DNA of 64,000 nucleotides from Streptosporangiales bacterium. Its GTDB lineage: Bacteria; Actinomycetota; Actinomycetes; Streptosporangiales; WHST01. Numbering within the stretch: position 1 is the first letter of the stretch; each line of letters starts with the position of its first letter. The position numbers and the translations under genes are program-made. Below are positions 1 to 64,000 of this stretch, one piece after another. Where the stretch lies: the NCBI GenBank assembly GCA_009379825.1, contig WHTA01000009.1, forward strand, positions 1 to 64,000. The letters are read 5' to 3'. Under the pieces are notes generated by a model. That model saw only the letters and a program-made list of their open reading frames with translations. It was not told where the DNA came from and searched no databases.

Positions 1-30
1 GCGCGGGAGGGCGACGGGGTGCACCGTCAT
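1..30 (-). CDS. ECF transporter T component, start only (partial)
   Basis: Only the first ten codons (MTVHPVALPR) are visible before the window edge. The assignment rests on position: the two genes upstream on the same strand are an ECF S component of YkoE type and a double ATPase of YkoD type, and the T component (YkoC) normally comes next. The ATG overlaps the TGA of the preceding mini-ORF (TCATGA), so translation is probably coupled. The true start could instead be the duplicated ATG at 140 if the intervening stop is a recent lesion. Confidence 0.5.
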   Translation of the reverse strand, partial: MTVHPVALPR

Positions 31-140
31 GAGGAGGCCTCCCGCGTGAGCATCGCAGCGAGCATGGTGACGGTGCGCCGCGAGGTTGCCGGATGTGAGC
101 GAGGAGCGGAGCGCGGGAGGGCGACGGGGTGCACCGTCAT
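27..140 (-). CDS. 37-aa duplicated leader ORF between ATPase and T component
   Basis: The ATG at 140 overlaps the TGA of the ATPase gene (ATGA). The ORF begins MTVHPVALPR, identical to the next ORF, then runs through about 27 unrelated residues to a TGA that overlaps the ATG at 30. It is best read as a truncated duplicate of the ecfT start that keeps a chain of overlapping stop and start codons. It may act only as a translational relay and is probably not a functional protein. Confidence 0.45.
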   Translation of the reverse strand: MTVHPVALPRSAPRSHPATSRRTVTMLAAMLTREASS

Positions 141-1594
141 GCCGCGCGCCCCTTGCCGGCGGGGACGGCGTCCGGGGTGACGATCCGGCCGCCGGCCATG
201 TGCACGGTTCGGTCGGCGAGGGCGGTGGCGAACGCCGGGTCGTGGGTTACCGCGAGGATGCCTACGCCGTCCGCACGGACGCCGGCGAGGAGGTCGACGA
301 GCTCGCGCCAGGTGCGCAGGTCCTGCCCGAACGTCGGCTCGTCGAGCACCAGCGCGCCCGGGCGCGACGCGAGCGCGGTCGCCACCGAGAGGCGGCGTTT
401 CTCGCCGCCGGACAGCGTGTACGGGTTCGCGTCGGCCAGGTCGGCCAGCCGCAGCCGGTGCAGCAGCTCGTCGACCCGTTCCGTGCTCCCGGTACCGGTA
501 CGCCGCCGACGGCGCGGGCCAAGCGCCAGCTCGTCGCGCACCCGGTCGGTGAGGAACTGGTGCTCGGGCTGCTGGAACACCGAACCCACCCGGCCGGCCA
601 GCTCCGCCGCCGGCAGCTGGATCAGCCGCCGGCCGCTGTCGTCGAGCGCGGCCCCGGCGGCCGGCCTGAGCAGCCCGGCCAGCATGAGGGCCACCGTGGA
701 CTTGCCCGACCCGTTCACGCCGAGCACCGCGACCGCCTCGTGCGCGTGCACCGACAGCGAGACGTCGGCGACGGCGGCCGTGCCGGCGCCGGGGTAGCGG
801 AAGGCCAGCTCTTCGCCGCGCAGCAGCGCGGGGCCCGCCGGCACGGCCGAGCGCCGGTCGTCCGGCGCGAACCCCGGCACCCACACGCCCTGGTCGACCA
901 ACGTGTCGCGGTGCGCGACGAGCACCTCGTGCGGGCTGCCGTCCAGCGCGACCCCGCCGCCCGCCTCGAGCACGACTACCCGGTCGACCAGCGGCAGCCA
1001 CTCCTCGATCCGGTGCTCGACGAGCACCATGGTGCTGTCCGCCGCGGCCGACACCGTGCCACGCAGCCTGGCCGCGGCCGGCGGGTCGAGGTTCGCCGTC
1101 GGCTCGTCGAGCAGCAGCAGCTGCGGCCGCCTGGACAGCGCCCCGGCCAGCGCCAGCCGCTGCTTCTCGCCGCCGGAGAGCCGGTCGGTGCCGTGCTCAC
1201 GCGGATACCCGAGGCCGACGGCGGCGAGCGACTCGTCCACCCGCGGCCAGATCTCGCCCGGCGGCACCTCCAGGTTCTCCAGCCCGAACGCGACGTCGTC
1301 GCCGATGCGGCCCATCACGATCTGGGTGTCCGGGTCCTGGAAGACCATGCCGACCCGGTCGCGGGCGGCGGCGCTCGCGACGCCGTCGACCCACACGTGG
1401 CCTTCGCCGGTGCCGCTGCCGTCCGCGGACAGCAGGCCGGCCGCGGCGAGCAGCACCGTGCTCTTGCCGGCGCCGGACGGGCCGAGCAGCAGGACGTGCT
1501 CGCCGTGCCCGATGGTCAGGTCGAGGCCGCGGACCGCCCACTCCCTGCGGCCCGCGTACCGCCAACCGAATCCGCGGAACTCGAGTGCCGGCAT
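137..1594 (-). CDS. ECF transporter duplicated ATPase (YkoD-like)
   Basis: This 485-aa protein has two fused ABC ATPase domains. The first has Walker A GPSGAGKST at about residues 38-46, signature LSGGEKQR at about 139-146 and Walker B LLLLDEP at about 159-165. The second has GVNGSGKST, LSGGEKRR and ALVLDEP. Fused A1-A2 subunits are typical of YkoD in the hydroxymethylpyrimidine/thiamine ECF transporter, where they energise uptake through the S and T subunits. The ATG at 1594 follows the S-component stop by five bases, so the genes are one operon. The upstream TPP riboswitch supports a thiamine-precursor substrate. The exact ligand is inferred. Confidence 0.9.
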   Translation of the reverse strand: MPALEFRGFGWRYAGRREWAVRGLDLTIGHGEHVLLLGPSGAGKSTVLLAAAGLLSADGSGTGEGHVWVDGVASAAARDRVGMVFQDPDTQIVMGRIGDDVAFGLENLEVPPGEIWPRVDESLAAVGLGYPREHGTDRLSGGEKQRLALAGALSRRPQLLLLDEPTANLDPPAAARLRGTVSAAADSTMVLVEHRIEEWLPLVDRVVVLEAGGGVALDGSPHEVLVAHRDTLVDQGVWVPGFAPDDRRSAVPAGPALLRGEELAFRYPGAGTAAVADVSLSVHAHEAVAVLGVNGSGKSTVALMLAGLLRPAAGAALDDSGRRLIQLPAAELAGRVGSVFQQPEHQFLTDRVRDELALGPRRRRRTGTGSTERVDELLHRLRLADLADANPYTLSGGEKRRLSVATALASRPGALVLDEPTFGQDLRTWRELVDLLAGVRADGVGILAVTHDPAFATALADRTVHMAGGRIVTPDAVPAGKGRAA

Positions 1595-1599
1595 GGCGC

Positions 1600-2190
1600 C
1601 TACACGTTGACTTGTTCGCGGCCCGCGCTGAACGGGCCGAGCACGCCCGTCCGCGCGAGCGCACGCACCAGCCCGACCGTGACCAGCGTGCCGATCACCA
1701 GGCTGCTGGCCGCGACGGTGCCGCCGTACGCGAGCTGCCAGCCGGTCGCCCACATCGGGTAGTAGACGACGACGTCCGCGACCGCAGGGAACAGCGCGGC
1801 GGCGACGGCCGCGAGCGCGACCACCCAGGTACGCCAGACGCGGTAGCGGAACGCCAGGTAGACCAGCTCCGCGAGCAGGCCCTGGCACAGGCCCCAGACG
1901 AGGATCAGCCCGCCGTTCCACGGCCCGCCAGGGATGGTGGAGACGAACGCGGCGACCAGCTCGGTGAACAGCGCCGCGCCCGGTTTGCGGATGAGGTACC
2001 CGCCGAGCACCCCGGGCAGCAACCACATGCCGTAGATGACGGCCTGCGCGGGCGGGAAGAAGGCGAACGCCGGACCGGTGACGCTCCACAGTGCGTTCCA
2101 GCCGACGAAGACGACGCCGAAGGCGACGGCGACCACCGCGGCCACCACGATGTCTACGGTGCGCCAGCGGTGCGGTGACTGCTCGTTCAT
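1600..2190 (-). CDS. ECF transporter S component, YkoE family
   Basis: This 196-aa integral membrane protein has five or six hydrophobic segments, with motifs such as GPAFAFFPPAQAVIYGMWLLPGV and GGPWNGG typical of the YkoE family. YkoE proteins bind thiamine or its pyrimidine precursor in the ECF complex at the cytoplasmic membrane. The start at 2190 has GAGAGGGG upstream. The gene lies directly downstream of a TPP riboswitch and is followed by the fused ATPase, which gives the YkoE-YkoD-(YkoC) order. Expression is expected to fall when TPP is abundant. Confidence 0.88.
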   Translation of the reverse strand: MNEQSPHRWRTVDIVVAAVVAVAFGVVFVGWNALWSVTGPAFAFFPPAQAVIYGMWLLPGVLGGYLIRKPGAALFTELVAAFVSTIPGGPWNGGLILVWGLCQGLLAELVYLAFRYRVWRTWVVALAAVAAALFPAVADVVVYYPMWATGWQLAYGGTVAASSLVIGTLVTVGLVRALARTGVLGPFSAGREQVNV

Positions 2191-2296
2191 GCATGCCCCT
2201 CTCGGACGAGGGACAGGGGTCGGTGTCTCCCCGTCGCACGCCGGCGGCGTCGGCGTACACCGACGACACAGGCGAGAACGAGAAAACCCGAAACGA

Positions 2297-2393
2297 CTCC
2301 CTACACCGGAATGACCCGGATCAGGTTCGGAGGGTCTGCGGTCCCAGCGGACTCCACACTCTCAGCGCGCCTCACGGCGGCGCTCCCCTGTCG
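2297..2393 (-). promoter_or_regulatory. TPP riboswitch (THI element)
   Basis: Read on the minus strand, the segment contains the conserved thi-box elements in order: GGGGAGC, CTGAGAG, GACCCT, CCTGATCCGGGT and GTGTAGGGA. It begins four bases after the DUF1003 stop and ends about 107 bp before the YkoE ATG. The leader between riboswitch and gene contains a hairpin (GTCGG/CCGAC at about 2250-2265) and a GA-rich RBS that could be sequestered. The class is established; the mode of control (translation or termination) is inferred. Confidence 0.93.
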
Positions 2394-2397
2394 TTCT

Positions 2398-2937
2398 TCA
2401 CTTGTCGTGTGAAGGGTAGCTCGAACCGGCGGTCTCCGTCTCCCGGTGCCGCTCGCGGTCGAGCTCCTCGAGCAGGCTCTTCAGCTCGGCGCGGACGAAG
2501 TCCCTGGTGGCGACCTCGCCGACGGCGATGCGTAGCGCCGCGATCTCCCGCGTCAGGTATTCGGTGTCAGCAAGGTTACGCTCCGTCGTGGTGCGGTCCT
2601 GCTCGTACTGCACCCGGTCGCGGTCCGCCTGCCGGTTCTGCGCGAGCAGGATCAGCGGTGCCGCGTAGGACGCCTGCAGCGACAGCGCCAGCGTCAGGAA
2701 GATGAACGGGTAGGTGTCGAACCGCAGCGCGCCGGGCATCACCAGGTTCCAGCCCAGCCAGATGGCGATGACAACGGTCATGTAGCCGATGAAGCGCCAC
2801 GACCCGAGGAACCGCGCGACCCCGTCCGCCAGGTTGCCGAGGTGCTCGGGGTCGACGGCCAGCCTGGGCACACTGCGGCGGTACCTACGCGGCTGGTCGA
2901 TACGGCTGGTGCGTTGCGCCAGTCGGTCACGCGCCAT
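2398..2937 (-). CDS. DUF1003 domain membrane protein
   Basis: This 179-aa protein has two hydrophobic helices at about residues 48-65 and 75-98 (FIGYMTVVIAIWLGWN and FIFLTLALSLQASYAAPLILLAQNRQ). The NRQADRDR motif after the second helix is diagnostic of DUF1003. A charged, probably coiled-coil tail follows. The function of the family is unknown. The start at 2937 overlaps the upstream MgtE-N/CBS gene by 11 bp, and this pairing recurs in actinomycetes, suggesting a shared role in divalent cation homeostasis (inference). Confidence 0.85.
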   Translation of the reverse strand: MARDRLAQRTSRIDQPRRYRRSVPRLAVDPEHLGNLADGVARFLGSWRFIGYMTVVIAIWLGWNLVMPGALRFDTYPFIFLTLALSLQASYAAPLILLAQNRQADRDRVQYEQDRTTTERNLADTEYLTREIAALRIAVGEVATRDFVRAELKSLLEELDRERHRETETAGSSYPSHDK

Positions 2938-4189
2938 GGGCGGGCTCCTGCTCTACGTGCTGGTCGCGCCAGTCAGCGGGGAGCATGTGGTCGACCACGT
3001 CGTCGACGGTGACCGCGCCGAGCAGGTGGTCGTGCTCGTCGATGACCGGCGCCGCGGTCAGGTTGTACATGGCGAAGTAGCTGGCCACCTCGACCAGCGG
3101 CGTCTCCGGCCGCAGCGGGGTCAGGTCGCTGTCCATCACACCGGACACCAGGTCGGCCGGCGGCTCGCGCAGCAGCCGCTGGAAGTAGACCAGGCCCAGG
3201 TACTTGCCGCTCGGCGTGTCCGTCGGCGGGCGGCAGACGTAGACCTGGGAGCCGAGCGCGGGAGAGAGGTCGGGGTTCCTGATCCGCGCCAGCGCCTCCG
3301 CCACGGTCGCGTCCGGCGCGAGGATCACCGGGTCGGGCGTCATCATGCCGCCTGCGGAGTCGTCCGCGTAGCTGAGCAGCCGCCGTACGGGCGCGGCCTC
3401 CTCCGGCTGCATGAGCAGCAGCAGCTGCTCGCGCCGCTGCTCGGGCACGGCGTGCAGCAGGTCGGCGGCGTCGTCGGACTCCATCGCCTCGATCACGTCG
3501 GCCGCGCGTTCCGGGTCGAGCCGGTCGACGAGCTCCACCTGGTCCTCGGTGGAGAGCTCCTCGACGACGTCCGCGAGCCGGTCGTCGGTGAGCGCCGTGG
3601 CCACCTCGGCGCGCCGTTTCGGCGGCAGGTCGTGCAGTACGTGGGCGAGGTCGGCCGGGCGCAGCTCGTCGAACGTGGCGAGCAGGTTCTCCGCACCCTG
3701 CTCGGCGTCGCGTACGCCGAACCCGGTGACGGCATCCCAGTCGACCACGCTGGTCTCGCCGCGCCGCCAGCGCTTGCTCGGGCGCCGGACGGCGACCTTC
3801 GCGATCACCCAGTCGCGGGTGCGGGTGCGTTCCATGGCCAGGTCGAGCACGGTCACCGTCGCGCCCCCGGCCGCGGGCCAGCTGACCTTGCGGTCGAGCA
3901 GCTCGCCGAGTACGAGCGTCTCCGTGGAGCGCTGCTGGAACCTGCGCATGCTCAGCATGCCGGTGAAGATCACCGCATCGCTCTCGATGTTCGTGACCCT
4001 GGTGAGGGGGAGGAACACCAGCCGGCGCGGCTGCATCTCCACGACCAGCCCGGGTACGCGCGGCGGCCGGTTGCCGCTGCGTTGCACGGCGACGGCGTCG
4101 CGCACCTTGCCGACCTGGTCGCCGGTGGGGTCGAACACCGGCACCCCGGCCAGCCGGGCCAGGTACACGCGCGTCGGCGGGCCGCTCAT
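2927..4189 (-). CDS. PRC-barrel/MgtE-N/CBS domain protein
   Basis: This 420-aa protein has an N-terminal PRC-barrel-like region (LAGVPVFDPTGDQVGKVRDAV), a central MgtE intracellular N domain built of helical repeats (LRPADLAHVLHDLPPKRRAEVATAL, LDPERAADVIEAM, DDAADLLHAVP) and a C-terminal CBS pair (GGMMTPDPVILAPDATVAEAL, SGVMDSDLTPLRPETPLVEVA). It lacks the MgtE membrane domain, so it is not itself a magnesium channel. In MgtE these domains sense Mg2+ and nucleotides. It probably acts as a soluble sensor or partner. It is co-transcribed with the DUF1003 gene. Confidence 0.85.
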   Translation of the reverse strand: MSGPPTRVYLARLAGVPVFDPTGDQVGKVRDAVAVQRSGNRPPRVPGLVVEMQPRRLVFLPLTRVTNIESDAVIFTGMLSMRRFQQRSTETLVLGELLDRKVSWPAAGGATVTVLDLAMERTRTRDWVIAKVAVRRPSKRWRRGETSVVDWDAVTGFGVRDAEQGAENLLATFDELRPADLAHVLHDLPPKRRAEVATALTDDRLADVVEELSTEDQVELVDRLDPERAADVIEAMESDDAADLLHAVPEQRREQLLLLMQPEEAAPVRRLLSYADDSAGGMMTPDPVILAPDATVAEALARIRNPDLSPALGSQVYVCRPPTDTPSGKYLGLVYFQRLLREPPADLVSGVMDSDLTPLRPETPLVEVASYFAMYNLTAAPVIDEHDHLLGAVTVDDVVDHMLPADWRDQHVEQEPAHGA

Positions 4190-4336
4190 GCCGCGACCGC
4201 CTCCTCCCGAGCCTGCCGTCCGGGTGCTGTGGGTGTCGCGGCCCCTGCCTCCGGCTCGCTCGTCGAGCTCCTTCGCGGGCAGCTCATGGCACGAGGTTAC
4301 CGGCCGGCAGCGCGCATTTCCGGCACCTCGGTGGTG

Positions 4337-4831
4337 CTACTGCTTGCGGCGACGGCCGAGCATGCCGGGCAGCCGGCCCACCGTGGTGGCCGTTGTCGGC
4401 GGCGGGGGAGCGGCGCCGGAGTCCCTCGGGGTGTCGCCCGGCTGCTCGAGGACGTCGCCGGTGGGGATCAGCCGGACGATCGCCGACTCCCGTGCCCAGC
4501 GGTCCGCGGCCGTGGCGGTGTCCGGCAGGTTGAGCCGGCCGGCGACGAGGACCGGCACCACGTCGTTCCAGTCGTTCGAGCCGGGCGCGAGCCGCTCGCA
4601 CCTGGCCAGCCAGGAGACCAGCCGGCTCCTGTTGTCCTTGCTCGGCACGGTGACCGCCACCTGGGTGAGCTCGAGCAGGCCGGGCAGTGGCTGTTCCAGG
4701 CCGCCGGTCACGACGTAGGCGGCGCCGTCGTGCCACACGTGCCACGCGGGCCGGTCGCCCGCGTCGGGCAGTGCCAGCCAGATCAGCCCGGCCTTCTTGG
4801 TCGCCTCCTCGACGAGGTGACTCCAGTTCAT
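4337..4831 (-). CDS. Uncharacterised actinobacterial protein
   Basis: This protein of about 164 aa begins MNWSHLVEEATKKAGLIWLALPDAG. I chose this start because GAGCGACC precedes it and the upstream in-frame residues are low-complexity and antisense to the kinase end. No membrane segment is visible. The N-terminal part contains HVWHDGAAYVVTGGLEQPLPGL, a pattern seen in actinobacterial hypothetical proteins that resembles a small FMN-binding barrel, but I do not recognise a named family. The C-terminus is proline- and arginine-rich. It lies 22 bp after the kinase gene on the same strand. Confidence 0.65.
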   Translation of the reverse strand: MNWSHLVEEATKKAGLIWLALPDAGDRPAWHVWHDGAAYVVTGGLEQPLPGLLELTQVAVTVPSKDNRSRLVSWLARCERLAPGSNDWNDVVPVLVAGRLNLPDTATAADRWARESAIVRLIPTGDVLEQPGDTPRDSGAAPPPPTTATTVGRLPGMLGRRRKQ

Positions 4832-4853
4832 GGCAGGTCGCTCCCATCCACCC

Positions 4854-6389
4854 TCAGGGCAGTTTGGCCTGTTCGATGTCGATGCTGTTGAGCACGGTGT
4901 CGAACTCGGCCGGGTCACCGGTGAGGAAGACGTACGCGCCGTACTTCTTGTCGGTCCCGGTCAGTGCCGCCACGCCGTACCTGTGGTTCTTGCCGCACGA
5001 CGCCGGGTACGTCCACACCTCACCGGCCTGGAACTCGCCGTTGGGCGGGAACATGTCCTCGAGCGCGTCGTCGCAGTTCTCGGTCGGTGCGTCGGGGAAC
5101 GGCGAGAACTGCAGCAGCTCGCTCGGGTCCTCGTTGCCGAAGCCGCGCGACGCCACGATGGTGATGCCGACGTCGGTGAGCGCCGTACGACCGCTCTCCA
5201 GCTTGGTGGCCGAGCTGCCGCTGAGGCCGTAGTCGTACGACTCCTCGAGGATCTGGCTGCGGTCGTCCTTGTCCCACCCGCGCGGGATGTCCGCGCTCAC
5301 CGCGCCGTCCTTGGACGTGATGGTCACCGGCGCCAGCTGCCAGTAGAGCAGGCCGGCGACCGCGGCGAGGACGACGGCGCAGCCGGCGGCGAGCGCGATG
5401 AACAGGGGCCGCCGCGCCCCGGCGCGCCGGCCACCGGTGTACGTCGGGTGCGGCGTCGGCGACAGCGGCCCCGCGGTCGCCGGCTGCCCGCCACCCATGA
5501 CGGTGGGCGGCGCGAAGCCCGGCTGTACGTAACCGGGCGGCGGTGCCTGGCTCTGCGGCGGCTGGCTCGCGGTCGGTTGCGGGACGTTGGGCAGCGCGGT
5601 GAGCACCTCGCCGAGGCCGTCGGCGAACGACCGTGCGTCCGGCCAGCGTGCCTGCCGGTCCCTGGCGATCGCGCGCATCACGACCGCGTCGACCGCCGGC
5701 GGCAGGTCCGGCCGCACCTGGCTCGGCGGCACGACCGCCGAGCCCTGCAGCGCCGATTCCGGCTTGCGGCCGGTCAGCAGCTGGTAGGTGAGCGCGCCCA
5801 GCGAGTAGACGTCAGAGCGCTGGTCCAGGCCGCCACCGACGGTCGCCTGCTCCGGCGACATGTACCCAGGGGTGCCGGCGGCCACGGTGAACCCGGACGC
5901 GTGCGCGAACTCTTTCGCCAGCCCCAGGTCGGCGATGACCAACCGATCCCCGCTCCGGCCGCTGCGCACCAGCACGTTGGACGGCTTGATGTCGCGGTGG
6001 ATCACGCCGACGTCGTGCAGCACGGCCACGCCGTGAGCGGCCTCCACCGCGTAGTGGAGCGCCTGTCCGACGGGCAGCTGGCCGGCCGCGAGCACGTCGG
6101 CGAGGGTCCCGCGGTCGGCGTAGCTCATCACGAAGTACGGCCGGCCGTCCTCCAACCTGCCGATGTCGTAGACGCGCACGACGCCGTCGGCGTCGGCGCG
6201 CCGCAGGATCCGCGCCTCCTCGAGGAACCGTTCCTGGATGTCGGTGCGTTCGAGCCAGTTCTCCGCCAGGATCTTGACCGCGACGTCCCCAAGCAGCTCC
6301 GTGTCGTAGGCGAGCCAGACGGTGGCGAAGCCGCCAGATCCGATCCGGTGCCGGATCTGGTACCTGCCAATCTGCTGAGGGGTGGACAT
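4854..6389 (-). CDS. Membrane-anchored Ser/Thr protein kinase (PknB/Hanks type)
   Basis: This 511-aa protein has an N-terminal kinase domain: Gly loop GSGGFA at about 17-22, catalytic Lys39, HRDIKPSNVL at about 131-140, DLG in place of DFG at about 154-156, and the APE-like MSPEQ. A proline/glycine-rich juxtamembrane linker follows, then a single membrane helix (LFIALAAGCAVVLAAVAGLL) and an extracytoplasmic domain of about 170 residues with two well-spaced cysteines. The extracytoplasmic part lacks PASTA repeats and may be a sensor of another kind. It is divergent from an ECF sigma factor gene 91 bp away, and a functional link is plausible but unproven. Confidence 0.92.
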   Translation of the reverse strand: MSTPQQIGRYQIRHRIGSGGFATVWLAYDTELLGDVAVKILAENWLERTDIQERFLEEARILRRADADGVVRVYDIGRLEDGRPYFVMSYADRGTLADVLAAGQLPVGQALHYAVEAAHGVAVLHDVGVIHRDIKPSNVLVRSGRSGDRLVIADLGLAKEFAHASGFTVAAGTPGYMSPEQATVGGGLDQRSDVYSLGALTYQLLTGRKPESALQGSAVVPPSQVRPDLPPAVDAVVMRAIARDRQARWPDARSFADGLGEVLTALPNVPQPTASQPPQSQAPPPGYVQPGFAPPTVMGGGQPATAGPLSPTPHPTYTGGRRAGARRPLFIALAAGCAVVLAAVAGLLYWQLAPVTITSKDGAVSADIPRGWDKDDRSQILEESYDYGLSGSSATKLESGRTALTDVGITIVASRGFGNEDPSELLQFSPFPDAPTENCDDALEDMFPPNGEFQAGEVWTYPASCGKNHRYGVAALTGTDKKYGAYVFLTGDPAEFDTVLNSIDIEQAKLP

Positions 6390-6480
6390 CAGCCCTTGTC
6401 TGTCGTGTCGGCAACGCTTCGTAGTCGGCGTGGCCGGCCGCCTGTACGGTGTGAGGGCACACCTCGACTGACGGAGCCAC

Positions 6481-7032
6481 GTGGACGGTCACGACGATAT
6501 CGAAGCGCTCGCCAGGCGCGCCGCAGCCGGTGACGCGTCGGCGCTCAACTCCTTGCTGCAGGCGATCCAATCGGACGTGATGCGCAGGTGCTCCCGGTTC
6601 CTGCCGTTCCAGCAGGACGCCGAGGAAGCCTGTCAGGACACGTTGCTGAAGGTCGCCCAGAACATCACCAGGTTCGAGGGCCGCTCGAAGTTCACCACCT
6701 GGCTGTACACGGTGACGGCGAACTGTTCCCGCCAGACATACCGCTCGCTGAAGCGGCGTGCCGCCGAGCAGATGAGCGAGCTGCCCGCAGAGAACCCCGA
6801 CCCGCGGCGGACGAGTGTCGTCGCCGGCTCCCGGGTGGACCTGCTCGAGGCGTTGGACAAGCTGGAGGGCCAGCGTGCCGACCTGGTGGAGCCGATGGTG
6901 CTGCGCGACATCGTGCAGATGGACTACAACGAGATCGCCGGCCAGCTCGGTATCCCGCTTGGCACGGTGAAGTCGCGTATCCACGACGCGCGCGTCTTCG
7001 TCCGGGAGCAGCTCACCGACAGCTCGGTCTAG
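6481..7032 (+). CDS. RNA polymerase ECF sigma factor
   Basis: This 183-aa protein starts at a GTG. Region 2 contains [49 protein letters not shown], the typical DALQDTFL...F...WLYTIARN helix. Region 4 has [25 protein letters not shown], the helix-turn-helix that contacts the -35 element. No anti-sigma gene is adjacent. The divergent neighbour is a Ser/Thr kinase, recalling ECF groups controlled by kinases. That link is inferred from position only. Confidence 0.9.
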
Positions 7033-7436
7033 GTCGGTTCACCGAGTACCCGCCAGTCGCGCAGCGTCTGGAGCAGCTGCTCGGTGAGGTCGAGGTCGGC
7101 CACCTCGGCGAACGGCACCCACGCGACGTCGTCGGCGTCGTCCCCGGCACGCAGCCGGCCACCGGTCGGCGTGCACGCGTAGTCGTAGATCTCGTAAGTG
7201 GTGCCGTCCAGACCGGCGCGTTCCACGGTGCCGACGAGTGCGCCGACGGCCACCTGCAGACCGGTCTCCTCGGCGAGCTCGCGGGCCAGCGCTTCCGCGT
7301 CGGTCTCGCCGGGTTCGACCCGGCCCCCCGGCAGTGACCACAGCCCGGCGCCCGGCGGCCGGCCGCGGCGGACCAGCAGCAGCCGGTCGGTGTCGGTGAC
7401 CACGCCGCCCACGCATCGAACCCGCATCGCCGTCAT
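7029..7436 (-). CDS. Nudix hydrolase
   Basis: This 135-aa protein carries the Nudix box [24 protein letters not shown], matching Gx5Ex7REUxEExGU with the catalytic glutamates in place. Small single-domain enzymes of this class hydrolyse nucleoside diphosphate derivatives in the cytoplasm. The substrate cannot be told from sequence. ATG codons at 7436 and 7427 are both possible starts. Its stop overlaps the sigma factor stop tail-to-tail by 4 bp. Confidence 0.9.
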
Positions 7437-7493
7437 CCTCGCACGGTCGCCGCACTACTTGACGAAAGCAGGACGACGCGACACCGTCTTTGC

Positions 7494-8117
7494 ATGCACC
7501 GGGCGCCGACCTGCCCGCACGGCCCGCACCAGATCCATCCGCCGGGCCCATGGTCGAGCGCCTGGACGTGTCCCGAGCACGGGCACGTGCACCCGTTGCA
7601 GCCGCCGGGCCCGCCGAAGGAGGCGACCCTCGCCGCGGTCGTCGCGGCCGCCCGCGTGCCGGTGTGGCTGCCCCGCCCGATGCCGACCGCGTGGCTGCTC
7701 GCCGGCGCTACGTACGCCGGCGACGAACGGACCGGCGGCCGCGCGACGGTCGTGGCGTGCTCCGGGCCGAACCCGCTCGGTGGGCCGGCCGACCTGTTGC
7801 TGGTGGCCGAGGAGCCAGGGGTCGGGTTGGGTGCGCGGTACGCCGGGCTGTCCACGGTCGACCCGGGCGGCGACGTCGGCCTGCGGTCGACGGACGCCCA
7901 GGTGCGCGCGAACGGGCACGACGCGCCGCTGTGGTGCGTACGTGGCGACGAGGGACGTGCGGTGTACGTCGGTGAGGCGGCCGGCCTGTGGCTGTGGGTC
8001 GTGCTCGAACCGGAGGGGGCGGGCACGCTGCTCGCGGAGAACCTGATGCTGGTGGATCTGCGCACTGCACCGACGGGGGCACTCGGCTTCGGCGCGCTTT
8101 CGCCTATGTTGGCCTAG
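7494..8117 (+). CDS. DUF6758-like protein with N-terminal zinc-finger motif
   Basis: This 207-aa protein opens with CPHGPHQIHPPGPWSSAWTCPEHGHVHPLQPP. The spaced CPxG and CPEHG motifs, followed by PLQPP, characterise an actinobacterial family (DUF6758 as I recall it), where the Cys/His set probably binds zinc. The remainder is an alpha/beta domain without recognisable catalytic residues. The function is unknown. It precedes a PHP-domain gene by 40 bp on the same strand, an arrangement that looks operonic. Confidence 0.7.
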   Translation: MHRAPTCPHGPHQIHPPGPWSSAWTCPEHGHVHPLQPPGPPKEATLAAVVAAARVPVWLPRPMPTAWLLAGATYAGDERTGGRATVVACSGPNPLGGPADLLLVAEEPGVGLGARYAGLSTVDPGGDVGLRSTDAQVRANGHDAPLWCVRGDEGRAVYVGEAAGLWLWVVLEPEGAGTLLAENLMLVDLRTAPTGALGFGALSPMLA

Positions 8118-8157
8118 GCCCCTTCCCGCACCAGTCGCCGTCCCTGAACGAGGTTCG

Positions 8158-9018
8158 ATGGCCAGGATCGATCTGCATGCCCACAGCACGGCGTCCGACG
8201 GCGGTGACACGCCGGCGGAGCTCGTCCGGGCCGCCGCGCGCGCCGGTCTGGACGTCGTCGCGTTGACCGACCACGACACGGTGGCCGGCTACCAGGAGGC
8301 CGGTGCCGCGTTGCCACCCGGCCTGATGCTGGTGCCCGGCGCGGAGATCTCCTGCGCGTGGCAGGGCACGAGCGTCCACCTCCTCGGCTATCTGTTCGAC
8401 CCGGCGGAGCCCGAGTTCGCCGCCGAAAGGGACCGGATCAGGTCCGACCGGGTTCGGCGCGCCGAGCGGATGGTGGAACTGCTCGGCGAGCTGGGTGCCC
8501 CGGTGCGCTGGGAGCGGGTGGCCGAGCTCGCCGCCGGTGGCTCGGTTGGCCGGCCGCACGTGGCGGCGGCCATGGTGGAGGCCGGCGTCGTGCCCGACCT
8601 GCCGGCCGCGTTCACCACGGAGTGGATCGGCGCAACCGGCCGCGCGTACGTACGCAAGTACGCGCTCGACCCGGTGCGCGCCGTGCAGCTGGTGCGGGCC
8701 GCGGGCGGGGTGGCGGTGCTCGCCCACCCGCAGCCGGAGGAGCGCGAGTACCGGCTGCCGGACGCGCTGATCGCGGAGCTTGCCGCGGGCGGCTTGACCG
8801 GCGTCGAGGTGGATCACCCAGACCACAGCGCCGACACCCGTGCGCACCTGCGTGGTCTCGCGCGCGAGCTCGGGCTCGCGGTCACCGGCTCGAGCGACTA
8901 CCATGGCGACGTCAAGACCACCCGCCTCGGCGAGAACCTGACGGCGGTCGCCGAGTATGAGCGGCTGCTCGCAGCCGCGACCGGCGCGCGGCCGGTCGAG
9001 GCGTCGCGGACCGCGTAG
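8158..9018 (+). CDS. PHP-domain phosphoesterase (RNase AM/YciV-like)
   Basis: This 286-aa protein has the four PHP motifs: DLHAHSTASDG at about 4-14, LTDHDT at about 39-44, GAEISC at about 60-65 and the C-terminal GSSDYHGD. These His and Asp residues bind a trinuclear metal site. This size and motif set match the 3',5'-nucleoside bisphosphate phosphatase / 5'-exonuclease (YciV/RNase AM) group rather than histidinol phosphatase. It acts in the cytoplasm on small phosphorylated substrates; the precise substrate is inferred. Confidence 0.87.
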   Translation: MARIDLHAHSTASDGGDTPAELVRAAARAGLDVVALTDHDTVAGYQEAGAALPPGLMLVPGAEISCAWQGTSVHLLGYLFDPAEPEFAAERDRIRSDRVRRAERMVELLGELGAPVRWERVAELAAGGSVGRPHVAAAMVEAGVVPDLPAAFTTEWIGATGRAYVRKYALDPVRAVQLVRAAGGVAVLAHPQPEEREYRLPDALIAELAAGGLTGVEVDHPDHSADTRAHLRGLARELGLAVTGSSDYHGDVKTTRLGENLTAVAEYERLLAAATGARPVEASRTA

Positions 9019-9028
9019 GGTGCACCGC

Positions 9029-9409
9029 ATGGCACGCGTCACTGGCATAGGTGGTTTCTTCTTCCGGGCCCGCGAACCCGAGGAGCTCGTCCGTTGGTAC
9101 GCGACCCACCTCGGGGTGGCGCCACCGCCCAGCCACGACGGCGACCCGTACTGGTGGCAACAGGCAGGGCCGACGGTGTGGGCGCCGATGCCGGCCGACG
9201 GCGACGACATCGGCGGCAGGGACGGCTGGATGCTGAACTTCCGGGTCGACGACCTGGACGGGATGCTCGAGCACTTCGCCGAGGCTGGCATCGAGATCGA
9301 GCGCGGCGTCGAGGAGTACGAGTACGGCCGGTTCGTCTGGCTGCGCGACCCGGAGAACAACCCGCTCGAGCTGTGGGAGCCGTCGCCGCAGCGGTTGCGT
9401 GAGCCCTGA
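9029..9409 (+). CDS. VOC family (glyoxalase/bleomycin-resistance fold) protein
   Basis: This 126-aa protein begins MARVTGIGGFFFRA and has one vicinal-oxygen-chelate fold. The N-terminal module reads LVRWYATHLGVAPPPSHDG and the C-terminal module ends FVWLRDPENNPLELWEP, the classical DPxGNxxEL-W closing strand with the conserved Glu. It probably binds a metal and a small organic substrate, but no specific reaction can be assigned. It starts 11 bp after the PHP gene. Confidence 0.85.
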   Translation: MARVTGIGGFFFRAREPEELVRWYATHLGVAPPPSHDGDPYWWQQAGPTVWAPMPADGDDIGGRDGWMLNFRVDDLDGMLEHFAEAGIEIERGVEEYEYGRFVWLRDPENNPLELWEPSPQRLREP

Positions 9410-9494
9410 CGCGGCCGGCGTCGCGGGCACATTCAGGGTCGGATGGGGGCTGCGCCCCGATACCCCGGCGGTCGCGGTGCGCGAGGCTGAGGGC

Positions 9495-10028
9495 ATGAGA
9501 ACGGTGTCGAGGACGGTGACGGACGGCGGGGACGTCCCGCTTGCCGGTCGCTCGACCACCTGGTCGGCGCACGCGGCGGCGGTGTGGTCGTTCGCGTTCG
9601 CCGCGATGAGCTTCTACTGGGCGGCCGGCGGCGAGGTGGGCAGCGGCACGTTCGGCGGCACCATCGAGTCCGTCAGGGAGAGCGGCTGGTTCGTCGCCCT
9701 CGTGTGGTTCACCGGCGCGCTCAAGGCGGCGGGCGGGTTGCTCGCCCTTGCCCTTGTACGCCCGTGGGGTGCGCGGTTCCCGCGCAAGTTGCTGCTGCTG
9801 GCCAGTACGGCGGCCGGCGGCGTGCTCGCCGGCTACGCGCTGCTGAACCTTGGCGCCCGGGCCCTCCAGGCGGTCGGCGTGCTGGCCACGCCGGCGTCCA
9901 TGTACTCGGCCGCCGCGTGGTGGCACCTGCTGCTGTGGGACCCGTGGTTCCTCGCCGGCGGCGTACTGTTCCTCCTCGCCGCCTGGCACGGCCGCGGCCG
10001 TGCGGCCGTCGGGGCGGCCACGCCGTGA
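9495..10028 (+). CDS. DUF3995 membrane protein
   Basis: This protein of about 177 aa from ATG 9495 has four hydrophobic segments: AAVWSFAFAAMSFYWAAGG, WFVALVWFTGALKAAGGLLALAL, KLLLLASTAAGGVLAGYALLNL and HLLLWDPWFLAGGVLFLLAAW. The SFYWAAGG and WDPWFLAGGVLF motifs are characteristic of DUF3995 proteins of the actinobacterial membrane. The function is unknown. The longer ORF from 9399 adds a low-complexity leader without RBS. Its stop overlaps the next gene's GTG. Confidence 0.78.
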   Translation: MRTVSRTVTDGGDVPLAGRSTTWSAHAAAVWSFAFAAMSFYWAAGGEVGSGTFGGTIESVRESGWFVALVWFTGALKAAGGLLALALVRPWGARFPRKLLLLASTAAGGVLAGYALLNLGARALQAVGVLATPASMYSAAAWWHLLLWDPWFLAGGVLFLLAAWHGRGRAAVGAATP

Positions 10029-10318
10029 GCACGCTGCGGTTCCCGGTACGGGTGCAGGCCGGCGCCCGCCGCACGGCCGTGGGCGGGCAACGCGACAGCC
10101 GCTACGGCCCCGCCGTGATCGTCGCCGTGACCGCCCGCGCGGTCGAAGGCAAGGCCAACGAGGCGGTACGGCGCGCGATCGCGGCCGAGTTCGGCGTCCG
10201 TCCCGCCGCCGTCCGGCTGGTCGCCGGAGAGCGCAGCAAAGACAAGCTCGTCGAGGTCGACCCCGCGCCGCCCGCGTCGAGCAAGCGGCTCGACGAGCTG
10301 CGTACCGAGGCTGTCTAG
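10025..10318 (+). CDS. DUF167 (YggU-like) small protein
   Basis: This 97-aa protein starts at a GTG overlapping the previous stop (GTGA). It contains RVQAGARRTAVGG, GKANEAVRRAIAAEFGV and VRLVAGERSKDKLVEV, the signature segments of the DUF167/YggU fold. The family is widely conserved and of unknown function; structures show a small alpha/beta domain. The 4-bp overlap indicates translational coupling with the DUF3995 gene. Confidence 0.85.
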   Translation: MSTLRFPVRVQAGARRTAVGGQRDSRYGPAVIVAVTARAVEGKANEAVRRAIAAEFGVRPAAVRLVAGERSKDKLVEVDPAPPASSKRLDELRTEAV

Positions 10319-10548
10319 AGTTTCGTCAGTTTCGAGCTCGGCAGCGTAATGCGGCGTACGATGCCGTGGCCGAAGTCGGCATGCACTGCGGCCTGCCCTT
10401 CGACGTTGACCACCTTGCCGAGACCGAAGCGGTCATGGGTGACGCGATCGTCGATCGCGAAGGCCTCCCCGGGACCTACGTCGACCTGAGGAGTGTTGAA
10501 CGGGCTTCCTGCGAGAACGCGCCGGGTGCCGGCGTATGAAGTGTTCAT
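10315..10548 (-). CDS. Small stand-alone UvrD/PcrA C-terminal-tail-like domain protein
   Basis: This protein of about 77 aa carries FAIDDRVTHDRFGLGKVVNVEGQAAVHADFGHGIVRRITLP. The pattern 'GDRVxHDxFGxGxVV...V.FG..G.RR' is the tudor-like tail found at the C-terminus of actinobacterial UvrD/PcrA helicases, where it contacts RNA polymerase. Here it stands alone behind a disordered leader of about 30 residues. Its stop overlaps the DUF167 stop by 4 bp. A transcription-associated role is inference from that homology. Confidence 0.65.
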   Translation of the reverse strand: MNTSYAGTRRVLAGSPFNTPQVDVGPGEAFAIDDRVTHDRFGLGKVVNVEGQAAVHADFGHGIVRRITLPSSKLTKL

Positions 10549-10654
10549 CAAGGTTCAGTATGCGCCTTGCTGACTAGGCGTGTCAGCACCAGGTGGTCAG
10601 CTGTTATCTGGGCGTAGCCGACGGCCGGAGCCGGACACGGCCTACGCTGAGCCG

Positions 10655-11095
10655 ATGGCACAGCAGAACACTCGCCCCCGGTTCGCGGAGCTGCTGGAGC
10701 TCCAGCCGCACCCGGAGGGCGGCTGGTTCAGGGAGACCTGGCGGTCCCCGGTGACCGTGGAGCCCTCCGGCTACCAGGGCACCCGGGCGTCGGCAACGGC
10801 CATTTACTTCGCGCTGGGGCCCGGCGAGGAGTCCCGCTGGCACCAGGTGCGGTCCGCCGAGCTGTGGATGTGGCACGGCGGCGGTGACCTGCGGCTGCTG
10901 CTCGGCGGCAGCGGGTCGGAGCCGTCGACCGAGGTGGCGGAGCTGGTGGTCGGCCCGGTCGAGACCGGTGGGCAGCCGCAGGCGCTCGTGCCCGCCGGGG
11001 TCTGGCAGGCGGCCCGGCCGGCCGCCGACGCCGAGGTGCTCGTCTCGTGTGTGGTGTCGCCCGGCTTCGATTTCGCCGATTTCCGGATGCTCTGA
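10655..11095 (+). CDS. DUF985 cupin protein
   Basis: This protein of about 146 aa contains LELQPHPEGGWFRETWRS, SATAIYFALGPGEESRWHQVRSAELWMWHGG and VPAGVWQAA, which are the signature of the DUF985 (cupin_5) family. His residues in the SRWHQVRSxELW segment could bind metal. The family is uncharacterised, and some members are sugar-binding or isomerase-like. I chose ATG 10655 because upstream in-frame residues are non-conserved. Confidence 0.83.
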   Translation: MAQQNTRPRFAELLELQPHPEGGWFRETWRSPVTVEPSGYQGTRASATAIYFALGPGEESRWHQVRSAELWMWHGGGDLRLLLGGSGSEPSTEVAELVVGPVETGGQPQALVPAGVWQAARPAADAEVLVSCVVSPGFDFADFRML

Positions 11096-11135
11096 CCGTG
11101 GTACTCGCGGCGGTCGACACGCTACCGTCGAACCC

Positions 11136-11732
11136 ATGATCGTCGTTACGGCTGCACTCAAGGGCGGAGTAGGCAAGACCACGACGTCCGTCTACCTGGC
11201 TGCACTGGCCTCGAGCCGGCGAGTGGCGACCCTGGTCGACGCCGACCCGCAAGCAAGCGCCGCGGAGTGGGTCGAGCAGGCGGTGGACGAACGGCTGGAG
11301 AAGGTCGAGGTCGTCGAGGCGCCGACCGACCGCCTTCTCACCAAGGCGTTGGGACGTGTCGACGTGGACGGGGTCGCCGTCGTCGACACGCCGCCTGGCA
11401 ACGAACGGCTGCTGGCCAAGGCGCTCGAACGTGCGGACGTGGTCATCCTGCCGACCAGGGTCGGCGCGGTAGAGACGCCGCGAGTGGAGGCCGTGCTCGG
11501 CATGGTCCCCGAAGGCACCCCGGTCGGGCTGGTCATCTGCTCCGCGCGCACGTTCACCCGCAGCTACCAGGACGCCCTCGCCGAGTGGTCGGAAGCCGGC
11601 GTGTCGGTCTGGGGCACCGTGCCAGAACGGGTGGCGATCAGCGCCGGCCCCGCGGCGGGCCTGTGGGCGGACGGCCTGGACGCCTACCGCAAGGTGTGGC
11701 GCCGCGCCCAGGCGGCAGCGCGCCGCAGCTAG
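11136..11732 (+). CDS. ParA/MinD-like P-loop ATPase
   Basis: This 198-aa protein starts MIVVTAALKGGVGKTTTSVYLAALA with the deviant Walker A KGGVGKTT and the leading Lys typical of ParA. A switch segment DADPQASAAEW and a Walker B-like VAVVDTPPGNERLL follow. No ParB or parS-like neighbour is visible. It belongs to the short 'orphan ParA' class and could position a cargo or regulate a partner. Its stop meets the convergent MOSC gene stop with a 4-bp overlap. Confidence 0.85.
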   Translation: MIVVTAALKGGVGKTTTSVYLAALASSRRVATLVDADPQASAAEWVEQAVDERLEKVEVVEAPTDRLLTKALGRVDVDGVAVVDTPPGNERLLAKALERADVVILPTRVGAVETPRVEAVLGMVPEGTPVGLVICSARTFTRSYQDALAEWSEAGVSVWGTVPERVAISAGPAAGLWADGLDAYRKVWRRAQAAARRS

Positions 11733-12289
11733 ACGCGTTCCAGCGGGTGGTGCGGTGGTGGCGGCAGCGTGACCTGCACCGGGTCGCCGGCGCGTACCTC
11801 GCCGTCGGCGAGTACGACGCTCATGATGCCGGCCTTGCGGATGACGGTGCCGTCGGCGGCGCGGCCCAGCACGGCCTTCATCAGACCGTGCTGGTAGTCG
11901 TCGAGCTGTGTGCACGGGTTGCGCAGGCCGGTGATCTCGACCGTCGCGGTCGCGCCGAGCTGCAGCCGGGTGCCGGTGGGTAGCCCGAGCAGGTCGATGC
12001 CCCTGGTCGTCACGTTCTCACCCATGGTGCCGGCCGCCACGTGGAAGCCGAGGGCGACCAGCTCGTCGTGCAGCTCGCCGTGGATCAGGTGCACCTGCCG
12101 CAGGTTGGGCTGGCTGGGGTCCCTGGCCACCCTTGACCGGTGTTTTACGGTCGCGCCGTGATGCGCGTCGCCGACCACCCCGAGCCCGGCGCGCAGCTCG
12201 ATGCTCGGCTGGTTGGTCTTGCTGAAGGTATGCCCGCCACTACGGCTGACCGCCGTCACCGTGCCGTACAAAGCTGTGCTCCTCGTCAC
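11729..12289 (-). CDS. MOSC domain protein
   Basis: This 186-aa protein has the MOSC core: GLGVVGDAHHGATVKHRSRVARDPSQPNLRQVHLIHGEL, MGENVTTRGIDLLGLPTGTRLQLG and EITGLRNPCTQLDDYQHGLMKAVL with the conserved cysteine. MOSC domains act in molybdenum-cofactor sulfuration or sulfur transfer. Stand-alone members such as YiiM detoxify N-hydroxylated compounds. Which role applies here cannot be told. The first start codon is TTG or GTG near 12289. Confidence 0.87.
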   Translation of the reverse strand: MTRSTALYGTVTAVSRSGGHTFSKTNQPSIELRAGLGVVGDAHHGATVKHRSRVARDPSQPNLRQVHLIHGELHDELVALGFHVAAGTMGENVTTRGIDLLGLPTGTRLQLGATATVEITGLRNPCTQLDDYQHGLMKAVLGRAADGTVIRKAGIMSVVLADGEVRAGDPVQVTLPPPPHHPLERV

Positions 12290-12604
12290 GTTATGCGTCC
12301 GGTACGTTGTTCACGGTAGTCAGCCGGTGAGCAGGGCACACGCCGGTTTCCGCAGGAGGGCGGTGGGTGTCCGAGTTGTGACGCACCCGGCGAAGCGGAC
12401 ACGTCAGGTCAAGGGAGTTTCAAAACAAGGTAGCGTGGCGGTGGACGGCTGGCGTGCCAGCCTTGTACGGTCCTCGGGCGACCGACGCAGTACTGGCCGC
12501 CGGTTGCAGAAGCTTACGGCGCTGCTGTTCTTACCCGCTGACCTTCGTCGGTGTGATGGCGACTACAGTCGGGCGCCGAGGTCGAGGAGAGAGATTGGGC
12601 GGCG
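12290..12604. other. Intergenic region upstream of the sulfotransferase pair
   Basis: This 315-bp gap lies between the MOSC gene and the first sulfotransferase-like gene. It is less GC-rich than the flanks in the middle (around 12405-12435). I see no conserved ORF, RNA gene or clear palindrome. It presumably holds promoters for both divergent genes. Confidence 0.5.
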
Positions 12605-13810
12605 GTGCAAGACCTGACCTTGGACGACGGCACTCGACTCTTGCACGTCGGTCCACATAAAACGGGCACAACCACCGTACAGGGCGCATTCAACCTGGCG
12701 CGCGAACGGCTTGCGGAACTGGGCGTCTACTACCCGCCGGGCCGACAGCCGGTACGGGCGGCGCAGGCGATCACCGGTGGCACCGCGCCGCTGGGCGAGG
12801 ACAAGCCGCAGACGAAGCACTGGAACACGCTGGTGCGCCGGGTGAACGCCGCCGCCGCGGAGAAGCGCATCGTGGTCAGCAGCGAGTTCTTCGCGGACGG
12901 CGACGACGACGCCGCGCGCCGCGTGGTGGAGGCGCTGAGCGGCGACGACCCGCTGCATGTCGTGGTGACGTTGCGGCCGTTGACGAAGATCGTCAGCTCG
13001 CAGTGGCAGCAGTACGTGCAGAGCGGCCTCCGGATGGGTTACGCGGACTGGCTGCACCAGATGTTCGAGGTGCCGCCGTACAACAGCCCGACACCGTCGT
13101 TCTGGCGGCGCCACACGCACGACCAGCTGGTCGAGCGCTGGGCGGCGGCCGTCGGCACGGAGAACCTCACCGTCGTGGTCGCCGACGAGTCCGACCCGAT
13201 GATGCTGGTGCGTACGTTCGAGTCGCTGCTCGGCTTGCCCGAGCAGACGCTGGTCCCCGAGCGGGCGCGGACCAACCGGTCGCTGACCGCGGGCGAGGTC
13301 GAGCTGGTGCGCATGCTCAACGTGCAGTTCCGGGCGAGCGGCTGGCCGGAGGACCTGTACGCCAAGTTCCTGCGCTACGGCGCGATCATGAAGATGAAGG
13401 CGGAGCACGCGCCGGGGCCGGACGAGGCCAAGGTGGTGACCCCCCGGTGGGCGCTGGAGCGCGCGGCCGCCGTGGGAGGTGCGGCCGCCGCGAAGATCGC
13501 GAACTCCGGCGTGCGCATCGTCGGCGACCTCGACTCGCTGGGGGCGGTGCCGCCGGACCGCGGGGAGGACGCCACCGACCAGGGCAACGTGGTGGCGACC
13601 GCGTCGGCGGCGCAGGCTGTGCTCGGCGCGATCGGTGCGAGCGACGCGTTCGAGGAAGACGTCCAGGAGGAGGTCGCCGCCGCCCAGCTCCCGCTGCTCG
13701 AGCGGCCGGTGCGCGAGACCGATGCGAAGAGCCTGGTGCAGGTGCTGCTCAGCCGGGCGCGCCGGCGGATGCGCCGCGGCGTACGCAGGAGCCTGCGGAT
13801 CAAGCGGTAA
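12605..13810 (+). CDS. Sulfotransferase-like P-loop protein, copy 1
   Basis: This 401-aa protein starts at GTG with GAGGAGA upstream. The N-terminus carries [18 protein letters not shown], the 5'-phosphosulfate (PSB) loop HKTGTT typical of PAPS-dependent sulfotransferases. A second conserved block, [23 protein letters not shown], resembles the 3'-phosphate-binding region with Arg and Ser. The C-terminal 100 residues are alpha-helical with a very basic end (RARRRMRRGVRRSLRIKR). Substrates of this actinobacterial family are unknown; cell-surface glycans or lipids are candidates. It is a tandem paralogue of the next gene. Confidence 0.75.
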   Translation: MQDLTLDDGTRLLHVGPHKTGTTTVQGAFNLARERLAELGVYYPPGRQPVRAAQAITGGTAPLGEDKPQTKHWNTLVRRVNAAAAEKRIVVSSEFFADGDDDAARRVVEALSGDDPLHVVVTLRPLTKIVSSQWQQYVQSGLRMGYADWLHQMFEVPPYNSPTPSFWRRHTHDQLVERWAAAVGTENLTVVVADESDPMMLVRTFESLLGLPEQTLVPERARTNRSLTAGEVELVRMLNVQFRASGWPEDLYAKFLRYGAIMKMKAEHAPGPDEAKVVTPRWALERAAAVGGAAAAKIANSGVRIVGDLDSLGAVPPDRGEDATDQGNVVATASAAQAVLGAIGASDAFEEDVQEEVAAAQLPLLERPVRETDAKSLVQVLLSRARRRMRRGVRRSLRIKR

Positions 13811-13930
13811 ACCTCGGTGGCGCCCAGGGCGTCTGCCCGTTGTGCCCCGTTGACCTCCGTGCAGGCCGAGCCGGGGTGATCGCGGCGTCGTGACATGATG
13901 CCTTGCACGAACGTGAGGAGGCGGTTGGAC

Positions 13931-15109
13931 GTGCGGGATCTGGTCCTTGCCCCTGGTGAGCGGCTGGTACACATCGGTCCGCACAAGACGGGGACGACCA
14001 CACTCCAGGGCGCATTCCACCAGTCGCGCGAGCAGCTGCTCGCGCACGGTGTGGTCTACGCGGGCGAGTCCAGGCAGGCGATGCGTCCGGCGCTGGCGGT
14101 GAGCGGCCGGAAGGGCCTGACGCTGCGCCAACCCGAGCTGTCCGAGTGGACCGAGTTCGCCGCCGACATCGCCGCCGCCGGCGACAAGCGCGTCGCCGTC
14201 AGCAGCGAGTTCTTCGCCGACGCCGACGACGACGCGATCCGGCGGGTGGTCGAAGACCTGGGCGGCTCCCGCGTGCAGATCGTCGTGACTCTCCGGCCAC
14301 TGACGAAGATCGTCGCGTCGCAGTGGCAGCAGTACGTCCAGAGCGGCCTGCGGATGCGCTACGACCAGTGGCTGAACCGGATGTTTAAGAAGCCGCCGTA
14401 CCGCTCGCCGACGCCGAGCTTCTGGCGCCGGCACCGCCACGACCGGTTGGTCGAGCGGTGGGCGGCCGCCGCCGGCATCGACAATGTCACCGTGGTCGTG
14501 CCGGACGAGTCCGACCTGATGATGCTCACCCGCACCTTCGAGAGCATGCTCGCGCTGCCCGCCGGGGTGCTGGCGCCGGAGAGTGAGCGCACCAACCGGT
14601 CGCTCACCGCCGGCGAGATCGAGCTGGTGCGCCAGCTCAACCAGGAGTTCCGGCTGCGGGAGTGGCCGGAGGGGATCTACACCAGGTTCCTCCGGATGGG
14701 TGTCGTGCAGGAGATGAAGGCGGCACACCAGCCGTCGCCGAAGGAACCGCGGATCGTGACGCCGGGCTGGGCCATCGAGCAGGCGGCGGGCATCGGCGCC
14801 GAGATGGCCGAGAAGATCAAGGCGTTCGGGGTGCAGATCGTCGGCGACATCGACACACTCGGCGTCCGGCCGGCCGGCCTCGAGGACCTGCCGGCGAAGT
14901 CCGGCCGGGTGAACTCGGTGTCCGTCGCGTCCGCGGTGCAGGCCGCCCTCGGCGCGATCGTCGCCAGCGGTGCCACCGACCCCGCCGAGCCGGAGAACGT
15001 CGAACACCGCGAGATCCGCGAAGCCGACGCGAAGACGCTGGCCCAGGTCCTGGTCCGGCGGGCCCGCAGGCGGGCACGCCGAACCATCCGCCGCCGCATC
15101 GCCCGCTAG
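13931..15109 (+). CDS. Sulfotransferase-like P-loop protein, copy 2
   Basis: This protein of about 392 aa aligns with copy 1 along its whole length. It has [63 protein letters not shown] and the basic tail [18 protein letters not shown] chose GTG 13931 because GAGGAGG lies nine bases upstream and because it aligns with the start of copy 1; ATG codons further upstream lack this support. The pair probably arose by tandem duplication and may sulfate related substrates. Its stop overlaps the catalase stop by 4 bp. Confidence 0.75.
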
Positions 15110-16563
15110 ACGTTGTTCTTGACCGCTTGCTCGATCCGTTGACCGACGTCCTGGTCGATACTTCGCCAGTACTCGAATGCCCGCTGCAGGACCGGTTCGG
15201 ACACGCCGTCGCTTAGATGTCCGGCGACGTTGGACACCAGCCTGCTGCGTGCCGCGTCGTCCATCACCTCGCGGACCATGGTGCCCGGTTGCCCGAAGTC
15301 GTCGTCGTCGCGGCGCAGCGTGTACGCCTTGTGCACCATCTCCCCGCTGGTGTGCCAGCCCGCGGACTCGCCGAACCGCGCCGTGTCCGCCTTCGGCCCG
15401 CCCTTGGAGTTCGGGGCGTAGACGGGATCCGACACGTTGTGGATCCGCATCGCGCCGTCCTTGCTGTAGCTGTGCACCGGCACGTTCGGGCTGTTGACGG
15501 GGATCTGCTTGTAGTTCGCCCCTAGGCGTGCGCGGTGCGCGTCCGCGTACGAGAACAGCCGGGCCAACAGCATCTTGTCCGGGCTCGGTCCGATGCCGGG
15601 CACCAGGTTGTTCGGCTCGAACGCCGCCTGCTCGATCTCCGTGTGGTAGTCGGTCGGGTTGCGGTCCAGGGTCAGCGTGCCCACCCGCACCAGCGGGTAG
15701 TCGCTGTGCGGCCACACCTTCGTCAGGTCGAACGGGTTGAACCGGTAGTCGGCCGCCTCGGCGAACGGCATGATCTGCATGTAGAGCGTCCAGCTGGGGA
15801 AGTCGCCGCGGTCGATCGACCGGTACAGGTCGCGGGTGTGGTAGTCGCCGTCCGTGCCCGCCATCCGGTCGGCCTCGTCCTGGGTGAGGAAGTCGATGCC
15901 CTGGTCGGTCTTGAAGTGGTACTTCACCCAGAACTTCGCGCCCGCGGCGTTGACCCACATGTACGTGTGGCTGGAGTAGCCGTTCATGTTCCGCCACGTC
16001 TTCGGGATGCCGCGGTCGCCCATCAGCCAGGTGACCTGGTGCGCCGACTCGGGCGACAGCGTCCAGAAGTCCCACTGCATGTCGTTGTCGCGCAGGTTCG
16101 TGTCGGCACGCCGCTTCTGCGAACGGATGAAGTGCTGGAACTTCATCGGGTCGCGGACGAAGAACACCGGCGTGTTGTTGCCAACCATGTCGTAGTTGCC
16201 GTCGCGGGTGTAGAACTTCACGGCGAAGCCCCGCGGGTCGCGCCAGGTGTCCGGGCTGCCGCGCTCGCCGGCGACGGACGAGAACCGCAGCAGCACCTCG
16301 GTCTCGGTGCCCGGCTGGAAGACCGCGGCCCTCGTGTACGCACTGACGTCGTCGGTGACGACGAACCTGCCGAAGGCACCGCCGCCCTTGGCGTGCGGCT
16401 GGCGCTCCGGGATGCGCTCCCGGTTGAACATCGCCATCTGCTCGATGAGGTAGTTGTCCTGCAGCAGGATCGGCCCGTCCGGGCCTACGGTGAGCGAGTG
16501 CTCGTCGCTCTCGACCGGGATACCGGCGTCCGTCGTCGTCGGCCTGGGTTCGGTGTCCGTCAT
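15106..16563 (-). CDS. katA: Monofunctional haem catalase
   Basis: This protein of about 485 aa is a small-subunit (clade 3-like) catalase that disproportionates hydrogen peroxide. Motifs include [16 protein letters not shown] with the distal His at about 57, [22 protein letters not shown] with the distal Asn, and [16 protein letters not shown] with the proximal Tyr haem ligand. The start at 16563 has AGAGGGGG upstream. It is cytoplasmic with no signal peptide. The nearest same-strand genes upstream belong to a transporter set, so it is probably transcribed alone. Confidence 0.96.
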
Positions 16564-16646
16564 GGCCGTTCCCCCTCTGTGTCGATATGTACCGGTATAC
16601 CTCCATGACACAGCTGGTTTCTGTAATCGGTCAAGCAAACGGGTGG

Positions 16647-16865
16647 TCAGGCTCCGGGTAACTGGGAGCCGGCGATGTTGGCCCAGATCTGGGTGAGCAT
16701 CCCCAGGTAGGTCAGCAACGCGGCGAGTGCTGCCGTGATCACCACGGCGAGGCCGCGCGGCAGACCGCGGCCGCGCGGCTCGTCGTCACCACCGCCGGAC
16801 GTCCCGTCGGGCGGCACGGGTGCCCGCACCTCGCGGTCGGTTCGCGTGGGTGCCGGTTCGGTCAT
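16647..16865 (-). CDS. Small single-helix membrane protein
   Basis: This protein of about 72 aa has a charged, Pro/Gly-rich N-terminal half and one C-terminal helix ([29 protein letters not shown]). It lies downstream of the sodium/solute symporter and the 26-aa ORF on the same strand. Small membrane subunits next to such transporters are known, for example DUF3311 or MetS-like proteins, but this one matches neither clearly. An accessory role is inferred from position. Confidence 0.6.
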
Positions 16866-16892
16866 GGTTGGCATACGGATCCCACCTCTGGG

Positions 16893-16973
16893 TCACAGCA
16901 CGGTGGCCAGGATGACGACCCATGCGGCGACGAGCACCAGCGCCAGGATGAGCAGCCTGTCCTCGCGCGCCAT
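16893..16973 (-). CDS. 26-aa single-pass membrane peptide
   Basis: The ORF MAREDRLLILALVLVAAWVVILATVL is almost entirely one transmembrane helix after a short charged start. It has a strong RBS (GGAGG, seven bases upstream of ATG 16973) and starts 17 bp after the symporter stop. Its position between the symporter and another small membrane protein suggests a transporter-associated micropeptide. I know no named family for it. Confidence 0.6.
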   Translation of the reverse strand: MAREDRLLILALVLVAAWVVILATVL

Positions 16974-16990
16974 GGCGCCACCTCCGTTCT

Positions 16991-18853
16991 CTAGTCTCCC
17001 TCGCCGCCCGGCGTACCGCTGCCCGCGCCGGCGGGCTCGCGCCTGCCGACCTCGGCGACGACGGGGTTGAGCTCCCGGTTCACGCGCTCGATCTGCGGGC
17101 TGGTCGCACGCGAGAGCCCGGCCTTGAACGCCAGTGCCCAGATCATGACGAAGCCGAGCATCCAGAAGACGATCTGGTACGACCACACCGGTGGCAGGCC
17201 GGCGAAGCTGACGAAGTAGTTGCCGATCACCACACCGGGGCCGATGGCGAAGATGAACCACAGCGGGGTGACGACCCACAGCGCGCGTCGCCACTTGCGT
17301 TGCGTCGGCGTCGGTACGTCCACGGTGCGCAGCCAGCTGCCCATCTCCGCGCGGATGGTGAGTGCGTCCGGGCGCACCCGCTGCTCACGCCTCTTCGTCA
17401 GCAGGGTGACCACGATCGCCGTGCCGAAGCCGACGATGCCGCCCCAGCCCGCGCTGTGCAGGTTGAGCGGGTAGACCAGCCCGAAGAACGGCACGAACGT
17501 GACGAGCACAGCCACGATGCCGAGCGCCAGGCCGAGTGCGACCGCCGGGGCGGTGAACCTGCGTACGAACAGCACGTCGACCAGTGGCACGTACAGCAGG
17601 AACCCGAACGCCGTCGCCAGGCCACCGAGCAGGACGAGCGCCGCCGTGTTGGTGAACGCCACGACCATCGCCACCGTCACGATGATCAGCACGAGCAGTC
17701 GGCCCACCCAGATCTGCTCAGCGTGCCCGGCCTCCGGCCGCAGGTACCGCACGTAGATGTCCCGCATGAGCATGGCGCCGCCGGTGCCCATGTACGCGGC
17801 GCCGGTCGACTGCATGGCGGCCAGCGCGCCGATCAGGACGATGCCCGCGATCGGGCCGCCGGCGAGGTTGGAGATGATCGACGGCACGACGCCCGAGTCG
17901 CTCTCGAAGTCGACCACGCCGTCCTGGAGCAGCAGCCGGCCACCGAGCCCCTGGATCGCCGTGAAGAAGAACAACGCGAAGCCGATGAACAGCGTGGACG
18001 CGAACACCTGCTGCCAGGGGAACGGTCGCGGATCCTTGTTCGCGAAGGTCCACATGTGGAACGCTGGTGAGGCCATGATCCCCATCAGCGACATCATGTA
18101 GGTCAGCTGGAACACACCCGTCCACTTGGCGGTGCCCATGTGCGACGGGTCCCATGCCCCCGGCACTTCGAGGAACCTCGGCGCGAGCCCTTCGACCCGG
18201 CCGGAGAAGGCGTCCCAGCCGCCGAAGTGGTTCAACACGACGGCACCGATGATCACGATGCCCACCCACAGCAGCCCGGCCTGGATCGCGTCCACCCATG
18301 CGGTGCTGCGCAGGCCGCCTGCCGCCACGTAGAAGTACACGATGAAGGCGAGGAACAGGCTGCCGATCACGACCGGGACCCCGGTGGTGATGTTGAAGAT
18401 CTGCCCGGCCGCCACCAGCTGCACCGCCGTGTAGAACGAGCTGAACAGGAACGCGATCAGCACGATCAGCAGCCGGATGACCTCACCCCAGCCCCGGGTG
18501 GCGCCGTAGTAGTACGAGTAGAGGTCGCCGGGCGTGACGAACTGGTAGCGCCGGCCGAGCATCCACAGTCGCTTCGCGAAGAAGGTCGCGGTGATCGGGA
18601 TGGTCAGCACGTAGAACGACGCGAACGCGTACGCCAGGCCGTCGAACGCGATCAGGCCGGGGTGGCCGATGTACGTCCAGCCGCTGAACGACGTGGCCGT
18701 CGCGGCGAGGAGGAACAGCCACATCGGCAAGCCTCTGTCGGCGATCGACCACCTCGACGACGTGCGCGCCCAGAAGAACCCCTTGATCCCCCAGAAGATG
18801 CAGTAGGCCCAGTAGAGGCCCGCGAAGAGCCATACCCACCCTGCGGTCGTCAT
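16991..18853 (-). CDS. Sodium:solute symporter (SSS family)
   Basis: This protein of about 620 aa has 12 or more hydrophobic segments. It contains the SSS features SIADRGLPMWLFLLAATATSFSGWTYIGHPGLI, the AAGGLRSTAWVDAIQAGLLW motif of TM6 and LAAMQSTGAAYMGTGGAMLMRDIY. It imports a small organic solute with Na+ across the cytoplasmic membrane. Proline, choline-like or carboxylate substrates are possible and cannot be separated by eye. A cytoplasmic tail of about 50 residues ends in a Gly-rich stretch. ATG 18853 begins the conserved hydrophobic start. Confidence 0.9.
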   Translation of the reverse strand: MTTAGWVWLFAGLYWAYCIFWGIKGFFWARTSSRWSIADRGLPMWLFLLAATATSFSGWTYIGHPGLIAFDGLAYAFASFYVLTIPITATFFAKRLWMLGRRYQFVTPGDLYSYYYGATRGWGEVIRLLIVLIAFLFSSFYTAVQLVAAGQIFNITTGVPVVIGSLFLAFIVYFYVAAGGLRSTAWVDAIQAGLLWVGIVIIGAVVLNHFGGWDAFSGRVEGLAPRFLEVPGAWDPSHMGTAKWTGVFQLTYMMSLMGIMASPAFHMWTFANKDPRPFPWQQVFASTLFIGFALFFFTAIQGLGGRLLLQDGVVDFESDSGVVPSIISNLAGGPIAGIVLIGALAAMQSTGAAYMGTGGAMLMRDIYVRYLRPEAGHAEQIWVGRLLVLIIVTVAMVVAFTNTAALVLLGGLATAFGFLLYVPLVDVLFVRRFTAPAVALGLALGIVAVLVTFVPFFGLVYPLNLHSAGWGGIVGFGTAIVVTLLTKRREQRVRPDALTIRAEMGSWLRTVDVPTPTQRKWRRALWVVTPLWFIFAIGPGVVIGNYFVSFAGLPPVWSYQIVFWMLGFVMIWALAFKAGLSRATSPQIERVNRELNPVVAEVGRREPAGAGSGTPGGEGD

Positions 18854-18899
18854 GGCCAACACTTCCTCGGTGCGTGTTGGTTGCTGCGGGGGTAGCCGC

Positions 18900-19172
18900 T
18901 CATCTCGAGTGACCACCCATCCGGCGTCTGCACTCGCTCGCCATCCGGGACGCCCGGACGGCGAGCACAGTGAACGCGAGGCCCCCACCGAGCCCTCCGA
19001 CGAGGAGCAGCGTCTCGACGGGGAACGCCGCCGAGAAGCTGCCACGGGTGAGGAGCAGTACCCCCATCAGAAGCGCGGCGCCGAAGCCCAGCGCACCCAT
19101 CAGGCTGAGCCGCGTGGACGCGCGCACAGCCTCTTCGTACGCCTGTTCCAGATCGCTTCGGCGCGATGACAT
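18900..19172 (-). CDS. Small two-helix membrane protein
   Basis: This protein of about 90 aa starts MSSRRSDLEQAYEEAVRASTRL and has two hydrophobic helices (LSLMGALGFGAALLMGVLLL and VETLLLVGGLGGGLAFTVLAVRA). A basic tail follows. It lies 46 bp upstream of the symporter gene on the same strand, so it may be the first gene of that operon. No family is recognised; the size and placement resemble transporter accessory proteins. Confidence 0.6.
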   Translation of the reverse strand: MSSRRSDLEQAYEEAVRASTRLSLMGALGFGAALLMGVLLLTRGSFSAAFPVETLLLVGGLGGGLAFTVLAVRASRMASECRRRMGGHSR

Positions 19173-19374
19173 CGTCCGGCCCTCTTCCGGAATCCGCACG
19201 GTCTTGAGTGAGCGAATATCAGGAATCGAGAGGGAGTGTCGAGGCACTCGGGCGAGAAATGCGCCGAGCGGTTGATTCTGTGCGGTTACCGGTCGCGATA
19301 ACTCAAGGTCAAACGACCGCAGTCTTGATTCTACCGGGCCGGTCTGGTCGGCTGGTGGAGCCCGGGAAGCCGAG

Positions 19375-20709
19375 ATGTGGATGGGCTGGTGTGGCATGGG
19401 AGACGGCGAGCGGACCGACGAGATCGTCGACTGCCTCGAGGATGCGTTCGGCACCCTGATGGAACGTGACCCGAGGGCGTTCAGGCACCGGTTCCGGCGG
19501 ATGGCCGGCGATCCGTTCTCGTTCTACCGCGGCGCCGCCTGCCTGTTCTACCAGGACGTCGTGGGGTTGGCGGACCCGTGGGTGGACGAGCAGACCGCAC
19601 GGGTCTGGATCCACGGTGACCTGCACGCCGAGAACTTCGGTACCTATCTCGACGGGCGCGGAGTTCTCGTCTTCGACGTGAACGACTTCGACGAGGCGTA
19701 CCTCGGCCACTTCACCTGGGACCTGATGCGGTGCGCGGCCAGCATCGCGTTGCTCGGCTGGAGCAAGGCGTTCCCCGACGAGACGATCAGGGAGCACATC
19801 GGCCGGTACGTCCACGGTTACCTCGACCAGGTCGCGTACTACGTGGCCGCCGAGGACGACCGGGCCTGGGCGCTGCGCCTCGACAGCGCCACCGGGCCGG
19901 TGCTGCACACACTGCACGCCGCGCGACACGCCAGCCGGATCGGCCTGCTCGAGCGCGAGTCGGTGGTCATGGACTTCGAGCGCGAGTTCCGGCACTCCGC
20001 GCACGTCCGCGAGCTCGACGACGCCGAGCGCGCCCGGGTGCTGGCCGCGTACGACAAGTACCTGGAGACCATCCCGGTGGACAAGCGGCTGGACAGCGAG
20101 GTCGCGTATCAGGTGAAGGACGTCGTCGGCCGGTCCGGTGTCGGCATCGGCAGCGCCGGCCTCGCGACGTACAGCGTGCTCATCGAGGGCCGGAGCCAGG
20201 CGTTCGAGAACGACGTCATCCTGTCGATGAAGGAGGGCAACGTAGCCGCCCCGAGCCGGGTGGTGCGCGACGAGCGGCTCGCCGACGCGTTCCAGCACCA
20301 CGGACACCGCACGGCGTTGTCGCAGCGGGCGCTGCAGGCGTACGCCGACCCGTTCCTCGGCTGGACGGACATCGACGGCACCGGGTTGGTCGTCCGCGAG
20401 CTGTCGCCGTACGAGCAAGACCTGGCGTGGCACGAGCTGACCGAGCCGGCGGAGATCGGCCAGCTCGTCGAGGATCTCGGCCGGGCGAGCGCGAAGATGC
20501 ACTGCGTGTCCGACGCGGACGCCGAGGCGATCGTAGTCGAGGCGCAGGTGGAGGACCTCGTGCATGCGCGGCTGGCGGACTCCGCTGCCGAGTTCACCGC
20601 GTGGGTCACCGACTTCGCGCTGCCGTACGCCGACCGCACCCGCGACGACCACCGTCGCTTCGTGGACGCGTTCCGCGCGGGCGCCTTCCACGCGGTCGCG
20701 GCGACCTGA
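19375..20709 (+). CDS. DUF2252 family protein
   Basis: This 444-aa protein contains RHRFRRMAGDPFSFYRGAACLFYQDV, RVWIHGDLHAENFGTYLDGRGVLVFDVNDFDEAYLGHFTWDLMRCAAS and KDVVGRSGVGIGSAGLATYSVLIEG. These are hallmarks of DUF2252, a family related to aminoglycoside phosphotransferase/kinase folds: HGDLHxENFG resembles the catalytic loop and DxNDFDE the metal-binding DFD. The substrate is unknown. An alternative ATG lies at 19396. It is followed by the M48 gene on the same strand. Confidence 0.87.
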   Translation: MWMGWCGMGDGERTDEIVDCLEDAFGTLMERDPRAFRHRFRRMAGDPFSFYRGAACLFYQDVVGLADPWVDEQTARVWIHGDLHAENFGTYLDGRGVLVFDVNDFDEAYLGHFTWDLMRCAASIALLGWSKAFPDETIREHIGRYVHGYLDQVAYYVAAEDDRAWALRLDSATGPVLHTLHAARHASRIGLLERESVVMDFEREFRHSAHVRELDDAERARVLAAYDKYLETIPVDKRLDSEVAYQVKDVVGRSGVGIGSAGLATYSVLIEGRSQAFENDVILSMKEGNVAAPSRVVRDERLADAFQHHGHRTALSQRALQAYADPFLGWTDIDGTGLVVRELSPYEQDLAWHELTEPAEIGQLVEDLGRASAKMHCVSDADAEAIVVEAQVEDLVHARLADSAAEFTAWVTDFALPYADRTRDDHRRFVDAFRAGAFHAVAAT

Positions 20710-20752
20710 CGCCGGCGCGCCCGGTCGGCGGGAATCCCTACAATGACCGGCC

Positions 20753-21695
20753 ATGAGCACGGGCCCGCCACCTCCCGACGCGGCGCAGGCCGCGCGGCGG
20801 CGCAGGGGCGTCCACATCTCCACCGTGGCCACCTTGTTGCTGCGGCTGCCCGCGCTGGCGTTCAGTCTCGCCGTGCTCGCGCTGGCGGCGGCCGCGGCCA
20901 GCGGGCGGAACGAGTACGTGGTGGTCGCGGTGTGCGTGCCGTTCCTGCTCTCCGGCGCGCTCACCTTCCTCCGGCCCACCGAGGCGCTGCTGGCCAGGGT
21001 GATCTTCCGGGTGCGGCGGCCGACCGAGGACGAGGCGAGACGGCTGGACCAGGCCTGGGGGGAGGTGACCCGTGCCGCCGGCGTCGACGGGCGGAAGTAC
21101 GTGCTGTGGGTCAGCGACGTGGACGCCGTGAACGCGTTCGCGACCGCCGGCCACACGGTCGCCGTCACCCGGTGGGCCCTGTGGAACCTGCCGCCGGCGC
21201 ACCTGACGGCGGTGCTGGCGCACGAGCTCGGCCACCATCTGGGTGGGCACGCGTGGGCTACGCTGCTGATGTACTGGTACTCGCTGCCCGGTCGGTTCGT
21301 GATCAGGGTGACGTACTGGTGCACGGTCGTCGTCGATGGCGACCGGGCTGATCGGCCTCGCGTTCGGCCGGCCGGGACTGATCCGCCGCCCTGGCATCGT
21401 GCAGCTCCTGGTGGCCATTGGCGCCCTCGGCTACGTCGCCTACTCGCTGCACCCGGCGCTGCTTACGCTGTTCGCCGTCCCGCTGCTGGTCGCCTGGTTC
21501 CGCCGCCTCGCGGAGAGGTACGCCGACCGGGTTGCGGCGGACCTGGGGTACGGCCCGGCGCTCGCGCAGGTCTTCCAGGCCTCGCTGGCCGCCGGCGGGG
21601 GCGTGGTCCGCGGCATCAGGGGCACGCTGCCGGCCAGCCACCCGTCGCACGTCGCCAGGATCAAGGCCCTGGAGAAACGCATCCGCAGCAGCTGA
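20753..21695 (+). pseudogene. M48 family metallopeptidase, frameshifted
   Basis: The first frame from ATG 20753 encodes two membrane helices and the zinc motif LAHELGHHLGGHAWATLLMYWYSLPGRFVIRVTYWCTVVV, as in HtpX-like M48 peptidases. The rest of the protein (TGLIGLAFGRPG... YADRVAADLGYGPALAQVFQASL... SHVARIKALEKRI) is in the +1 frame from about 21333 and ends at 21695. The junction falls in the repeat GTCGTCGTCG, so one base appears to be extra. Unshifted, the reading frame runs on to 21859 through nonsense. With the indel repaired it would be about 313 aa. Confidence 0.8.
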
Positions 21696-21704
21696 ACCGT
21701 CGAG

Positions 21705-21731
21705 CGTCACATCTCGTGCCTCCGCCGGGTC
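21705..21731 (+). promoter_or_regulatory. Candidate ECF41 promoter in front of the sigma factor
   Basis: CGTCACA at 21705-21711 is followed after 16 bases by GGTC at 21728-21731. This closely resembles the ECF41 signature TGTCACA-N16-CGTC. It lies 27 bp before the GTG start of the ECF41-type gene, so autoregulation is likely. A matching element stands before the DoxX gene. Confidence 0.65.
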
Positions 21732-21758
21732 TACTGTGCGTGGGAACGGAGGTGACGG

Positions 21759-22730
21759 GTGAGCGAGCAGCAGTGGCTCGAGGCGAGGTTCGAGGAACAC
21801 CGTCCGCGCCTGCGCGCGGTGGCCTTCCGGATGCTCGGGTCGGCCGCGGACGCCGATGACGCTGTCCAGGACGCCTGGCTGCGGGTGAGCCGGGCGGACA
21901 CCAGTGCGGTGGAGAACATGGGCGCCTGGCTCACCACCGTCGTCGCACGGGTGTGCCTGAACGCACTCCGCTCCCGCACGCAGCGCCGCGAGGAGCCGTT
22001 CGTACGGGTGCCTGATCCGGTCGTCAGCGACGACTCGGGCCCCGACCCTGAGCAGTCCGCGCTGCTCGCCGACAGCGTCGGCCTGGCGCTGCTCGTCGTA
22101 CTCGAGTCGCTCACCCCCGGTGAGCGGCTGGCGTTCGTGCTGCACGACATGTTCGGCGTCGCCTTCGACGAGATCGCGACCATCATCGACCGCTCGCCCG
22201 CGGCCGCGCGGAAGCTCGCCAGCCGCGCGCGGCAGCGCATCCAGGGCCAGGCGCCGGCGCCCGACCCGGATCTCGGCCGGCAGCGCGAGGTGGTGGACGC
22301 GTTCTTCGCGGCCTCCCGCGACGGTGACTTCGAGGCGCTGGTGGCGCTGCTGCACCCCGATGTGGTGTTGCGTTCCGACGGCGGCAGCGCCCGGCCGCAG
22401 CTGAACCTGGTGCTGCGCGGCCGTGAGCAGGTGTCCGCGCAGGCGTTCGTGGGCGGCCGCCTGGCGCCGTTCGTCCATCGCGTGCTGGTCAACGGTGCGG
22501 CGGGTGCTGTGGTGGCTCCGCGCGGCAAGCCGCAGTTCGTGATGGCCTTCACGGTCACCGACGGGCAGATCGTCGCCGTCGACGTCCTCTCCGACCCCCG
22601 AGCGGCTGGCGCGGCTCGACCTCCCGGCGCTGGAGGGCTGACGCGTCACATCGCCGGCCGCAGCTGTGTCGACCTAGCGAAGGGTCGCCGTTCTGAGGCG
22701 ACCCCGCATCGAGAGGTTCGACGCAGATGA
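21759..22730 (+). CDS. sigJ: ECF41 (SigJ-like) sigma factor, C-terminus frameshifted
   Basis: The product has sigma region 2 (LRAVAFRMLGSAADADDAVQDAWLRVSRAD), region 4 (LTPGERLAFVLHDMFGVAFDEIATIIDRSPAAARKLASRARQRI) and a C-terminal SnoaL-like domain that modulates ECF41 activity. The usual ending DPERLARLDLPALEG-stop is present but one base out of frame: a run of five Cs at 22595-22599 has one C too many. In the given sequence translation passes the natural stop (22641) and ends at 22730, overlapping the DoxX ATG. GTG 21759 has a GGAGG RBS. Only the last dozen residues are altered, so the protein may still work. Confidence 0.88.
   Translation: MSEQQWLEARFEEHRPRLRAVAFRMLGSAADADDAVQDAWLRVSRADTSAVENMGAWLTTVVARVCLNALRSRTQRREEPFVRVPDPVVSDDSGPDPEQSALLADSVGLALLVVLESLTPGERLAFVLHDMFGVAFDEIATIIDRSPAAARKLASRARQRIQGQAPAPDPDLGRQREVVDAFFAASRDGDFEALVALLHPDVVLRSDGGSARPQLNLVLRGREQVSAQAFVGGRLAPFVHRVLVNGAAGAVVAPRGKPQFVMAFTVTDGQIVAVDVLSDPRAAGAARPPGAGGLTRHIAGRSCVDLAKGRRSEATPHREVRRR
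22644..22670 (+). promoter_or_regulatory. Candidate ECF41 promoter in front of the DoxX gene
   Basis: CGTCACA at 22644-22650 is followed by exactly 16 bases and TGTC at 22667-22670. The 10-bp block GCGTCACATC is identical to that before the sigma gene. It lies 57 bp upstream of ATG 22727 and just behind the natural sigJ stop. ECF41 factors typically drive one adjacent oxidoreductase, epimerase, decarboxylase or DoxX gene. Confidence 0.65.
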
Positions 22731-23074
22731 GCATCACCGTTACGGTCATCGTCGTCCTGGTGGCGGCATGGGTCGGGTACTCCGCCTACGCCGCCCTGAC
22801 CCGGCAGTCATGGGTGGTCGACAACCTCGCCCGGTACGGCGTACCGAGCAGCTGGTGGGCCTGGCTGGGCACCGTGAAGGCGCTGGGCGCCGTCGGGCTG
22901 GTGGCCGGGCTGTGGGTGCCCGCGATCGGCATCGCAGCGGCAACGGGCCTGGTGCTGTACTTCGTCGGTGCAGTGATCACCGTGGTCCGTGCCCGGGTCT
23001 ACACGCACATCCCGTTCCCCCTGCTGTTCCTGGCCCCCGTGGTGGCAGCCGGCGTGCTCACTGCGGCCGGCTGA
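22727..23074 (+). CDS. DoxX family membrane protein
   Basis: This 115-aa protein has four hydrophobic helices and the motifs LARYGVPSSWWAWLGTVKALGAVGLVAGLW and ATGLVLYFVGAVITVVRAR, typical of short DoxX-like proteins. DoxX members are linked to thiol or quinone redox stress at the membrane. It follows an ECF41 sigma gene and carries a matching promoter motif, so it is the probable regulon target. Its end overlaps the convergent MFS gene by 17 bp. Confidence 0.85.
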   Translation: MSITVTVIVVLVAAWVGYSAYAALTRQSWVVDNLARYGVPSSWWAWLGTVKALGAVGLVAGLWVPAIGIAAATGLVLYFVGAVITVVRARVYTHIPFPLLFLAPVVAAGVLTAAG

Positions 23075-24413
23075 GTGCGACTGCACCCTTCAGCGGCAGT
23101 GGCTCGGCGCGGCCGACGACGACGAGGAGCACGACGACGACGACGGCGAGAATGCCGCCGACGAGCACCAGCGGCAGGACGAACGAGCCGGCGGCCTCGT
23201 ACACGAAGCCGATCAGGATCGGCACCACCGCACCGCCGACGAGCCCGCCGGCGCGCATCAGGCCGGACAGCGAGACGGCGTTCCCCGGTGTGGGAGCGAC
23301 TTCGAGCGGCAGCGAGTACAGCGCGCCGGTGCAGAACGCGACGCCGGCAGAGGCGACGCTCAGCAGTACCAGCGCGGCGGCCGGGCTCGAGACGAGCGCC
23401 GCAGGTGCGATCACCGTGCCGGCGAGCAGGCCGGCCATGATCGGGGCCTTACGGGCCAGCGTCGGGCTCGTCCCGCGACGCACCAGGTAGTCGGAGAACC
23501 AGCCGCCGAGCAGGTCGCCGGCGATCGCGACCAGGCCGGGGATCGCGCCGTACAGCCCGAGCTCGAGCAGGCTGAACCCGCGCTCGTCGACGAGGTACGT
23601 GGGGTACCAGGTGATGAAGAAGAAGATGGTGGAGGTGCGGCAGAACATCACGATGATCAGGCCCCACACCGTGCGGTAACGAAACAGGTCGAGCCAGCGG
23701 ACGGCTCGCTGTGCGGCTGTGTCGGTGACGTGCCCGCCGCCGTCCTCGATGTGCTGGAGCTCGCCCACCGTCACCTTCGCGTGCTTGCGGGGAGTGCGGT
23801 AGAACGACAGCCAGAAGAACGCGAACACCAGCCCCATCAGCCCGGTCACCACGAACGAGCCGCGCCAGCCGAGCCCGGCGATGAGCGCCGTCACGAGTGG
23901 GACGGCGATCGCACCGCCGAACTCCGAGCCGACCTCGTAGGTGCCGATCGCGAGAGCGCGTTCCCTGCGCGGGAACCACTGCGACGTCGCCTTGAGCGCG
24001 CAGGACGCCTGCGGCGCCTCGCCGACCGCAAGCAGGAACCTCAGCGTGAACAGCGACACCGCTCCGCGCGCGAGGGCGGTGGCCGAGGTGAACACGAACC
24101 ACGCGATCGCCGAACCGAAGAACAGCAGCCGCGGGTCACCGAGCTTGTCGACGAGCCAGGCGGCGAACGGGTGCATGAAGATGAGCACGAAGGCGTACGA
24201 GCCGAGGATCACGCCCATGGTGGACGGCGAGATGCCGAGGTCGTCCTGCAGGAACGGGGCGGCGACGCCGAGGTTAGACCGGTCGATCCAGGCGATTATC
24301 GCGCCGATCAGGAGCACCGGAGGGAGTTGCCACCTGACGTTCCTGCGGAGCACCTCGCGGAACCCGCGTGGTCGCTCGTCGGTGCCGAGGAGGGCGTCGT
24401 TCTCGGTGTTCAT
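23058..24413 (-). CDS. MFS transporter (anion:cation symporter family)
   Basis: This protein of about 451 aa has 12 predicted helices. AWIDRSNLGVAAPFLQDDLGISPSTMGVILGSYAFVLIFMHPFAAWLVDKLGDPRLLFF is typical of the ACS family (hexuronate, glucarate, phthalate, sialate and similar acids). SQWFPRRERALAIGTYEVGSEFGGAI is also diagnostic. It starts two to eleven bases after the sulfatase stop, so the two genes form one operon and the transporter probably imports the sulfated substrate or its acid product. GTG 24422 is an alternative start. Confidence 0.88.
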   Translation of the reverse strand: MNTENDALLGTDERPRGFREVLRRNVRWQLPPVLLIGAIIAWIDRSNLGVAAPFLQDDLGISPSTMGVILGSYAFVLIFMHPFAAWLVDKLGDPRLLFFGSAIAWFVFTSATALARGAVSLFTLRFLLAVGEAPQASCALKATSQWFPRRERALAIGTYEVGSEFGGAIAVPLVTALIAGLGWRGSFVVTGLMGLVFAFFWLSFYRTPRKHAKVTVGELQHIEDGGGHVTDTAAQRAVRWLDLFRYRTVWGLIIVMFCRTSTIFFFITWYPTYLVDERGFSLLELGLYGAIPGLVAIAGDLLGGWFSDYLVRRGTSPTLARKAPIMAGLLAGTVIAPAALVSSPAAALVLLSVASAGVAFCTGALYSLPLEVAPTPGNAVSLSGLMRAGGLVGGAVVPILIGFVYEAAGSFVLPLVLVGGILAVVVVVLLVVVGRAEPLPLKGAVALSRPQ

Positions 24414-24423
24414 GAGGTGCACC

Positions 24424-25815
24424 TCATTCCATGAACGCGGGCTGCACGTGGGTGGCGTAGTCCGGGATGCGCGGCAACCAGTGCGAGCGCCACCTCTCCT
24501 CGATCCCGTCGCGCCACGTCTCGGCGAGGTGCCGTAGCTCGTCGACGGTCTCCGGGTGGCTGTGCGCCAGGTTGACCCGTTCGCCGTTGTCGGCGGTGAG
24601 GTCGGCGAGGAACACCTCGTCCTGCGGCTCCTCGCGCTCGACCAGGCGGCCGTTGAGGACGAGCTTCCACCGGCCGCGACGTACGGCGGTCTGGTCGCCC
24701 TGCTCCCACATCAGCGCATCGTGCGGCGACGGCTCGCCTGCGGTGAGCATGCCCATAATGTCCACGCCATCGACGTGGCCGTCCGGCGGTTCGATCCCGG
24801 CCGCGTTCAGGAACGTGGGGTACAGGTCGATCGCCGCCGCGGGTTCCGACACCACCTGGCCGGCGGGGATCCGGCCCGGCCAGGAGACGATGCCTGGCAC
24901 CCTGATGCCGCCCTCGAACAGGCTGAACTTGTGCCCCTTCAGCGTTCCCGCCGAGCCGCCGTAGTACGGCTGCTGGCTGCCGTCGAGCCAGTTGCGCACC
25001 TCGCGGGACGGTCCGTTGTCGGACATGAACAGGCACATGGTGTCGTCGCGTACGTGCTGGCGGTCGAGCTCGGCGAGGACGCGCCCGACGGCGTCGTCCA
25101 TCGCGCTGATCATCGCCGTCATGATCTGCCGCTCTGGCGGCAGGTCGGGGAAGCGGTCCTTGTAGAGCTGCGGTGCATGCATCGGGTAGTGCGGTGCGTT
25201 GAACGGGACGTAGAGGAGGAACGGCCGGTCGTCGGAGGTGCAGGCGCGCACGAAGTCGACGGTGTGGTCGCCGATGAGCTCGGTCAGGTACCGCCCGTCG
25301 CGGTAGACCTCCTCGCCGCCGCGCCACAGGTCGTGGACCGGTGTGCCCCGGGTGCGCCTGCCGTTGACGACGATCTCGCGCTTGTCCCCGCCGTAGTAGA
25401 TGTGCGAGTAGTAGTCCACCGAGCCGGCGTGGAAACCGAACGTGTCCTCGAACCCGTGGTCCTGCGGGCGGAAGCCGGGCGCGGCGCCCAGGTGCCACTT
25501 GCCGAACCACCCGGTGCGGTAGCCAGCCGCCCGCAGCACGCTGGACAGTGTCGGCACCTCGGTCCGCAGGCCGGGCGTGGTGCGGAACCCGGACAGGATG
25601 CTGCGTACGCCCGCGTTGCCCGGGTACCTGCCGGTGAGCAGGCTGGCCCGTGAGGGAGTGCAGACGGGGGAGTTCGCGTACCAGTCGGTGAGCAGGGCGC
25701 CGGAGGCGGCGAGCGCGTCCAGGTGCGGCGTCCGCACGTCCGTCGAGCCCATGCAGGACAGGTCCTCGTAACCCTGGTCGTCGCTGACGAAGACGACGAG
25801 GTTGGGTCGCGCCAT
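24424..25815 (-). CDS. Type I sulfatase (formylglycine-dependent)
   Basis: This protein of about 463 aa has the sulfatase signature CTPSRASLLTGRYP, with Cys52 the residue converted to formylglycine, and the paired motif GYRTGWFGKWHLG. Metal ligands are visible as SDDQG near the start and MSDNGPS. It has no signal peptide, so it is probably cytoplasmic and acts after uptake by the downstream ACS-family transporter. The substrate could be a small sulfate ester or a sulfated sugar. Transcription starts in the shared region with the GntR gene and its palindrome. Confidence 0.92.
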   Translation of the reverse strand: MARPNLVVFVSDDQGYEDLSCMGSTDVRTPHLDALAASGALLTDWYANSPVCTPSRASLLTGRYPGNAGVRSILSGFRTTPGLRTEVPTLSSVLRAAGYRTGWFGKWHLGAAPGFRPQDHGFEDTFGFHAGSVDYYSHIYYGGDKREIVVNGRRTRGTPVHDLWRGGEEVYRDGRYLTELIGDHTVDFVRACTSDDRPFLLYVPFNAPHYPMHAPQLYKDRFPDLPPERQIMTAMISAMDDAVGRVLAELDRQHVRDDTMCLFMSDNGPSREVRNWLDGSQQPYYGGSAGTLKGHKFSLFEGGIRVPGIVSWPGRIPAGQVVSEPAAAIDLYPTFLNAAGIEPPDGHVDGVDIMGMLTAGEPSPHDALMWEQGDQTAVRRGRWKLVLNGRLVEREEPQDEVFLADLTADNGERVNLAHSHPETVDELRHLAETWRDGIEERWRSHWLPRIPDYATHVQPAFME

Positions 25816-25855
25816 TGCGTTCCTTCCGGTGTTCCTGCCGTACCACCAAAGGTCG

Positions 25856-25878
25856 ATTGATCGTATCATTCGATCAAT
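25856..25878. promoter_or_regulatory. Perfect palindrome, likely GntR operator
   Basis: ATTGATCG (25856-25863) and CGATCAAT (25871-25878) form a perfect 8-bp inverted repeat with a 7-bp spacer. It lies 40 bp upstream of the sulfatase start and 56 bp before the GntR start. The region is markedly AT-rich compared with its surroundings. It fits an operator for the divergently encoded FadR-type regulator. Confidence 0.75.
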
Positions 25879-25934
25879 GGTTCGCCATGCATCGACCGCG
25901 GCGTGCGGCTGGCGGCGTACCGGCAGTTGGTCTA

Positions 25935-26651
25935 ATGGGTGGCGTGAACGAGACGCCGTTCCTGGCCGTGCGACCGCACACGACGCACGCGCACGTCGTC
26001 GACCAGCTCGGTCTGCGCATCCTCGCCGGTGAGGTGACGCCCGGCGTGGCGCTCCCCACCGAGGCGGTGCTCGCCGGCCAGCTCGGCGTGAGTCGCGGTG
26101 CGCTGCGCGAGGCGGTGAAGGCGCTCGTCGCCAAGGGGCTGCTCGAGGTGCGCCCACGCACCGGCACCAGGGTGCGCCCACGCGACGCGTGGAACTTCCT
26201 GGACCGCGACGTGCTGCGCTGGCAGCGCGAGGCGGACGAACAACGGCTGCTGCGGAACCTGACCGAGCTGCGGCATGCGGTCGAGCCGGAGGCCGCCAGG
26301 CTGGCCGCGGACCGGGCTACCGACGCCGAGCTGGACGAGCTGCGCCGTACGTACGCCACCATGGAGAGTGCGGCGGAAAGCGGCGACATGCCGACCTTCA
26401 ACGAGGCGGACGTGGCGTTCCACCGCACGTTGCTCCGTGCCGCGGACAACGACCTGTTCGGGTCGCTCGAGCAGGCCATCGAGGTGTCGCTGCGCGACAG
26501 CTTCACCACGTTGTCCGCCAAGCCGGGAGCTCCCGACGCGACCCTGCCGCTGCATCGCGCGGTGCTGGACGCGGTCCTCGCGCGCGACGGCGAGCTGGCC
26601 GCTGCTGCCGCGTACCGGGTCGTGTTCGGCGCACGCGACGCTCGCTGGTAG
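25935..26651 (+). CDS. GntR/FadR-family transcriptional regulator
   Basis: This protein of about 238 aa has an N-terminal winged helix (HVVDQLGLRILAGEVTPGVALPTEAVLAGQLGVSRGALREAVKALVAKGLLEVRPRTGTRV) and an all-helical FCD ligand-binding domain (ELRHAVEPEAARLAADRA, FNEADVAFHRTLLRAADNDLF, PLHRAVLDAVLARD) with the metal-binding Asp and His residues. It probably represses the divergent sulfatase-transporter operon and responds to a pathway acid. ATG 25935 or GTG 25944 may be the start. Confidence 0.9.
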   Translation: MGGVNETPFLAVRPHTTHAHVVDQLGLRILAGEVTPGVALPTEAVLAGQLGVSRGALREAVKALVAKGLLEVRPRTGTRVRPRDAWNFLDRDVLRWQREADEQRLLRNLTELRHAVEPEAARLAADRATDAELDELRRTYATMESAAESGDMPTFNEADVAFHRTLLRAADNDLFGSLEQAIEVSLRDSFTTLSAKPGAPDATLPLHRAVLDAVLARDGELAAAAAYRVVFGARDARW

Positions 26652-26694
26652 CGAACGGGGGACGACGACAGGCGCGTCGGACGTTGTCACTGGC

Positions 26695-27645
26695 ATGGGC
26701 GAGGACGACGCGCTTGACGCGTACTCGCGGATCGTGTCGGGTATCGCAGACCTGACGCCGCGGGTGGCGAGCGTGCGCGTGGAGCACCGCACCCGCAGCG
26801 GCCGGCGCGGCGAGGGTGCGGGGTCCGCGGTGGTGTTCACCGCGGACGGCTTCCTGCTCACCAACGCGCACGTCGTCGGCGGCGCGGACGGCGGGCAGGT
26901 CGCGTTCGACGACGGCACGAGCATGCCGTTCACCGTCGTCGGCGCCGACCCGCTCTCCGACCTCGCCGTCATCCGGGCGAGCGGCGCGACGCCGGCGCCC
27001 GTGGTGCTCGGCGATGCGGACCGGCTGGTGGTGGGGCAGTTGGTGGTCGCCATCGGCAACCCGCTCGGGCTAGCCGGGTCGGTGACGGCGGGAGTCGTCA
27101 GCGCGCTCGGCCGGTCGTTGCCCACCCACGACGGGGCGGTGGCGCGGGTGGTGGAGGACGTCATCCAGACCGACGCGGCGCTCAACCCGGGCAGCTCGGG
27201 CGGTGCACTGGCCACGTCGAGCGGCGAGGTGGTGGGGATCAACACCGCGGTGGCCGGCCTCGGCGTCGGCCTCGCGGTCCCGGTGAACGCGACCACAAGA
27301 AGGGTGACGACCGCGTTGCTACGCGACGGGCGGGTGCGCCGCGCGTACCTCGGGCTTGTCAGCACCCCAGCGCCGCTGCCGCGGGCGCTCGCGGAGAGGT
27401 ACGGCCAGCGCAGCGGTCTGCGCATCGTCGAGGTGGCCAGGACCAGCCCGGCCGAGCGCGCCGGCCTGCACGCCGGCGACCTGATCCTCACCGCCGGGAG
27501 GCAGCCGGTGGAGGACGCGCAGGGCCTGGCGCGCCTGATGTTCGCCGACGCGATCGGTCGGCCGCTGCCGCTGACGGTGTTGCGCAACGGCGCCCTCGTC
27601 GACGTGATCGCGGAGCCGGTCGAGCTGCCGCGCCGGCTGGGCTGA
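26695..27645 (+). CDS. HtrA-like serine protease with PDZ domain, no export signal
   Basis: This protein of about 316 aa has a trypsin-like domain with His59 in LTNAHVV, Asp89 in PLSDLAVI and Ser168 in NPGSSGGAL, followed by a PDZ domain (GLRIVEVARTSPAERAGLHAGDLILTAGRQPVEDAQGL). It has no membrane anchor or signal peptide, unlike most HtrA proteins, so it is predicted cytoplasmic. It starts 43 bp after the GntR gene. Roles in protein quality control are typical of the family; its targets are unknown. Confidence 0.9.
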   Translation: MGEDDALDAYSRIVSGIADLTPRVASVRVEHRTRSGRRGEGAGSAVVFTADGFLLTNAHVVGGADGGQVAFDDGTSMPFTVVGADPLSDLAVIRASGATPAPVVLGDADRLVVGQLVVAIGNPLGLAGSVTAGVVSALGRSLPTHDGAVARVVEDVIQTDAALNPGSSGGALATSSGEVVGINTAVAGLGVGLAVPVNATTRRVTTALLRDGRVRRAYLGLVSTPAPLPRALAERYGQRSGLRIVEVARTSPAERAGLHAGDLILTAGRQPVEDAQGLARLMFADAIGRPLPLTVLRNGALVDVIAEPVELPRRLG

Positions 27646-27673
27646 TGGTCACCGGCCCAGCCGGGCGTGCGGG

Positions 27674-29266
27674 TCAGTCCAGGTCGCGGGCCAGTCGTCC
27701 GGTTGGGATCAGGGCGCCCTTTACGCCGGGGGACGCTGCGCTCCAGGTCTGGCTGCCGGACGGGTTGGGGCCGAACTCGTTGGTTGCCAGTACGTGGAAC
27801 AGGCCGGTGTTCGACAGGCTGCCGCCGTCTTCGAACGGGACGCCGATCAGCAGGTTGTCGATGCCGCCGTTCTGCACCGGCAGCGCGCTCAGCGAGATGC
27901 CGAACCGGTCGCCGACCTCTGCGGCACCGCCGATGCCGGCGACGTCCTGGTGGAACCTGACGTCGCCGTCGGGACCGAGGCCGTCGGTGGCGCCGAACAG
28001 GACGTTGACCGCGCCGACGTTGCCGCCGAAGCCGATGCCGTCACCTGGCACGCCGACCGCGAGGTCGAGCGGGATGCCGCCGTCGAGGCGACCCATCTGT
28101 AGGGCGGCGCCGAACTCGTCGCCTGGCCTTGCGGCACCGTTGACCCCGGGTGTCGCCTGGGAGATGGCCAACGGGTCGTCGCTGAACTCCGTGTTGAGCC
28201 CGGACTCCGAGCTCTGCAGCAGGTTCACCGCGCCACGCTCGCCGTTCTCGCCCGGCACCCCGACGGCCAGGTCGTCGTAGCCGAAACCGGTCGTGTCGCC
28301 GGCCGCGAGCGCGGCGCCGAACTGGTCACCGGCCTCCGGGACCCCGGGGACGCGGGGCGTGTTCTGTGAGAACGCCCGGATCCCGCCGGCGATCCCGTCG
28401 CCCGCGAACACCTCGACCATGCCCGCGGAGCCGTTCTCGCCTGGCACCCCGACCGCCAGGCAGTCGCCGCGGAAGAAGCCGAACGCCAGCGCGGCGCCGA
28501 ACCGGTCACCGCTCTCCGGCACCCCGGGCACCCCCGGTATCCCTTGGTGCAGGGCCTTGGCGTCGGTGCCCTGGTCCAGGCCCGCGGTGTCGCCGTAGAG
28601 CAGCCAGACCGCGCCGTCGTCGTGGCCGCCGCCGATGGCTTCGCCCGGGCCGCCGACGGCGAGGTCGGTGATGTCGTCGCTGGTGCCGTTGAAGCTGCCG
28701 GCCGCCAGTGTGGCGCCGAACCGGTCACCGGACTCCGACTCGCCGGGCAGGGCGTCCCCGGCCTGGCTGAGGAAGACGTTCCCGGCAGCCGTCAGGCCAG
28801 ACCCGAGCGAGCCGTAGAGGATCGTGACGGCGCCGGAGCCGTCGTTCTCCCCGGGCGCCCCGATCGCGGCGTCGGCGCAGAGGTCGCCGTTGAAGTCGCC
28901 GACGGCGACCGCGGCGCCGAACGCGTCACCGTTCTCGGCCGTGTCGAGGACGCCGGCGGTGTCCTGCGTGAACACCTGGTCGTCCGGCGCGCTGCCGACC
29001 GCGTCCGCGGTGAGCCCGTCGGCGGTGCCGTACAGCACGTGCACGCCGCCGGACGAGCCGCCGCGGCCGGGTTCGCCGACGACCGCGTCGGCGTGCCCGT
29101 CACCGTTGAAGTCGCCTGCCAGTGCGTTTCCGGTCGCCGGGTCGCTCGGTGGGCAGGCAGCAGCCGCCGCCGGGGTCGCGAGACCGACGAGCACTGCGGC
29201 CGCGCAGGCGAGTGCGCCGAGTGCTGCGGTAGCCGATACGGAGAACGAGCGCGTGGACCTGGTCAT
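27674..29266 (-). CDS. Secreted FG-GAP (integrin-alpha-like) repeat protein
   Basis: This protein of about 530 aa has a clear signal peptide (ALGALACAAAVLVGLATPAAAA, cleavage near 38). At least seven FG-GAP beta-propeller repeats follow, each with GDxFGAALAxGDF...DLAVGVPGE and a Ca2+-binding DxDGxxD-like loop in the first (GDFNGDGHADAVVGEPG). A seven-bladed extracellular propeller is expected. Such proteins bind ligands or carbohydrates outside the cell. It is convergent with the HtrA-like gene (29 bp between stops). Confidence 0.87.
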   Translation of the reverse strand: MTRSTRSFSVSATAALGALACAAAVLVGLATPAAAAACPPSDPATGNALAGDFNGDGHADAVVGEPGRGGSSGGVHVLYGTADGLTADAVGSAPDDQVFTQDTAGVLDTAENGDAFGAAVAVGDFNGDLCADAAIGAPGENDGSGAVTILYGSLGSGLTAAGNVFLSQAGDALPGESESGDRFGATLAAGSFNGTSDDITDLAVGGPGEAIGGGHDDGAVWLLYGDTAGLDQGTDAKALHQGIPGVPGVPESGDRFGAALAFGFFRGDCLAVGVPGENGSAGMVEVFAGDGIAGGIRAFSQNTPRVPGVPEAGDQFGAALAAGDTTGFGYDDLAVGVPGENGERGAVNLLQSSESGLNTEFSDDPLAISQATPGVNGAARPGDEFGAALQMGRLDGGIPLDLAVGVPGDGIGFGGNVGAVNVLFGATDGLGPDGDVRFHQDVAGIGGAAEVGDRFGISLSALPVQNGGIDNLLIGVPFEDGGSLSNTGLFHVLATNEFGPNPSGSQTWSAASPGVKGALIPTGRLARDLD

Positions 29267-29469
29267 GGCGACTCCCAACGCCTCGGGAGCACACCGCGCG
29301 GTGTGCCACCACGTCGCGGCTCCACGCGAGGATTATCTGCCGACCCCTGTGGCCACGAGACGCGTTTCGCACAGCACCAGGATCGTGGCGGCGCCGCTCC
29401 CGCTGCGTGTTCGGGCGAGGTCGACGGGCACTGCCTGGTGCCCAGCGGTGCGCTGGAGTAGCCGTCGAG

Positions 29470-30972
29470 TCACCAGCCGGGTACGTCGAGCGCGCGGCAG
29501 GCGAGCTGGAACGCGAGCCGGACGTCCGGGTCGGCGAGGTCTACGGACAGCGTGCGGGTGACCCGGCCGAGCCTGGCGTTGACCGTGTTGCGGTGCACGC
29601 CCAGGCGGTCCGCCGTCGTGGTGACCGAGTTGCCGCTGTCCAGGTACGTCGCGAGCGTGTCGAGCAGCGTCGCGTCCGCGGCCAGCGGGGCCAGCGCCGA
29701 CTGGGCGAACGCCCGGGCGGTGGACGAGCCGAGCAGCTCGCCGACCAGCCGGTGGATGCCAAGTGCGTCGGTGGCCGCGACACCACCCGACCTGACGTCC
29801 ACCCCGCGGGCGACCTCCCGGGCCTCCTCGAGCGACTCGACCAGACCCACCGGTCCCTCGCGGGCGCTGCCCACCCCGATCCGCAGCGGCGTGTCGTCAC
29901 CTGCGGCCCGTACGCACCGGCGCAGCCGGGTGAGCAGCCGGTGCAGGAAGTCGGGCACCGGCGCGTAGTCGCTGGTGAGCCAGCCGGCCCAGGAGTCTCC
30001 CCACCGGACGACGACGGTCGGGATGTCGACGCCGCGCAGCGCCGCCACCAGCCGGTCCCGGTCGGCCTCGGTCAGCTCCGTGGCGGCGGCGAAGTACAGG
30101 CCGACGTGCCAGCCGTCGAGCCGCCAGCCCATCTCCGCGGCGCGCCGGCGGATCGCGGACGTGGCCGCGCCGTGCTCGTCCAGCAGCTCGGCCAGCAGCC
30201 TGCTCTGCTGGTGGTGGTCCTGCTCCAGCTCCCACCGCCGGACGAGGAACCAGCCGCGCAGGTACAACACCGCCAGCTGGGCGAGCGCGACCGCCTGGTC
30301 GACGAGCACGTCCGGCGGACGGCCCAGCTGGATGAGCAGCCACTGCCGGCTCGGCCCGGGGATCGGGCACGACACGACGACCGCGCCGCCCGGCCGGCGA
30401 TGAGTCTGCGCCACCTCCAGGTCGGTGCGCAGCTCCGGCGCCGACTCGCCGACCTGCGCCCGGTCGCCGAGGGTCGGCCGGGTGCCGAGCTCGCGTTCCA
30501 GGTCGGCCAGGACGCCCTCCGGGGTCGCCGACCCGTCCCGCCACCGGTGTGCGCACCTGAGCACCCGCTCGGCGCGCTCGATCTCGGGCGCCGCCACCAG
30601 CCGCTGCAGCGTGGTGACCACCTCGAGGATGCGGTGCGGCGGCGTGACGAGCAGCGGGAGCCGCAGCCGGTCGGCGATGTGCAGGCTCGCCACCGTCGGA
30701 CCCGGCGTGGACTTGGGCAGCACGATGCCCGCGGCCCCGGCGAGGGCCGCCCGGCGGATCAGCGCGTCCAGCCGCCAGCTCGACACGTCCCCGGACACGC
30801 AGACGAGCAGCTCCCGGTCGCCCACCGCCTCGGCGGCGATGTCGACCAGCCGGACGCTCGTGACCGGCGTGCCCCCGGGTGTACGGCTGACCAGGTGCAG
30901 GTCCTCGAGGCCGGGCAGGCCGGCGAGCAGGTCCGCGTGCTCTACCAGGGGACGTTGCGGCGCCACGGTCAC
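29470..30972 (-). CDS. PucR-type transcriptional regulator
   Basis: This protein of about 500 aa has an N-terminal PucR/PurC-like sensing domain (LPGLEDLHLVSRTPGGTPVTSVRLVDI... GIVLPKSTPGPTV), a central region and a C-terminal PucR helix-turn-helix (LLDTLATYLDSGNSVTTTADRLGVHRNTVNARLGRVTRTLSVDLADPDVRLAFQLACRAL). PucR regulators control purine and other nitrogen-heterocycle catabolism. The GTG at 30972 overlaps the preceding DUF917 stop (GTGA), so it is the last gene of the DUF917-hyuA operon and probably its regulator. Confidence 0.88.
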   Translation of the reverse strand: MTVAPQRPLVEHADLLAGLPGLEDLHLVSRTPGGTPVTSVRLVDIAAEAVGDRELLVCVSGDVSSWRLDALIRRAALAGAAGIVLPKSTPGPTVASLHIADRLRLPLLVTPPHRILEVVTTLQRLVAAPEIERAERVLRCAHRWRDGSATPEGVLADLERELGTRPTLGDRAQVGESAPELRTDLEVAQTHRRPGGAVVVSCPIPGPSRQWLLIQLGRPPDVLVDQAVALAQLAVLYLRGWFLVRRWELEQDHHQQSRLLAELLDEHGAATSAIRRRAAEMGWRLDGWHVGLYFAAATELTEADRDRLVAALRGVDIPTVVVRWGDSWAGWLTSDYAPVPDFLHRLLTRLRRCVRAAGDDTPLRIGVGSAREGPVGLVESLEEAREVARGVDVRSGGVAATDALGIHRLVGELLGSSTARAFAQSALAPLAADATLLDTLATYLDSGNSVTTTADRLGVHRNTVNARLGRVTRTLSVDLADPDVRLAFQLACRALDVPGW

Positions 30973-32024
30973 TCCGCCGGCACGGTCGTGCGGCAGGCGG
31001 GGATGTCCAGCGCGAACGCCGCCGGCTCGACGTAGCCCAACGCGTCCGGGTGCCACCACCCGACGGCACCGGGGAGAGCGGTCACCCGGACGTTGCGGCC
31101 GCGCCGCAACGTCTCCACCGCGAGCACCTCGCGGGAGTCCACGTCCCAGACGAGGATCAGCTCGGGGACGGTCGCCGCTGGCTCTCCGTCCACGACGGCG
31201 GCGAGCCACTCGCTCTCCGCCTCCAGCCGCAGCACCCCGCCAGGCGGGTCGCTGAGGTCGACGACGACCGTGGTCACGGGCATCCTCCTGCCGGTACGTG
31301 GTGCGCCTCGGGTGATCTCGACGACCCTGCCCTCGCCGAGTGGCATCCCGTCGAGCGCGGGGAGCTGGTCGATCGGCGCACCGTCGCGCAGCCGGTGCAC
31401 GTCGCGGCCGAACGCCAGGGCGCGGGTGACCGAGCCGGGGTGGCACGCGCCGGTGACCAGCTCGGTGGTGAGCGGCTGGCAGGCGAGCACTGCCCACCCG
31501 CCCATCGGGGTGAGTGCGGCCCGCACGATCATCTCCAGCATCGCCGGTGTCATCCGGTCGAGCACCAGCTGCCGGCCGTGCACGTCTCCGACGACGGCCG
31601 GGCACGGCGTCCACCCGTGCGCCACCGGGAGCAGCTGCTGGAGCTCGGGCAGCGCCCGGCCCATCAGGTCCGCGTCGACGAGCGGCACCCCGAGTGCCGC
31701 GGCCGCCCACACGGCGGCCACGCCGTTGAACCCGCCGATCTCCATCGGGACGAGGGCGTCGGGGACGGCGTCGATCCCGGACCAGATGTCCAGCAGCTCG
31801 GCGCCTGACGGTGGCCGCTCGGAGAGCAGGCTCGTCGCCCCGACGAACCCGAACGGCACGACACGCGCGTCCGCCGCCAGGCTCGCGGGCGGCACCACCT
31901 GCACCTCCGCGTCGGCGGTCAGCAGCCGGGCGAGGCTGGCGCAGGCTATGCCTGGGTCGCCGCCACCTCCCGAGCCGTAGACGCGGACGCCCTGCCCGAG
32001 GACCTCGACGTCGTCACGCCGGAT
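30969..32024 (-). CDS. DUF917 (S-Me-THD) protein, divergent third copy
   Basis: The product has the DUF917 core: the SGGGGDPG motif, MEIGGFNGVAAVWAAAALGVPLVDADLMGRALPELQQ, and a C-terminal half that differs from the other two copies. The start is a problem. The GGGGDPG motif lies in frame upstream of the first GTG (31904), but no ATG, GTG or TTG occurs between it and the in-frame stop at 32073. CTG at 32057 or ATC at 32024 are the only candidates, both inside the previous gene. The start is therefore uncertain, or the 5' end is damaged. It lies in an operon with the two other copies and hyuA. Confidence 0.72.
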   Translation of the reverse strand: MRRDDVEVLGQGVRVYGSGGGGDPGIACASLARLLTADAEVQVVPPASLAADARVVPFGFVGATSLLSERPPSGAELLDIWSGIDAVPDALVPMEIGGFNGVAAVWAAAALGVPLVDADLMGRALPELQQLLPVAHGWTPCPAVVGDVHGRQLVLDRMTPAMLEMIVRAALTPMGGWAVLACQPLTTELVTGACHPGSVTRALAFGRDVHRLRDGAPIDQLPALDGMPLGEGRVVEITRGAPRTGRRMPVTTVVVDLSDPPGGVLRLEAESEWLAAVVDGEPAATVPELILVWDVDSREVLAVETLRRGRNVRVTALPGAVGWWHPDALGYVEPAAFALDIPACRTTVPAE

Positions 32025-33132
32025 CCGGAAAGGGGACGGGGTTGCGTTGCTCGACAGGGACGAACTCCTCCGCTAGACCGAACGCTTGCGGTCCGAAGAT
32101 ACGCAAGGCTTCCGGTGTGCGCATGCTCGCCGGGGTGGAGATGCCGAAGACGACCACGCGCTGGCCGAACCTGAGCCCCTCCGTGGTGATCGGCTCGCCG
32201 GTCTCGCTGTCCAGCACGGAGACCAGGTCTGGGACCAACGCCCTGGTGGTGCCGTTCACCCGGCAGACGAGGTTCTCGTTCTGGAACGAGATCTCGCAGA
32301 CGTCATCGTCCTCGAACCCGCGGATGGTGACCTCGCCGCGGACGAAGCCGCCCTCCGTGCGCCTGGCGACGTCGGTGATCTTGCCGCGGAACAGCTCCAT
32401 GCCGTGCGAGTAGAGGGTGTCGCTCAGCTCCAGGCGTAGCGCCTCGAACGGGTTGCGGTGCTGCTCGCGGGCGAGCCGCAGGCACCGGCCGAGCCGCAGG
32501 CCGAGGCTGATCGTGCGCGGGATGGCGGTGCGTTTGATCTCCGTGCCGCGCATCGGGTACTCGGCGATGTGCGACGCGCCGCCTAGCCGTACGGTGACGC
32601 CGCGGGAGAGCCACTCCATCTGGTGGGCGTTCATGCCGGTGTCGATGACGATGGTGGAACCGTCGGCGGCGGCGATGGACATCGGGCAGCTGGAGACGCC
32701 GTACACGTAGAACGTCTCCATCTGCAGCTCGGGGAACGCCCGGCCCATGCCGTCCGCGTCCACGCACGGCAGCCCGGTCATGGCGGCGGTGAACAGCGGC
32801 ATCATCGAGTTGATGCCGCCGCACTCGATCGGCATGGTCGCCTCGGCCTTCTCGCCGAGCCGGTCCTCCAGCGTGCGCAGCGCGAGCACGGGTTCCCTGC
32901 CGTGCGAGATCTTCTCCAGCATGATGGTCGGCGCGCCCATCATGGCCGTCGGGATGACCAGGGCGTCGTCGTCGACCTCGTCCGGGTCGAGCATGGTGAT
33001 GCCGTCCCCGTCGCCGAGCGCGCTCGCCACCAGCAGCCGGCCGATGTACGGGTCGCCGCCGCCGCCGGTGCCGAGCAACGTCGCGCCGCGGGCGAGGTCG
33101 GGCAGGTCGGCGGCGGTCAGCGTCCAGCTCAT
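32014..33132 (-). CDS. DUF917 (S-methylthiohydantoin desulfurase-like) protein, second copy
   Basis: This 372-aa protein has the N-terminal DUF917 domain (LARGATLLGTGGGGDPYIGRLL, VIPTAMMGAPTIMLEKI, PIECGGINSMMPLFTAAMTGLPCVDADGMGRAFPELQM) and the C-terminal domain (GLRFGQRVVVFG...EALRIFGPQAFGL). The family includes S-methylthiohydantoin desulfurase, and others sit next to hydantoinases. The substrate is likely a hydantoin-like ring, by context. ATG 33132 overlaps the previous stop (ATGA). Confidence 0.87.
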   Translation of the reverse strand: MSWTLTAADLPDLARGATLLGTGGGGDPYIGRLLVASALGDGDGITMLDPDEVDDDALVIPTAMMGAPTIMLEKISHGREPVLALRTLEDRLGEKAEATMPIECGGINSMMPLFTAAMTGLPCVDADGMGRAFPELQMETFYVYGVSSCPMSIAAADGSTIVIDTGMNAHQMEWLSRGVTVRLGGASHIAEYPMRGTEIKRTAIPRTISLGLRLGRCLRLAREQHRNPFEALRLELSDTLYSHGMELFRGKITDVARRTEGGFVRGEVTIRGFEDDDVCEISFQNENLVCRVNGTTRALVPDLVSVLDSETGEPITTEGLRFGQRVVVFGISTPASMRTPEALRIFGPQAFGLAEEFVPVEQRNPVPFPDPA

Positions 33133-34211
33133 GCGTTCTCCGCCACGGCGATCGACCGGTACTCGACGTCCAGCCCGAACGCGGACGGGCCGACGAGGGC
33201 GAGTCCCGCGGGGGACTTCCACCGCGGGTCGCACGGGGCGGCGCCGACGATGACGCGCAGGCCGTACCTGAGGCCCTCCGTCGTGACGGGGGTGGCGGAC
33301 TCGGACTCGAACAGGCAGATCAGGTCGGGCACGACGGCGCGGGCGACGCCGTCCACGGTCGCGACCAGGTGCTCGTTCTGGAACTGCAGCTCGAGCGTGC
33401 TGCCCTCGTACCTGCCGGTGCCGGTGAGGGTGGCGCTGCCGCGGGCGAAGCCGCCGGTCGTGCGGCGCGACACGTCGACCACCTTGCCGGTGAACAGCCG
33501 CGTGCCGTCCACCACGCGCAGGGCGGCGTCGACCGGGTCGTGGTGGTGCTCCCGCGCCGCGCGCACGCTCGCGCCTACCTCACGGCACAGCGACAAGCTG
33601 CCGCCGACCAGGTAGTCCCGCGCGAGCTTGCCGTCGAGCGGGTAGTTCGACAGCACGCTGGAGCAGCCCATCTCGATGGTGATGTTGCGGGCGAGCCGTT
33701 CCGTCCAGACGTTGTCGACGGTGTCGAGCACCGCGCTGTTGCCCTTGTCGTCGGCGAGCGCCATGGGCGTCGCGGAGACACCGCCGATGGTGGGCAGCAC
33801 CATCTGCAGCTCGGGGAACGCACGGCCCATCCCGTCGGCGTCGACAAGCGGCAGCCGCATCTGGGCGGCCGCGGCCACCGGGATCATCGAGTTGATGCCG
33901 CCGGCCTCGATCGGGAGCAGGTGGGTGGCGTTCCGGCCAAGCCGCGCCTCCACCATCCGCACGACCGTCTGCAGGTCGTCGCGGCCGGGGATCTTCTCCA
34001 CCATCACCGTCGGCGCGCCCATCATGGCCACCGGCAGGACGAGCGCGTCGTCACCCACCTGGTCGAGCCCGACCAGCTCGACCGGGCCGTACTCGCTGAC
34101 CGCCTGCTGCGCGAGCAGCCGGCCGATGTACGGGTCGCCGCCGCCCCCGGTGCCGAGCACTGCCGCACCGAACGCGAGGTCGGTCAGGTCCTCTCCGCTG
34201 AGTTCGCTCAT
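33129..34211 (-). CDS. DUF917 (S-Me-THD-like) protein, first copy
   Basis: This 360-aa protein is a full-length paralogue of the next gene: LAFGAAVLGTGGGGDPYIGRLL, VLPVAMMGAPTVMVEKIPG, LPIEAGGINSMIPVAAAAQMRLPLVDADGMGRAFPELQM and GLRYGLRVIVGAAPC. DUF917 proteins often work in pairs in hydantoin-type pathways. The start at 34211 lies 4 bp after the hyuA stop, and its end overlaps the next start by 4 bp. The two copies may form a heteromer (inference). Confidence 0.87.
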   Translation of the reverse strand: MSELSGEDLTDLAFGAAVLGTGGGGDPYIGRLLAQQAVSEYGPVELVGLDQVGDDALVLPVAMMGAPTVMVEKIPGRDDLQTVVRMVEARLGRNATHLLPIEAGGINSMIPVAAAAQMRLPLVDADGMGRAFPELQMVLPTIGGVSATPMALADDKGNSAVLDTVDNVWTERLARNITIEMGCSSVLSNYPLDGKLARDYLVGGSLSLCREVGASVRAAREHHHDPVDAALRVVDGTRLFTGKVVDVSRRTTGGFARGSATLTGTGRYEGSTLELQFQNEHLVATVDGVARAVVPDLICLFESESATPVTTEGLRYGLRVIVGAAPCDPRWKSPAGLALVGPSAFGLDVEYRSIAVAENA

Positions 34212-34215
34212 TCGC

Positions 34216-35766
34216 TCAGCCTCCGAGCACCAGGTCGCCGACGGCCTTGACGCGGATCCGGGTCGCGTTGCCGGGTAGGTACGCGATCGGCACCTCGTCC
34301 ACGTCGATGATGTCCACCGTGCTCGGGTCGGCGCCCGCGGCGACGGCGCGTTCGCGCGCCTCCTCCTTCGCCTGCGCGACGACCTCGCCGCGCTGGCCGG
34401 GCTCGACCGGGAACACCCGGTCCACCTCGCCGCCGACCTGGGCGATGGCCGCACCGATCGCGTTCGCTACCGCGTAGTGCTCCGGGCGGTGCACCTGGCT
34501 CGCGACGTCGAACTCGTCCGGCACGAGGAAGCTCCCGCCGCCGACGGCCACCACGGGGATCGGGTCCTCGGACGTTCGCATCCGGTCGACCACGTCGCTG
34601 GCCATCCGGGTGGCGGTCGCGATGGTCTCGGCCAGCAGCTCCGCGGACAGGTGACCGACCCTGGTGCGGTCGCCGACGTCCACGAGCCCCGCGGCGACGG
34701 CCACGTCGGTCGTGGTCAACGTGTCGCCGCCGAAGACCAGCGCCTTCTCCTGCAGCCGGTAGCCCACCGAGTCCGGGCCGATGGTCAGCGCGTTGCCGTC
34801 CTGGCGGACGATGCTGCCGCCGCCGAGGCCGATGCTGATCACGTCCGGCATCCGGAAGTTGGTGCGGATGCCCGCGACGTTCACCTCGGTGCCGGCCTCC
34901 CTGGGGAAGTTCTTCACCAGGATGCCGACGTCCGCGGTCGTACCGCCCACGTCCACGACCGCGCAGTCGGCGAGTCCGGAGAGGAACGCCGCGCCGCGCA
35001 TCGAGTTGGTCGGTCCGGACGCGAACGTGGCGACCGGGTAGCGGCGGGCGAAGTCGACGTCCATCAGCGTGCCGTCGTTCTGCGACAGGTACAGCCGCCC
35101 TGGTATCCCTGCCGCGCGCACGGTCTCCGCCAGGCTGTCCAGGATGGTCGGCGCGAGCTCGCGCAGCGCGGCGTTGATGATGGTCGCGTTCTCCCGCTCC
35201 AGCAGCCCGATCCGGCCGACCTCGTGGGAGAGGCTGACCATCACGTCGGGCAGCTCGGACTGGACGATCTCCGCGGCCCGGATCTCGTCGTCGGCGGAGA
35301 CGGGGGAGAAGACCGACGAGATCGCGACGCTGCGGGCGCCGCCCGACTTGAGGTCCCTGGCGACCTCCCGGATCTCGTCCTCGTCGAGCGGCGAGATGGC
35401 GCGCCCGTCGAACTCGACGCCGCCGTGGCAGAGGTAGTGCCTGCCGGACATCGCGGTGACCAGGTGCTCCGGCCAGTCGGTGAACGGGGGCAGCGCGGCG
35501 GTCGCGGGCAGGCCGAGCCTGATGGCCGCGGTCGGCGCCAGCCGGCGTGCCTCGACCAGAGCGTTGGTGAAGTGCGTCGTGCCGATCATCACCGCCTTGA
35601 CCTGGCTCATGTCCACGGCGGCGGATCGGTCGAGCTCGCGCAGGGCGGCGACGATACCGCTGGTCACGTCCTCGGTGGTGGCCGTTTTCGTGGTGGCGAC
35701 CACCTGGTTCCCGTCCATGTAGACGGCGTCGGTGTTGGTGCCTCCGACGTCGATACCTATGCGCAT
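34216..35766 (-). CDS. hyuA: HyuA-type hydantoinase/oxoprolinase subunit
   Basis: This protein of about 516 aa starts MRIGIDVGGTNTDAVYMDG and has the ASKHA ATPase motifs of the HyuA/5-oxoprolinase/acetophenone carboxylase family: phosphate-1 loop DVGGTNTD, ASGPTNSMRGAAFL, VDVGGTTADVGIL and VAVGGGSFLVP. HyuA uses ATP to open cyclic amides, usually with HyuB. No HyuB is present. Instead three DUF917 genes follow, a combination seen in some bacterial hydantoin clusters. It is the first gene of the operon and divergent from a racemase gene. Confidence 0.9.
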   Translation of the reverse strand: MRIGIDVGGTNTDAVYMDGNQVVATTKTATTEDVTSGIVAALRELDRSAAVDMSQVKAVMIGTTHFTNALVEARRLAPTAAIRLGLPATAALPPFTDWPEHLVTAMSGRHYLCHGGVEFDGRAISPLDEDEIREVARDLKSGGARSVAISSVFSPVSADDEIRAAEIVQSELPDVMVSLSHEVGRIGLLERENATIINAALRELAPTILDSLAETVRAAGIPGRLYLSQNDGTLMDVDFARRYPVATFASGPTNSMRGAAFLSGLADCAVVDVGGTTADVGILVKNFPREAGTEVNVAGIRTNFRMPDVISIGLGGGSIVRQDGNALTIGPDSVGYRLQEKALVFGGDTLTTTDVAVAAGLVDVGDRTRVGHLSAELLAETIATATRMASDVVDRMRTSEDPIPVVAVGGGSFLVPDEFDVASQVHRPEHYAVANAIGAAIAQVGGEVDRVFPVEPGQRGEVVAQAKEEARERAVAAGADPSTVDIIDVDEVPIAYLPGNATRIRVKAVGDLVLGG

Positions 35767-35831
35767 CGGCGCCCCTTCGCATCCGGTCCGGTGTGACGGC
35801 ACTGCCGACCCTAGGAAGAGCCCGTATGGAT

Positions 35832-35903
35832 GTCACGCAGCAATGTGACCACTCGAGGGAGGGCAACTGGGCAACCTGCACATTGTCCATTTCGCGATTG
35901 GAC
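35832..35903. promoter_or_regulatory. Divergent promoter region with two inverted repeats
   Basis: Between hyuA and the racemase lie GTCAC-N8-GTGAC at 35832-35849 and GTCCA-N9-TGGAC at 35885-35903, the latter centred on TCGCGA. Either could bind the PucR regulator encoded at the end of the operon. No match to a published PucR site is claimed. The racemase RBS GAGGAGGGG follows at about 35933. Confidence 0.45.
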
Positions 35904-35944
35904 CCTAATGTCTCCGCAACAACTCCCGACGCGAGGAGGGGCCT

Positions 35945-36673
35945 GTGCGACTCACGGCGATCTGCCCGATTCTCGGTGAGGGCTTCCATGCCGAGGTGGA
36001 GAAGGAAGCCGCCGCCTGGATCCCACCCGACGTCGAGCTCGAGGTGCGCTCGGTGGAGTACGGCGTCGAGTCCATCGAGTCCGAGTACGACGAGGTGCTC
36101 TGCTCGCCGCCCATCCTGGAGCAGATCGAGGCGGCCGCCGCTGACGGCACCGACGGCGTGTTCGTGAGCTGTTTCGCCGACCCCGGGGTCGCCGCGGCCC
36201 GTGAGCGGGTGGACGTGCCGGTGGTGGGCGGCTTCGAGCCGTCCGTGCTGACCGCGCTCTCCCTCGGCGACCGGGTGGGGATCGTGACAGTGCTGCCGAA
36301 CGTCGTCCCGACCATCAGGGCGGCGATCCGGCGACACGGGCTCGCCGAGCGCTGCGCGTCCGTACGGGTGGTCGACATCCCCGTGCTCGGTCTCACCGAC
36401 CGCGCCGAGATGCTGAACCGGCTGCACGACCAGGCGCGCGCCGCGGTCGACGCGGGCGAGGTCGACGTCATCGTGCTGGGCTGCACGGGCATGTCTGGTG
36501 CCGCGGCGGAGCTGCAGGACCGGTTGCCGGCGTCCGGGCCGGCGGTTCCCGTCCTCGACCCGACAGGCGCGGCGATCGGGTGGCTGCTGCACCTCGCGCG
36601 GCTGGGCGTCTCGTCCAGCCGGACGACGTACCTGCCGCCGCCGGACAAGAAGCGCACCCGACCGGGCGGCTAG
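35945..36673 (+). CDS. Asp/Glu/hydantoin racemase family protein
   Basis: This 242-aa protein starts at GTG 35945 with GAGGAGGGG upstream. It carries the two catalytic cysteine motifs of the family, FVSCFADPGV and VIVLGCTGMSG, and GGFEPSVLTALSLGDRVGIVTV. This size and motif pattern match hydantoin racemase (HyuE-like) better than glutamate racemase. It probably interconverts enantiomers of the ring substrate or product. It is divergent from hyuA and followed after 4 bp by a nitroreductase-like gene. Confidence 0.87.
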   Translation: MRLTAICPILGEGFHAEVEKEAAAWIPPDVELEVRSVEYGVESIESEYDEVLCSPPILEQIEAAAADGTDGVFVSCFADPGVAAARERVDVPVVGGFEPSVLTALSLGDRVGIVTVLPNVVPTIRAAIRRHGLAERCASVRVVDIPVLGLTDRAEMLNRLHDQARAAVDAGEVDVIVLGCTGMSGAAAELQDRLPASGPAVPVLDPTGAAIGWLLHLARLGVSSSRTTYLPPPDKKRTRPGG

Positions 36674-36677
36674 GGCG

Positions 36678-37232
36678 ATGACGGCAGCCAGCGCTGGCCA
36701 CGACGGTGTCGAGACGCTGATGCGTCGGCGCCGGATGCACCGCGAGTTCGACGACCGCCCGGTTCCGCGGGACGTGCTGGACAAGATGGCGTGGGCCGCG
36801 GCGCGCGCACAGCAGGCCCGTTCCGGCGTACGGCACATCGTGGTCGTGGACGACCCGGCCGTGCTGGCGACGGCCAGGCAGGTGCTGCCTGGCTTCATCA
36901 ACAACGCGCCGGCGATGCTCGTCCACTGCACGGACGTGGTGCAGGCGGCCGAGGTGCTCGGCAGCCGCGGGGTGGAGGTCACCACCCGTCTCGACGCCGG
37001 CGCCGCCTGCGCCCACCTGGCGCTGATGGCCCAGACCCTCGGCCTCGGCGTGTGCACCGTGACCAGCTGGACCGAGCCCGCAGTGCAGGCACTGCTCGGC
37101 CTGCCGCACCACATCCGGCCGGACGTCACCGTCGCCGTCGGCTACGTCGCGCCGGCGCCGCCGCCGGCCGCCCGCGGGTTCCGCACGGAGTACCACCTCA
37201 ACCGGTTCGCGGACGGGGGTGGCGGCGACTGA
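36678..37232 (+). CDS. Nitroreductase-family flavoprotein
   Basis: This protein of about 184 aa contains MRRRRMHREFDDRPVPRDVLDKMAWAAARAQQARSGVRHIVVV, DAGAACAHLALMAQTLGLGVCTVTSW and GLPHHIRPDVTVAVGYV, standard segments of FMN-dependent nitroreductases. It may reduce a C=C or C=N bond in the substrate ring. The start follows the racemase stop by 4 bp and its end overlaps the next ORF (TGATG), which indicates an operon. Confidence 0.85.
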   Translation: MTAASAGHDGVETLMRRRRMHREFDDRPVPRDVLDKMAWAAARAQQARSGVRHIVVVDDPAVLATARQVLPGFINNAPAMLVHCTDVVQAAEVLGSRGVEVTTRLDAGAACAHLALMAQTLGLGVCTVTSWTEPAVQALLGLPHHIRPDVTVAVGYVAPAPPPAARGFRTEYHLNRFADGGGGD

Positions 37233-37555
37233 TGTCGGAGAACCTCGACCAGGAAGTCTTCGCGATCATCACGCATCTGGTCAGCAGTGCGCCGACCAGC
37301 CTGCAGGAGACGCCGAGCCTTGCGGCGTTCCGGATGGTCGACGCCGCACACCGGTTGATGGAGTTGGTGGAAGGTAGCGACGCGTTCCAGGACGACGAGT
37401 TCCTGCGGTCCGCGCGAGCGGACTATGCCGCGAACTTCAACCTCGTCATGACGGACCCGGACAAGTTCGACAGCTGGCTGGCGGAGTACGTCCAGTCGTT
37501 CACGCGGGAGGCCCTGCGTCGCGCCAGAGCGGGCGCGCACGTCCCGGACGCGTGA
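37232..37555 (+). CDS. Small uncharacterised helical protein (DUF6092-like)
   Basis: This 107-aa protein reads MSENLDQEVFAIITHLVSSAPTSLQETPSLAAFRMVDAAHRLMELVEG and continues as a mostly helical acidic protein. It resembles DUF6092 proteins as I recall them, with low confidence. The ATG overlaps the nitroreductase stop (TGATG), so translation is coupled. It could be a small partner of the flavoprotein. Nothing catalytic is visible. Confidence 0.7.
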   Translation: MSENLDQEVFAIITHLVSSAPTSLQETPSLAAFRMVDAAHRLMELVEGSDAFQDDEFLRSARADYAANFNLVMTDPDKFDSWLAEYVQSFTREALRRARAGAHVPDA

Positions 37556-37622
37556 TCGCGGCCAGCTCGCGCGCCGTGGTGCTCGCGGCGCCGGCACGGG
37601 GGCACCACACAAGGAGGTCACC

Positions 37623-38954
37623 ATGGATTCCTCGAAGGCCGACCGGCTGTTCCAGGACTACAGCACCGAAGAGGTGCCGCCGGAAAAGACCAGGACGTGG
37701 CTGTCCATGGGCCTGGTCTGGTCCGGCGTAGGCATCAGCCTCGGTCTGCTGCTGACCGGGGGCACCGTCGCCCAGGGACTGACCATCAAGCAGGCCGCCG
37801 TGGCCGGCGTCCTCGGTGGCATCATCCTCGCCGTCATCAGCACGCTCACCGGGATCGTCGGCGCCCGCGCCCACCTGTCGACCGCCATGGTCAGCCGGTT
37901 CGCCTTCGGCAACCGGGCGGTGCTGTTGATCGCCATGCTCCAGGCGCTCGGCGCGTACGGCTGGTTCGCCGTGCAGCTGGGTCTGTTCTCCCGGGCGGCG
38001 AGCACCGCGTGGGAGTCGACGACCGGGCTGCAGTGGTCCGACGGGCCGTTCATCGTCATCGGCGGCCTGCTGATGATCGCGACCTCCATCGTCGGCTACC
38101 GCGCGCTGGACAAGCTCAGCAAGGTGGCGGTGCCGCTGATGCTGCTGTTGATGGCCGCCTCGGTGTGGCGCATCTTCTCGGACAGCTCGGTCACGGAGAT
38201 CCTCACCCTGCGCGGCGGCGGCCCTGCGATCACGCTCGGCACCGGCATCTCGCTGGTCGTCAGCTCGTTCGTCGTCGGCGCGGTCATCGCCCCGGACGTG
38301 TCCCGCTACGCGAAGTCGCCGAAGCACGTGGTGGGTGGTGCCGTGCTCGCGTTCGCGGTAGTCACCCCGACGGTCATGGCCGTGGGGTCGTTGATGGCTC
38401 TCGAGACCGGCACCTCGGACATCGTGAACATCCTGCTCCGCCTCGGCTGGGGCGCGCTGGCGCTGGTGCTGCTGATGCTCGCCCAGTGGACGTCGAACGA
38501 CAACAACCTGTACTCCGCCGCCCTCGGCTTCGTGGTCGTACTCAGGAAGTGGAAGAAGTGGCAGCTGACGGGGATCGCCGGTGTCATCGGGATCGTGCTC
38601 GCGCTCGCCGGGATCTACGACAGCTTCACGACGTTCCTCACCGTGCTCGGCGTCTTCGTCCCGCCGATGGCCGGCGTCATCGTCATCGACTACTACGTCA
38701 CGCGGAAGACGGTGTACCGCGGTGGTTTCGAGACGAACGTCGTGCCGGTCCGGGTGCTCTCCCTGGTTGCCTGGGCGGTCGGTTCCGCAGCCTCCGCGCT
38801 CACCAGCTACACCGCGCTGAGCCTGACCAGCATCCCCGCCGTCGACGGCCTGCTCGTCGCGGCGATCCTGCAGGTGTTCTTCGGCAGGTTCCTGGAGAAG
38901 GGCTCCGCCGTGCAGGAACCCCGACCGGAGAAGGGATACGAGTACGCCGGTTGA
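37623..38954 (+). CDS. NCS1 permease (cytosine/purine/hydantoin family)
   Basis: This 443-aa protein has 12 hydrophobic segments and the CodB-type start EEVPPEKTRTWLSMGLVWSGVGISLGLLLTGG. SFVVGAVIAPDVSRYAKSPKHVVGGAVLAF and QWTSNDNNLYSAALGF are diagnostic of NCS1. The NCS1 family includes cytosine, allantoin and hydantoin (Mhp1) carriers. By context it probably imports the ring compound metabolised by HyuA and the DUF917 enzymes. It has a good RBS (AAGGAGG) before ATG 37623. Confidence 0.9.
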   Translation: MDSSKADRLFQDYSTEEVPPEKTRTWLSMGLVWSGVGISLGLLLTGGTVAQGLTIKQAAVAGVLGGIILAVISTLTGIVGARAHLSTAMVSRFAFGNRAVLLIAMLQALGAYGWFAVQLGLFSRAASTAWESTTGLQWSDGPFIVIGGLLMIATSIVGYRALDKLSKVAVPLMLLLMAASVWRIFSDSSVTEILTLRGGGPAITLGTGISLVVSSFVVGAVIAPDVSRYAKSPKHVVGGAVLAFAVVTPTVMAVGSLMALETGTSDIVNILLRLGWGALALVLLMLAQWTSNDNNLYSAALGFVVVLRKWKKWQLTGIAGVIGIVLALAGIYDSFTTFLTVLGVFVPPMAGVIVIDYYVTRKTVYRGGFETNVVPVRVLSLVAWAVGSAASALTSYTALSLTSIPAVDGLLVAAILQVFFGRFLEKGSAVQEPRPEKGYEYAG

Positions 38955-38959
38955 CCGGG

Positions 38960-39655
38960 TCAGCCGTTGCGCCAGACCTGCCCGAGGCGAACGCCGGACA
39001 ATCGCCACCGCAGCCCCTGCCCGTTGTCCGGTGTCTCGTGCAGGACGACGTGGAACGGCCGACCGGGGCGATCCACCTCTCGCCGACCTCGACCGGCTCG
39101 GACCACTCCTGGCCGGCCTTCTCGAGCAGCCTGAGCAGGATTGCCCACTCGTCGGCGGCGCTTGGCTCGCACAGCTGCCCTTGTAGCGGGGCGGAGGACT
39201 GCCGTTGCGCCTCTCGATCTCATCGAGGACCGTACACGGGGAAGGCGACCTCGGAGAGGAACGAGTCCTCGCCAGAGCCGTTAGGCGCGGCCCGACCTGC
39301 CGAAGTACTCGCCGGTGGACTGCACGGCGTTGGGAATCACGTTCTCCAGGCCGCTGACGGTGATGCCCACCGGTCACCCCCGCGGCCGGTGGTGGGGCTG
39401 CTCGGGCGGGTCCACGTGGTCGGACTCCGACGCGGCGGCGTCGAGCGAGTGGCGAAGCCACGCAGCCGCGCGTCGTCAGCCTCCTCCTCGCCGCCGTTCA
39501 GGTATGTATTGGCCTCCCAGAGACTGGTCAGCCATAGGTCAGGACGCGGCGCGGGCGTTGTCAGGGTGGCGTACCGGCGCTGTCAGTGGTGCGCCGAAGC
39601 TGTCGGGAGCAAGGCTGGAGGGTCGGCACCAGAACCTGACCGCGGAGGGACCGCC
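38960..39655. other. 700-bp region with degraded coding remnants
   Basis: No intact gene is visible. On the minus strand, 38960-39240 reads like a broken coding region. One frame gives SAADEWAILLRLLEKAGQEWSEPVEVGERW and another continues GRPFHVVLHETPDNGQGLRWRLSGVRLGQVWRNG-stop. At 39281-39370 a GTG-started 29-residue fragment (GITVSGLENVIPNAV...) faintly resembles the start of HK97-gp10-like phage proteins. They may be relics of an integrated element. The last 100 bp should contain the methyltransferase promoter. Confidence 0.4.
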
Positions 39656-40735
39656 ATGACCACAGAAGTCGTTCCCGACCTGGATCCCGGTAAGGTCGAG
39701 GAGTTCGGGGGCTGGCTGTTCGAGACCTACAGCCGGTCGGTGCTGACACTGATGATCGACGTCGGCCATCGGACAGGCCTCTTCGAGGTCGCCACTCAGG
39801 GGGCAGCCACCAGCGCCGAGCTCGCCGAGCGTGCGGGCCTGCAGGAGAGGTACGTACGCGAGTGGCTCGGCGCACTGACCACCGCCGGCGTGTTCACCTA
39901 CGAGCCCTCGGCAGGGACCTACGCGCTGCCCGCGGAGCACGCCGTCGGCCTCGCGGGCGCCGGTTCGACGAACCTGGCCCCGATGAGCCTGGCCACCGCG
40001 CTGCTGGGCAACAACCTCGACGGCATCGTCGCGGCGTTCCGCGACGGCGGCGGCGTGCCGTACGAGACCTTCCGGCCGGAGTTCACCGCGGTCATGGACG
40101 GCATGAGCAGAGGCTTCTTCGACGGGCAGCTGATCGACGGCGTGCTCCCGCTGACCGGCGACCTGCCGGCGCGGCTCGCCACGGGGATCCGGGTAGCGGA
40201 CATCGGCTGCGGTACCGGCCATGCCGTCAACCTGCTCGCCGCTGCCTACCCGGCCTCCACCTTCGTCGGCTACGACCTCGCCACCGACGCGATCGAGCAG
40301 GCCAGGCAGGAAGCGGCGCGGATGGACCTGCCGAACGCGCACTTCGAGGTGCACGACGTCGCACAGCTGACGACCGTGCCCCCGTTCGACGCGGTGTTTG
40401 CCTTCGACACGATCCACGACCAGGCCGACCCGGCAGGCGTGCTCCGCGCCGTGCACAGGGTACTGGTCGACGACGGTACGTTCGTGGTGTTCGACACCAA
40501 GGCGTCCAGCAAGCTGGAGAACAACATCGGCAACCCGTTGGCGCCGTTCCTCTACTCGGTGAGCACCCTGCACTGCATGACGGTCTCGCTGGCGGTCGGC
40601 GGTGCAGGGCTGGGGACCTGCTGGGGCGAGGAGCTGGCCCGACAGCTGCTCACCGAGGCCGGCTTCGAGGTGCTGTCGGTCAGCGACGTGCCCGACGACC
40701 CGATGGACGTCGTCTTCCTGTGCAAGAAGCGGTGA
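39656..40735 (+). CDS. Class I SAM-dependent methyltransferase with N-terminal dimerisation winged helix
   Basis: This protein of about 359 aa has an N-terminal winged-helix domain (VGHRTGLFEVATQGAATSAELAERAGLQERYVREWLGALTTAGVF) like that of Rv2258c-type methyltransferases, and a Rossmann domain with motif I VADIGCGTGHAVNLLAAAYP and the acidic motif FVGYDLATDAI. The TLHCMTVSLAVGGAGLGTCWG segment near the C-terminus is typical of the same subgroup. The substrate is unknown. ATG 39656 has GGAGGG upstream. Confidence 0.88.
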   Translation: MTTEVVPDLDPGKVEEFGGWLFETYSRSVLTLMIDVGHRTGLFEVATQGAATSAELAERAGLQERYVREWLGALTTAGVFTYEPSAGTYALPAEHAVGLAGAGSTNLAPMSLATALLGNNLDGIVAAFRDGGGVPYETFRPEFTAVMDGMSRGFFDGQLIDGVLPLTGDLPARLATGIRVADIGCGTGHAVNLLAAAYPASTFVGYDLATDAIEQARQEAARMDLPNAHFEVHDVAQLTTVPPFDAVFAFDTIHDQADPAGVLRAVHRVLVDDGTFVVFDTKASSKLENNIGNPLAPFLYSVSTLHCMTVSLAVGGAGLGTCWGEELARQLLTEAGFEVLSVSDVPDDPMDVVFLCKKR

Positions 40736-40750
40736 CTCGCGAGTCGAGGG

Positions 40751-41035
40751 CTACTTGAGCTCGATCTCCACGAACGCCAGCCAACGGTCGCCGGCGTTGA
40801 CGGCCTCGTGCTCGGCGCCGGCCGCACGCGTGTACGACTCGCCCTCGGTCAGCTGCGACTGGGTGACCGCCCCTCCGGGGGTGTGGATGTCGGTCTGACC
40901 GTCGGTGATCGGCACGACGATGTAGTCGTGTTGATGCACGTGCGGGCCGGTGCTCGTGCCCGGTTCGAAGTCCCAACGCGTGACGCGGATGCGCTCGTCG
41001 TCGTGCTGAACCGTCGCACGTGCTGTGGTCGTCAT
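40751..41035 (-). CDS. Small single-domain cupin
   Basis: This 94-aa protein contains RWDFEPGTSTGPHVHQHDYIVVPITDGQ and SYTRAAGAEHEAVNAGDRWLAFVEIEL, which form one cupin barrel with metal-ligand candidates in PHVHQHDY and EHEA. The start at 41035 has a GGAGG RBS. It resembles cupin proteins annotated as sensors or isomerases; no substrate can be given. It is convergent with the methyltransferase gene. Confidence 0.83.
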   Translation of the reverse strand: MTTTARATVQHDDERIRVTRWDFEPGTSTGPHVHQHDYIVVPITDGQTDIHTPGGAVTQSQLTEGESYTRAAGAEHEAVNAGDRWLAFVEIELK

Positions 41036-41160
41036 CGGGGCCTCCTGAACGTTTGAGCATCGCCGAACATGCGCGTCCAGGCTAGATCCTTGCTGCAGCG
41101 GTTTCTCCGGCCGGGCTGTGGGTAGGGGGCGGGGCGGATATGACGGGACGGGGTGTTCGC

Positions 41161-41265
41161 ATGGTGTGGCTGACGTTGGCGATGACCCCACTGTTGCTAC
41201 TCGGCGTCATCGGCATGGGATGGCTCGAACACCATCTGTTCGGCGATGACAGGAACCAACAGTGA
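41161..41265 (+). CDS. 34-aa single-helix membrane peptide
   Basis: The ORF reads MVWLTLAMTPLLLLGVIGMGWLEHHLFGDDRN followed by two Gln and TGA. It is one transmembrane helix with a short polar tail. Its end overlaps the response-regulator ATG (41246) by 20 bp, a coupling arrangement. Similar small membrane ORFs are common near stress regulators, but no family is recognised. The RBS is weak (GACGGGG), so confidence is modest. Confidence 0.45.
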   Translation: MVWLTLAMTPLLLLGVIGMGWLEHHLFGDDRNQQ

Positions 41266-41912
41266 CGTAGCCGTCGCGGTCTTCCTGCTCGACGATCACG
41301 AGGTGGTTCGGCAGGGGGTTGAGAACCCTCGTGGACAGTGAGCCGGACCTGACGGTGGTCGGCGAGGCAGCGACGGCATCGCAGGCACTGGCCCGGGTGC
41401 CGGCGCTGCGCCCGGACGTCGCGATCCTGGACGTGCGGCTACCGGACGGAGATGGGGTGAACGTCTGCCGTGAGCTGCGGGACCGGTTGCCCGCGCTCGC
41501 GTGCGTGATACTCACCTCGTACCACGATGACGACGCGCTGATGCACGCCGTGCTCGCGGGGGCCGAGGCGTATCTGCTGAAGGAGGTCAGCGGCAGCAGC
41601 ATCGTCGACGCGGTGCGGACGGTCGCGCGCGGCCAATCCCTGCTGGACCCACGAGCTACCGCGCGGCTGCTCCACCGGTTGCGGGAGAGCGCGTCGAAGA
41701 AGGACCCGCTGGCCGAGTTGAGCGGCCAGGAGCGCCAGGTGCTCGAGCTCATCGCGCACGGCTTGACCAACCGGCAGATCGGCGAACAGCTGTCCCTGGC
41801 GGAGAAGACGGTGAAGAACTACATCTCCAACATCTTCAGGAAGCTCGGCATTGAAAGGCGCACCCAGGCAGCGATCATCGCCACGGAGCTGCGGGAGCGC
41901 CGGTCGGAGTAG
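41246..41912 (+). pseudogene. DosR/DevR-like response regulator, frameshifted at codon ~24
   Basis: From ATG 41246 the frame reads VAVAVFLLDDHEVVRQG and then dies at a TGA. The remainder (RTLVDSEPDLTVVGEA... VAILDVRLPDGDGVNVC... YLLKEVSG... LTNRQIGEQLSLAEKTVKNYISNIFRKLGIERRTQAA) is in the +1 frame. Removing one G from the run of five at 41314-41318 restores VRQGLRTLVDSEPD. The repaired protein of about 221 aa is a NarL/DevR regulator close to the intact one at 46471. The N-terminal acidic pocket and the phospho-Asp are now in different frames, although TTG 41319 could start a truncated protein with Asp and HTH. Confidence 0.85.
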
Positions 41913-41927
41913 CAGCGTCGATCTCGG

Positions 41928-42203
41928 TCACGACCCGCCAGCCGCGCGTCGGTCGTCGGCGCCGCGGAGAACGTCGAGGCCCTGCTGGTACTCGGCGGCG
42001 TCGATCTCGCCACGGGCGAACCTGGCGGCGAGGAGCGCCTCGGCAGCAGACCCGGTGGGTGTCGTTTCCTGGGCGGAGCCGGAACCGAGCACGTGGCGCA
42101 CGAGCGCGATGATGCCGAGGACGGCCACTGCCCAGAACGTCACCATGGTGACGGCCATCATGCCGACCATCCAGCCAGCCGGCCCGAATCCGAACCAGTG
42201 CAT
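41928..42203 (-). CDS. SHOCT-domain membrane protein
   Basis: This protein of about 91 aa has one N-terminal membrane helix (GWMVGMMAVTMVTFWAVAVLGIIALV) and a C-terminal SHOCT motif (AEALLAARFARGEIDAAEYQQGLDVLRG). SHOCT is a short oligomerisation domain of unknown role, common in actinobacterial membrane proteins. ATG 42203 has a GGAGG RBS. A DosR-box-like palindrome lies 84 bp upstream. It is convergent with the broken regulator gene. Confidence 0.83.
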   Translation of the reverse strand: MHWFGFGPAGWMVGMMAVTMVTFWAVAVLGIIALVRHVLGSGSAQETTPTGSAAEALLAARFARGEIDAAEYQQGLDVLRGADDRRAAGGS

Positions 42204-42286
42204 ACGCGCGCCTCCTCCAGAGTCTCCACGTCCCAGTGGACGCCGGCGCGTCGGCCGACGCCAGAGCCCTCGTGGGTGCATGCGCG

Positions 42287-42300
42287 AGGACCAACGTCCC
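42287..42300. promoter_or_regulatory. DosR-box-like palindrome 1
   Basis: The minus strand reads GGGACGTTGGTCCT; the plus strand reads AGGACCAACGTCCC. The GGGAC...GTCC half-sites match the DosR/DevR binding pattern closely. It is upstream of the SHOCT gene and directly before the kinase remnant at 42317. Confidence 0.55.
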
Positions 42301-42316
42301 CGGGTAGTGGGTAACC

Positions 42317-42484
42317 ATGGAACGGGACGCGAGGGTGCTGCTCGGCCAGCTCCAGCAACAGGTGAGCGACCACGCGGTTGCCGTGCTGCGGGCGGCGTCG
42401 GCGAACATCGCCAAGCACGCGCGCGTCGTCGGGATCGCGGCAGGCGGCCGGCCCCAGGTCGGAGAGCCTCGGCGGGTCGAGGAG
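42317..42484 (+). pseudogene. Sensor histidine kinase fragment
   Basis: The reading frame from ATG 42317 gives LLGQLQQQVSDHAVAVLRAASANIAKHARVVGIAAGG, which resembles the N-box region of HATPase domains in DevS/NarX-type kinases (AVLREALSNIARHARA). No dimerisation domain precedes it and no G-box follows. The frame continues only antisense through the PPOX gene. It is probably the last scrap of the kinase partner of the DosR-like regulators. Confidence 0.4.
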
Positions 42485-42919
42485 TCAGAGGCAGGCCCCG
42501 TCGCCCACCGGCACCAGGCGGAAGCCTGTGACGAGGTGTGGGTCGATCCTGATCACCTGGTCCATCCGGCCGAGGACCCAGGGATGGAGGATCGCGCCGT
42601 ACCGCTCGATGGCCACCGGGTCGTCCACCAGACTAGCCACACCGGTGACGACGACGCTCCAGCCCAGCCGGCGATGCTCGTCGAGCGCGTCCGCCTCGTA
42701 GGCGACCACCGCGCCCGGTCCGGCACCGACGGCCGGCACGATCGCCGCGCCCTCGTGGCTGCGGATGATGACCGCACCCTCGTCGACCACGTGGTTGACG
42801 ACGCGCACGGCGGGTAGGGCCCGGAGGCTGAACACGATGCGCCCCACAGGGACGGTCCCGAGCAGCTCGAGGGACTCGCCGTACGACAGCTCCTTCAGCT
42901 GCCGCTGGGTCGTGTCCAT
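42485..42919 (-). CDS. PPOX-type flavin-binding protein
   Basis: This protein of about 144 aa contains LLGTVPVGRIVFSLRALPAVRVVNHVVDEGAVIIRSHEGAAIVPAVGAGPGAVVAYEADALDEHRRLGWSVVVTGVASLVDD. This is the pyridoxamine 5'-phosphate oxidase-like split barrel that binds FMN or F420. Such proteins are frequent in DosR-type regulons. ATG 42919 has AGGAG seven bases upstream. A weaker DosR-like palindrome lies about 55 bp upstream. Confidence 0.85.
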   Translation of the reverse strand: MDTTQRQLKELSYGESLELLGTVPVGRIVFSLRALPAVRVVNHVVDEGAVIIRSHEGAAIVPAVGAGPGAVVAYEADALDEHRRLGWSVVVTGVASLVDDPVAIERYGAILHPWVLGRMDQVIRIDPHLVTGFRLVPVGDGACL

Positions 42920-42972
42920 ACGCGCTCCTGTGTCCATGCCGCCATGATCTGCCTCAGGGCCGAGGGCCACCA

Positions 42973-42986
42973 GGGCGAATGGTCCC
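42973..42986. promoter_or_regulatory. DosR-box-like palindrome 2 (weaker)
   Basis: The plus strand reads GGGCGAATGGTCCC; the minus strand reads GGGACCATTCGCCC. The GGGAC and CCC ends fit a DosR box, while the centre deviates at about three positions. It stands upstream of the PPOX gene. Confidence 0.4.
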
Positions 42987-43007
42987 GACCGTACGGTCGA
43001 AGGGTCG

Positions 43008-43874
43008 TCAGCGGATGATCGCGACGGGACAGCCGGCGTGGTGGATCAGCGCTTGGCTGACGGAACCGAGCAGCATGCCCGTGAACCGCCACGGCCCCGC
43101 GACCCGACGACGACGAGCTCCGCGCCGGTCGACGCGCGGACGAGCGTGTGGGCAGCTCTGGCGTGCACGACCCGGCGCTGCAGGTCGACGTCGGGGTACT
43201 TGGCGCTCCACCCGCTGAGCTGCTCGGTGAGCAACCGGGTCTCCTCCTGTCGACAGCGTCGACGTCGTACACCAGCGGCAGCATGTCGCCGGGGCCACGG
43301 ACGTCGGCGCGGTCCAGCGGTTCACGGCCGTCAGGCCCACCCCACGCAGCGATGCCTCCTCGAACGCGAACGCGACCGCCTGCTCGGACTGTGGTGACCA
43401 GTCCACACCGACCACGACACGGTGCGCCGACGGTCCCTGTTCTGTGGTTCTCGGGCGCACTACGACGACGGGGCAGGCGGCGTGTGCGGCGACGCCGACA
43501 CCCACGGAGCCGATCAGCAGGCCGCTGAAGCTGCCGAGACACGGTGCCCGACCACCACGACGCCGGCGTGCCGTGACTCGGCCACCAGGGTCGGTACCGG
43601 GGTGCCGGTGATCACCTCGCCGGACACGGTGACGTCGGGTGCCGTGGCAGCGGCGTCGCCGACGTACCTCTTCGCCTCGTTCGAAAAGGCACCGTCCGGC
43701 GGCCCGTAGTCGGACGGACCGAGCGGCACGTCCACGAGAGGCCAGGCGAAGACATGCACACCCGCAGCGGCAGGCCCGCAGCGCCGCCTCGCGGGCTGCC
43801 CAGGCGACTGCGGGGTGGCTGTCCGCCGAACCGTCCACGCCGACAACGACGGGGCGACGTGCTGACCGGGCCAT
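43008..43874 (-). pseudogene. Tandem-domain universal stress protein, multiply frameshifted
   Basis: The start is sound (GAGGAG, then MARSARRPVVVGVDGSADSHPAVAWAAREAALR). The two USP domains are then scattered over all three frames: VHVFAWPLVDVPLGPSDYG...AGVVVVGHR, then LGSFSGLLIGSVGVGVAAHAACPVVVVRPR...RVVVGVDWSPQSEQAVAFAFEEASLRGVGL, then DMLPLVYDVDAV, then MLTEQLSGWSAKYPDVDLQRRVVHARAAHTLVRAS...LVVVGSRG, then MLLGSVSQALIHHAGCPVAIIR. At least four or five indels are needed, so this copy cannot make a full USP. The ATP-binding motif of each domain can still be recognised. The family normally serves in dormancy and redox stress. Confidence 0.85.
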
Positions 43875-44031
43875 GTTCGCTCCTCGGTGCCGATTTGCGT
43901 GACATCTGCAGTACACCGCGACCGGCCGGGAGCCGACAGAGGTTTCCTGCGCGGTAGCGGAGGACCCTGCCGATCGCGGCCGGCTGCGACGAAGCTCGGA
44001 AGCCTGTGCAAGCAGGGAAGGAGAATGAATC

Positions 44032-44469
44032 ATGAGCGGTGACGAGAGCCCGCGGATCGTGGTCGGTATCGACGGGTCGGAGCCGTCGAAGCGGGCGTTG
44101 CGCTGGGCGGTACGGCAGGCGGAGCTGCTCGGCGGCCGCGTGGATGCCGTAGCCGCATGGGAGTACCAGGACGCCTATGTCTGGCTGCTCGACACCAGCC
44201 GCGTCCGGTACGACGACGAGGCGAACGCGATGCTGACCAAGACGATCGAGGAGGTGCTCGGCAGCGAGCCGGTGGTCGAGGTGCGTCCGCAGGTGCGGCA
44301 CGGTGACCCGGCGACGATGTTGCTCGAGGTGGCCGATGGTGCGGCACTGCTGGTCGTCGGTAACCGCGGGCACGGCGCGTTCGTCGGTGCGTTCTTGGGC
44401 TCGGTGAGCTTCCGGTGCGTCCACCATGCGAACTGCCCGGTGGTCGTCGTGCACGGCAGGGGTGACTGA
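44032..44469 (+). CDS. Universal stress protein, single domain
   Basis: This 145-aa protein starts [35 protein letters not shown] and has the ATP-binding signature [19 protein letters not shown] (G-2x-G-9x-GS) near the end. It is intact, in contrast to the divergent tandem USP. USPs of this type are typical members of the DosR regulon in actinobacteria. It precedes the DUF4389 gene, whose GTG follows its stop directly. Confidence 0.92.
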
Positions 44470-44470
44470 G

Positions 44471-45184
44471 GTGGCTGCGCGGTACCCCGTCCGCGTGGAA
44501 GCGCGGCTGGACGGTGAGCTGTCGCGGTGGCTGTGGCTGGTGAAGTGGTTGCTGGCGATCCCGCACTAAGTCGTGCTGTTCTTCCTGTGGATCGCGTTCC
44601 TCGCCGTGAGCATCGCCGCGTTCTTCGCGATCTTGGTGACCGAGCGGTACCCGCGGAGCCTGTTCGCCTTCAACGTCGGTGTGCTGCGCTGGTCGTGGCG
44701 AGTGACGCACTACGCGTACGGGGCGCTGGGCACCGACAGGTACCCGCCGTTCTCGCTGGACGAGGAGCCGGACTACCCGGCCAGCCTGTACGTCGACTAC
44801 CCGCAACGGCTGTCGCGCGGGCTCGTCCTGGTGAAGTGGTGGCTGCTCGCCATCCCGCATTATCTGGTCGTCGGGCTGTTCGTCAGCGGCATCACGTTCG
44901 GGGACCGCGCGGCGGACACGGCGGGCGAGGCGTCCTCGTGGAGTGGTCCGGGCCTCATCGGCCTGCTCGTGTTCTTCGCCGCCGTCGCGTTGCTGTTCGT
45001 TGGCTTCTACCCGCGTGGCCTTTACGACCTGGTGACCGGGCTCAACCGCTGGGTGCTGCGGGTGACCGGCTACGCGGCGCTGATGACCGACACGTACCCA
45101 CCGTTCCGCCTCGACATGGGCGGCGCCGACACCGTGGTACCGGGTGCGGCCGCAAGCGCCGAGTCGGTGGGCGAAGGCGGCTAG
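44471..45184 (+). pseudogene. DUF4389 membrane protein with in-frame TAA
   Basis: From GTG 44471 the frame reads [30 protein letters not shown] and then meets TAA (44567-44569). It continues in the same frame VVLFFLWIAFLAVSIAAFFAILVTERYP through to 45184. The protein repeats this motif later as LVLVKWWLLAIPHYLVVGLF, so the TAA sits where a Tyr codon (TAC or TAT) belongs. The lesion is a single nonsense substitution, codon 33. Reinitiation at GTG 44573 could give a 203-aa product lacking part of the first helix. Confidence 0.82.
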
Positions 45185-45191
45185 CCGCCGC

Positions 45192-45851
45192 TCACCGGTC
45201 GATCCGGCGGCCGCCGATGCGGCTGGGGTCGATCATCAGGTACAGGTGCCGGTCCTCTTCGCCGGCCCACGGTTCGAGGATCGCGCGCATGCGGGAGACC
45301 ACCGCCGGGTTCGCGACCCGGCGGGCCTGCCCGCTGAGCAGGACGCTCCACCCCTGGTGCTGCGCCCCGTCGAGGGAGTCGACCTCGAACGCAACCTGGC
45401 GATCGAGCTGGCCGGCGAGAACGCTGCCCTCCGCGGTCCGGATGACGACGGCACCCTCGTACATGGTGAAGTTCACCGGTACCGCCTCCGGGCCGTGCTC
45501 GGACACGAACACCACCCTGCCGATGCCGCCGTCCGCTAGCAGCCGCATGCACTCGCCGGCCTCCAGCCGCCGGAACCGTGGCTCGCCCGGGCTCCTGCCC
45601 GTGACGCCAGGTGGGCGTTCGACGGTGGCGCCGAGCAACGCGTCGACGGTCGTGTCCAGTGCCGCCGTCAGGCGCAGCAGCGTCCCGGCGGTGAGGGTCG
45701 CGTGGTAGCGCTCCACGTAGTCGAGGTACTCCGGCGCCATGCCGGTGCGGACCGCCACCTGCTCGCGCGTCAGCCCGAGCTCGCGGCGACGGAACGCGAC
45801 CCGCCGGCCCAGGTCGCCTGGCGCGTTGTGGCTGTTGGCTGCTGCTCTCAC
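45192..45851 (-). CDS. XRE-type HTH protein fused to a PPOX-like domain
   Basis: This protein of about 219 aa has an N-terminal helix-turn-helix (LGRRVAFRRRELGLTREQVAVRTGMAPEYLDYVERYHATLTAGTLLRLTAALDTTVDALLG) and a C-terminal flavin-binding split barrel (ECMRLLADGGIGRVVFVSEHGPEAVPVNFTMYEGAVVIRTAEGSVLAGQLDRQVAFEVDSLDG). The fusion suggests a flavin- or redox-sensing regulator. GTG 45851 overlaps the preceding cNMP gene stop (GTGA). Confidence 0.87.
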   Translation of the reverse strand: MRAAANSHNAPGDLGRRVAFRRRELGLTREQVAVRTGMAPEYLDYVERYHATLTAGTLLRLTAALDTTVDALLGATVERPPGVTGRSPGEPRFRRLEAGECMRLLADGGIGRVVFVSEHGPEAVPVNFTMYEGAVVIRTAEGSVLAGQLDRQVAFEVDSLDGAQHQGWSVLLSGQARRVANPAVVSRMRAILEPWAGEEDRHLYLMIDPSRIGGRRIDR

Positions 45852-46342
45852 GACACTGCCTCCGTATCGCTTCCCGATTGGGTACGCAGGTAGAGGTCCA
45901 TCAGGCGGACGCGCGTGGCCTGCAACCGGTTGAGCACGACGGCGAGGAACCGCTGCGTCAGGTCGTAGCCGAAGTCGGGGTCGTCCTGGCACATCGCGCG
46001 CACCGCGCGCCCGTCCAGCTCGAACCCGTGCACCGTGCGATGGACGACCGCGCCGAAGCGCCACTGGTACGGCGGGAAGAGCCAGGACCAGCCGAGTACG
46101 TCGCCGATGCCGAGCGACTCGACGGTCAGCCTCGGGGCCCCCGGGACGATCAGCTCGAGCTCGACCAGACCGTTCTCCAGCAACCAGAACCTGTCCGCCG
46201 TGCCGCCGATGTCGAACAGTCGGTGGCCGGCCGGGAACTCGACGTGGGTCGCCGCGGCGGCGAGCCGGTCGAGGTCGGGTTGGGTCAGGCCGCGCAGGAA
46301 CCCGTGCCGGCCGAGCATCGACCCAGTGACGTCGTTCGTCAT
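45848..46342 (-). CDS. Cyclic-nucleotide-binding-domain protein
   Basis: This 164-aa protein is one Crp-like cNMP-binding fold: FLRGLTQPDLDRLAAAATHVEFPAGHRLFDIGGTADRFWLLENGLVELEL, then SLGIGDVLGWSWLFPPYQWRFGAVVHRTVHGFELDG. The phosphate-binding cassette GE..A..R is not conserved, so ligand binding is uncertain. No DNA-binding domain follows. It is transcribed with the XRE-PPOX gene, and a DosR-like box lies 80 bp upstream, shared with the divergent regulator. Confidence 0.85.
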   Translation of the reverse strand: MTNDVTGSMLGRHGFLRGLTQPDLDRLAAAATHVEFPAGHRLFDIGGTADRFWLLENGLVELELIVPGAPRLTVESLGIGDVLGWSWLFPPYQWRFGAVVHRTVHGFELDGRAVRAMCQDDPDFGYDLTQRFLAVVLNRLQATRVRLMDLYLRTQSGSDTEAVS

Positions 46343-46421
46343 CCTCCTCGCTCCCTCCGTATGCCCCGAGCATCGCCTGCCGGCTCCAGCTACGGACAGT
46401 GCCGTTCGGACGCGTCGGACC

Positions 46422-46435
46422 GGGCCAGAAGTCCC
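46422..46435. promoter_or_regulatory. DosR-box-like palindrome 3 (best match)
   Basis: The plus strand reads GGGCCAGAAGTCCC; the minus strand reads GGGACTTCTGGCCC, which differs from GGGACTTTNGNCCC at one position. It lies 35 bp before the DevR-like gene (46471) and 79 bp before the divergent cNMP-binding gene, so it could serve both. Confidence 0.65.
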
Positions 46436-46470
46436 TACTCGCCACGGTGCGTCACGGCTAGCGTGAATTC

Positions 46471-47151
46471 GTGACTGAGACGCTGATCCGGGTGTTCCTG
46501 CTCGACGACCACGAGGTCGTCCGGCAGGGCGTGCGTGCGGTGCTCCAGGAGGAGCCCGACATCGAGGTCGTCGGCGAGGCGGGCACGATCGCGCAGGCCT
46601 TCGCGCGGGTGCCCGCGCTGCGTCCCGACGTGGCCGTCCTGGACGTTCGGCTGCCCGACGGCAGCGGTGTGGAGGCCTGTCGGGACCTCCGCGCGGAGGT
46701 GCCGGGACTGTCGTGCCTGATGCTCACCTCGTTCGCGGACGACGACGCGTTCGTGCAGGCCGTCCTGGCGGGGGCGTCGGGGTACCTGCTGAAGGAGGTA
46801 CGCGGCGTCAGCATCGTCACGGCGGTCCGTACGGTCGCGGCCGGCCAGTCGCTCCTCGACCCGGCGGTGACGGCGAAGCTGCTCGACCGGCTCCGCGCCG
46901 ACGCGGCCAAGAAGGACCCGCTCGCCGGGCTCAGTGGTCAGGAGCGCCAGGTGCTCGAGCTGATCGGCGAGGGGCTCACCAACCGCGAGATCGGCAACAA
47001 GGTGTTCCTCGCGGAGAAGACGGTGAAGAACTACATCTCGAACATCTTCGTCAAGCTCGGTATCCAGCGCCGCACCCAGGCGGCGATCCTCGCCACCCAG
47101 CTACGCATGGAACGTGACGATCGACCGCACAGTGCCGGCCATCTCTCCTGA
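46471..47151 (+). CDS. devR: DosR/DevR-like NarL-family response regulator
   Basis: This 226-aa protein starts at GTG. The receiver domain has the acidic pair in FLLDDHEVVRQG, phospho-Asp58 in VAVLDVRLPDGSG, Thr86 and Lys108 in GYLLKEVRG. The C-terminal LuxR-type HTH reads LSGQERQVLELIGEGLTNREIGNKVFLAEKTVKNYISNIFVKLGIQRRTQAAILATQL. Both halves are very similar to mycobacterial DevR/DosR. It should bind GGGAC-type palindromes, one of which is in its own promoter. No intact cognate kinase is in the window. Confidence 0.93.
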   Translation: MTETLIRVFLLDDHEVVRQGVRAVLQEEPDIEVVGEAGTIAQAFARVPALRPDVAVLDVRLPDGSGVEACRDLRAEVPGLSCLMLTSFADDDAFVQAVLAGASGYLLKEVRGVSIVTAVRTVAAGQSLLDPAVTAKLLDRLRADAAKKDPLAGLSGQERQVLELIGEGLTNREIGNKVFLAEKTVKNYISNIFVKLGIQRRTQAAILATQLRMERDDRPHSAGHLS

Positions 47152-47161
47152 GGAGGCAGGA

Positions 47162-47738
47162 ATGCTACGCGTTCTCGTCGCCGTGGCTTCCAGGCACGGA
47201 GGCACCGACGGTATTGCACGAGCGCTCGCGGCAGCTGTCCAGCGCACGTTCGACACGTCCGGGGTCGAGGCGGAGGTCGACTGCACCTCCCTCGTCGACG
47301 TGCCGTCGGTCGAACGCTACGACGCCGTCGTGCTCGGCAGTGCCGTGTACATGGGCCGCTGGCTCAGCACCGCGCGACGGTTCGTCGACGCCCACGCGGC
47401 CGAGCTGGCCGTACGCCCGACGTGGTTGTTCTCCAGCGGTCCCATCGGGTCGCCGCAGAAACCCACGGACGATGCTGTCGACGTTGCGCACCTCGTCGAC
47501 ATCACCCGCGCGCGGGCACACGAGACGTTCCCCGGCAGGCTGCAGCGCAACGACCTGCGGCTCGCGGGAACGGGTAGTCGTCCGCGCGTTGCACGCAGCC
47601 GAGGGCGACTTCCGCGACTTCGCCGCGATCGACGAGTGGGGGACCACGATCGCTCGCACGCTGGTCGCCGAACAGACACAGCCAAGGTCCTCCGCAGCTG
47701 GGACCTTCGGCAGTACCCGCAACTCCGTCATCGAGTGA
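47162..47738 (+). pseudogene. Flavodoxin-domain protein, frameshifted
   Basis: From ATG 47162 (RBS GAGGAGG) the frame reads MLRVLVAVASRHGGTDGIARALAAAVQ...YDAVVLGSAVYMGRWLSTARRFVDAH...WLFSSGPIG..., the flavodoxin/HemG-like FMN-binding pattern. At 47566-47568 a GGG appears to have one G too many. Removing it continues LAERVVVRALHAAEGDFRDFAAIDEWGTTIARTL to 47738. As given, the frame instead runs on through nonsense to 47782, into the next gene. The active FMN-binding half is intact. Confidence 0.82.
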
Positions 47739-47778
47739 CGATCGATTCGGGACTCACTCACTCGATGGAGGAAGGAAA

Positions 47779-48381
47779 ATGAGCATGGAATTCAAGCCCA
47801 CGCGGATGGAACCGCAGCCGCCGGTGCAGGAACCGGCCCCTGCGTCGATCGAGCGAGAGGCGAAGCCGACTGGCGGATGGGCGCTCGCGGTGCTGCGTAT
47901 CGCTACCGGGTTCATCTTCCTCTGGGCGTTCATCGACAAGACCTTCGGGCTCGGGTACGCGACGCCGAGGGAGGGTGCCTGGATCCAGGGTGGCGAGCCC
48001 ACCAAGGGCTTCCTCTCGGGCCTGGAAGCCGGCCCGTTCCGCGAGATCTTCCAGAACATGGCAGGCGCCGGCTTGGCCGACTGGCTCTTCATGGTCGGGC
48101 TCCTCGGCGTCGGTGTCGCCGTCATCCTCGGCATCGGGCTGCGGATCTCCGCAGTCGCCGGGTCACTGATGATGTTGCTGATGTGGGTTGCGGAGTGGCC
48201 GCTCGCCCGTTTCGGTGCGGCCGGCGACCCGACCATGTCGACCAACCCGATCGTCGACTACCACATCATCTACGCCCTCGTCCTGATCGCCTGCGCCGTC
48301 GCATACGCCGGCCGCACGTTCGGGCTCGGGCGCCGCTGGGAGAAGCTCGGCTTCGTCGAGCGCAACCGGTGGCTGGTGTGA
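47779..48381 (+). CDS. DoxX/TQO-like membrane protein
   Basis: This 200-aa protein has an N-terminal polar stretch and four hydrophobic segments: GWALAVLRIATGFIFLWAFIDKTFGLG, LADWLFMVGLLGVGVAVILGIGLR, AVAGSLMMLLMWVAEWPL and YHIIYALVLIACAVAYAGRT. FIFLWAFIDKTFGLGYATP and NPIVDYHIIYALVLI are typical of the long DoxX family seen in DosR-type regulons. It may function in thiol or quinone redox balance. RBS GGAGGAAGG precedes ATG 47779. A DosR half-site, TTCGGGACT, is at 47746-47754. Confidence 0.85.
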   Translation: MSMEFKPTRMEPQPPVQEPAPASIEREAKPTGGWALAVLRIATGFIFLWAFIDKTFGLGYATPREGAWIQGGEPTKGFLSGLEAGPFREIFQNMAGAGLADWLFMVGLLGVGVAVILGIGLRISAVAGSLMMLLMWVAEWPLARFGAAGDPTMSTNPIVDYHIIYALVLIACAVAYAGRTFGLGRRWEKLGFVERNRWLV

Positions 48382-48421
48382 CGCGCCCGTAGCAATCGGG
48401 GGCGTGCGCGTCACAGTCCGA

Positions 48422-48455
48422 GCGGGGAGGAGTCGGGGCCACGACTCCTCCCCGC
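48422..48455 (+). terminator. Strong hairpin, probable intrinsic terminator
   Basis: GCGGGGAGGAGTCG (48422-48435) and its exact complement (48442-48455) form a perfect 14-bp stem with a 6-base loop. It lies 41 bp after the DoxX-like stop. There is no T-tract, as is usual in high-GC actinobacteria. Confidence 0.75.
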
Positions 48456-48479
48456 GCCTGTACCTCCAGGAGGCGAGCG

Positions 48480-49037
48480 ATGGTCGACGACAACCCTATG
48501 AGCCGGCCCTGCGACAGGTTGCGGGCGACTGCGCGCGTCTGGCTGGTCGTGATCCTCCTCGCCGGATGCGTGGGTGCTGTGTTCGCGGGGTGGGCGGCAT
48601 ACGACCAGCAACGTGCCATCGACCGGCTGGATGCCAAGTACGGCTACCGCGTCGATGCGCGGATCGTCGCCCGTATCTCTTCTTCCGGTGCACAGGACAA
48701 CGCGGTCGTCCCTCATACCTACCGGCTCGCGTGGCGCGACGCAGCGGGGCGCCGCCACGTGGGGACCTTCGCCTCGATGACGACGAGCACCCGGAACGGC
48801 AGCATGCCCCTCTGGATCGACCACCGCGGCGAGGCGTCGATGACTCGACACACCGGCCGACAGGCAACGGCCGTCGGCGTTCTCACGGGAGTCTCGCTGG
48901 CCGCGGGTGCCGCCGCGGTAGGCACTGTCGCGTACCTGGCGTTCGTGTTCGTACTCGACCGCAGGCGAGCCGCCGCGTGGGCGGCGGAGTGGGCCGTGGT
49001 CGAGCCGCGCTGGCGGCGCGAGGTCCTCGACCTCTGA
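48480..49037 (+). CDS. Rv1733c-like two-helix membrane protein
   Basis: This 185-aa protein starts near NPMSRPCDRLRATARVWLVVILLAGCVGAVFAGWAAYDQQ, has a periplasmic middle (YRVDARIVARISS...YRLAWRDAAGRRHVGTF...MPLWIDHRGEAS) and a second helix (GVLTGVSLAAGAAAVGTVAYLAFVFVLDRRR). This layout matches Rv1733c-type proteins, known members of the mycobacterial DosR regulon and of unknown function. The match is from memory of the family layout, so moderate. Confidence 0.75.
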   Translation: MVDDNPMSRPCDRLRATARVWLVVILLAGCVGAVFAGWAAYDQQRAIDRLDAKYGYRVDARIVARISSSGAQDNAVVPHTYRLAWRDAAGRRHVGTFASMTTSTRNGSMPLWIDHRGEASMTRHTGRQATAVGVLTGVSLAAGAAAVGTVAYLAFVFVLDRRRAAAWAAEWAVVEPRWRREVLDL

Positions 49038-49099
49038 GGCGTGACAGCGCGGTGCCGTTGGGCAAGGATGGAATGGTCTCCGGAGAGAGGAGGGCCACG

Positions 49100-49519
49100 A
49101 TGTCGATGGACGACAGCGCGGTCGCGCAGGGCAGCGGGCGTCGGTCTGCGGCGAACATCGTGATCTGGGTGCTCCAGGTGCTGCTGGCCGCCTACCTGTT
49201 GATCTTCTCCGCCCTTCCGATGGCCACCGGTCAGGAGTACATCGTGGAGACGTTCGACCGGGTCGGCTACGGTCAGTGGTTCCGCTACTTCACCGCTGTC
49301 GTCGAGTCTGCGGGTGCCATCGGCCTGCTGGTACCGCGGCTCGCCGGACTGGCCGCGCTCGGTCTGGTCGGCGTCATGATCGGTGCGGTCACCACGGAGC
49401 TGGCCGTCCGGAGCCCGTCGGGAGCGGTGTTGCCCGCAGTGCTCGGAGTGCTGTTCTGTGTGGTCGCCTGGTACCGGCGGGGCGACGTGAAGGCGTTCGT
49501 CACGATCTTCAGACGCTGA
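49100..49519 (+). CDS. DoxX family membrane protein
   Basis: This 139-aa protein has four hydrophobic helices: NIVIWVLQVLLAAYLLIFSALPMA, YFTAVVESAGAIGLLVPRLAGLAALGLVGVMIGAVTTELAV and AVLPAVLGVLFCVVAWYRRG. FDRVGYGQWFRYFTAVVESAGAIGLL is a DoxX signature. ATG 49100 follows GAGAGGAGGG. Its last 235 bp overlap, on the opposite strand, the extended end of the flippase-like ORF. Confidence 0.85.
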   Translation: MSMDDSAVAQGSGRRSAANIVIWVLQVLLAAYLLIFSALPMATGQEYIVETFDRVGYGQWFRYFTAVVESAGAIGLLVPRLAGLAALGLVGVMIGAVTTELAVRSPSGAVLPAVLGVLFCVVAWYRRGDVKAFVTIFRR

Positions 49520-50526
49520 CCGGCTTGCGCCAGCAGCACGAGCGCCCCCGGCAGGCTGGCGACGAGGGCGAGCACGCCGTACACCACCGCAGTGGCGACT
49601 CCGTGCGACGCGCCGAGCCCCGCCGCACCGAACGCCAGCGCACACCCGGCTTCCCTGGGTCCCCACCCGCCGATGTTGGTCGGCACTCCCATGGCGAGCA
49701 GTGCCAGCAGGAACAGCGGCAGGAGCTGCGTCACCGGTGCGGTCACGCCGGCGGTTCGTGCGGCGACGAGGAACATCGCGAGGTGACCGACGACGGTCGC
49801 CACGGACAGGATCACGACGCTCGGACAGGTGCGACGGCACAGCATCGTCACACGCGCTTCCGTGAACGCAGCGGCAACGCCGCTGCGCAGTCTGGAGTCG
49901 TTCTTGCCGTACCTCGCCCAGATGGCGGCCGCGACCGCGCAGGCGACGCCACCGGCCGGTACGGCCAGCAGCCCCGGGCTCGGGTCGAGCTTGTCGGCCG
50001 TCAGCGCGAACAGGGTGGGGTGCGCGAGCAGCGACGCTATCGCTATGACCACCAGCACGACCGCACCTGCCGTGCGCTCGAGTACGACGGCGCGCACGCC
50101 CCTGGCCGTGTTCCCCGCGAGCCGCCCGTGCCGCACGCCACGGTCGACGTCACCGAGCACGCCCGCGGGTAGCACGGCGTTGAGCAGCAGTGCGCGGTAG
50201 TAGCCGGCGATCGCTGTCGGCAGCGGCAGCGGCAGGTCGAGCCGGTGCGCGATCACCTGCCAGCGGATCGCGGTGCATATCGTGGTGAGCCAGCCGATCA
50301 CGAGTGCAGCCAGCAGTGCCTGGGCGTCGATGGTGCCGAGCCCGCGGACGAACGCTTCCGTCCCCAGGCGCCAGCCGAGCACCACGAGGATCCCGATGCC
50401 GATGAGGCCCCGTAGCCACGGCCAGAGCCGGCGTGCCGATGCCCTGGGTCTCGATTCCGTTCGGTTGTTGGCTGGCGGATCGTAGGCCGTCGGCACGTGC
50501 GTGGTCCTCGTCTCGGCTCGCGTCAT
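49285..50526 (-). CDS. LPG-synthase-TM/AglD-like flippase family protein
   Basis: This protein of about 413 aa has eight or nine hydrophobic segments with RWQVIAHRLDLPLPLPTAIAGYYRALLLNAVLPAGVLGDVDRGVRHGR, VLERTAGAVVLVVIAI and LLAMGVPTNIGGWGPREAGCALAFGAAGL. These typify the lysylphosphatidylglycerol synthase TM region (UPF0104) family, putative lipid flippases. The conserved part ends near 49520. The last 78 residues are read antisense through the DoxX gene and look non-native, so the true stop may have been lost. Confidence 0.82.
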   Translation of the reverse strand: MTRAETRTTHVPTAYDPPANNRTESRPRASARRLWPWLRGLIGIGILVVLGWRLGTEAFVRGLGTIDAQALLAALVIGWLTTICTAIRWQVIAHRLDLPLPLPTAIAGYYRALLLNAVLPAGVLGDVDRGVRHGRLAGNTARGVRAVVLERTAGAVVLVVIAIASLLAHPTLFALTADKLDPSPGLLAVPAGGVACAVAAAIWARYGKNDSRLRSGVAAAFTEARVTMLCRRTCPSVVILSVATVVGHLAMFLVAARTAGVTAPVTQLLPLFLLALLAMGVPTNIGGWGPREAGCALAFGAAGLGASHGVATAVVYGVLALVASLPGALVLLAQAGQRLKIVTNAFTSPRRYQATTQNSTPSTAGNTAPDGLRTASSVVTAPIMTPTRPSAASPASRGTSRPMAPADSTTAVK

Positions 50527-50557
50527 CGTGCCGACCAAGCGTATCGCGGTGCCTCGG

Positions 50558-51094
50558 TCAGACGGGGCGGGCGGTCGAGCCGTGTTGCTCGGCCCGCGTG
50601 ACGTACTCCTGCCAGCCGTCGGCGACCCGGGCGCGTTCCTCGGCGGTGAGCTCCCGCTTCACGGTCGCCGGTATCCCGGCGACGAGCGAGCCCGGTGGTA
50701 TCTCGGTGCCCTCGCGGACGACCGCCCCGGCGGCCACGAGCGAGCCCGCGCCGACCTGTGCGTCGTTGAGCACGGTGGCGCGCATGCCGATGAGGCAGTC
50801 GTCGCCGACGACGGCGCCGTGGATGACCGCACCATGACCGACGGTGACCCTGGCACCGATCCGGGTCGGTAGGCCGGGGTCGCAGTGCACGATGGCACCG
50901 TCCTGCAGGTTGGAGTCGGCCCCGACGCTGATTTCTTCGGTGTCGGCGCGCAGCACAGCGCCGTACCAGATGCCCACCCGCGGACCGAGCTCCACCGACC
51001 CGACGACCGTCGCCCCCACAGCAACGAACGCGGACGGGTCGATGCTCGGCTCCCGCCCATTGACGGCAAGCACACTGGCGCGGTCGTTGGTCAT
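50558..51094 (-). CDS. Gamma-carbonic-anhydrase-like hexapeptide-repeat protein (CaiE/PaaY type)
   Basis: This protein of about 178 aa has a left-handed beta-helix built of hexapeptides (VAVGATVVGSVELGPRVGIWYGAVLRAD...) and the three zinc-ligand His in IVHCDPG and VTVGHGAVIHG. Members next to CoA pathways are CaiE or PaaY, thioesterase-like or accessory proteins. ATG 51094 has AGGAGG. It follows the enoyl-CoA hydratase with 25 bp between, in one operon. Confidence 0.88.
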   Translation of the reverse strand: MTNDRASVLAVNGREPSIDPSAFVAVGATVVGSVELGPRVGIWYGAVLRADTEEISVGADSNLQDGAIVHCDPGLPTRIGARVTVGHGAVIHGAVVGDDCLIGMRATVLNDAQVGAGSLVAAGAVVREGTEIPPGSLVAGIPATVKRELTAEERARVADGWQEYVTRAEQHGSTARPV

Positions 51095-51119
51095 CCCTGG
51101 ATCCTCCTGCCGGTAGGCA

Positions 51120-51887
51120 TCATTGGCCAGCGAACCGTGGTGTCTCCTTGCGGAAGAACGCGGCGATGGCCTGCTTGTGGTCGTCGGTGTCCGACAGTGC
51201 GGCGAAGTGGTCGAGCTCGCGCGTGTACGCGTCCGCGAAGGCGAGGTCGGCGGCCTCGTGCAGCGCAGACTTGGCGCGGGCGACGGCGAGCGGTGCACGG
51301 GACGCGATCTCGGCTGCGATGCGCTGTGCTTCGGCCCGTTCCTCGCCTGCGGGCACCACCCTGGTCGCCACACCGAGACGGCCCGCCTCGTCGCCGGTGA
51401 ACGTGCGCCCGGTCAGCACGATGTCCTTGGCCGCGGCGAGCCCGGTGAGGCGTACCAGCCTGCTGGTGCTCACGACCAGACCCACCTTCACCCCTGCGGC
51501 GCACAACTTGGTGTCGGCACTGACGACGCGGATGTCGGACGCCAGCGCGAGCTCGAACCCACCACCCATGCAGTAGCCGTGCACGGCGGCGACCACCGGG
51601 CAGTCGAGTTCTTCCAGCTGATCGTAGACGGCGTTGTCCTCGGCGAGGAACTGGCGAACGGTCGCCGGAGTCAGCTGCTCCTCCTCGCGGAGGTCGGCGC
51701 CGGCGCAGAACGCGCGGTCGCCCGCCCCGGTGACGACGACCGCCCGAATCCCGCCGTGGTCGCGCACCTGGCCGAGTACGCCGAGCAGGCAGTGCCGGAC
51801 GTCGGCGGTGATCACGTTCACCGGTGGGTTGTCGATGGTGATCGTCGCGACGTGCCCGTCCACCGAGAGGCGTGCCTCGCCGCTCAT
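51120..51887 (-). CDS. Enoyl-CoA hydratase/isomerase family (CaiD-like position)
   Basis: This 255-aa protein of the crotonase fold has AFCAGADLREEE as first oxyanion element and VAAVHGYCMGGGFELALASDIRVVSADTKLCAAGVKVGL as the second. The C-terminal helix ends DHKQAIAAFFRKETPRFAGQ. It hydrates or isomerises an acyl-CoA made by the upstream CoA transferase. ATG 51887 overlaps that gene's stop (ATGA). Confidence 0.92.
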   Translation of the reverse strand: MSGEARLSVDGHVATITIDNPPVNVITADVRHCLLGVLGQVRDHGGIRAVVVTGAGDRAFCAGADLREEEQLTPATVRQFLAEDNAVYDQLEELDCPVVAAVHGYCMGGGFELALASDIRVVSADTKLCAAGVKVGLVVSTSRLVRLTGLAAAKDIVLTGRTFTGDEAGRLGVATRVVPAGEERAEAQRIAAEIASRAPLAVARAKSALHEAADLAFADAYTRELDHFAALSDTDDHKQAIAAFFRKETPRFAGQ

Positions 51888-53080
51888 CCGACGACACCCG
51901 CGGAACGCAGCTTGGTGATCCCCTCGGCGTCGTACCCGAGCTCGCGGAGGACGTCGTCGGTGTGCTCGGCAAGCTCCGGTGCCGGCGTGCGTACCGTCGC
52001 CGGGGTTGCGGAGAACTTGACGACCGGACCCACCGTTCGCGTCGAACCGGCGCGTGGATGCTCGACGTCGACGACCATGTCGCGTGCCGCGGTGTGCTCG
52101 TCGGCCAGCGCCTCTGGCACGGTGTTGATGGGGCCCGCAGGAATACCTGCCTCCTCGAACAGCGCGAGCCAGTGGCTGCGGTCGTGCTCCTTCGTCCGTT
52201 CCTCGACCAGCGGGACGAGCTGGTCGAGGTTGCGCATCCGGTCCGCGTTGGTGCCGAACCGCGGGTCGGTGGCCAGGTCGCTGCGCCCGATCACCGCACA
52301 GAACTTCGGCCACTGGCGTTCGCCGTCGGCGCCGACCGTCACGTAACCGTCGCGGCACGCGATCGCCTGGTACGGCGCGCTCAGCCGGTGCGCGGACCCG
52401 GTCGGCTGTGGAGTGCGGCCGGTGTAGAAGTACTCGGTCGCCTCCCACACGGACAGCCCGAGGCCCGCCTCGAACAGCGACGTCTCGACCCGTTGCCCGT
52501 TGCCGGTGCGGTCCCGCGCGACGAGCGCGCCGAGGATCCCGTAGACGGCGAACAGCCCGGCACCCAGGTCGGTGATCGGCGGGCCGGTCTTGACCGGCGG
52601 TCCGCCAGGCGTGCCGGTGACGCTCATGATGCCGGACATGCTCTGCGTGATCAGGTCGAGCCCGCCGCGTGCCGCGTAGGGCCCGGTCTGCCCGAAGCCG
52701 GAGATCGAGCAGTACACCAGCCGGGGGAGCTTGGCGGAGAGTTGCTCGTAGTCGAGCCCGAGGCGCGTGGCCACGCCTGGCCGGAAGTTCTCGACGAGCA
52801 CGTCGGCGGTGGCGAGCAGCTCGTGCACCAGGTCGAGCCCGCGCTGCTGCTTGAGGTCGACGCTGACCGAGCGCTTGTTGCGGTTCACCGTCAGGAACGC
52901 GCCGCTGGTCTGCTGGTCGATGGCCGGATCCATGGCGCGGCTGAGGTCGCCGCGCCCTGGCACCTCGACCTTGACCACGTCGGCCCCGAGGTCCGCGAGC
53001 AGCATCGTCGCGAACGGTCCGGCGAGCACCTGGGTCAGATCCACGACCCTGATCCCGGCCAGTGCGGATTCGTCGCTCAT
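51884..53080 (-). CDS. Class III CoA-transferase (CaiB/BaiF family)
   Basis: This 398-aa protein contains GIRVVDLTQVLAGPFATMLLADLGADVVKVEVPGRGD, ADVLVENFRPGVATRLGLDYEQL and ITDLGAGLFAVYGILGALVARDRTGNGQRVETSLFEA, with the conserved Asp in TDLGAG that forms the CoA anhydride. It activates an organic acid by CoA transfer. First gene of the operon with the enoyl-CoA hydratase and the gamma-CA-like protein, and divergent from a GntR regulator. Confidence 0.93.
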   Translation of the reverse strand: MSDESALAGIRVVDLTQVLAGPFATMLLADLGADVVKVEVPGRGDLSRAMDPAIDQQTSGAFLTVNRNKRSVSVDLKQQRGLDLVHELLATADVLVENFRPGVATRLGLDYEQLSAKLPRLVYCSISGFGQTGPYAARGGLDLITQSMSGIMSVTGTPGGPPVKTGPPITDLGAGLFAVYGILGALVARDRTGNGQRVETSLFEAGLGLSVWEATEYFYTGRTPQPTGSAHRLSAPYQAIACRDGYVTVGADGERQWPKFCAVIGRSDLATDPRFGTNADRMRNLDQLVPLVEERTKEHDRSHWLALFEEAGIPAGPINTVPEALADEHTAARDMVVDVEHPRAGSTRTVGPVVKFSATPATVRTPAPELAEHTDDVLRELGYDAEGITKLRSAGVVG

Positions 53081-53097
53081 GTCTTCCTCTGCAGATC

Positions 53098-53123
53098 TAA
53101 TGTAAGACCATTGTTTTACATTA
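53098..53123. promoter_or_regulatory. Perfect inverted repeat, likely FadR-type operator
   Basis: TAATGTAA (53098-53105) and TTACATTA (53116-53123) form a perfect 8-bp inverted repeat with a 10-bp spacer, in an AT-rich island. It lies 17 bp upstream of the CoA-transferase start and 108 bp before the regulator's GTG. It is a good candidate operator for the divergent GntR regulator. Confidence 0.72.
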
Positions 53124-53231
53124 CCAGTTGCTACCATGGAGGTGGCCGTCGCGTCGTGCAACGGCCGTGCCCGTCCGACGAGCTCCGATAGGGTGAGTGA
53201 ACCCAATGATGCTTCCGCCGAGGAGTCGACC

Positions 53232-53963
53232 GTGAGCCTGCGGCTGGAACCACTCGACCGAGCCAAGACCTACGAGCTCGTGGTCCGCCGTATCCAGGAG
53301 GAGATCCTTGCGGGGCGCCTCCGTCCGGGCGACCGGCTTCCTGGAGAGCGTCAGCTCAGCGAGGTGCTTCAGGTCAGCCGTCCGTCGGTCCGGGAGGCGG
53401 TGCGAGTTCTCCAGGCCCTGGAGATCGTGCGCAGCCGCCCAGGCACCGGGCCGGACTCCGGGCTGATCGTCTCCACCGAGCCGGTGCGTGCCCTGTCCGA
53501 TCTGCTGCGGCTGCACGTCGCGCTCACCAGCTACAGCGTCGCGGACGTACTGCAGGTGCGGATGTCGCTGGAAGACCAGGCCGTGCGCCTGCTCGCCGCG
53601 AGCGAGGACGTCGACACCACCCGGTTGCGCGAGCTGCTCGCGGAGATGTCCGTGCCCGGGCTCGACCCGGACACCTTCCACCAACTCGACACCGACTTCC
53701 ACCTCGAGCTGGCCCGCGCGACAGGCAACGATCTCCTCGCCGACCTGATGCAGGCGCTGCGCGAGGCAGTACGCCAGACCATGCTGGACGCGTTCCTCGC
53801 CCACCCCGACTGGGACAGCTGGGTCGACGAACTGGTCGACGAGCACAGGGCGATCTTCGCCGCCGTCAGCGACGGCGACGGCGAGACCGCCGCCCGGCTG
53901 ATCCGCGAGCACATCGGCGGGTTCTACGCCGCGCTGCAATACGGTGCGGAAGCGTCCCGCTAG
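53232..53963 (+). CDS. GntR/FadR-family regulator
   Basis: This protein of about 243 aa has a winged helix (KTYELVVRRIQEEILAGRLRPGDRLPGERQLSEVLQVSRPSVREAVRVLQALEIVRSRPG) and an FCD domain (DVLQVRMSLEDQAVRLLA, FHQLDTDFHLELARATGNDLLADLM, DEHRAIFAAVSDGDGETAARLIREH). I prefer GTG 53232, which has GAGGAG six bases upstream and aligns with the usual family start, over ATG 53136. It probably represses the CoA-transferase operon and perhaps the MHS transporter gene. Confidence 0.88.
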   Translation: MSLRLEPLDRAKTYELVVRRIQEEILAGRLRPGDRLPGERQLSEVLQVSRPSVREAVRVLQALEIVRSRPGTGPDSGLIVSTEPVRALSDLLRLHVALTSYSVADVLQVRMSLEDQAVRLLAASEDVDTTRLRELLAEMSVPGLDPDTFHQLDTDFHLELARATGNDLLADLMQALREAVRQTMLDAFLAHPDWDSWVDELVDEHRAIFAAVSDGDGETAARLIREHIGGFYAALQYGAEASR

Positions 53964-55300
53964 CCGGCGGTGTTCACCGTCGCGGGTGCGACGCTCTCGT
54001 CCAGGTGGTGTGCCCGGTTGCGCAACCCGTAGACGCACAGGGTGGACACCGTTGCGACGGCCATGATGTACGCACAGATCAGCCACGGGCTGTTGCCACC
54101 CCAGATCAGCAACGTCGTCAGGATCAGCGGGGTCAGTCCGCTGGACACGATGCTCGCGAACTGGAAGACGACCGAGATGCCGCTGTAGCGGATGCGCGGC
54201 TCGAACAGCTCGGCGTAGAGCGCGCCCTGCGGCGCGAACATCATCGGGTAGGCGACGCCGAACACCACGACGAGCACCAGGGGCACCGCGATCCCGCCGA
54301 CGCCGAAGAGCAGGAAGGCGGGGACTGCCACCACGCCGAGCAGTGCAGCTCCCGTACCGAACGTGCGGGTGCGGCCGAACGAGTCGGACACCCGCCCCCA
54401 CGTCGGGATGAAGAGCACGCACACCGCTGCCGCGATCATGACGGCCGTCAGTGCGTCGTCCTCGGGGAAGCTCACCACGTCGGTCAGGTACGCGATGGAG
54501 AAGACCGCCCAGGTGTTGAAGCCGACGCCCTCGGCCCACTTGGTGCCCATCGCGAGCAGGATGGTGCTCTTCTTGGCGGAGACCACGAGGTCCTTCAGCG
54601 GCGCCTTCGCCACCTCTCCGGACTCCTGCAGCGCGCGGAAGGCCGGGCTCTCCATGATCTTCAGCCGGATCACCAGCCCGACGGCCACGAGCACTGCGGA
54701 GAACAGGAACGCCACCCGCCAGCCCCAGGCCTGGAACGCCGCACTCGTGGTCGCCCAGTTCAACAGCGAGAAGGCACCGGTCGCGAGCAGCAGCCCGACG
54801 GGCACGCCGATCTGCGGCCAGCTGCCGTAGAGGCCGCGCCGGCGTTTCGGCGCGTACTCCACGGCGAGCAACACCGCGCCGCCCCACTCGCCCGCGATGC
54901 CGATGCCCTGGAAGATCCGCAGCACGGTCAACAGCAGCGGTGCCCAGATACCGATGGTCGCGTACGTCGGCAGCAGGCCGATGAACGCGGTGCCCACGCC
55001 CATGATCATCATCGTGGTCACGAGTGCGGACTTGCGGCCGATCCGGTCGCCGAAGTGCCCGAAGAGCAGGGCACCGATCGGCCGGCCGAGATAGCCGGTC
55101 GCGAACGTGCCGAACGCGATGAGCGTCCCCACGATCGGCTCGCTGGCCGGGAAGAAGGCCTGGTTGAACACCAGGCTGGCAGCGAGGCCGTAGATGAAGA
55201 AGTCGTACCACTCGATGGTGGTGCCGATGGCGCTCGCGAAGGCTGCGATGCGGCGTTCCCGCACCGACGGTGCGGTCACACGGGTTGGCTGGACGGACAC
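53960..55300 (-). CDS. MFS transporter, metabolite:H+ symporter (MHS) family
   Basis: This 446-aa protein has 12 helices and the MHS signature ASAIGTTIEWYDFFIYGLAASLVFNQAFFP, RPIGALLFGHFGDRIGRKSALVTTMMIMGVGTAFIGLLP and FQGIGIAGEWGGAVLLAVEYAP. MHS carriers (ShiA, ProP, KgtP) import carboxylates, shikimate or betaines with protons. By context it could carry the acid activated by the CaiB-like enzyme. Its stop overlaps the regulator's stop by 4 bp. Confidence 0.9.
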   Translation of the reverse strand: MSVQPTRVTAPSVRERRIAAFASAIGTTIEWYDFFIYGLAASLVFNQAFFPASEPIVGTLIAFGTFATGYLGRPIGALLFGHFGDRIGRKSALVTTMMIMGVGTAFIGLLPTYATIGIWAPLLLTVLRIFQGIGIAGEWGGAVLLAVEYAPKRRRGLYGSWPQIGVPVGLLLATGAFSLLNWATTSAAFQAWGWRVAFLFSAVLVAVGLVIRLKIMESPAFRALQESGEVAKAPLKDLVVSAKKSTILLAMGTKWAEGVGFNTWAVFSIAYLTDVVSFPEDDALTAVMIAAAVCVLFIPTWGRVSDSFGRTRTFGTGAALLGVVAVPAFLLFGVGGIAVPLVLVVVFGVAYPMMFAPQGALYAELFEPRIRYSGISVVFQFASIVSSGLTPLILTTLLIWGGNSPWLICAYIMAVATVSTLCVYGLRNRAHHLDESVAPATVNTAG

Positions 55301-55342
55301 GGCATTCCTCCGGCGGGGACAGAGTTGCGGTGGGGGAGTTGC

Positions 55343-56320
55343 TCAGGGGTCGACGAGCGCGCCGTCGTGCATGACGACCTGGTCGCCGATCTCGATGGTG
55401 GGCGACCGGAACACCATGTCGACGTGTAGGCCGCCGTCGATCACGTCGATGCCGGGGTCGGCCGGCGTGGTGCCCACCGCGACGTGGGCGGTTCCGTAAC
55501 ATGCCTCGGCGCTCGTCACGTTGTCGATCAGCTTCGCCTGGTCGTTCAGGCCGATGCCGATCTCGCTGACGCCGAACGCGTTCGGGTTGTCCGCGGAGCG
55601 CAGCAGCCGCATCAGCTCCGCGCCCTGTGGGCCGCCGTCGATGTCGACGACGCGCCCGGACTCGACCTGGACCGTGAACGCCTCGTCCACCAGGCCGATC
55701 CCGACGCAGTACGCGTCGACGACCACGGTGCCGTTCGCGGTTCCCGCGACCGGCACCACCCCGGCCTCCAGGAACGGCGGTGCGCCGAACTGCCCCGGCT
55801 GGGTGGCCAGGCCGGTGAGCGCGCGCCCCGGCCGGCCCTCGGCGGAGACGGTGATGTCGGTGCCTGCCGCGCTGGTGAGCCGCATCCGGTCCGCGTTCGT
55901 CACGAAGTCGGCGACCCGCTCGATGCGCGGCGCGAGCGCGTGGAAGTCCGCGCAGACCGCGCCGGGGCCGCGGAGCATGTCGGCGTCGATGTCACCGATG
56001 AACAGGTAGCGCAGGCCGCGCTGCTGACCGTCCTGGCGCGCCTTGCTGTGTTGTACGAAGCGACTGGTCAGCTCGATGACGAGGGCCGCGCCGTGGAAGG
56101 CGGCGGCGGCGACCTCGGTGGGCCTGAGCTGGGCCTGCGGCCGCGGCCGCATCTGCACCACGGAGGCCTCGGCACCGGTCTCCTCGACGGCCGCGCGGAA
56201 GACCTCCACGATCTCGGCCGCAACCCGTCGCCGGTGAGCAACAGCACCTCTTCGTCCGGGCGAGGGTCACCACAGGCCACCAGGCGCCTTGCGGCCCCGG
56301 AGCAGTGTTTCGTCGGTCAT
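55343..56320 (-). pseudogene. M29-like aminopeptidase, two compensating frameshifts
   Basis: ATG 56320 begins MTDETLLR, but a run of four Gs at about 56298 has one base too many and the frame stops at 56267. The next stretch (RLVACGDPRPDEEVLLLTGDGL) is in a second frame. One base is missing near 56230, after which EIVEVFRAAVEETGAEASVVQMRPR continues in the original frame to 55343. Repaired, it is 325 aa, the same length as the paralogue at 56403. Its C-terminal part (GLNDQAKLIDNVTSAEACYGTAHVAVG) is the M29-like/leucyl aminopeptidase T family. Unless restarted internally, it is inactive. Confidence 0.78.
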
Positions 56321-56402
56321 GCGTACGGCTCCGCCTTCAGCTCTCGCTTCGCTTGTACGGCCGAATCCCCGGAGGGTGCTTACCCTTACCGAAGGCGTAC
56401 AG

Positions 56403-57380
56403 ATGTCAATGGCGAAACCGTTCGTCCTCGAACCCGCCCGCACGATCCTCCGCCAGTGCCTGAACGTCCGTCCGGGCGAGAACCTGCTGGTCATCTCGGA
56501 CACCGGCACCGTCGCCTACGGCGAGGCGTTCGTGCTCGCCGGCAACGAGCTCGGCGCGGAGGTCGTCACCACCGTCATGGCGCCGCGCACCAAACACGGC
56601 GAGGAGCCGCCGGCGACGGTGGCCGCGGCGATGTGCGCTGCGGACGCGATCGTCGCGCCGACCACCTTCTCGGTGAACCACAGTGAGGCGCGGTTGGCGG
56701 CCAGCGCTGCAGGGGCGCGACTCATCTTCATGCCGGACGTGTGCGACGATGTCTTCCTCGACGGCTCGCTCGACATCGACTTCATGGAACGCAAGGCCGT
56801 CATCGACCAAGTGGCGCGCGTGCTGGACAACGGCACGGAGGTACGGGTGCGATCGCCGCGCGGCACCGACCTGTGGATGAGCATCGCCGCCAAACGCGCG
56901 GTGCCGCAGAGCGGCATCTGTCACGAGCCCGGCACGATCTCGCCGCCGCCGTGCATCGAGTGTGCCGTCGCGCCCGACGAGGGCACGACGACCGGGACGA
57001 TGATCATCGACGGCGCGACCGTACCCGGCGGGCCGGTCACCGAGCCCATCACCGCGACGTTCGAGGCGGGCCGCATCGTCGCCCTCGACGGCGGCGCCGA
57101 GGCCGACCGGCTGCGCGCCACGCTGGACGGTTACGGCGACCCGAACATGTACTGTCCCGTCGAGATGGGCATGGGCATGAACCCCAAGGCGCGTATCGGC
57201 CAGGGTGGTCCGCTCGAGGACGAGGCGGAGTTCGGCACCATGCACATCGGCATCGGCAACGGCATCACGTTCGGCAGCTCGATCCGCGCGCCCGGCCACT
57301 GCGACCTGGTGATGCGCGACGCCGTCGTGGAGGTCGACGGGCAGGTGCTGCTGGCCGAATGCGAGCTCCACCTGCCGTGA
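56403..57380 (+). CDS. M29-like aminopeptidase family protein
   Basis: This 325-aa protein from ATG 56403 contains ARTILRQCLNVRPGENLLVISDTGTVAYGEAFVLAGNELGAEVV, VAPTTFSVNHSEARLAASAAGARLIFMP and MGMGMNPKARIGQGGPLEDEAEFGTMHIGIGNGITFGSSI with HCDLVMRDAVVEVDG. It belongs to the thermophilic (M29-like) aminopeptidase superfamily. The metal-binding Glu and His are recognisable near the end; the substrate is unknown, and some such genes sit in catabolic clusters as hydrolases. It is divergent from its broken paralogue. Confidence 0.82.
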   Translation: MSMAKPFVLEPARTILRQCLNVRPGENLLVISDTGTVAYGEAFVLAGNELGAEVVTTVMAPRTKHGEEPPATVAAAMCAADAIVAPTTFSVNHSEARLAASAAGARLIFMPDVCDDVFLDGSLDIDFMERKAVIDQVARVLDNGTEVRVRSPRGTDLWMSIAAKRAVPQSGICHEPGTISPPPCIECAVAPDEGTTTGTMIIDGATVPGGPVTEPITATFEAGRIVALDGGAEADRLRATLDGYGDPNMYCPVEMGMGMNPKARIGQGGPLEDEAEFGTMHIGIGNGITFGSSIRAPGHCDLVMRDAVVEVDGQVLLAECELHLP

Positions 57381-57387
57381 GCCGCCG

Positions 57388-58145
57388 CTACGGCAGCCCG
57401 CCGGTGGCGCGGATGTTCTGTCCGGTCAGCCAGCGTGCGTCCGAGGTGGCCAGGAACGCGATCACGTCGGCGACGTCGGACGGCTGGCCGAGGCGGCCCA
57501 ACGGGGTGAGCTGTTCGGTCAGCTGCAGGGTCTCTGCGGTGTTCGTGGACCGGAGCAGGTCGGTGTCGGTGGCGCCCGGTGCGACGGTGTTCACCGTCAT
57601 GCCCCTGGGGGCGAGCTCGCGCCCGCGACGTGGGTGAACTGCTCCACGGCGCCCTTGCTCGCGGCGTAGGCGGCGAGACCGGGTGCGGCGAGCACGGTGT
57701 TGAGGGTCGACAGGTTGACGATCCGGCCGCCGTCGCGCATGTGCCTGGCGGCGAACTGGATGGCGACGAACACGGCCTTCGTGTTCACCGCAAGCACGCG
57801 GTCGTACTCGTCGTCGGTCAGGTCGGTGGAAGCTGGTCGGGGTGTGGGGCGCGGCGGCGTTGTTGACGAGGATGTCGAGGCCGTCAGGTGGTCGAGTGCC
57901 CGGTCGAGGAACGCGCGGGTGGCGGCCGGGTCGCCGAGGTCGACCTGGATGCCATGTGCGCGGCCGCCGCCGTGGTCGGCGGTCTTCTCCACGTCCAGCG
58001 CGGCCGCGGTGTTCTCGGCGTAGCCGAACACCACCGCGACACCGTCACGGGCGAGCCGGTCGACGACTGCCCGGCCGATGCCGCGCGAGCCGCCGGTCAC
58101 GATGGCGGTCCTGCCCGCCAGTTCGCCCATCAGCTGGTCGACCAT
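57388..58145 (-). pseudogene. Short-chain dehydrogenase/reductase, frameshifted
   Basis: ATG 58145 begins MVDQLMGELAGRTAIVTGGSRGIGRAVVDRLARDGVAVVFGYA, with the TGxxxGxG motif. The segment with the NNAA motif (GLDILVNNAAAPHTPTSF) lies in another frame, with one base missing near 57890. The frame returns for STDLTDDEYDRVLAVNTKAVF and the catalytic YAASKGAVEQFTHVA. A further missing base near 57615 shifts RELAPRGMTVNTVAPGATDTDLLRSTN...WLTGQNIRATGGLP to yet another frame, ending at 57388. Three indels break an otherwise canonical SDR (about 252 aa). Confidence 0.83.
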
Positions 58146-58181
58146 GGTCACTGATCGTAGAGGCAGCGACCCGGTAGCTTG

Positions 58182-58754
58182 CTACGGCAGCAGGTCGCTG
58201 ATCCGACAGGCCAGCGACCGGGATGCGTCCTTCCCCGGCGTCTTGCACGCCTCCGACGACTCGCTCGGCGACGGCGAGGAGGACTCGGTCGACGGGGTCG
58301 TGGTGGGCTCGACCGGCGTGCTCGTCGTGGTGCTCGGTGAGCGCTTCAGGCTGGCCTCGGTGCTCGTCTGGGTCGTGGGTGCGGGGCTGTCGTCGCTGCC
58401 CTGGCGTTGCTTGCTGGAGGTGCTGCTGGCAGGGGTACTGCCTTCGGGGGCGTCCCCGCCGCCGGTGGTCCTGCGCGGGCTGCCCACGCCGTCCGCGCGA
58501 GGCGAGGTCGTCGCGGTGCGCACCGTGCGGGACGCGGACGTGGACTCGGTCAGCTGGCTCTTCGGGGTGGTGCTCGGTGCCCCTCCGGCGTCGACCGTGG
58601 GGCGGATGGTCATCCCGACGAGTATGCCGACGCAGGCGAGCGCGACCAGGCCGGCCCCGATCGCGTGGCGGACGGGGCGGCGCCTGGGGCCGCTGGGGGT
58701 GGTGGCTGCGGGGGTGATTCTTGCGTGTCGGCCGACCGACGTGCGGCGGGGCAT
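58182..58754 (-). CDS. Membrane-anchored Ser/Thr/Pro-rich protein
   Basis: This 190-aa protein has a basic N-terminus (RHARITPAATTPSGPRRRPVRHA), one membrane helix (IGAGLVALACVGILVGMTI) and then about 130 residues of low-complexity Ser/Thr/Pro (SPSTTTSTPVEPTTTPSTESSSPSPSES). The last 20 residues have two Cys (SEACKTPGKDASRSLACRISD). It looks like a surface-exposed disordered stalk; the function is unknown. Confidence 0.7.
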   Translation of the reverse strand: MPRRTSVGRHARITPAATTPSGPRRRPVRHAIGAGLVALACVGILVGMTIRPTVDAGGAPSTTPKSQLTESTSASRTVRTATTSPRADGVGSPRRTTGGGDAPEGSTPASSTSSKQRQGSDDSPAPTTQTSTEASLKRSPSTTTSTPVEPTTTPSTESSSPSPSESSEACKTPGKDASRSLACRISDLLP

Positions 58755-58958
58755 GGTGGGGAATCCTCCTGGGGCGAGAGGACCGGCTACCTCTGGGGCG
58801 AGAGGACCGGTTCGTCCTGAACGTACCGACTCTAACCACCGGGCGTTATCAATTCGAGATCAACTGGCCGGGGTGTTGGGCCATGCGCGTACCGCACCAA
58901 CGGACCGGTACTGCCTCACGCTGAGTGAGTGTGGACGTCGAGTGTGCTGGTCAGAGGC

Positions 58959-59342
58959 TCACAACGCGTCCCGGGCGGCGATCGCGTCGAGCTCGACGCG
59001 GGCCCGGAACGGCAGCTCGCCGACCGCGAAACAGGTGCGGGCCGGCAGGGGAGTGGGCAGGACGTCCAGGTAGACCTCGTCCATCGCGTTCCTGTCGGTC
59101 ATGCTCGCCAGGTACACGGTGATCTTGACGACGTGCTCGAACCCGAGGTCCGCGGACGCGAGCGCGTCCTGCAGGTTGGCGAAGGCCTGCCGGGTCTCCG
59201 CGACGATGCCGCCCGGCACGATCTCGCCGTCGGCGACGCCGAGCTGCCCGGAGACGAACACGAGGCCAGCGGCCGTGCCGCGTACCCGGCTGTAGGGGTG
59301 CTGGGCGTCGGAGTAGCTGGCCGGTGCGGCGTTCTCGGTCAT
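58959..59342 (-). CDS. RidA/YjgF family protein
   Basis: This protein of about 127 aa contains GLVFVSGQLGVADGEIVPGGIVAETRQAFANLQDALASADLGFEHVVKITVYLASMTDRNAMDEVYLDVL and PARTCFAVGELPFRARVELDAIA. The Arg in PARTCFAV corresponds to the imine-deaminating Arg of RidA. RidA homologues deaminate reactive 2-aminoacrylate-type enamines; some are pathway enzymes. ATG 59342 is chosen as it starts the conserved protein. It is 31 bp before the GAF-ANTAR gene end. Confidence 0.92.
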   Translation of the reverse strand: MTENAAPASYSDAQHPYSRVRGTAAGLVFVSGQLGVADGEIVPGGIVAETRQAFANLQDALASADLGFEHVVKITVYLASMTDRNAMDEVYLDVLPTPLPARTCFAVGELPFRARVELDAIAARDAL

Positions 59343-59373
59343 GCGACGACCGTACCTGTTGCCGGTCGTCGGT

Positions 59374-60093
59374 TCAGGCATCCGGGCTTCTCGACCTCCG
59401 CCGTACGTCGTTCTCGCTGGCGACCAGGCGCGCGGCCAGGTCGCGGAGCCTGGTGTTGCTGTTCTGCGACGCCCGCACGAGCAGGGTGAACGCCTCGTCC
59501 GTCGTCAGCTGGTGGCGTTCGGCGAGGATCCCGGTGGCCTGGCCGATCTGTTGCCTGGTGACCAGCGCCCTGGCGAGCTCCGCGTGGCCGCGCTCCTCGG
59601 CGATGGCGACTGCCGCATGCGCGGCGAAGACCTGTGCGACGTCGCGAGTGACCTCGTCGAACGCACCAGGCGTGTCGGAGTACAGGTTCAGCGCCCCCAG
59701 GGTGTCCGCATGGGTGTACAGCTGGATCCCCAGCGCGCTCCTGATGCCTCGCTCCACGGCCGCGGCGGCGAACTTGGGCCAGCGCTGCTCTTCGGCGAGG
59801 TCGTCCGACCAGACGACCCGGTCGTGCCAGAGCGCGGTGACGCAGGGCCCGTCGCCGAGCTGGTACTGCAGGTCGTGCAGGTCCTCCGACGCGGGGCTTG
59901 TGGTGGCGAGCGTCCGGCCACGCTGCTCCCGCCGCGCCTCGATGATCCCGGCCCGCCGACAGCCGGCGATGACGGCTACCGCCCGGTCGCAGACCTCGTC
60001 GAGCGTCGCCTGTGTCCCCGGGGCCGCCTCGAAGTCCCGCGCGGCATCGGCAAGCAGCTGCGCGACGTCCTGGCTGTCGCCGGAGTTCGCCAT
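59374..60093 (-). CDS. GAF and ANTAR domain regulator
   Basis: This protein of about 239 aa has a GAF domain (LDEVCDRAVAVIAGCRRAGIIEARRE...LQYQLGDGPCVTALWHDRVVWSDDLAEEQRWPKFAAAAVERGIRSALGIQLYTHADTLGALNLYSD) and a C-terminal ANTAR domain (ALVTRQQIGQATGILAERHQLTTDEAFTLLVRASQNSNTRLRDLAARLV). ANTAR domains bind paired RNA hairpins and prevent termination. The GAF domain probably senses a small ligand. It lies downstream of a SigB/SigF-type gene on the same strand. Confidence 0.93.
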   Translation of the reverse strand: MANSGDSQDVAQLLADAARDFEAAPGTQATLDEVCDRAVAVIAGCRRAGIIEARREQRGRTLATTSPASEDLHDLQYQLGDGPCVTALWHDRVVWSDDLAEEQRWPKFAAAAVERGIRSALGIQLYTHADTLGALNLYSDTPGAFDEVTRDVAQVFAAHAAVAIAEERGHAELARALVTRQQIGQATGILAERHQLTTDEAFTLLVRASQNSNTRLRDLAARLVASENDVRRRSRSPDA

Positions 60094-60268
60094 CGCTGCA
60101 CCGTAACCCGGGTCGGGGAGGATGCCAACCGCGCGAACGGTTTGGTCGGCTCGTGGTGTGGTATCCGTGCTCTCAGCCGGGGGATGTCGAGAACAGTGCG
60201 TCCCCGGCGAGCTGGGGTACGCGCGACGCGGCCGGTCGCGCTCCCCAGCGCCTGGAGCGCCGCGGCGG

Positions 60269-61039
60269 TCAATCGGCGAGTTCCGCGCGCAGGGCGGCCA
60301 GTGTCTGCTGGAGCAGCCGGGAGACGTGCATCTGCGAGATGCCCAGCTGGTCCGCGATCTGGACCTGGGTCTTGTTCCCGTAGAACCGCAGCAGGACCAT
60401 CTCCTGCTCTCTGGCCGGCAACCGGTCGAGCAGCGGCCAGAGAGCTTCGCTGACGACGAGGTCGTCGAACCCACCGTCCTCGACGGCGAGGGCGTCCAGC
60501 CGCGTCGGAGTATCGCCGTCAGCGGTGTCCAGAGGTGTGTCCAGGGACATCGGGGCGAACGTGTCATCGGCGGCGAGAGCGTCGGAGATCTCGTCCTCGT
60601 CGACATCGAGCTCGGCCGCGAGGTCGGCCACCGTCGGCGGCCGACCGTACCGCTGGGTCAGCTCGTCGGTGGCTGCGTTGATCCGCGCCTTGAGCTCCTG
60701 CAGCCGGCGGGGCACCTTGATCCAGCGACGGCGGTCGCGAAAGTGGCGGCGGATCTCACCGAGGACGGTCGGGCGGGCGAAGCTGACGAAGTCGACGCCA
60801 CGGGCCGCGTCGAACCGGTCGATCGCCTCGACCAGGCCGACGTAGCCGACCTGCTGCAGCTCCTCGACGTCCTCGCCGCGGTTCGCGTACCGGCGCGCTG
60901 CCCACCGGACGAGCCAGTCGTACCTCCGCACCAGCTCGTCGAAGATACGTTCCCGTTCCGTGGCGTCGGTGCGGTCGTCGAGTCGGGCGAAGAGCTCTTC
61001 GTCCACGGCAGGTTGGGTGGTGTGAGGGACGGTGGTCAT
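60269..61039 (-). CDS. RNA polymerase sigma factor, SigB/SigF/SigG group
   Basis: This protein of about 256 aa has region 2 (LVRRYDWLVRWAARRYANRGEDVEELQQVGYVGLVEAIDRFDAARGVDFVSFARPTVLGEIRRHFRDRRRWIKVPRRLQELKARI), region 3 (RYGRPPTVADLAAELDVDEDEISDAL) and region 4 (LPAREQEMVLLRFYGNKTQVQIADQLGISQMHVSRLLQQTLAAL). It is a stress-response sigma of actinobacteria, usually controlled by anti-sigma kinase partners. None are adjacent here. ATG 61039. Confidence 0.93.
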   Translation of the reverse strand: MTTVPHTTQPAVDEELFARLDDRTDATERERIFDELVRRYDWLVRWAARRYANRGEDVEELQQVGYVGLVEAIDRFDAARGVDFVSFARPTVLGEIRRHFRDRRRWIKVPRRLQELKARINAATDELTQRYGRPPTVADLAAELDVDEDEISDALAADDTFAPMSLDTPLDTADGDTPTRLDALAVEDGGFDDLVVSEALWPLLDRLPAREQEMVLLRFYGNKTQVQIADQLGISQMHVSRLLQQTLAALRAELAD

Positions 61040-61166
61040 GAGGACGGCCTCTCGTGCGTTTACGTCGGCTCGGCCACCGGCCGGACCGACGAGCCTTGAG
61101 ACCGACGGCACGTGGCTGAACCGTCGTAGATCTGAGAAGTATAGCGGCTTGATGGGCGCCGGACGT

Positions 61167-61658
61167 TTACGACGAGGCTCTTCGCTGCCGGCCGGCGGGG
61201 CTACGGCTGGACGCCTTCTTCGCGGTACGGCCACGACCGCCCCCGGACCGTTGACGCTGCGACGTGCTGCGCTGTGCGGGCTGTTCCCCGGTCTCGTCCG
61301 TCTCGTCGACGGGTTCGTCCTCGTCGGCTGGCTCCTCCTCGTCGGCCGGTGGGGAGCTGTCGCCGCGCAGCTGCTCGGCGCGGTGCTCAAGATTGTCGCT
61401 GAGCCGGTCGACGCCTCGGCTGGCCACGGCGCCGGCGGCCGCGGTGGTGTCCGCCAGGCGCACACGTACGTCGTCGAACAACGTCTGCAGCCCGGGCGCT
61501 TTCTGCACCAGCTCGGAACCCTGCTGTACCAAGGTCTTCAGGTTTCCTGTGCGTCCCACGGCAACTGCGCCGAGCATCAGCCCGAGCTTCATCTTCTTCG
61601 TACGCCCGAGCAGATAGCCGACGGCAACTCCTACCGCGACTGCCTTGCCATTCGTCAC
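61167..61658 (-). CDS. Uncharacterised protein with GYLLGRTKK motif and acidic/basic tail
   Basis: This protein of about 163 aa from GTG 61658 (AAGGAG RBS six bases upstream) reads VTNGKAVAVGVAVGYLLGRTKKMKLGLMLGAVAVGRTGNLKTLVQQGSELVQKAPGLQTLFDDVRVRL. An acidic stretch (ADEEEPADEDEPVDETDETGEQ) and a very basic end follow. The first 60 residues resemble proteins encoded in actinobacterial gas-vesicle and stress clusters, of unknown function. One or two amphipathic membrane-type helices are visible. The assignment is weak. Confidence 0.65.
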   Translation of the reverse strand: MTNGKAVAVGVAVGYLLGRTKKMKLGLMLGAVAVGRTGNLKTLVQQGSELVQKAPGLQTLFDDVRVRLADTTAAAGAVASRGVDRLSDNLEHRAEQLRGDSSPPADEEEPADEDEPVDETDETGEQPAQRSTSQRQRSGGGRGRTAKKASSRSPAGRQRRASS

Positions 61659-61756
61659 GCCGTTCTCCTTGCCCACCCCGGCATCGTGTCCGGGTGTATG
61701 GAGTGCGCTACCCGGTTCGTAGATCATTAACCGGTCGTCGCGAATCACGTCACTCC

Positions 61757-63350
61757 CTATTTGTCATGCTGCGGCGAAACCAGATATCGGGGAGTGGCCA
61801 GCGAGCTGGAGGTGGGCATCAGGCGCTGTTCGGGGTCGGTGAGGTCGAGTCCGGTGACCTCGCCGGCCTTGCGTACTCGGTAGCGCAAGGTGTTGGGGTG
61901 CACGTGGATCCGTTCGGCGGCCGCGGCGACGTTGCCGAACGCGTCGAGGTAGGCCAGGAGGCTCGCGGCGAGGTTCCCGCCGTGACGGGTGTCCCACCGC
62001 AGCAGCGTCCGGGCGTGGCCGTCCAGGAGGTCGTCGTGTTGGGTCATCAGCTGGTGGAGCCGGTCGACCTGGACGGCGGTACGCACCTCGTCGTAGCTGG
62101 CGACGCGGGTGGTGCCCGTGGGGGTGCGGCGCCGCAGCACCCGCAGCACCGCGTCCGCGTCCCGGTGCGATCGCGGCAGCTCCGCCAAGGTGCCGCTGAC
62201 CGTGCCTGTCGCGGCCAGCACCGGTTGTCCCATGCTGTGCGCGGCGCGGTTCACCAGGTCGCGGGTGGTCTCCAGCGGGATGCCCGCTTCGCCGAGGTCG
62301 CAGAAGACCAGTTCGACCATGCTTCTCGATATCAGGCTCATCGTCGAGTGCTGGTACGCGGAGAGGTGCATGGTGAGCAGGTTGCTGAGCCGCCGACGGT
62401 TCTGCGGCTCCGGTGTCCACGCGATCAGCACGCCGCACGCCCTGTCCGGTTGCACGCCGAGCCAGCTGGCCGCGGCGTCGACGTCTGCGTCACCGGCAAG
62501 CAGCTGCAGCAGGACGCCCTCGTTGAACCGGCGCTGCGACAGTGCTCTCGTCTGCAGCCACACCAGGTGTCCGCTCGCCGCCGAGGCCGCGCTGCGCAGG
62601 ATCGCGTCGGCGTCCGATGCCAGCTGCTCGCGGCCCTCGGCCACCCACATCGACCCGAGGATCTCCTCGCCGGCACGGATCATGATCGCCTTGCGGCGGC
62701 CGGCGCCGAGCTCGGGAACCGGAGGGACGGAGACGACCTCGTCGCTGCTCCACAACCGCTTGTAGACGCCGAGCTCGCGTAGCCGCTCCCGGTAGGCGAG
62801 CGGGCCGTGCTGGTCGGCGACGGCCTGGTGGCGCATGGCGTCGTCGTCGGGTCCGAGCTTGGACGCGGCGAGGATCTCCTGCTGCGGGCTGAAGATGACG
62901 ACCGACCCGTTGACCGCGGACGCGATGCTGTTGGCGACCGCCGTGAGGTCGCTGGTGGGTGACCTCCGCGGCGCGGGTGCCGGTCGTCGACATCGCGTTG
63001 CGCAGCAGGCTCGATATCCGCGTCCAGCTCACCCCGGGTGCGACCGCCAGCAGCGCCACCTGATGCCGTTGCGCCGCTTTCGGTAGCGGCTCCTTCGCTG
63101 CCGCGGCGCCGCGGACGACGACGGCTGCGGCGTCGGCCGTGGCCACGGACTCCAGCAGCTTCTCGATGGCCGGCGCGTCGAGCCCGACGGCGAGGACGAT
63201 CGTGCCGGGGTCGAGCGGTTCGGGTTGCTCGCGGTCGTGGATGACGACGTCGCTGATCGGTTGCTCGGCACGCCTTGCCGGCACCAGCCACGGCCAGAGT
63301 GTGGACGCGCCCACGGTCTCGATCACTGTGGTGAGCGTGCAAGCGGTCAC
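61757..63350 (-). pseudogene. PucR-type regulator, frameshifted in the middle
   Basis: From GTG 63350 (GGAGG upstream) the protein reads VTACTLTTVIETVGASTLWPWLVPARRAEQ...GVSWTRISSLLRNAMSTTGTRAAEVTH, the N-terminal PucR domain. One base then appears to be extra at about 62955. The rest (SDLTAVANSIASAVNGSVVIFSPQQEILAASKLGPDDDAMRHQAV... and the HTH end LLAYLDAFGNVAAAAERIHVHPNTLRYRVRKAGEVTGLDLTDPEQRL) is in the next frame to 61757. Repaired it is about 530 aa. The C-terminal part alone has an open frame from ATG 62836 (359 aa), which annotation pipelines may call as a gene. Confidence 0.8.
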
Positions 63351-63365
63351 GAGCAACCTCCAGTT

Positions 63366-63408
63366 GTGAGATCGAACGACGACGAGCGTAGTTGTTGTCC
63401 GATCTCAC
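63366..63408. promoter_or_regulatory. Spaced inverted repeat between PucR gene and M20 gene
   Basis: GTGAGATCG (63366-63374) and CGATCTCAC (63400-63408) are perfectly complementary 9-bp arms, 25 bases apart, in the divergent region. Arms placed this way suit binding by a dimer of dimers or looping. The PucR regulator is the natural candidate. Confidence 0.6.
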
Positions 63409-63436
63409 CACCTGCTGCGACTGCGGGGAACCGAGA

Positions 63437-64000
63437 ATGTCTCCACCACAGCCGACCGGGAGGGCAGCAGCGTTGTCGGACTTCGTCACCCACCTGCGAA
63501 CGCTCGTCGACGCCGAGTCGCCCTCGGCGGACCCGGCGGCCGTGACCGCTGCTCAGGACGTGCTCGACGAGCTGGGCTCGCAGCTGCTCGGCGTACGACC
63601 GGTGCGGCATCGTGACGTGCTGAGCCTGGAGTGGCGACTCGGCGACCCGGACGACGACAGGCGAGTGCTGCTGCTCGGGCATCTCGACACGGTCTGGCCA
63701 CTGGGCACCCTGGCGCGCCGTCCGCTCGACGTCGCCGACGGGCGGGTCACCGGCCCCGGCATCTTCGACATGAAGGCCGGTGTGGTGGTCGGGCTGCACG
63801 TGCTGGCCGAGCTCGGCAAGGAAGTCCCCGTCAGCCTCCTCGTCACGGGTGACGAGGAGATCGGGTCCGTGACGAGCCGCTCCCTGATCGAGCGAGCCGC
63901 GCACGGCAGCCAGGCGTGTCTGGTGCTTGAGGGCGCCCGACCCGACGGTGCGGTGAAGTCCGCCCGGCGCGGCTGGTCGTTCTACACCGTCGAGTTCCAC
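63437..64000 (+). CDS. M20 family metallopeptidase (CPG2-like), partial
   Basis: The ORF is open at the window end. It starts at ATG 63437 (or TTG 63473 with GGGAGG upstream) and reads DFVTHLRTLVDAESPSADPAAVTAAQDVLDELG, then VLLLGHLDTVWPLGTLARRPLDVADGRVTGPGIFDMKAGVVVGLHVL and VTGDEEIGSVTSRSLIE. The HLDTV, GIFDMKAG and TGDEEIGS motifs carry the zinc ligands and catalytic Glu of glutamate carboxypeptidase-type M20 enzymes. It is divergent from the PucR gene, so it is a likely target. Confidence 0.87.
   Translation, partial: MSPPQPTGRAAALSDFVTHLRTLVDAESPSADPAAVTAAQDVLDELGSQLLGVRPVRHRDVLSLEWRLGDPDDDRRVLLLGHLDTVWPLGTLARRPLDVADGRVTGPGIFDMKAGVVVGLHVLAELGKEVPVSLLVTGDEEIGSVTSRSLIERAAHGSQACLVLEGARPDGAVKSARRGWSFYTVEFH

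What the first reader, a model, noticed from the sequence alone, without database searches (positions are those of the whole stretch)
29470..38954. Candidate (thio)hydantoin catabolic locus with three DUF917 genes and no HyuB
HyuA is followed by three tandem DUF917/S-Me-THD paralogues and a PucR regulator in one overlapping operon. The divergent arm has a hydantoin-type racemase, nitroreductase, a small coupled protein and an NCS1 permease. This combination suggests a complete uptake-racemisation-ring-opening pathway in which DUF917 proteins replace HyuB. The nitroreductase and the small helical protein have no obvious role in known hydantoin routes.
Basis: partly seen in the sequence, partly recalled or inferred. 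Interest (0 to 1): 0.7.

Follow-up and report, generated by a model that had tools for sequence, protein, structure and literature searches.

The report
Cyclic-amide breakdown operon with unusual oxidase
This actinobacterium carries a conserved but uncharacterised gene set that probably imports and opens small ring-shaped amides such as hydantoins or cyclic dipeptides, and next to it sits a two-part flavin enzyme related to cyclic-dipeptide oxidases that has lost the known catalytic residues.

Summary
The genes are real and correctly placed. The minus-strand arm (short HyuA, three DUF917 genes, PucR-type regulator) is a conserved cassette: 13 other genomes carry NCS1-HyuA-D1-D2-D3-PucR in this order, and the three window DUF917 genes fall in three separate orthologue clades, so they are ancient and not local duplicates. 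All 32 short-HyuA loci examined have a DUF917 neighbour; only one has HyuB nearby. The 'nitroreductase plus small helical protein' do have a known counterpart: the CDOA/CDOB pair of cyclodipeptide oxidases (AlbAB). A 2024 paper already reports non-biosynthetic CDO-like loci enriched for hydantoin racemases and DUF917. The window pair belongs to a rare subfamily that keeps the flavin-phosphate arginines but has lost AlbA C115 and S54 and AlbB Y37, the last essential in AlbAB. DUF917 is not a HyuB homologue by predicted fold and has no invariant His for HyuB's metal site. The thiohydantoin label is not supported. Best reading: ATP-dependent catabolism of a cyclic amide, with racemase and CDO-like oxidase as an attached module; the substrate (hydantoin or cyclic dipeptide) is unresolved. 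New variant of a known kind.

The parts
34216..35766 (-). Short HyuA-type ATPase (516 aa), no HyuA C-terminal domain
   Evidence: Pfam PF05378 and PF01968; phosphate motifs DVGGTNTD at residue 6 and DVGGTTAD at residue 272 present, GxxPGP absent; about 70% identity to cassette HyuA in other actinomycetes
33129..34211 (-). DUF917 copy 1 (D1)
   Evidence: PF06032/PF20906; D1 orthologue clade, support 98/96
32014..33132 (-). DUF917 copy 2 (D2)
   Evidence: PF06032/PF20906; D2 orthologue clade, support 97/95
30969..32030 (-). DUF917 copy 3 (D3); start codon uncertain (TTC at the orthologous site; ATC two codons on, CTG nine codons upstream)
   Evidence: PF06032/PF20906; D3 clade, support 100/99, long branch 2.19; start region
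29470..30972 (-). PucR-type regulator (GGDEF_2 + HTH_30), last gene of the cassette
   Evidence: conserved position in 13 genomes
35767..35944 (.). 178-bp divergent intergenic region between HyuA and racemase
   Evidence: sequence; no consensus promoter or repeat found
35945..36673 (+). Hydantoin/allantoin-type racemase, Cys76 and Cys180 present
   Evidence: PF01177; best solved relatives 3qvj putative hydantoin racemase, 5lfd allantoin racemase; Cys positions
36678..37232 (+). CDOA-like flavoprotein (relative of the cyclodipeptide-oxidase flavin subunit)
   Evidence: best PDB hits are the two solved CDOA chains 9exv_A and 8uc3_A; residue comparison
37232..37555 (+). CDOB-like small helical subunit (PF19585/DUF6092); its ATG shares a base with the CDOA stop
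   Evidence: PF19585 1e-21; predicted fold best matches 9exv_C (prob 0.99) and 8uc3_C (0.92), E-values weak
37623..38954 (+). NCS1 permease, not the cassette's own NCS1 (about 30% identity to it)
   Evidence: PF02133; CodB 7qoa 2e-34, Mhp1 1e-7

Best explanation
A catabolic locus, probably PucR-controlled, for a small cyclic amide (a hydantoin-like or diketopiperazine-like ring). Shown: gene content, conserved operon structure, family identity, key residues. Inferred: the NCS1 permease imports the ring; the two-cysteine racemase inverts its alpha carbon; the CDOA/CDOB complex, a flavoenzyme related to cyclodipeptide oxidases, oxidises or otherwise conditions the ring; short HyuA, an ATP-dependent enzyme, activates the ring amide; D1 and D2, perhaps helped by the diverged D3, complete ring opening in a complex with HyuA. 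DUF917 would act as a non-homologous partner in the place that HyuB has in caprolactamase. HyuA-D1-D2-D3-PucR is the conserved core; racemase-CDOA-CDOB-NCS1 is a module joined to it.
For: Cassette NCS1-HyuA-D1-D2-D3-PucR in 13 genomes of the order and of Pseudonocardia. D1, D2, D3 are separate orthologue clades. 32 of 32 short-HyuA loci have an adjacent same-strand DUF917. CDO-like genes sit beside DUF917/HyuA in two HyuA lineages and different gene orders: window; Nonomuraea CDOA-CDOB-DUF917-HyuA (HyuA 47%); a Nocardiopsaceae MAG with DUF917-DUF917-D-hydantoinase-CDOB-CDOA-DUF917-HyuA; Modestobacter DUF917-M19 dipeptidase-FAD oxidase divergent from racemase-CDOA-CDOB. A racemase is close to HyuA-DUF917-DUF917 also in Rhizobium, Aureimonas and Aminobacter plasmids. 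At least five other CDO loci read in the order carry a CDPS-like gene instead (by eye); no CDPS match in this genome. Independent report of the enrichment: PMC11055893.
Against: No biochemistry for this subfamily. The cassette usually occurs without racemase or CDO within several kb. The CDO-like pair has lost S54 (AlbA) and Y37 (AlbB); Y37F abolishes AlbAB activity, so alpha,beta-dehydrogenation cannot be assumed. In Pseudonocardia both CDO genomes carry the cassette HyuA, but so do 26 of 62 genomes at the threshold used, so that co-occurrence is not significant. HyuA lacks the GxxPGP adenosine motif. Two same-genus genomes lack the locus.
Confidence: 0.55

Rival explanations
1. Narrower version of the best explanation: cyclic dipeptide (diketopiperazine) catabolism. 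CDO-like oxidation at C-alpha/C-beta, HyuA-DUF917 opens the ring, and a dipeptidase of the M19 type cleaves the product.
For: CDO relatives act on diketopiperazines (PMC11055893); the Modestobacter locus couples an M19 dipeptidase and a glycine-oxidase-like FAD enzyme to DUF917 and racemase-CDOA-CDOB; the P. acaciae CDO sits by an Lrp regulator and an indolepyruvate-decarboxylase-like gene; peptidases reported near many non-CDPS CDOs. Own genome has three M19 genes elsewhere.
Against: Catalytic Tyr and Ser of AlbAB not conserved; NCS1 carriers are not known dipeptide carriers (own knowledge); the Nocardiopsaceae locus holds a D-hydantoinase instead.
Confidence: 0.25
2. Narrower version of the best explanation: 5-substituted hydantoin or dihydropyrimidine catabolism.
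For: Hydantoin/allantoin-type racemase with both cysteines; NCS1 related to CodB and Mhp1; D-hydantoinase over cut-off in the Nocardiopsaceae relative; characterised DUF917 members are named for hydantoin-type rings (NCBIfam names).
Against: No carbamoylase-type gene in the unit; CDO relatives are known from diketopiperazines only.
Confidence: 0.35
3. Two unrelated units: a cyclic-amide cassette (HyuA-D1-D2-D3-PucR) and a separate racemase-CDO-NCS1 operon brought together by chance.
For: The cassette normally stands alone with its own NCS1; the window NCS1 is a different type; Pseudonocardia CDO genes are unlinked to the cassette.
Against: CDO next to DUF917/HyuA recurs in several lineages and gene orders; racemase near HyuA-DUF917 recurs in Alphaproteobacteria.
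Confidence: 0.2
4. Thiohydantoin / ergothioneine-type desulfuration locus.
For: DUF917 Pfam name; a Streptomycetaceae relative has OsmC and a cysteine-synthase-like gene inside the cassette.
Against: NCBIfam S-methyl thiohydantoin and thiohydantoin desulfurase cut-offs clearly missed by all three copies; no ergothionase or thiourocanate hydratase in the unit.
Confidence: 0.07
5. Biosynthesis of a modified cyclic amide natural product.
For: Characterised CDOs are biosynthetic (PMC11055893).
Against: No CDPS match in the genome (the family also gave no hit in the controls, so absence is not proven); uptake permease and HyuA/DUF917 point to breakdown.
Confidence: 0.05

Closest known systems
Cyclodipeptide oxidase AlbAB (Streptomyces noursei, 8uc3) and its relative 9exv
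   Same: Overlapping CDOA and CDOB genes, same families PF00881 and PF19585, FMN-phosphate arginines R24/R28 kept, CDOB fold is the most probable match
   Different: Asp at the C115 column, Arg at S54, Leu at Y37, no CDPS, linked to HyuA/DUF917/racemase
Non-CDPS CDO-like loci of Andreas and Giessen 2024 (PMC11055893)
   Same: CDO-like pair with hydantoin racemase and DUF917
   Different: HyuA is not mentioned in the passages read; here the DUF917 genes belong to a conserved three-copy HyuA cassette
ATP-dependent caprolactamase CapAB / HyuAB / 5-oxoprolinase (PMC8453981)
   Same: HyuA N-terminal and ATPase domains, both phosphate motifs
   Different: Short HyuA without C-terminal domain and GxxPGP; partner is DUF917, not HyuB; no conserved His metal site
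S-methyl thiohydantoin desulfurase / thiohydantoin desulfurase (NF058532, NF058529)
   Same: Same DUF917 family
   Different: All three copies score less than a quarter of the equivalog cut-offs
DUF917 structure 2o3i (Chromobacterium violaceum CV_3147)
   Same: Only significant fold match of D1 (TM-score 0.78)
   Different: 24% identity, function not described in the entry title

Membership tests
Cyclodipeptide oxidase (CDO) | Adjacent CDOA (PF00881) and CDOB (PF19585) genes | tested here: met
   overlapping genes 36678-37232 and 37232-37555
Cyclodipeptide oxidase (CDO) | Catalytic Ser54 (AlbA) and Tyr37 (AlbB) | tested here: not met
   Alignment with about 20 other CDO sequences: Arg48 and Leu30 at these columns, shared by the whole window-type subfamily
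Cyclodipeptide oxidase (CDO) | Covalent FMN through Cys115 | tested here: not met
   Asp106 at this column; expected for non-CDPS members (PMC11055893)
Cyclodipeptide oxidase (CDO) | FMN-phosphate arginines R24, R28 | tested here: met
   Arg at both aligned positions
Cyclodipeptide oxidase (CDO) | Filament formation and dehydrogenation of cyclic dipeptides | not testable with these tools
   needs purified protein
HyuAB / caprolactamase / oxoprolinase | HyuA ATPase with two phosphate motifs | tested here: met
HyuAB / caprolactamase / oxoprolinase | GxxPGP adenosine motif | tested here: not met
   the region reads GPDSVGYRLQ
HyuAB / caprolactamase / oxoprolinase | HyuB partner with Asp-His-Asp-His metal site | tested here: not met
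   no HyuB at the locus; DUF917 has no invariant His and no HyuB-like fold match
S-Me-THD / thiohydantoin desulfurase | NCBIfam equivalog cut-off | tested here: not met
   best 100.8, 89.7 and 50.4 bits against 450
S-Me-THD-like (DUF917) superfamily | Pfam PF06032 and PF20906 both over cut-off | tested here: met
   all three copies
Hydantoin/allantoin racemase | PF01177 with two catalytic cysteines | tested here: met
   Cys76, Cys180
NCS1 permease | PF02133 over cut-off and a specific equivalog | tested here: inconclusive
   family met; cytosine permease equivalog missed, 240 against 326 bits

The most novel reading that the evidence does not exclude
The locus encodes an oxidative, ATP-dependent route for opening cyclic dipeptides, with a new CDO-like subfamily that uses a different catalytic base and with short HyuA plus DUF917 as the ring-opening enzyme that has so far had no gene.
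Probability: 0.2. Interest if true: 0.8.

Novelty: new variant of a known kind. Interest (0 to 1): 0.5.

Why it matters
Short HyuA plus DUF917 is a widespread, uncharacterised pair. A 2013 study states that the enzymes that hydrolyse cyclic dipeptides were unclear (PMC3852281), and most CDO-like enzymes lie outside biosynthetic clusters with no known role (PMC11055893). This locus ties these problems to one compact operon that can be tested, and it shows a CDO-like subfamily that must work without the AlbAB catalytic residues.

Tried and rejected
Rejected: recent tandem duplication of DUF917 (tree). Rejected: DUF917 as a HyuB homologue. Rejected as support: co-occurrence of CDO and cassette in Pseudonocardia, 2 of 2 against a background of 26 of 62. 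The phylum-wide CDOB search gave two further loci: one on a 5-kb contig, the other where my simple gene finder called nothing.
Full report
OBSERVATION. The nine genes are present at the stated places and all have strong family matches. The minus-strand arm is short HyuA, three DUF917 genes and a PucR-type regulator, tightly packed; the plus-strand arm is racemase, nitroreductase-like flavoprotein, a 107-aa helical protein and an NCS1 permease. HyuB is absent from the locus though the genome has about 20 HyuB matches elsewhere and one more DUF917.

THE MINUS-STRAND ARM IS A CONSERVED CASSETTE. Searching 347 genomes of the order and then reading regions gave NCS1-HyuA-D1-D2-D3-PucR in 13 genomes (11 of the order, 2 Pseudonocardia), in the same order and direction, with HyuA about 70%, D1 about 60%, D2 about 64% and D3 about 40% identical to the window copies. 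A maximum-likelihood tree places window D1, D2 and D3 in three separate, supported clades with their positional orthologues. They are therefore old, separate copies. Window D3 is very diverged (branch 2.19) and has TTC where orthologues have ATG or GTG; its frame is open and intact, so it may start at a near-cognate codon or be poorly translated. In Rhizobium, Aureimonas and Aminobacter plasmids the related unit is racemase, ABC transporter, HyuA, DUF917 (one or two copies annotated), LuxR-type regulator, which independently links a racemase to HyuA-DUF917. In a Streptomycetaceae plasmid OsmC and cysteine-synthase-like genes lie inside the unit.

HyuA AND DUF917. All 32 short-HyuA loci examined have a same-strand DUF917 within 400 bp; only one has HyuB nearby. 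HyuA keeps both phosphate motifs known from caprolactamase CapA but lacks GxxPGP (motifs from PMC8453981). DUF917 has invariant Glu, Asp, Asn and Arg but no invariant His or Cys, so a HyuB-type Asp-His-Asp-His metal site is not there. An AlphaFold2 model of D1 (pLDDT 83.5, seven sequences) matches only the DUF917 structure 2o3i with significance. DUF917 thus takes HyuB's genomic place without being HyuB. The thiohydantoin desulfurase equivalogs are missed by a wide margin.

THE PLUS-STRAND ARM. The small protein is PF19585, which is CDOB, the small subunit of cyclodipeptide oxidases (PMC11055893). The best solved relatives of the nitroreductase are the two known CDOA chains, and the predicted CDOB fold has the two known CDOB chains as its most probable matches, although with weak E-values. 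The paper already reports that most CDO-like loci lie outside biosynthetic clusters and are enriched for hydantoin racemases and DUF917. In this order, at least five other CDO loci carry a gene that looks like a cyclodipeptide synthase (judged by eye from sequence), while four CDO loci, the window's included, adjoin HyuA and DUF917. The scan of about 85,000 species genomes found only seven loci: six with a window-like CDOA at 73-75% identity, in Modestobacter (2), Pseudonocardia (2) and Nonomuraea (2), and one 31% relative in a Nocardiopsaceae MAG.

A RESIDUE-LEVEL SURPRISE. In AlbAB, AlbA S54 and AlbB Y37 form the proposed catalytic pair; Y37F has no measurable activity. In the window-type subfamily the aligned residues are Arg and Leu in every member, and the flavin-linking Cys115 is Asp, while the FMN-phosphate arginines R24 and R28 are kept. 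The Nocardiopsaceae relative, whose locus also has a D-hydantoinase, keeps Ser and Tyr. The window enzyme is therefore CDO-like in build, but its reaction cannot be taken over from AlbAB.

WHAT IT PROBABLY DOES. Uptake, racemisation and ATP-dependent opening of a cyclic amide is the best reading. Evidence on the substrate is split: a D-hydantoinase over its cut-off sits in the Nocardiopsaceae relative, whereas Modestobacter has an M19 dipeptidase and a glycine-oxidase-like FAD enzyme in the same neighbourhood. All functional steps are inferred. The linkage of the two arms in the window could still be chance; recurrence in other lineages argues against this, but the Pseudonocardia co-occurrence is not significant.

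NOVELTY. The class (CDO-like plus racemase plus DUF917) was published in general terms in 2024. New here, as far as the searches reach: the conserved HyuA-three-DUF917-PucR cassette, the constant short-HyuA/DUF917 pairing without HyuB, and a CDO-like subfamily without the known catalytic residues. The papers searched are open-licence only, so prior reports elsewhere cannot be excluded.

Noticed in passing
window 31904-32072 (-): Third DUF917 lacks any ATG/GTG/TTG between the upstream stop and an internal GTG at 31904; orthologues start at a codon that is TTC here. Possible near-cognate start (ATC or CTG) or decaying translation.
   Followed up: partly
window 51887-59363: A second catabolic-looking stretch: class III CoA-transferase, GntR/FCD regulator, MFS transporter, M29-like protein and a RidA-family protein; not linked to the finding.
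   Followed up: no
own genome G000: About 20 HyuB-family matches in one 6.15 Mb genome, a large hydantoinase/oxoprolinase set; two same-genus genomes lack close matches to the window's HyuA and CDOB.
   Followed up: no
L111 9676-11207 (Streptomycetaceae NBC_01309 plasmid): OsmC and PLP cysteine-synthase-like genes lie within the HyuA-DUF917 cassette, which hints at a sulfur-containing substrate in that version.
   Followed up: no
L053 7698-10790 (Pseudonocardia acaciae): Stand-alone CDOA/CDOB next to an Lrp/AsnC regulator and an indolepyruvate-decarboxylase-like gene.
   Followed up: partly
L140 5867-6556: A short-chain-dehydrogenase-like gene lies between D2 and D3 in one genome's cassette.
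   Followed up: no

Follow-up and report, generated by a model that had tools for sequence, protein, structure and literature searches.

The segment at positions 41161-49519 of the DNA analysed here (64,000 nucleotides, hereafter the window) raises the question whether a dormancy island like that of mycobacteria exists in this Streptosporangiales bacterium and, if so, which kinase would drive it. The first-pass annotation had claimed a DosR/DevR-like island outside mycobacteria that is partly decayed. This claim stands: the segment is, with high confidence, a DevR/DosR (OsdR)-type hypoxia/redox dormancy island, while its control by hypoxia or NO is predicted from sequence.

Gene content and relatives of the island

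Searches with Pfam and NCBIfam HMMs recovered all gene families named earlier in their places, namely two NarL/DevR-type regulators (RR1 and RR2), USPs, PPOX, XRE-PPOX, cNMP, flavodoxin, DoxX, DoxX_2, Rv1733c and DUF4389 (Table 1). The SHOCT-like gene at 41928-42203 had been overlooked; its product gave no NCBIfam match, and homologues with 43-48% identity lie near XRE-PPOX or DUF4389 genes in relatives.

Table 1. Features of the segment, with positions counted from the first letter of the window.
Feature	Position	Strand	Basis or remark
Small ORF, 34 aa, one apparent membrane span (putative)	41161..41265	+	translation
RR1, DevR-like NarL-family regulator, one frameshift	41246..41912	+	match to C32 DevR
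SHOCT-like short membrane protein, 91 aa	41928..42203	-	named by eye from translation
DevR-box-like palindrome AGGACCAACGTCCC	42287..42300		1 mismatch; 97 bases upstream of SHOCT-like gene
devS relic: ATPase N-box and G-box-like piece in different frame	42344..42515	+	DNA identity and tblastn
PPOX-domain protein (Pyridox_ox_2)	42485..42919	-	Pfam E 2.4e-22
Weak DevR-box-like site GGGCGAATGGTCCC upstream of PPOX	42973..42986		2 mismatches
Tandem USP pseudogene, five frame changes	43008..43943	-	homology to intact relatives
Single-domain USP, intact	44032..44469	+	Pfam E 8.1e-30
DUF4389 membrane protein	44573..45184	+	Pfam E 1.8e-15
XRE helix-turn-helix fused to PPOX domain	45192..45851	-	HTH_3 1.1e-6, Pyridox_ox_2 2.3e-22
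Stand-alone cNMP/CRP-fold ligand-binding protein without HTH	45848..46342	-	Pfam 29.0 vs cut-off 27.5 bits
DevR-box-like site GGGCCAGAAGTCCC, divergent RR2/cNMP promoter	46422..46435		-49 from RR2
RR2, intact DevR/DosR-like response regulator	46471..47151	+	PDB 3c3w match and tree
Flavodoxin (Flavodoxin_5), one frameshift near 47565	47162..47730	+	HMM and frame comparison
DoxX family membrane protein	47779..48381	+	Pfam 22.2 bits, just under cut-off 23.6
Rv1733c family membrane protein	48480..49037	+	NCBIfam NF050032, 91.4 bits vs cut-off 80
DoxX-like (DoxX_2) membrane protein	49100..49519	+	Pfam E 2.3e-17

RR2 belongs to the DosR lineage. It is a full-length protein with a NarL-type receiver and a GerE domain (RR1 shares this Response_reg plus GerE make-up in Pfam), and its closest solved structure is DosR/DevR of M. 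tuberculosis (3c3w, E 1.4e-79 over 212 residues), while the next PDB matches, VraR and NarL, were far weaker. In the alignment to 3c3w it keeps the phospho-acceptor Asp segment VLDVRLPDG and the Lys/Asn of the recognition-helix segment EKTVKNY. Each of the 151 genomes searched encodes RR2-like proteins (E < 1e-40), with 60-78% identity for the best matches. A third DevR of the same genome is encoded on contig C32, and in a tree of 23 rows RR1, RR2, the C32 DevR and three DevRs of congeners fall into a single clade (100/100), which argues for duplication within the lineage and not for recent import. Most of the order falls unresolved inside the clade of RR1, RR2 and the C32 DevR in this tree.

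The synteny comparison points the same way, as relatives group the same families with devR. In a sister species (genome G001, loci L112-L114) 46 kb of contig C42 comprise nitrate reductase, USPs, CBS, Hsp20, GH65, devR, flavodoxin, devS, nitroreductase, DoxX, Rv1733c and cNMP genes, the CBS and nitrate reductase labels resting partly on reading of translations. Both islands hold devR, flavodoxin, DoxX (63% identical to the window's protein), Rv1733c, cNMP, USP and XRE-PPOX, whereas that of the sister species is larger, follows another gene order and possesses its own nitrate reductase and an intact devS. Since 20 arbitrary 20-kb windows of relatives held no match to USP, DevR, DevS, CBS or DUF4389 (and one to HAD), chance clustering is excluded.

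Dormancy islands outside mycobacteria have been known since 2016, when OsdR/OsdK of S. coelicolor was described as an experimentally supported DevR counterpart (PMC5069765), and the island of the window joins them. The OsdR/OsdK island (SCO0167-SCO0219) likewise comprises a DevR-type regulator among USP, PPOX and nitroreductase genes, and the autoregulatory palindrome of OsdR, AGGGCCGATCGGCCCT, is compatible with GGGCCAGAAGTCCC (PMC5069765). However, osdR and osdK are an intact adjacent pair, while in the window a frameshifted devR has a devS relic nearby, with the intact kinase encoded on another contig. With the DosR/DevR-DosS/DosT regulon of M. tuberculosis the island shares regulator homology, the Rv1733c family, USPs, PPOX/FDOR proteins and a genome-encoded haem-GAF kinase; it differs in gene order, in XRE-PPOX and the stand-alone cNMP protein and in its several DevR paralogues. 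The counterpart dormancy genes of M. tuberculosis help that bacterium to persist.

Decayed genes and the remote kinase

Both regulators close to DevR that had been listed before are present, but RR2 is intact whereas RR1 is frameshifted. RR1 matches the C32 DevR in frame 2 at 41273-41320 and then in frame 3 at 41313-41903 with 73% identity, the shift lying near 41316 within a GGGGG run; the small ORF at 41161-41265 directly precedes RR1 and overlaps its start with the 3' end. A similar division applies to the USPs, of which one had been called intact and one tandem: the single-domain protein is indeed intact, while the tandem gene is dead and falls into six consecutive homology segments from 43853 to 43011, the frame being switched five times. 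Sequence error could account for the single frameshifts of RR1 and the flavodoxin, given a draft assembly in 169 contigs. As the cause of five frame changes in one USP gene, in contrast, sequence error is hard to accept. Decay of dormancy-regulon members has a precedent, since M. tuberculosis carries its fsq counterpart, Rv3129, in frameshifted form (PMC13284343).

The cognate kinase had been described as missing save for a scrap at 42317. The scrap is genuine and the kinase is absent from the island, but a full-length devS-type gene exists elsewhere in the genome. Pfam gave the scrap no family name; naming came from homologous kinases and DNA identity. For 8 of 11 DevS-type kinases the stretch 42344-42424 was the top tblastn place in the window (best E 5.6e-5), while the matches of reversed kinases fell elsewhere and were for the most part weaker. 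At the DNA level a 55-bp stretch shares 85% identity with the intact devS of the same genome (E 1.9e-14). The relic is a fragment with parts missing and not the product of a frame error. Its intact counterpart at 534-2264 of contig C19 is the only full-length DevS/DosT-like haem-GAF kinase of the genome and comprises two GAF domains, HisKA_3 and HATPase_c. GAF-A matches 2vzw, which we take to be a DosT chain, with E 6.9e-51, and PDB chains labelled DEVS match as well. The histidine of an HPPM motif is aligned and presumably corresponds to the haem ligand His149, with residues counted in the DevS construct. Beside this kinase an intact tandem-USP gene is apparently divided between the starts of contigs C124 and C19, and we infer that the two contigs join across it.

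In S. coelicolor osdR and osdK form an operon (PMC5069765). Together with the order seen here, where the devS remnant follows RR1 on the same strand and the dead tandem USP lies near, this suggests that RR1, its devS and the tandem USP were once one unit and decayed together. The best reading is that a devRS-USP module was duplicated and that RR2 and its neighbours have been kept, whereas the other copy, made up of RR1, devS and the tandem USP, is dead or close to it. With RR1 broken and the local devS crumbled, the surviving RR2 probably takes its signal from a sensor at a different locus; this would be the remote DevS of C19, probably acting in trans.

Candidate DevR boxes and rival readings

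Palindromes of the GGGAC-N4-GTCCC type were found 5' of island genes at two good sites (42287 and 46422) and one weak one. The position of GGGCCAGAAGTCCC before RR2 is conserved: devR of the sister species carries the box GGGCCAGAGGTCCC at -48, the C32 devR has the perfect GGGACN4GTCCC box GGGACACAAGTCCC at -46, and in other genera a box match lies near -38 of many devRs. Our first promoter scoring applied half the penalty to C/G at the fourth position, a choice made after the sites had been seen, and thus a matrix trained on devR promoters of other genera is the fairer test. Under this matrix AGGACCAACGTCCC is the best site of the window, and the promoters of the SHOCT-like gene and of RR2/cNMP score 13.3 and 10.9, against a maximum of 9.3 among 55 promoters outside the island; few permuted matrices equalled the real one. 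Overall the difference between island and outside promoters is modest (12 vs 55, Mann-Whitney p 0.028). In these tests the start of DoxX_2 was taken as 49142 instead of 49100, which affects that row only.

In both the promoter scoring and the matrix test no box is recognisable before most island genes, RR1 among them, and GGGCGAATGGTCCC is not distinctive under the independent matrix, while the 67% identical relative of the PPOX protein at 42485-42919 in the sister species has a strong box upstream. The island boxes are weaker than those of the sister species or of a USP cluster on contig C18. The 20-base mycobacterial DosR consensus TTSGGGACTWWAGTCCCSAA had no match in the window at up to three mismatches, and a loose 14-mer box is not enriched window-wide (51 observed vs 95 expected). 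Since a genome-wide search for the exact box gave six sites and the reversed control six as well, that count alone is meaningless, and only the sites at the C32 devR and at C18 were used from it. Promoter position and the matrix are the only informative tests.

Weak boxes, three broken genes and a devS fragment, set beside the strong C18 site and the perfect site at the C32 devR, could also mean that the whole segment is a relic being lost, with the working regulon residing at the C32 devR, the C18 USP cluster and the C19 devS. We consider this unlikely: the frames of RR2, cNMP, XRE-PPOX, PPOX, USP, DUF4389, Rv1733c and both DoxX proteins are intact, and the sister species has retained the box at the RR2 promoter. 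If, on the other hand, the frameshifts were sequencing or assembly errors, the island would be intact save for devS. The GGGGG run in RR1 and the draft state of the assembly speak for such errors, but one gene alone changes frame five times over 0.9 kb, with no similar cluster seen in the remaining frame map of the window, and the fragmentary devS is no frame error, making this explanation improbable. Lower still we rate a generic envelope or oxidative-stress cluster under some other NarL-type system in place of DevR-type hypoxia control. While USP, DoxX and PPOX proteins are found across many kinds of stress response and the signal is itself deduced, RR2 belongs to the DosR lineage, its boxes are conserved and relatives co-cluster these genes with devR/devS. 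We thus retain the partly decayed DevR/DosR-type island.

The XRE-PPOX/cNMP pair and the proposed circuit

XRE-PPOX and DUF4389 had been called unusual members, which does not hold, as both are common in such islands. Near-full-length XRE-PPOX is present in about 78 of 151 genomes (rows counted). Within 10 kb of the 29 best XRE-PPOX loci of relatives we found USP at 19, CBS at 14 and devR at 9, compared with none in 20 arbitrary windows for each; the query gene itself raises the PPOX counts of this survey, and contig ends truncate a few loci. The link of XRE-PPOX to DosR/USP islands extends across the order and to a Streptomyces: a locus of Streptomyces phyllanthi combines XRE-PPOX with USPs, nitroreductases, Rv1733c, CBS and DUF4389, and the DUF4389 protein also has 62-64% identical relatives in other genera.

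The cNMP protein matches ligand domains of the CRP family, with 56-57% identical relatives in the same genus. The XRE-PPOX gene overlaps its stop codon, and therefore both are probably on a single transcript. The pair is divergent from RR2 across a shared candidate DevR box. For XRE-PPOX and for the PPOX protein at 42485-42919 the best PDB match is 6eci (E 1.1e-15 and 1.1e-10), which we take to be Fsq. Fsq (MSMEG_5243) is an FAD-sequestering protein of the M. smegmatis dormancy regulon (PMC13284343). The PPOX/FDOR-type flavin-binding fold is common to all three, whereas XRE-PPOX adds a DNA-binding domain and its flavin binding is predicted only. A literature search on PPOX, DosR and helix-turn-helix listed no title or abstract that dealt with an XRE-PPOX regulator, and we found no function described for XRE-PPOX. 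One might tentatively speculate that cNMP and XRE-PPOX form a second-tier regulator, in which a predicted Fsq-like flavin-binding and DNA-binding fusion reads the flavin/redox state and tunes dormancy genes.

The island would have originated from a duplicated devR-devS-USP module that lost its second copy and kept the RR2 side. Upon a fall in O2 or binding of NO/CO, the haem-GAF kinase of C19 would probably phosphorylate RR2 and its C32 paralogue. Once phosphorylated, RR2 would bind palindromes of the form GGGMC-N4-GKCCC, among them the one that separates RR2 from cNMP/XRE-PPOX, in an autoregulatory manner, and the one before the SHOCT-like gene. USP, PPOX flavin-binding, DoxX and Rv1733c-type proteins may thereby be switched on and allow survival without growth.

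Taken together, the island represents a dormancy two-component module caught midway in the loss of one duplicate, with a surviving regulator that probably depends on a kinase in trans. Its chief interest lies in the disappearance of one regulator-kinase copy, after which control was probably rewired to a remote kinase, and in the unstudied XRE-PPOX/cNMP pair, of which XRE-PPOX is a common companion of DosR-type islands and a candidate flavin-responsive regulator.

Edges and surroundings of the island

At the left edge of the DosR/DevR-type dormancy island, a membrane-peptide-like ORF of 34 residues overlaps the start of the frameshifted DevR-like regulator RR1, and it may be a small dormancy-island gene itself. 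At the right edge, the final ~85 residues of an LPG_synthase_TM gene run antisense through the DoxX-like gene DoxX2 and look out of frame, a possible additional frameshift. Elsewhere in the window, a GAF-ANTAR protein is a putative RNA-binding antiterminator.

Coordinates of the features discussed
Feature	Location
34-residue ORF	window 41161-41265
LPG_synthase_TM gene	window 49285-50538
GAF-ANTAR protein	window 59374-60093
USP, HAD and site-2-protease genes	contig C18, about 9.4-12.6 kb (locus L078, 8418-11582)
Strong DevR-box-like sites	L078:1681 and 9853
Tandem-USP halves	C124:1-441 and C19:7-351

Related loci in the genome and in its sister species

On contig C18 of the same genome, USP, HAD and site-2-protease genes, the last of which appears broken across two frames, form a cluster with strong DevR-box-like sites (GGGAC-N4-GTCCC-type palindromes), resembling the Rv2623-Rv2625c portion of the DosR regulon. 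The tandem-USP halves at the ends of contigs C124 and C19, adjoining the devS-like kinase, look like a single intact gene interrupted by contig ends, which suggests that both contigs are neighbours.

The sister species G001 carries a second island-like locus (contig C135, L055), where XRE-PPOX, a SHOCT-like gene, a tandem USP and a PPOX gene lie together; the latter shares 67% identity with the window's PPOX and is preceded, 106 bases upstream, by a perfect DevR-box-like site.
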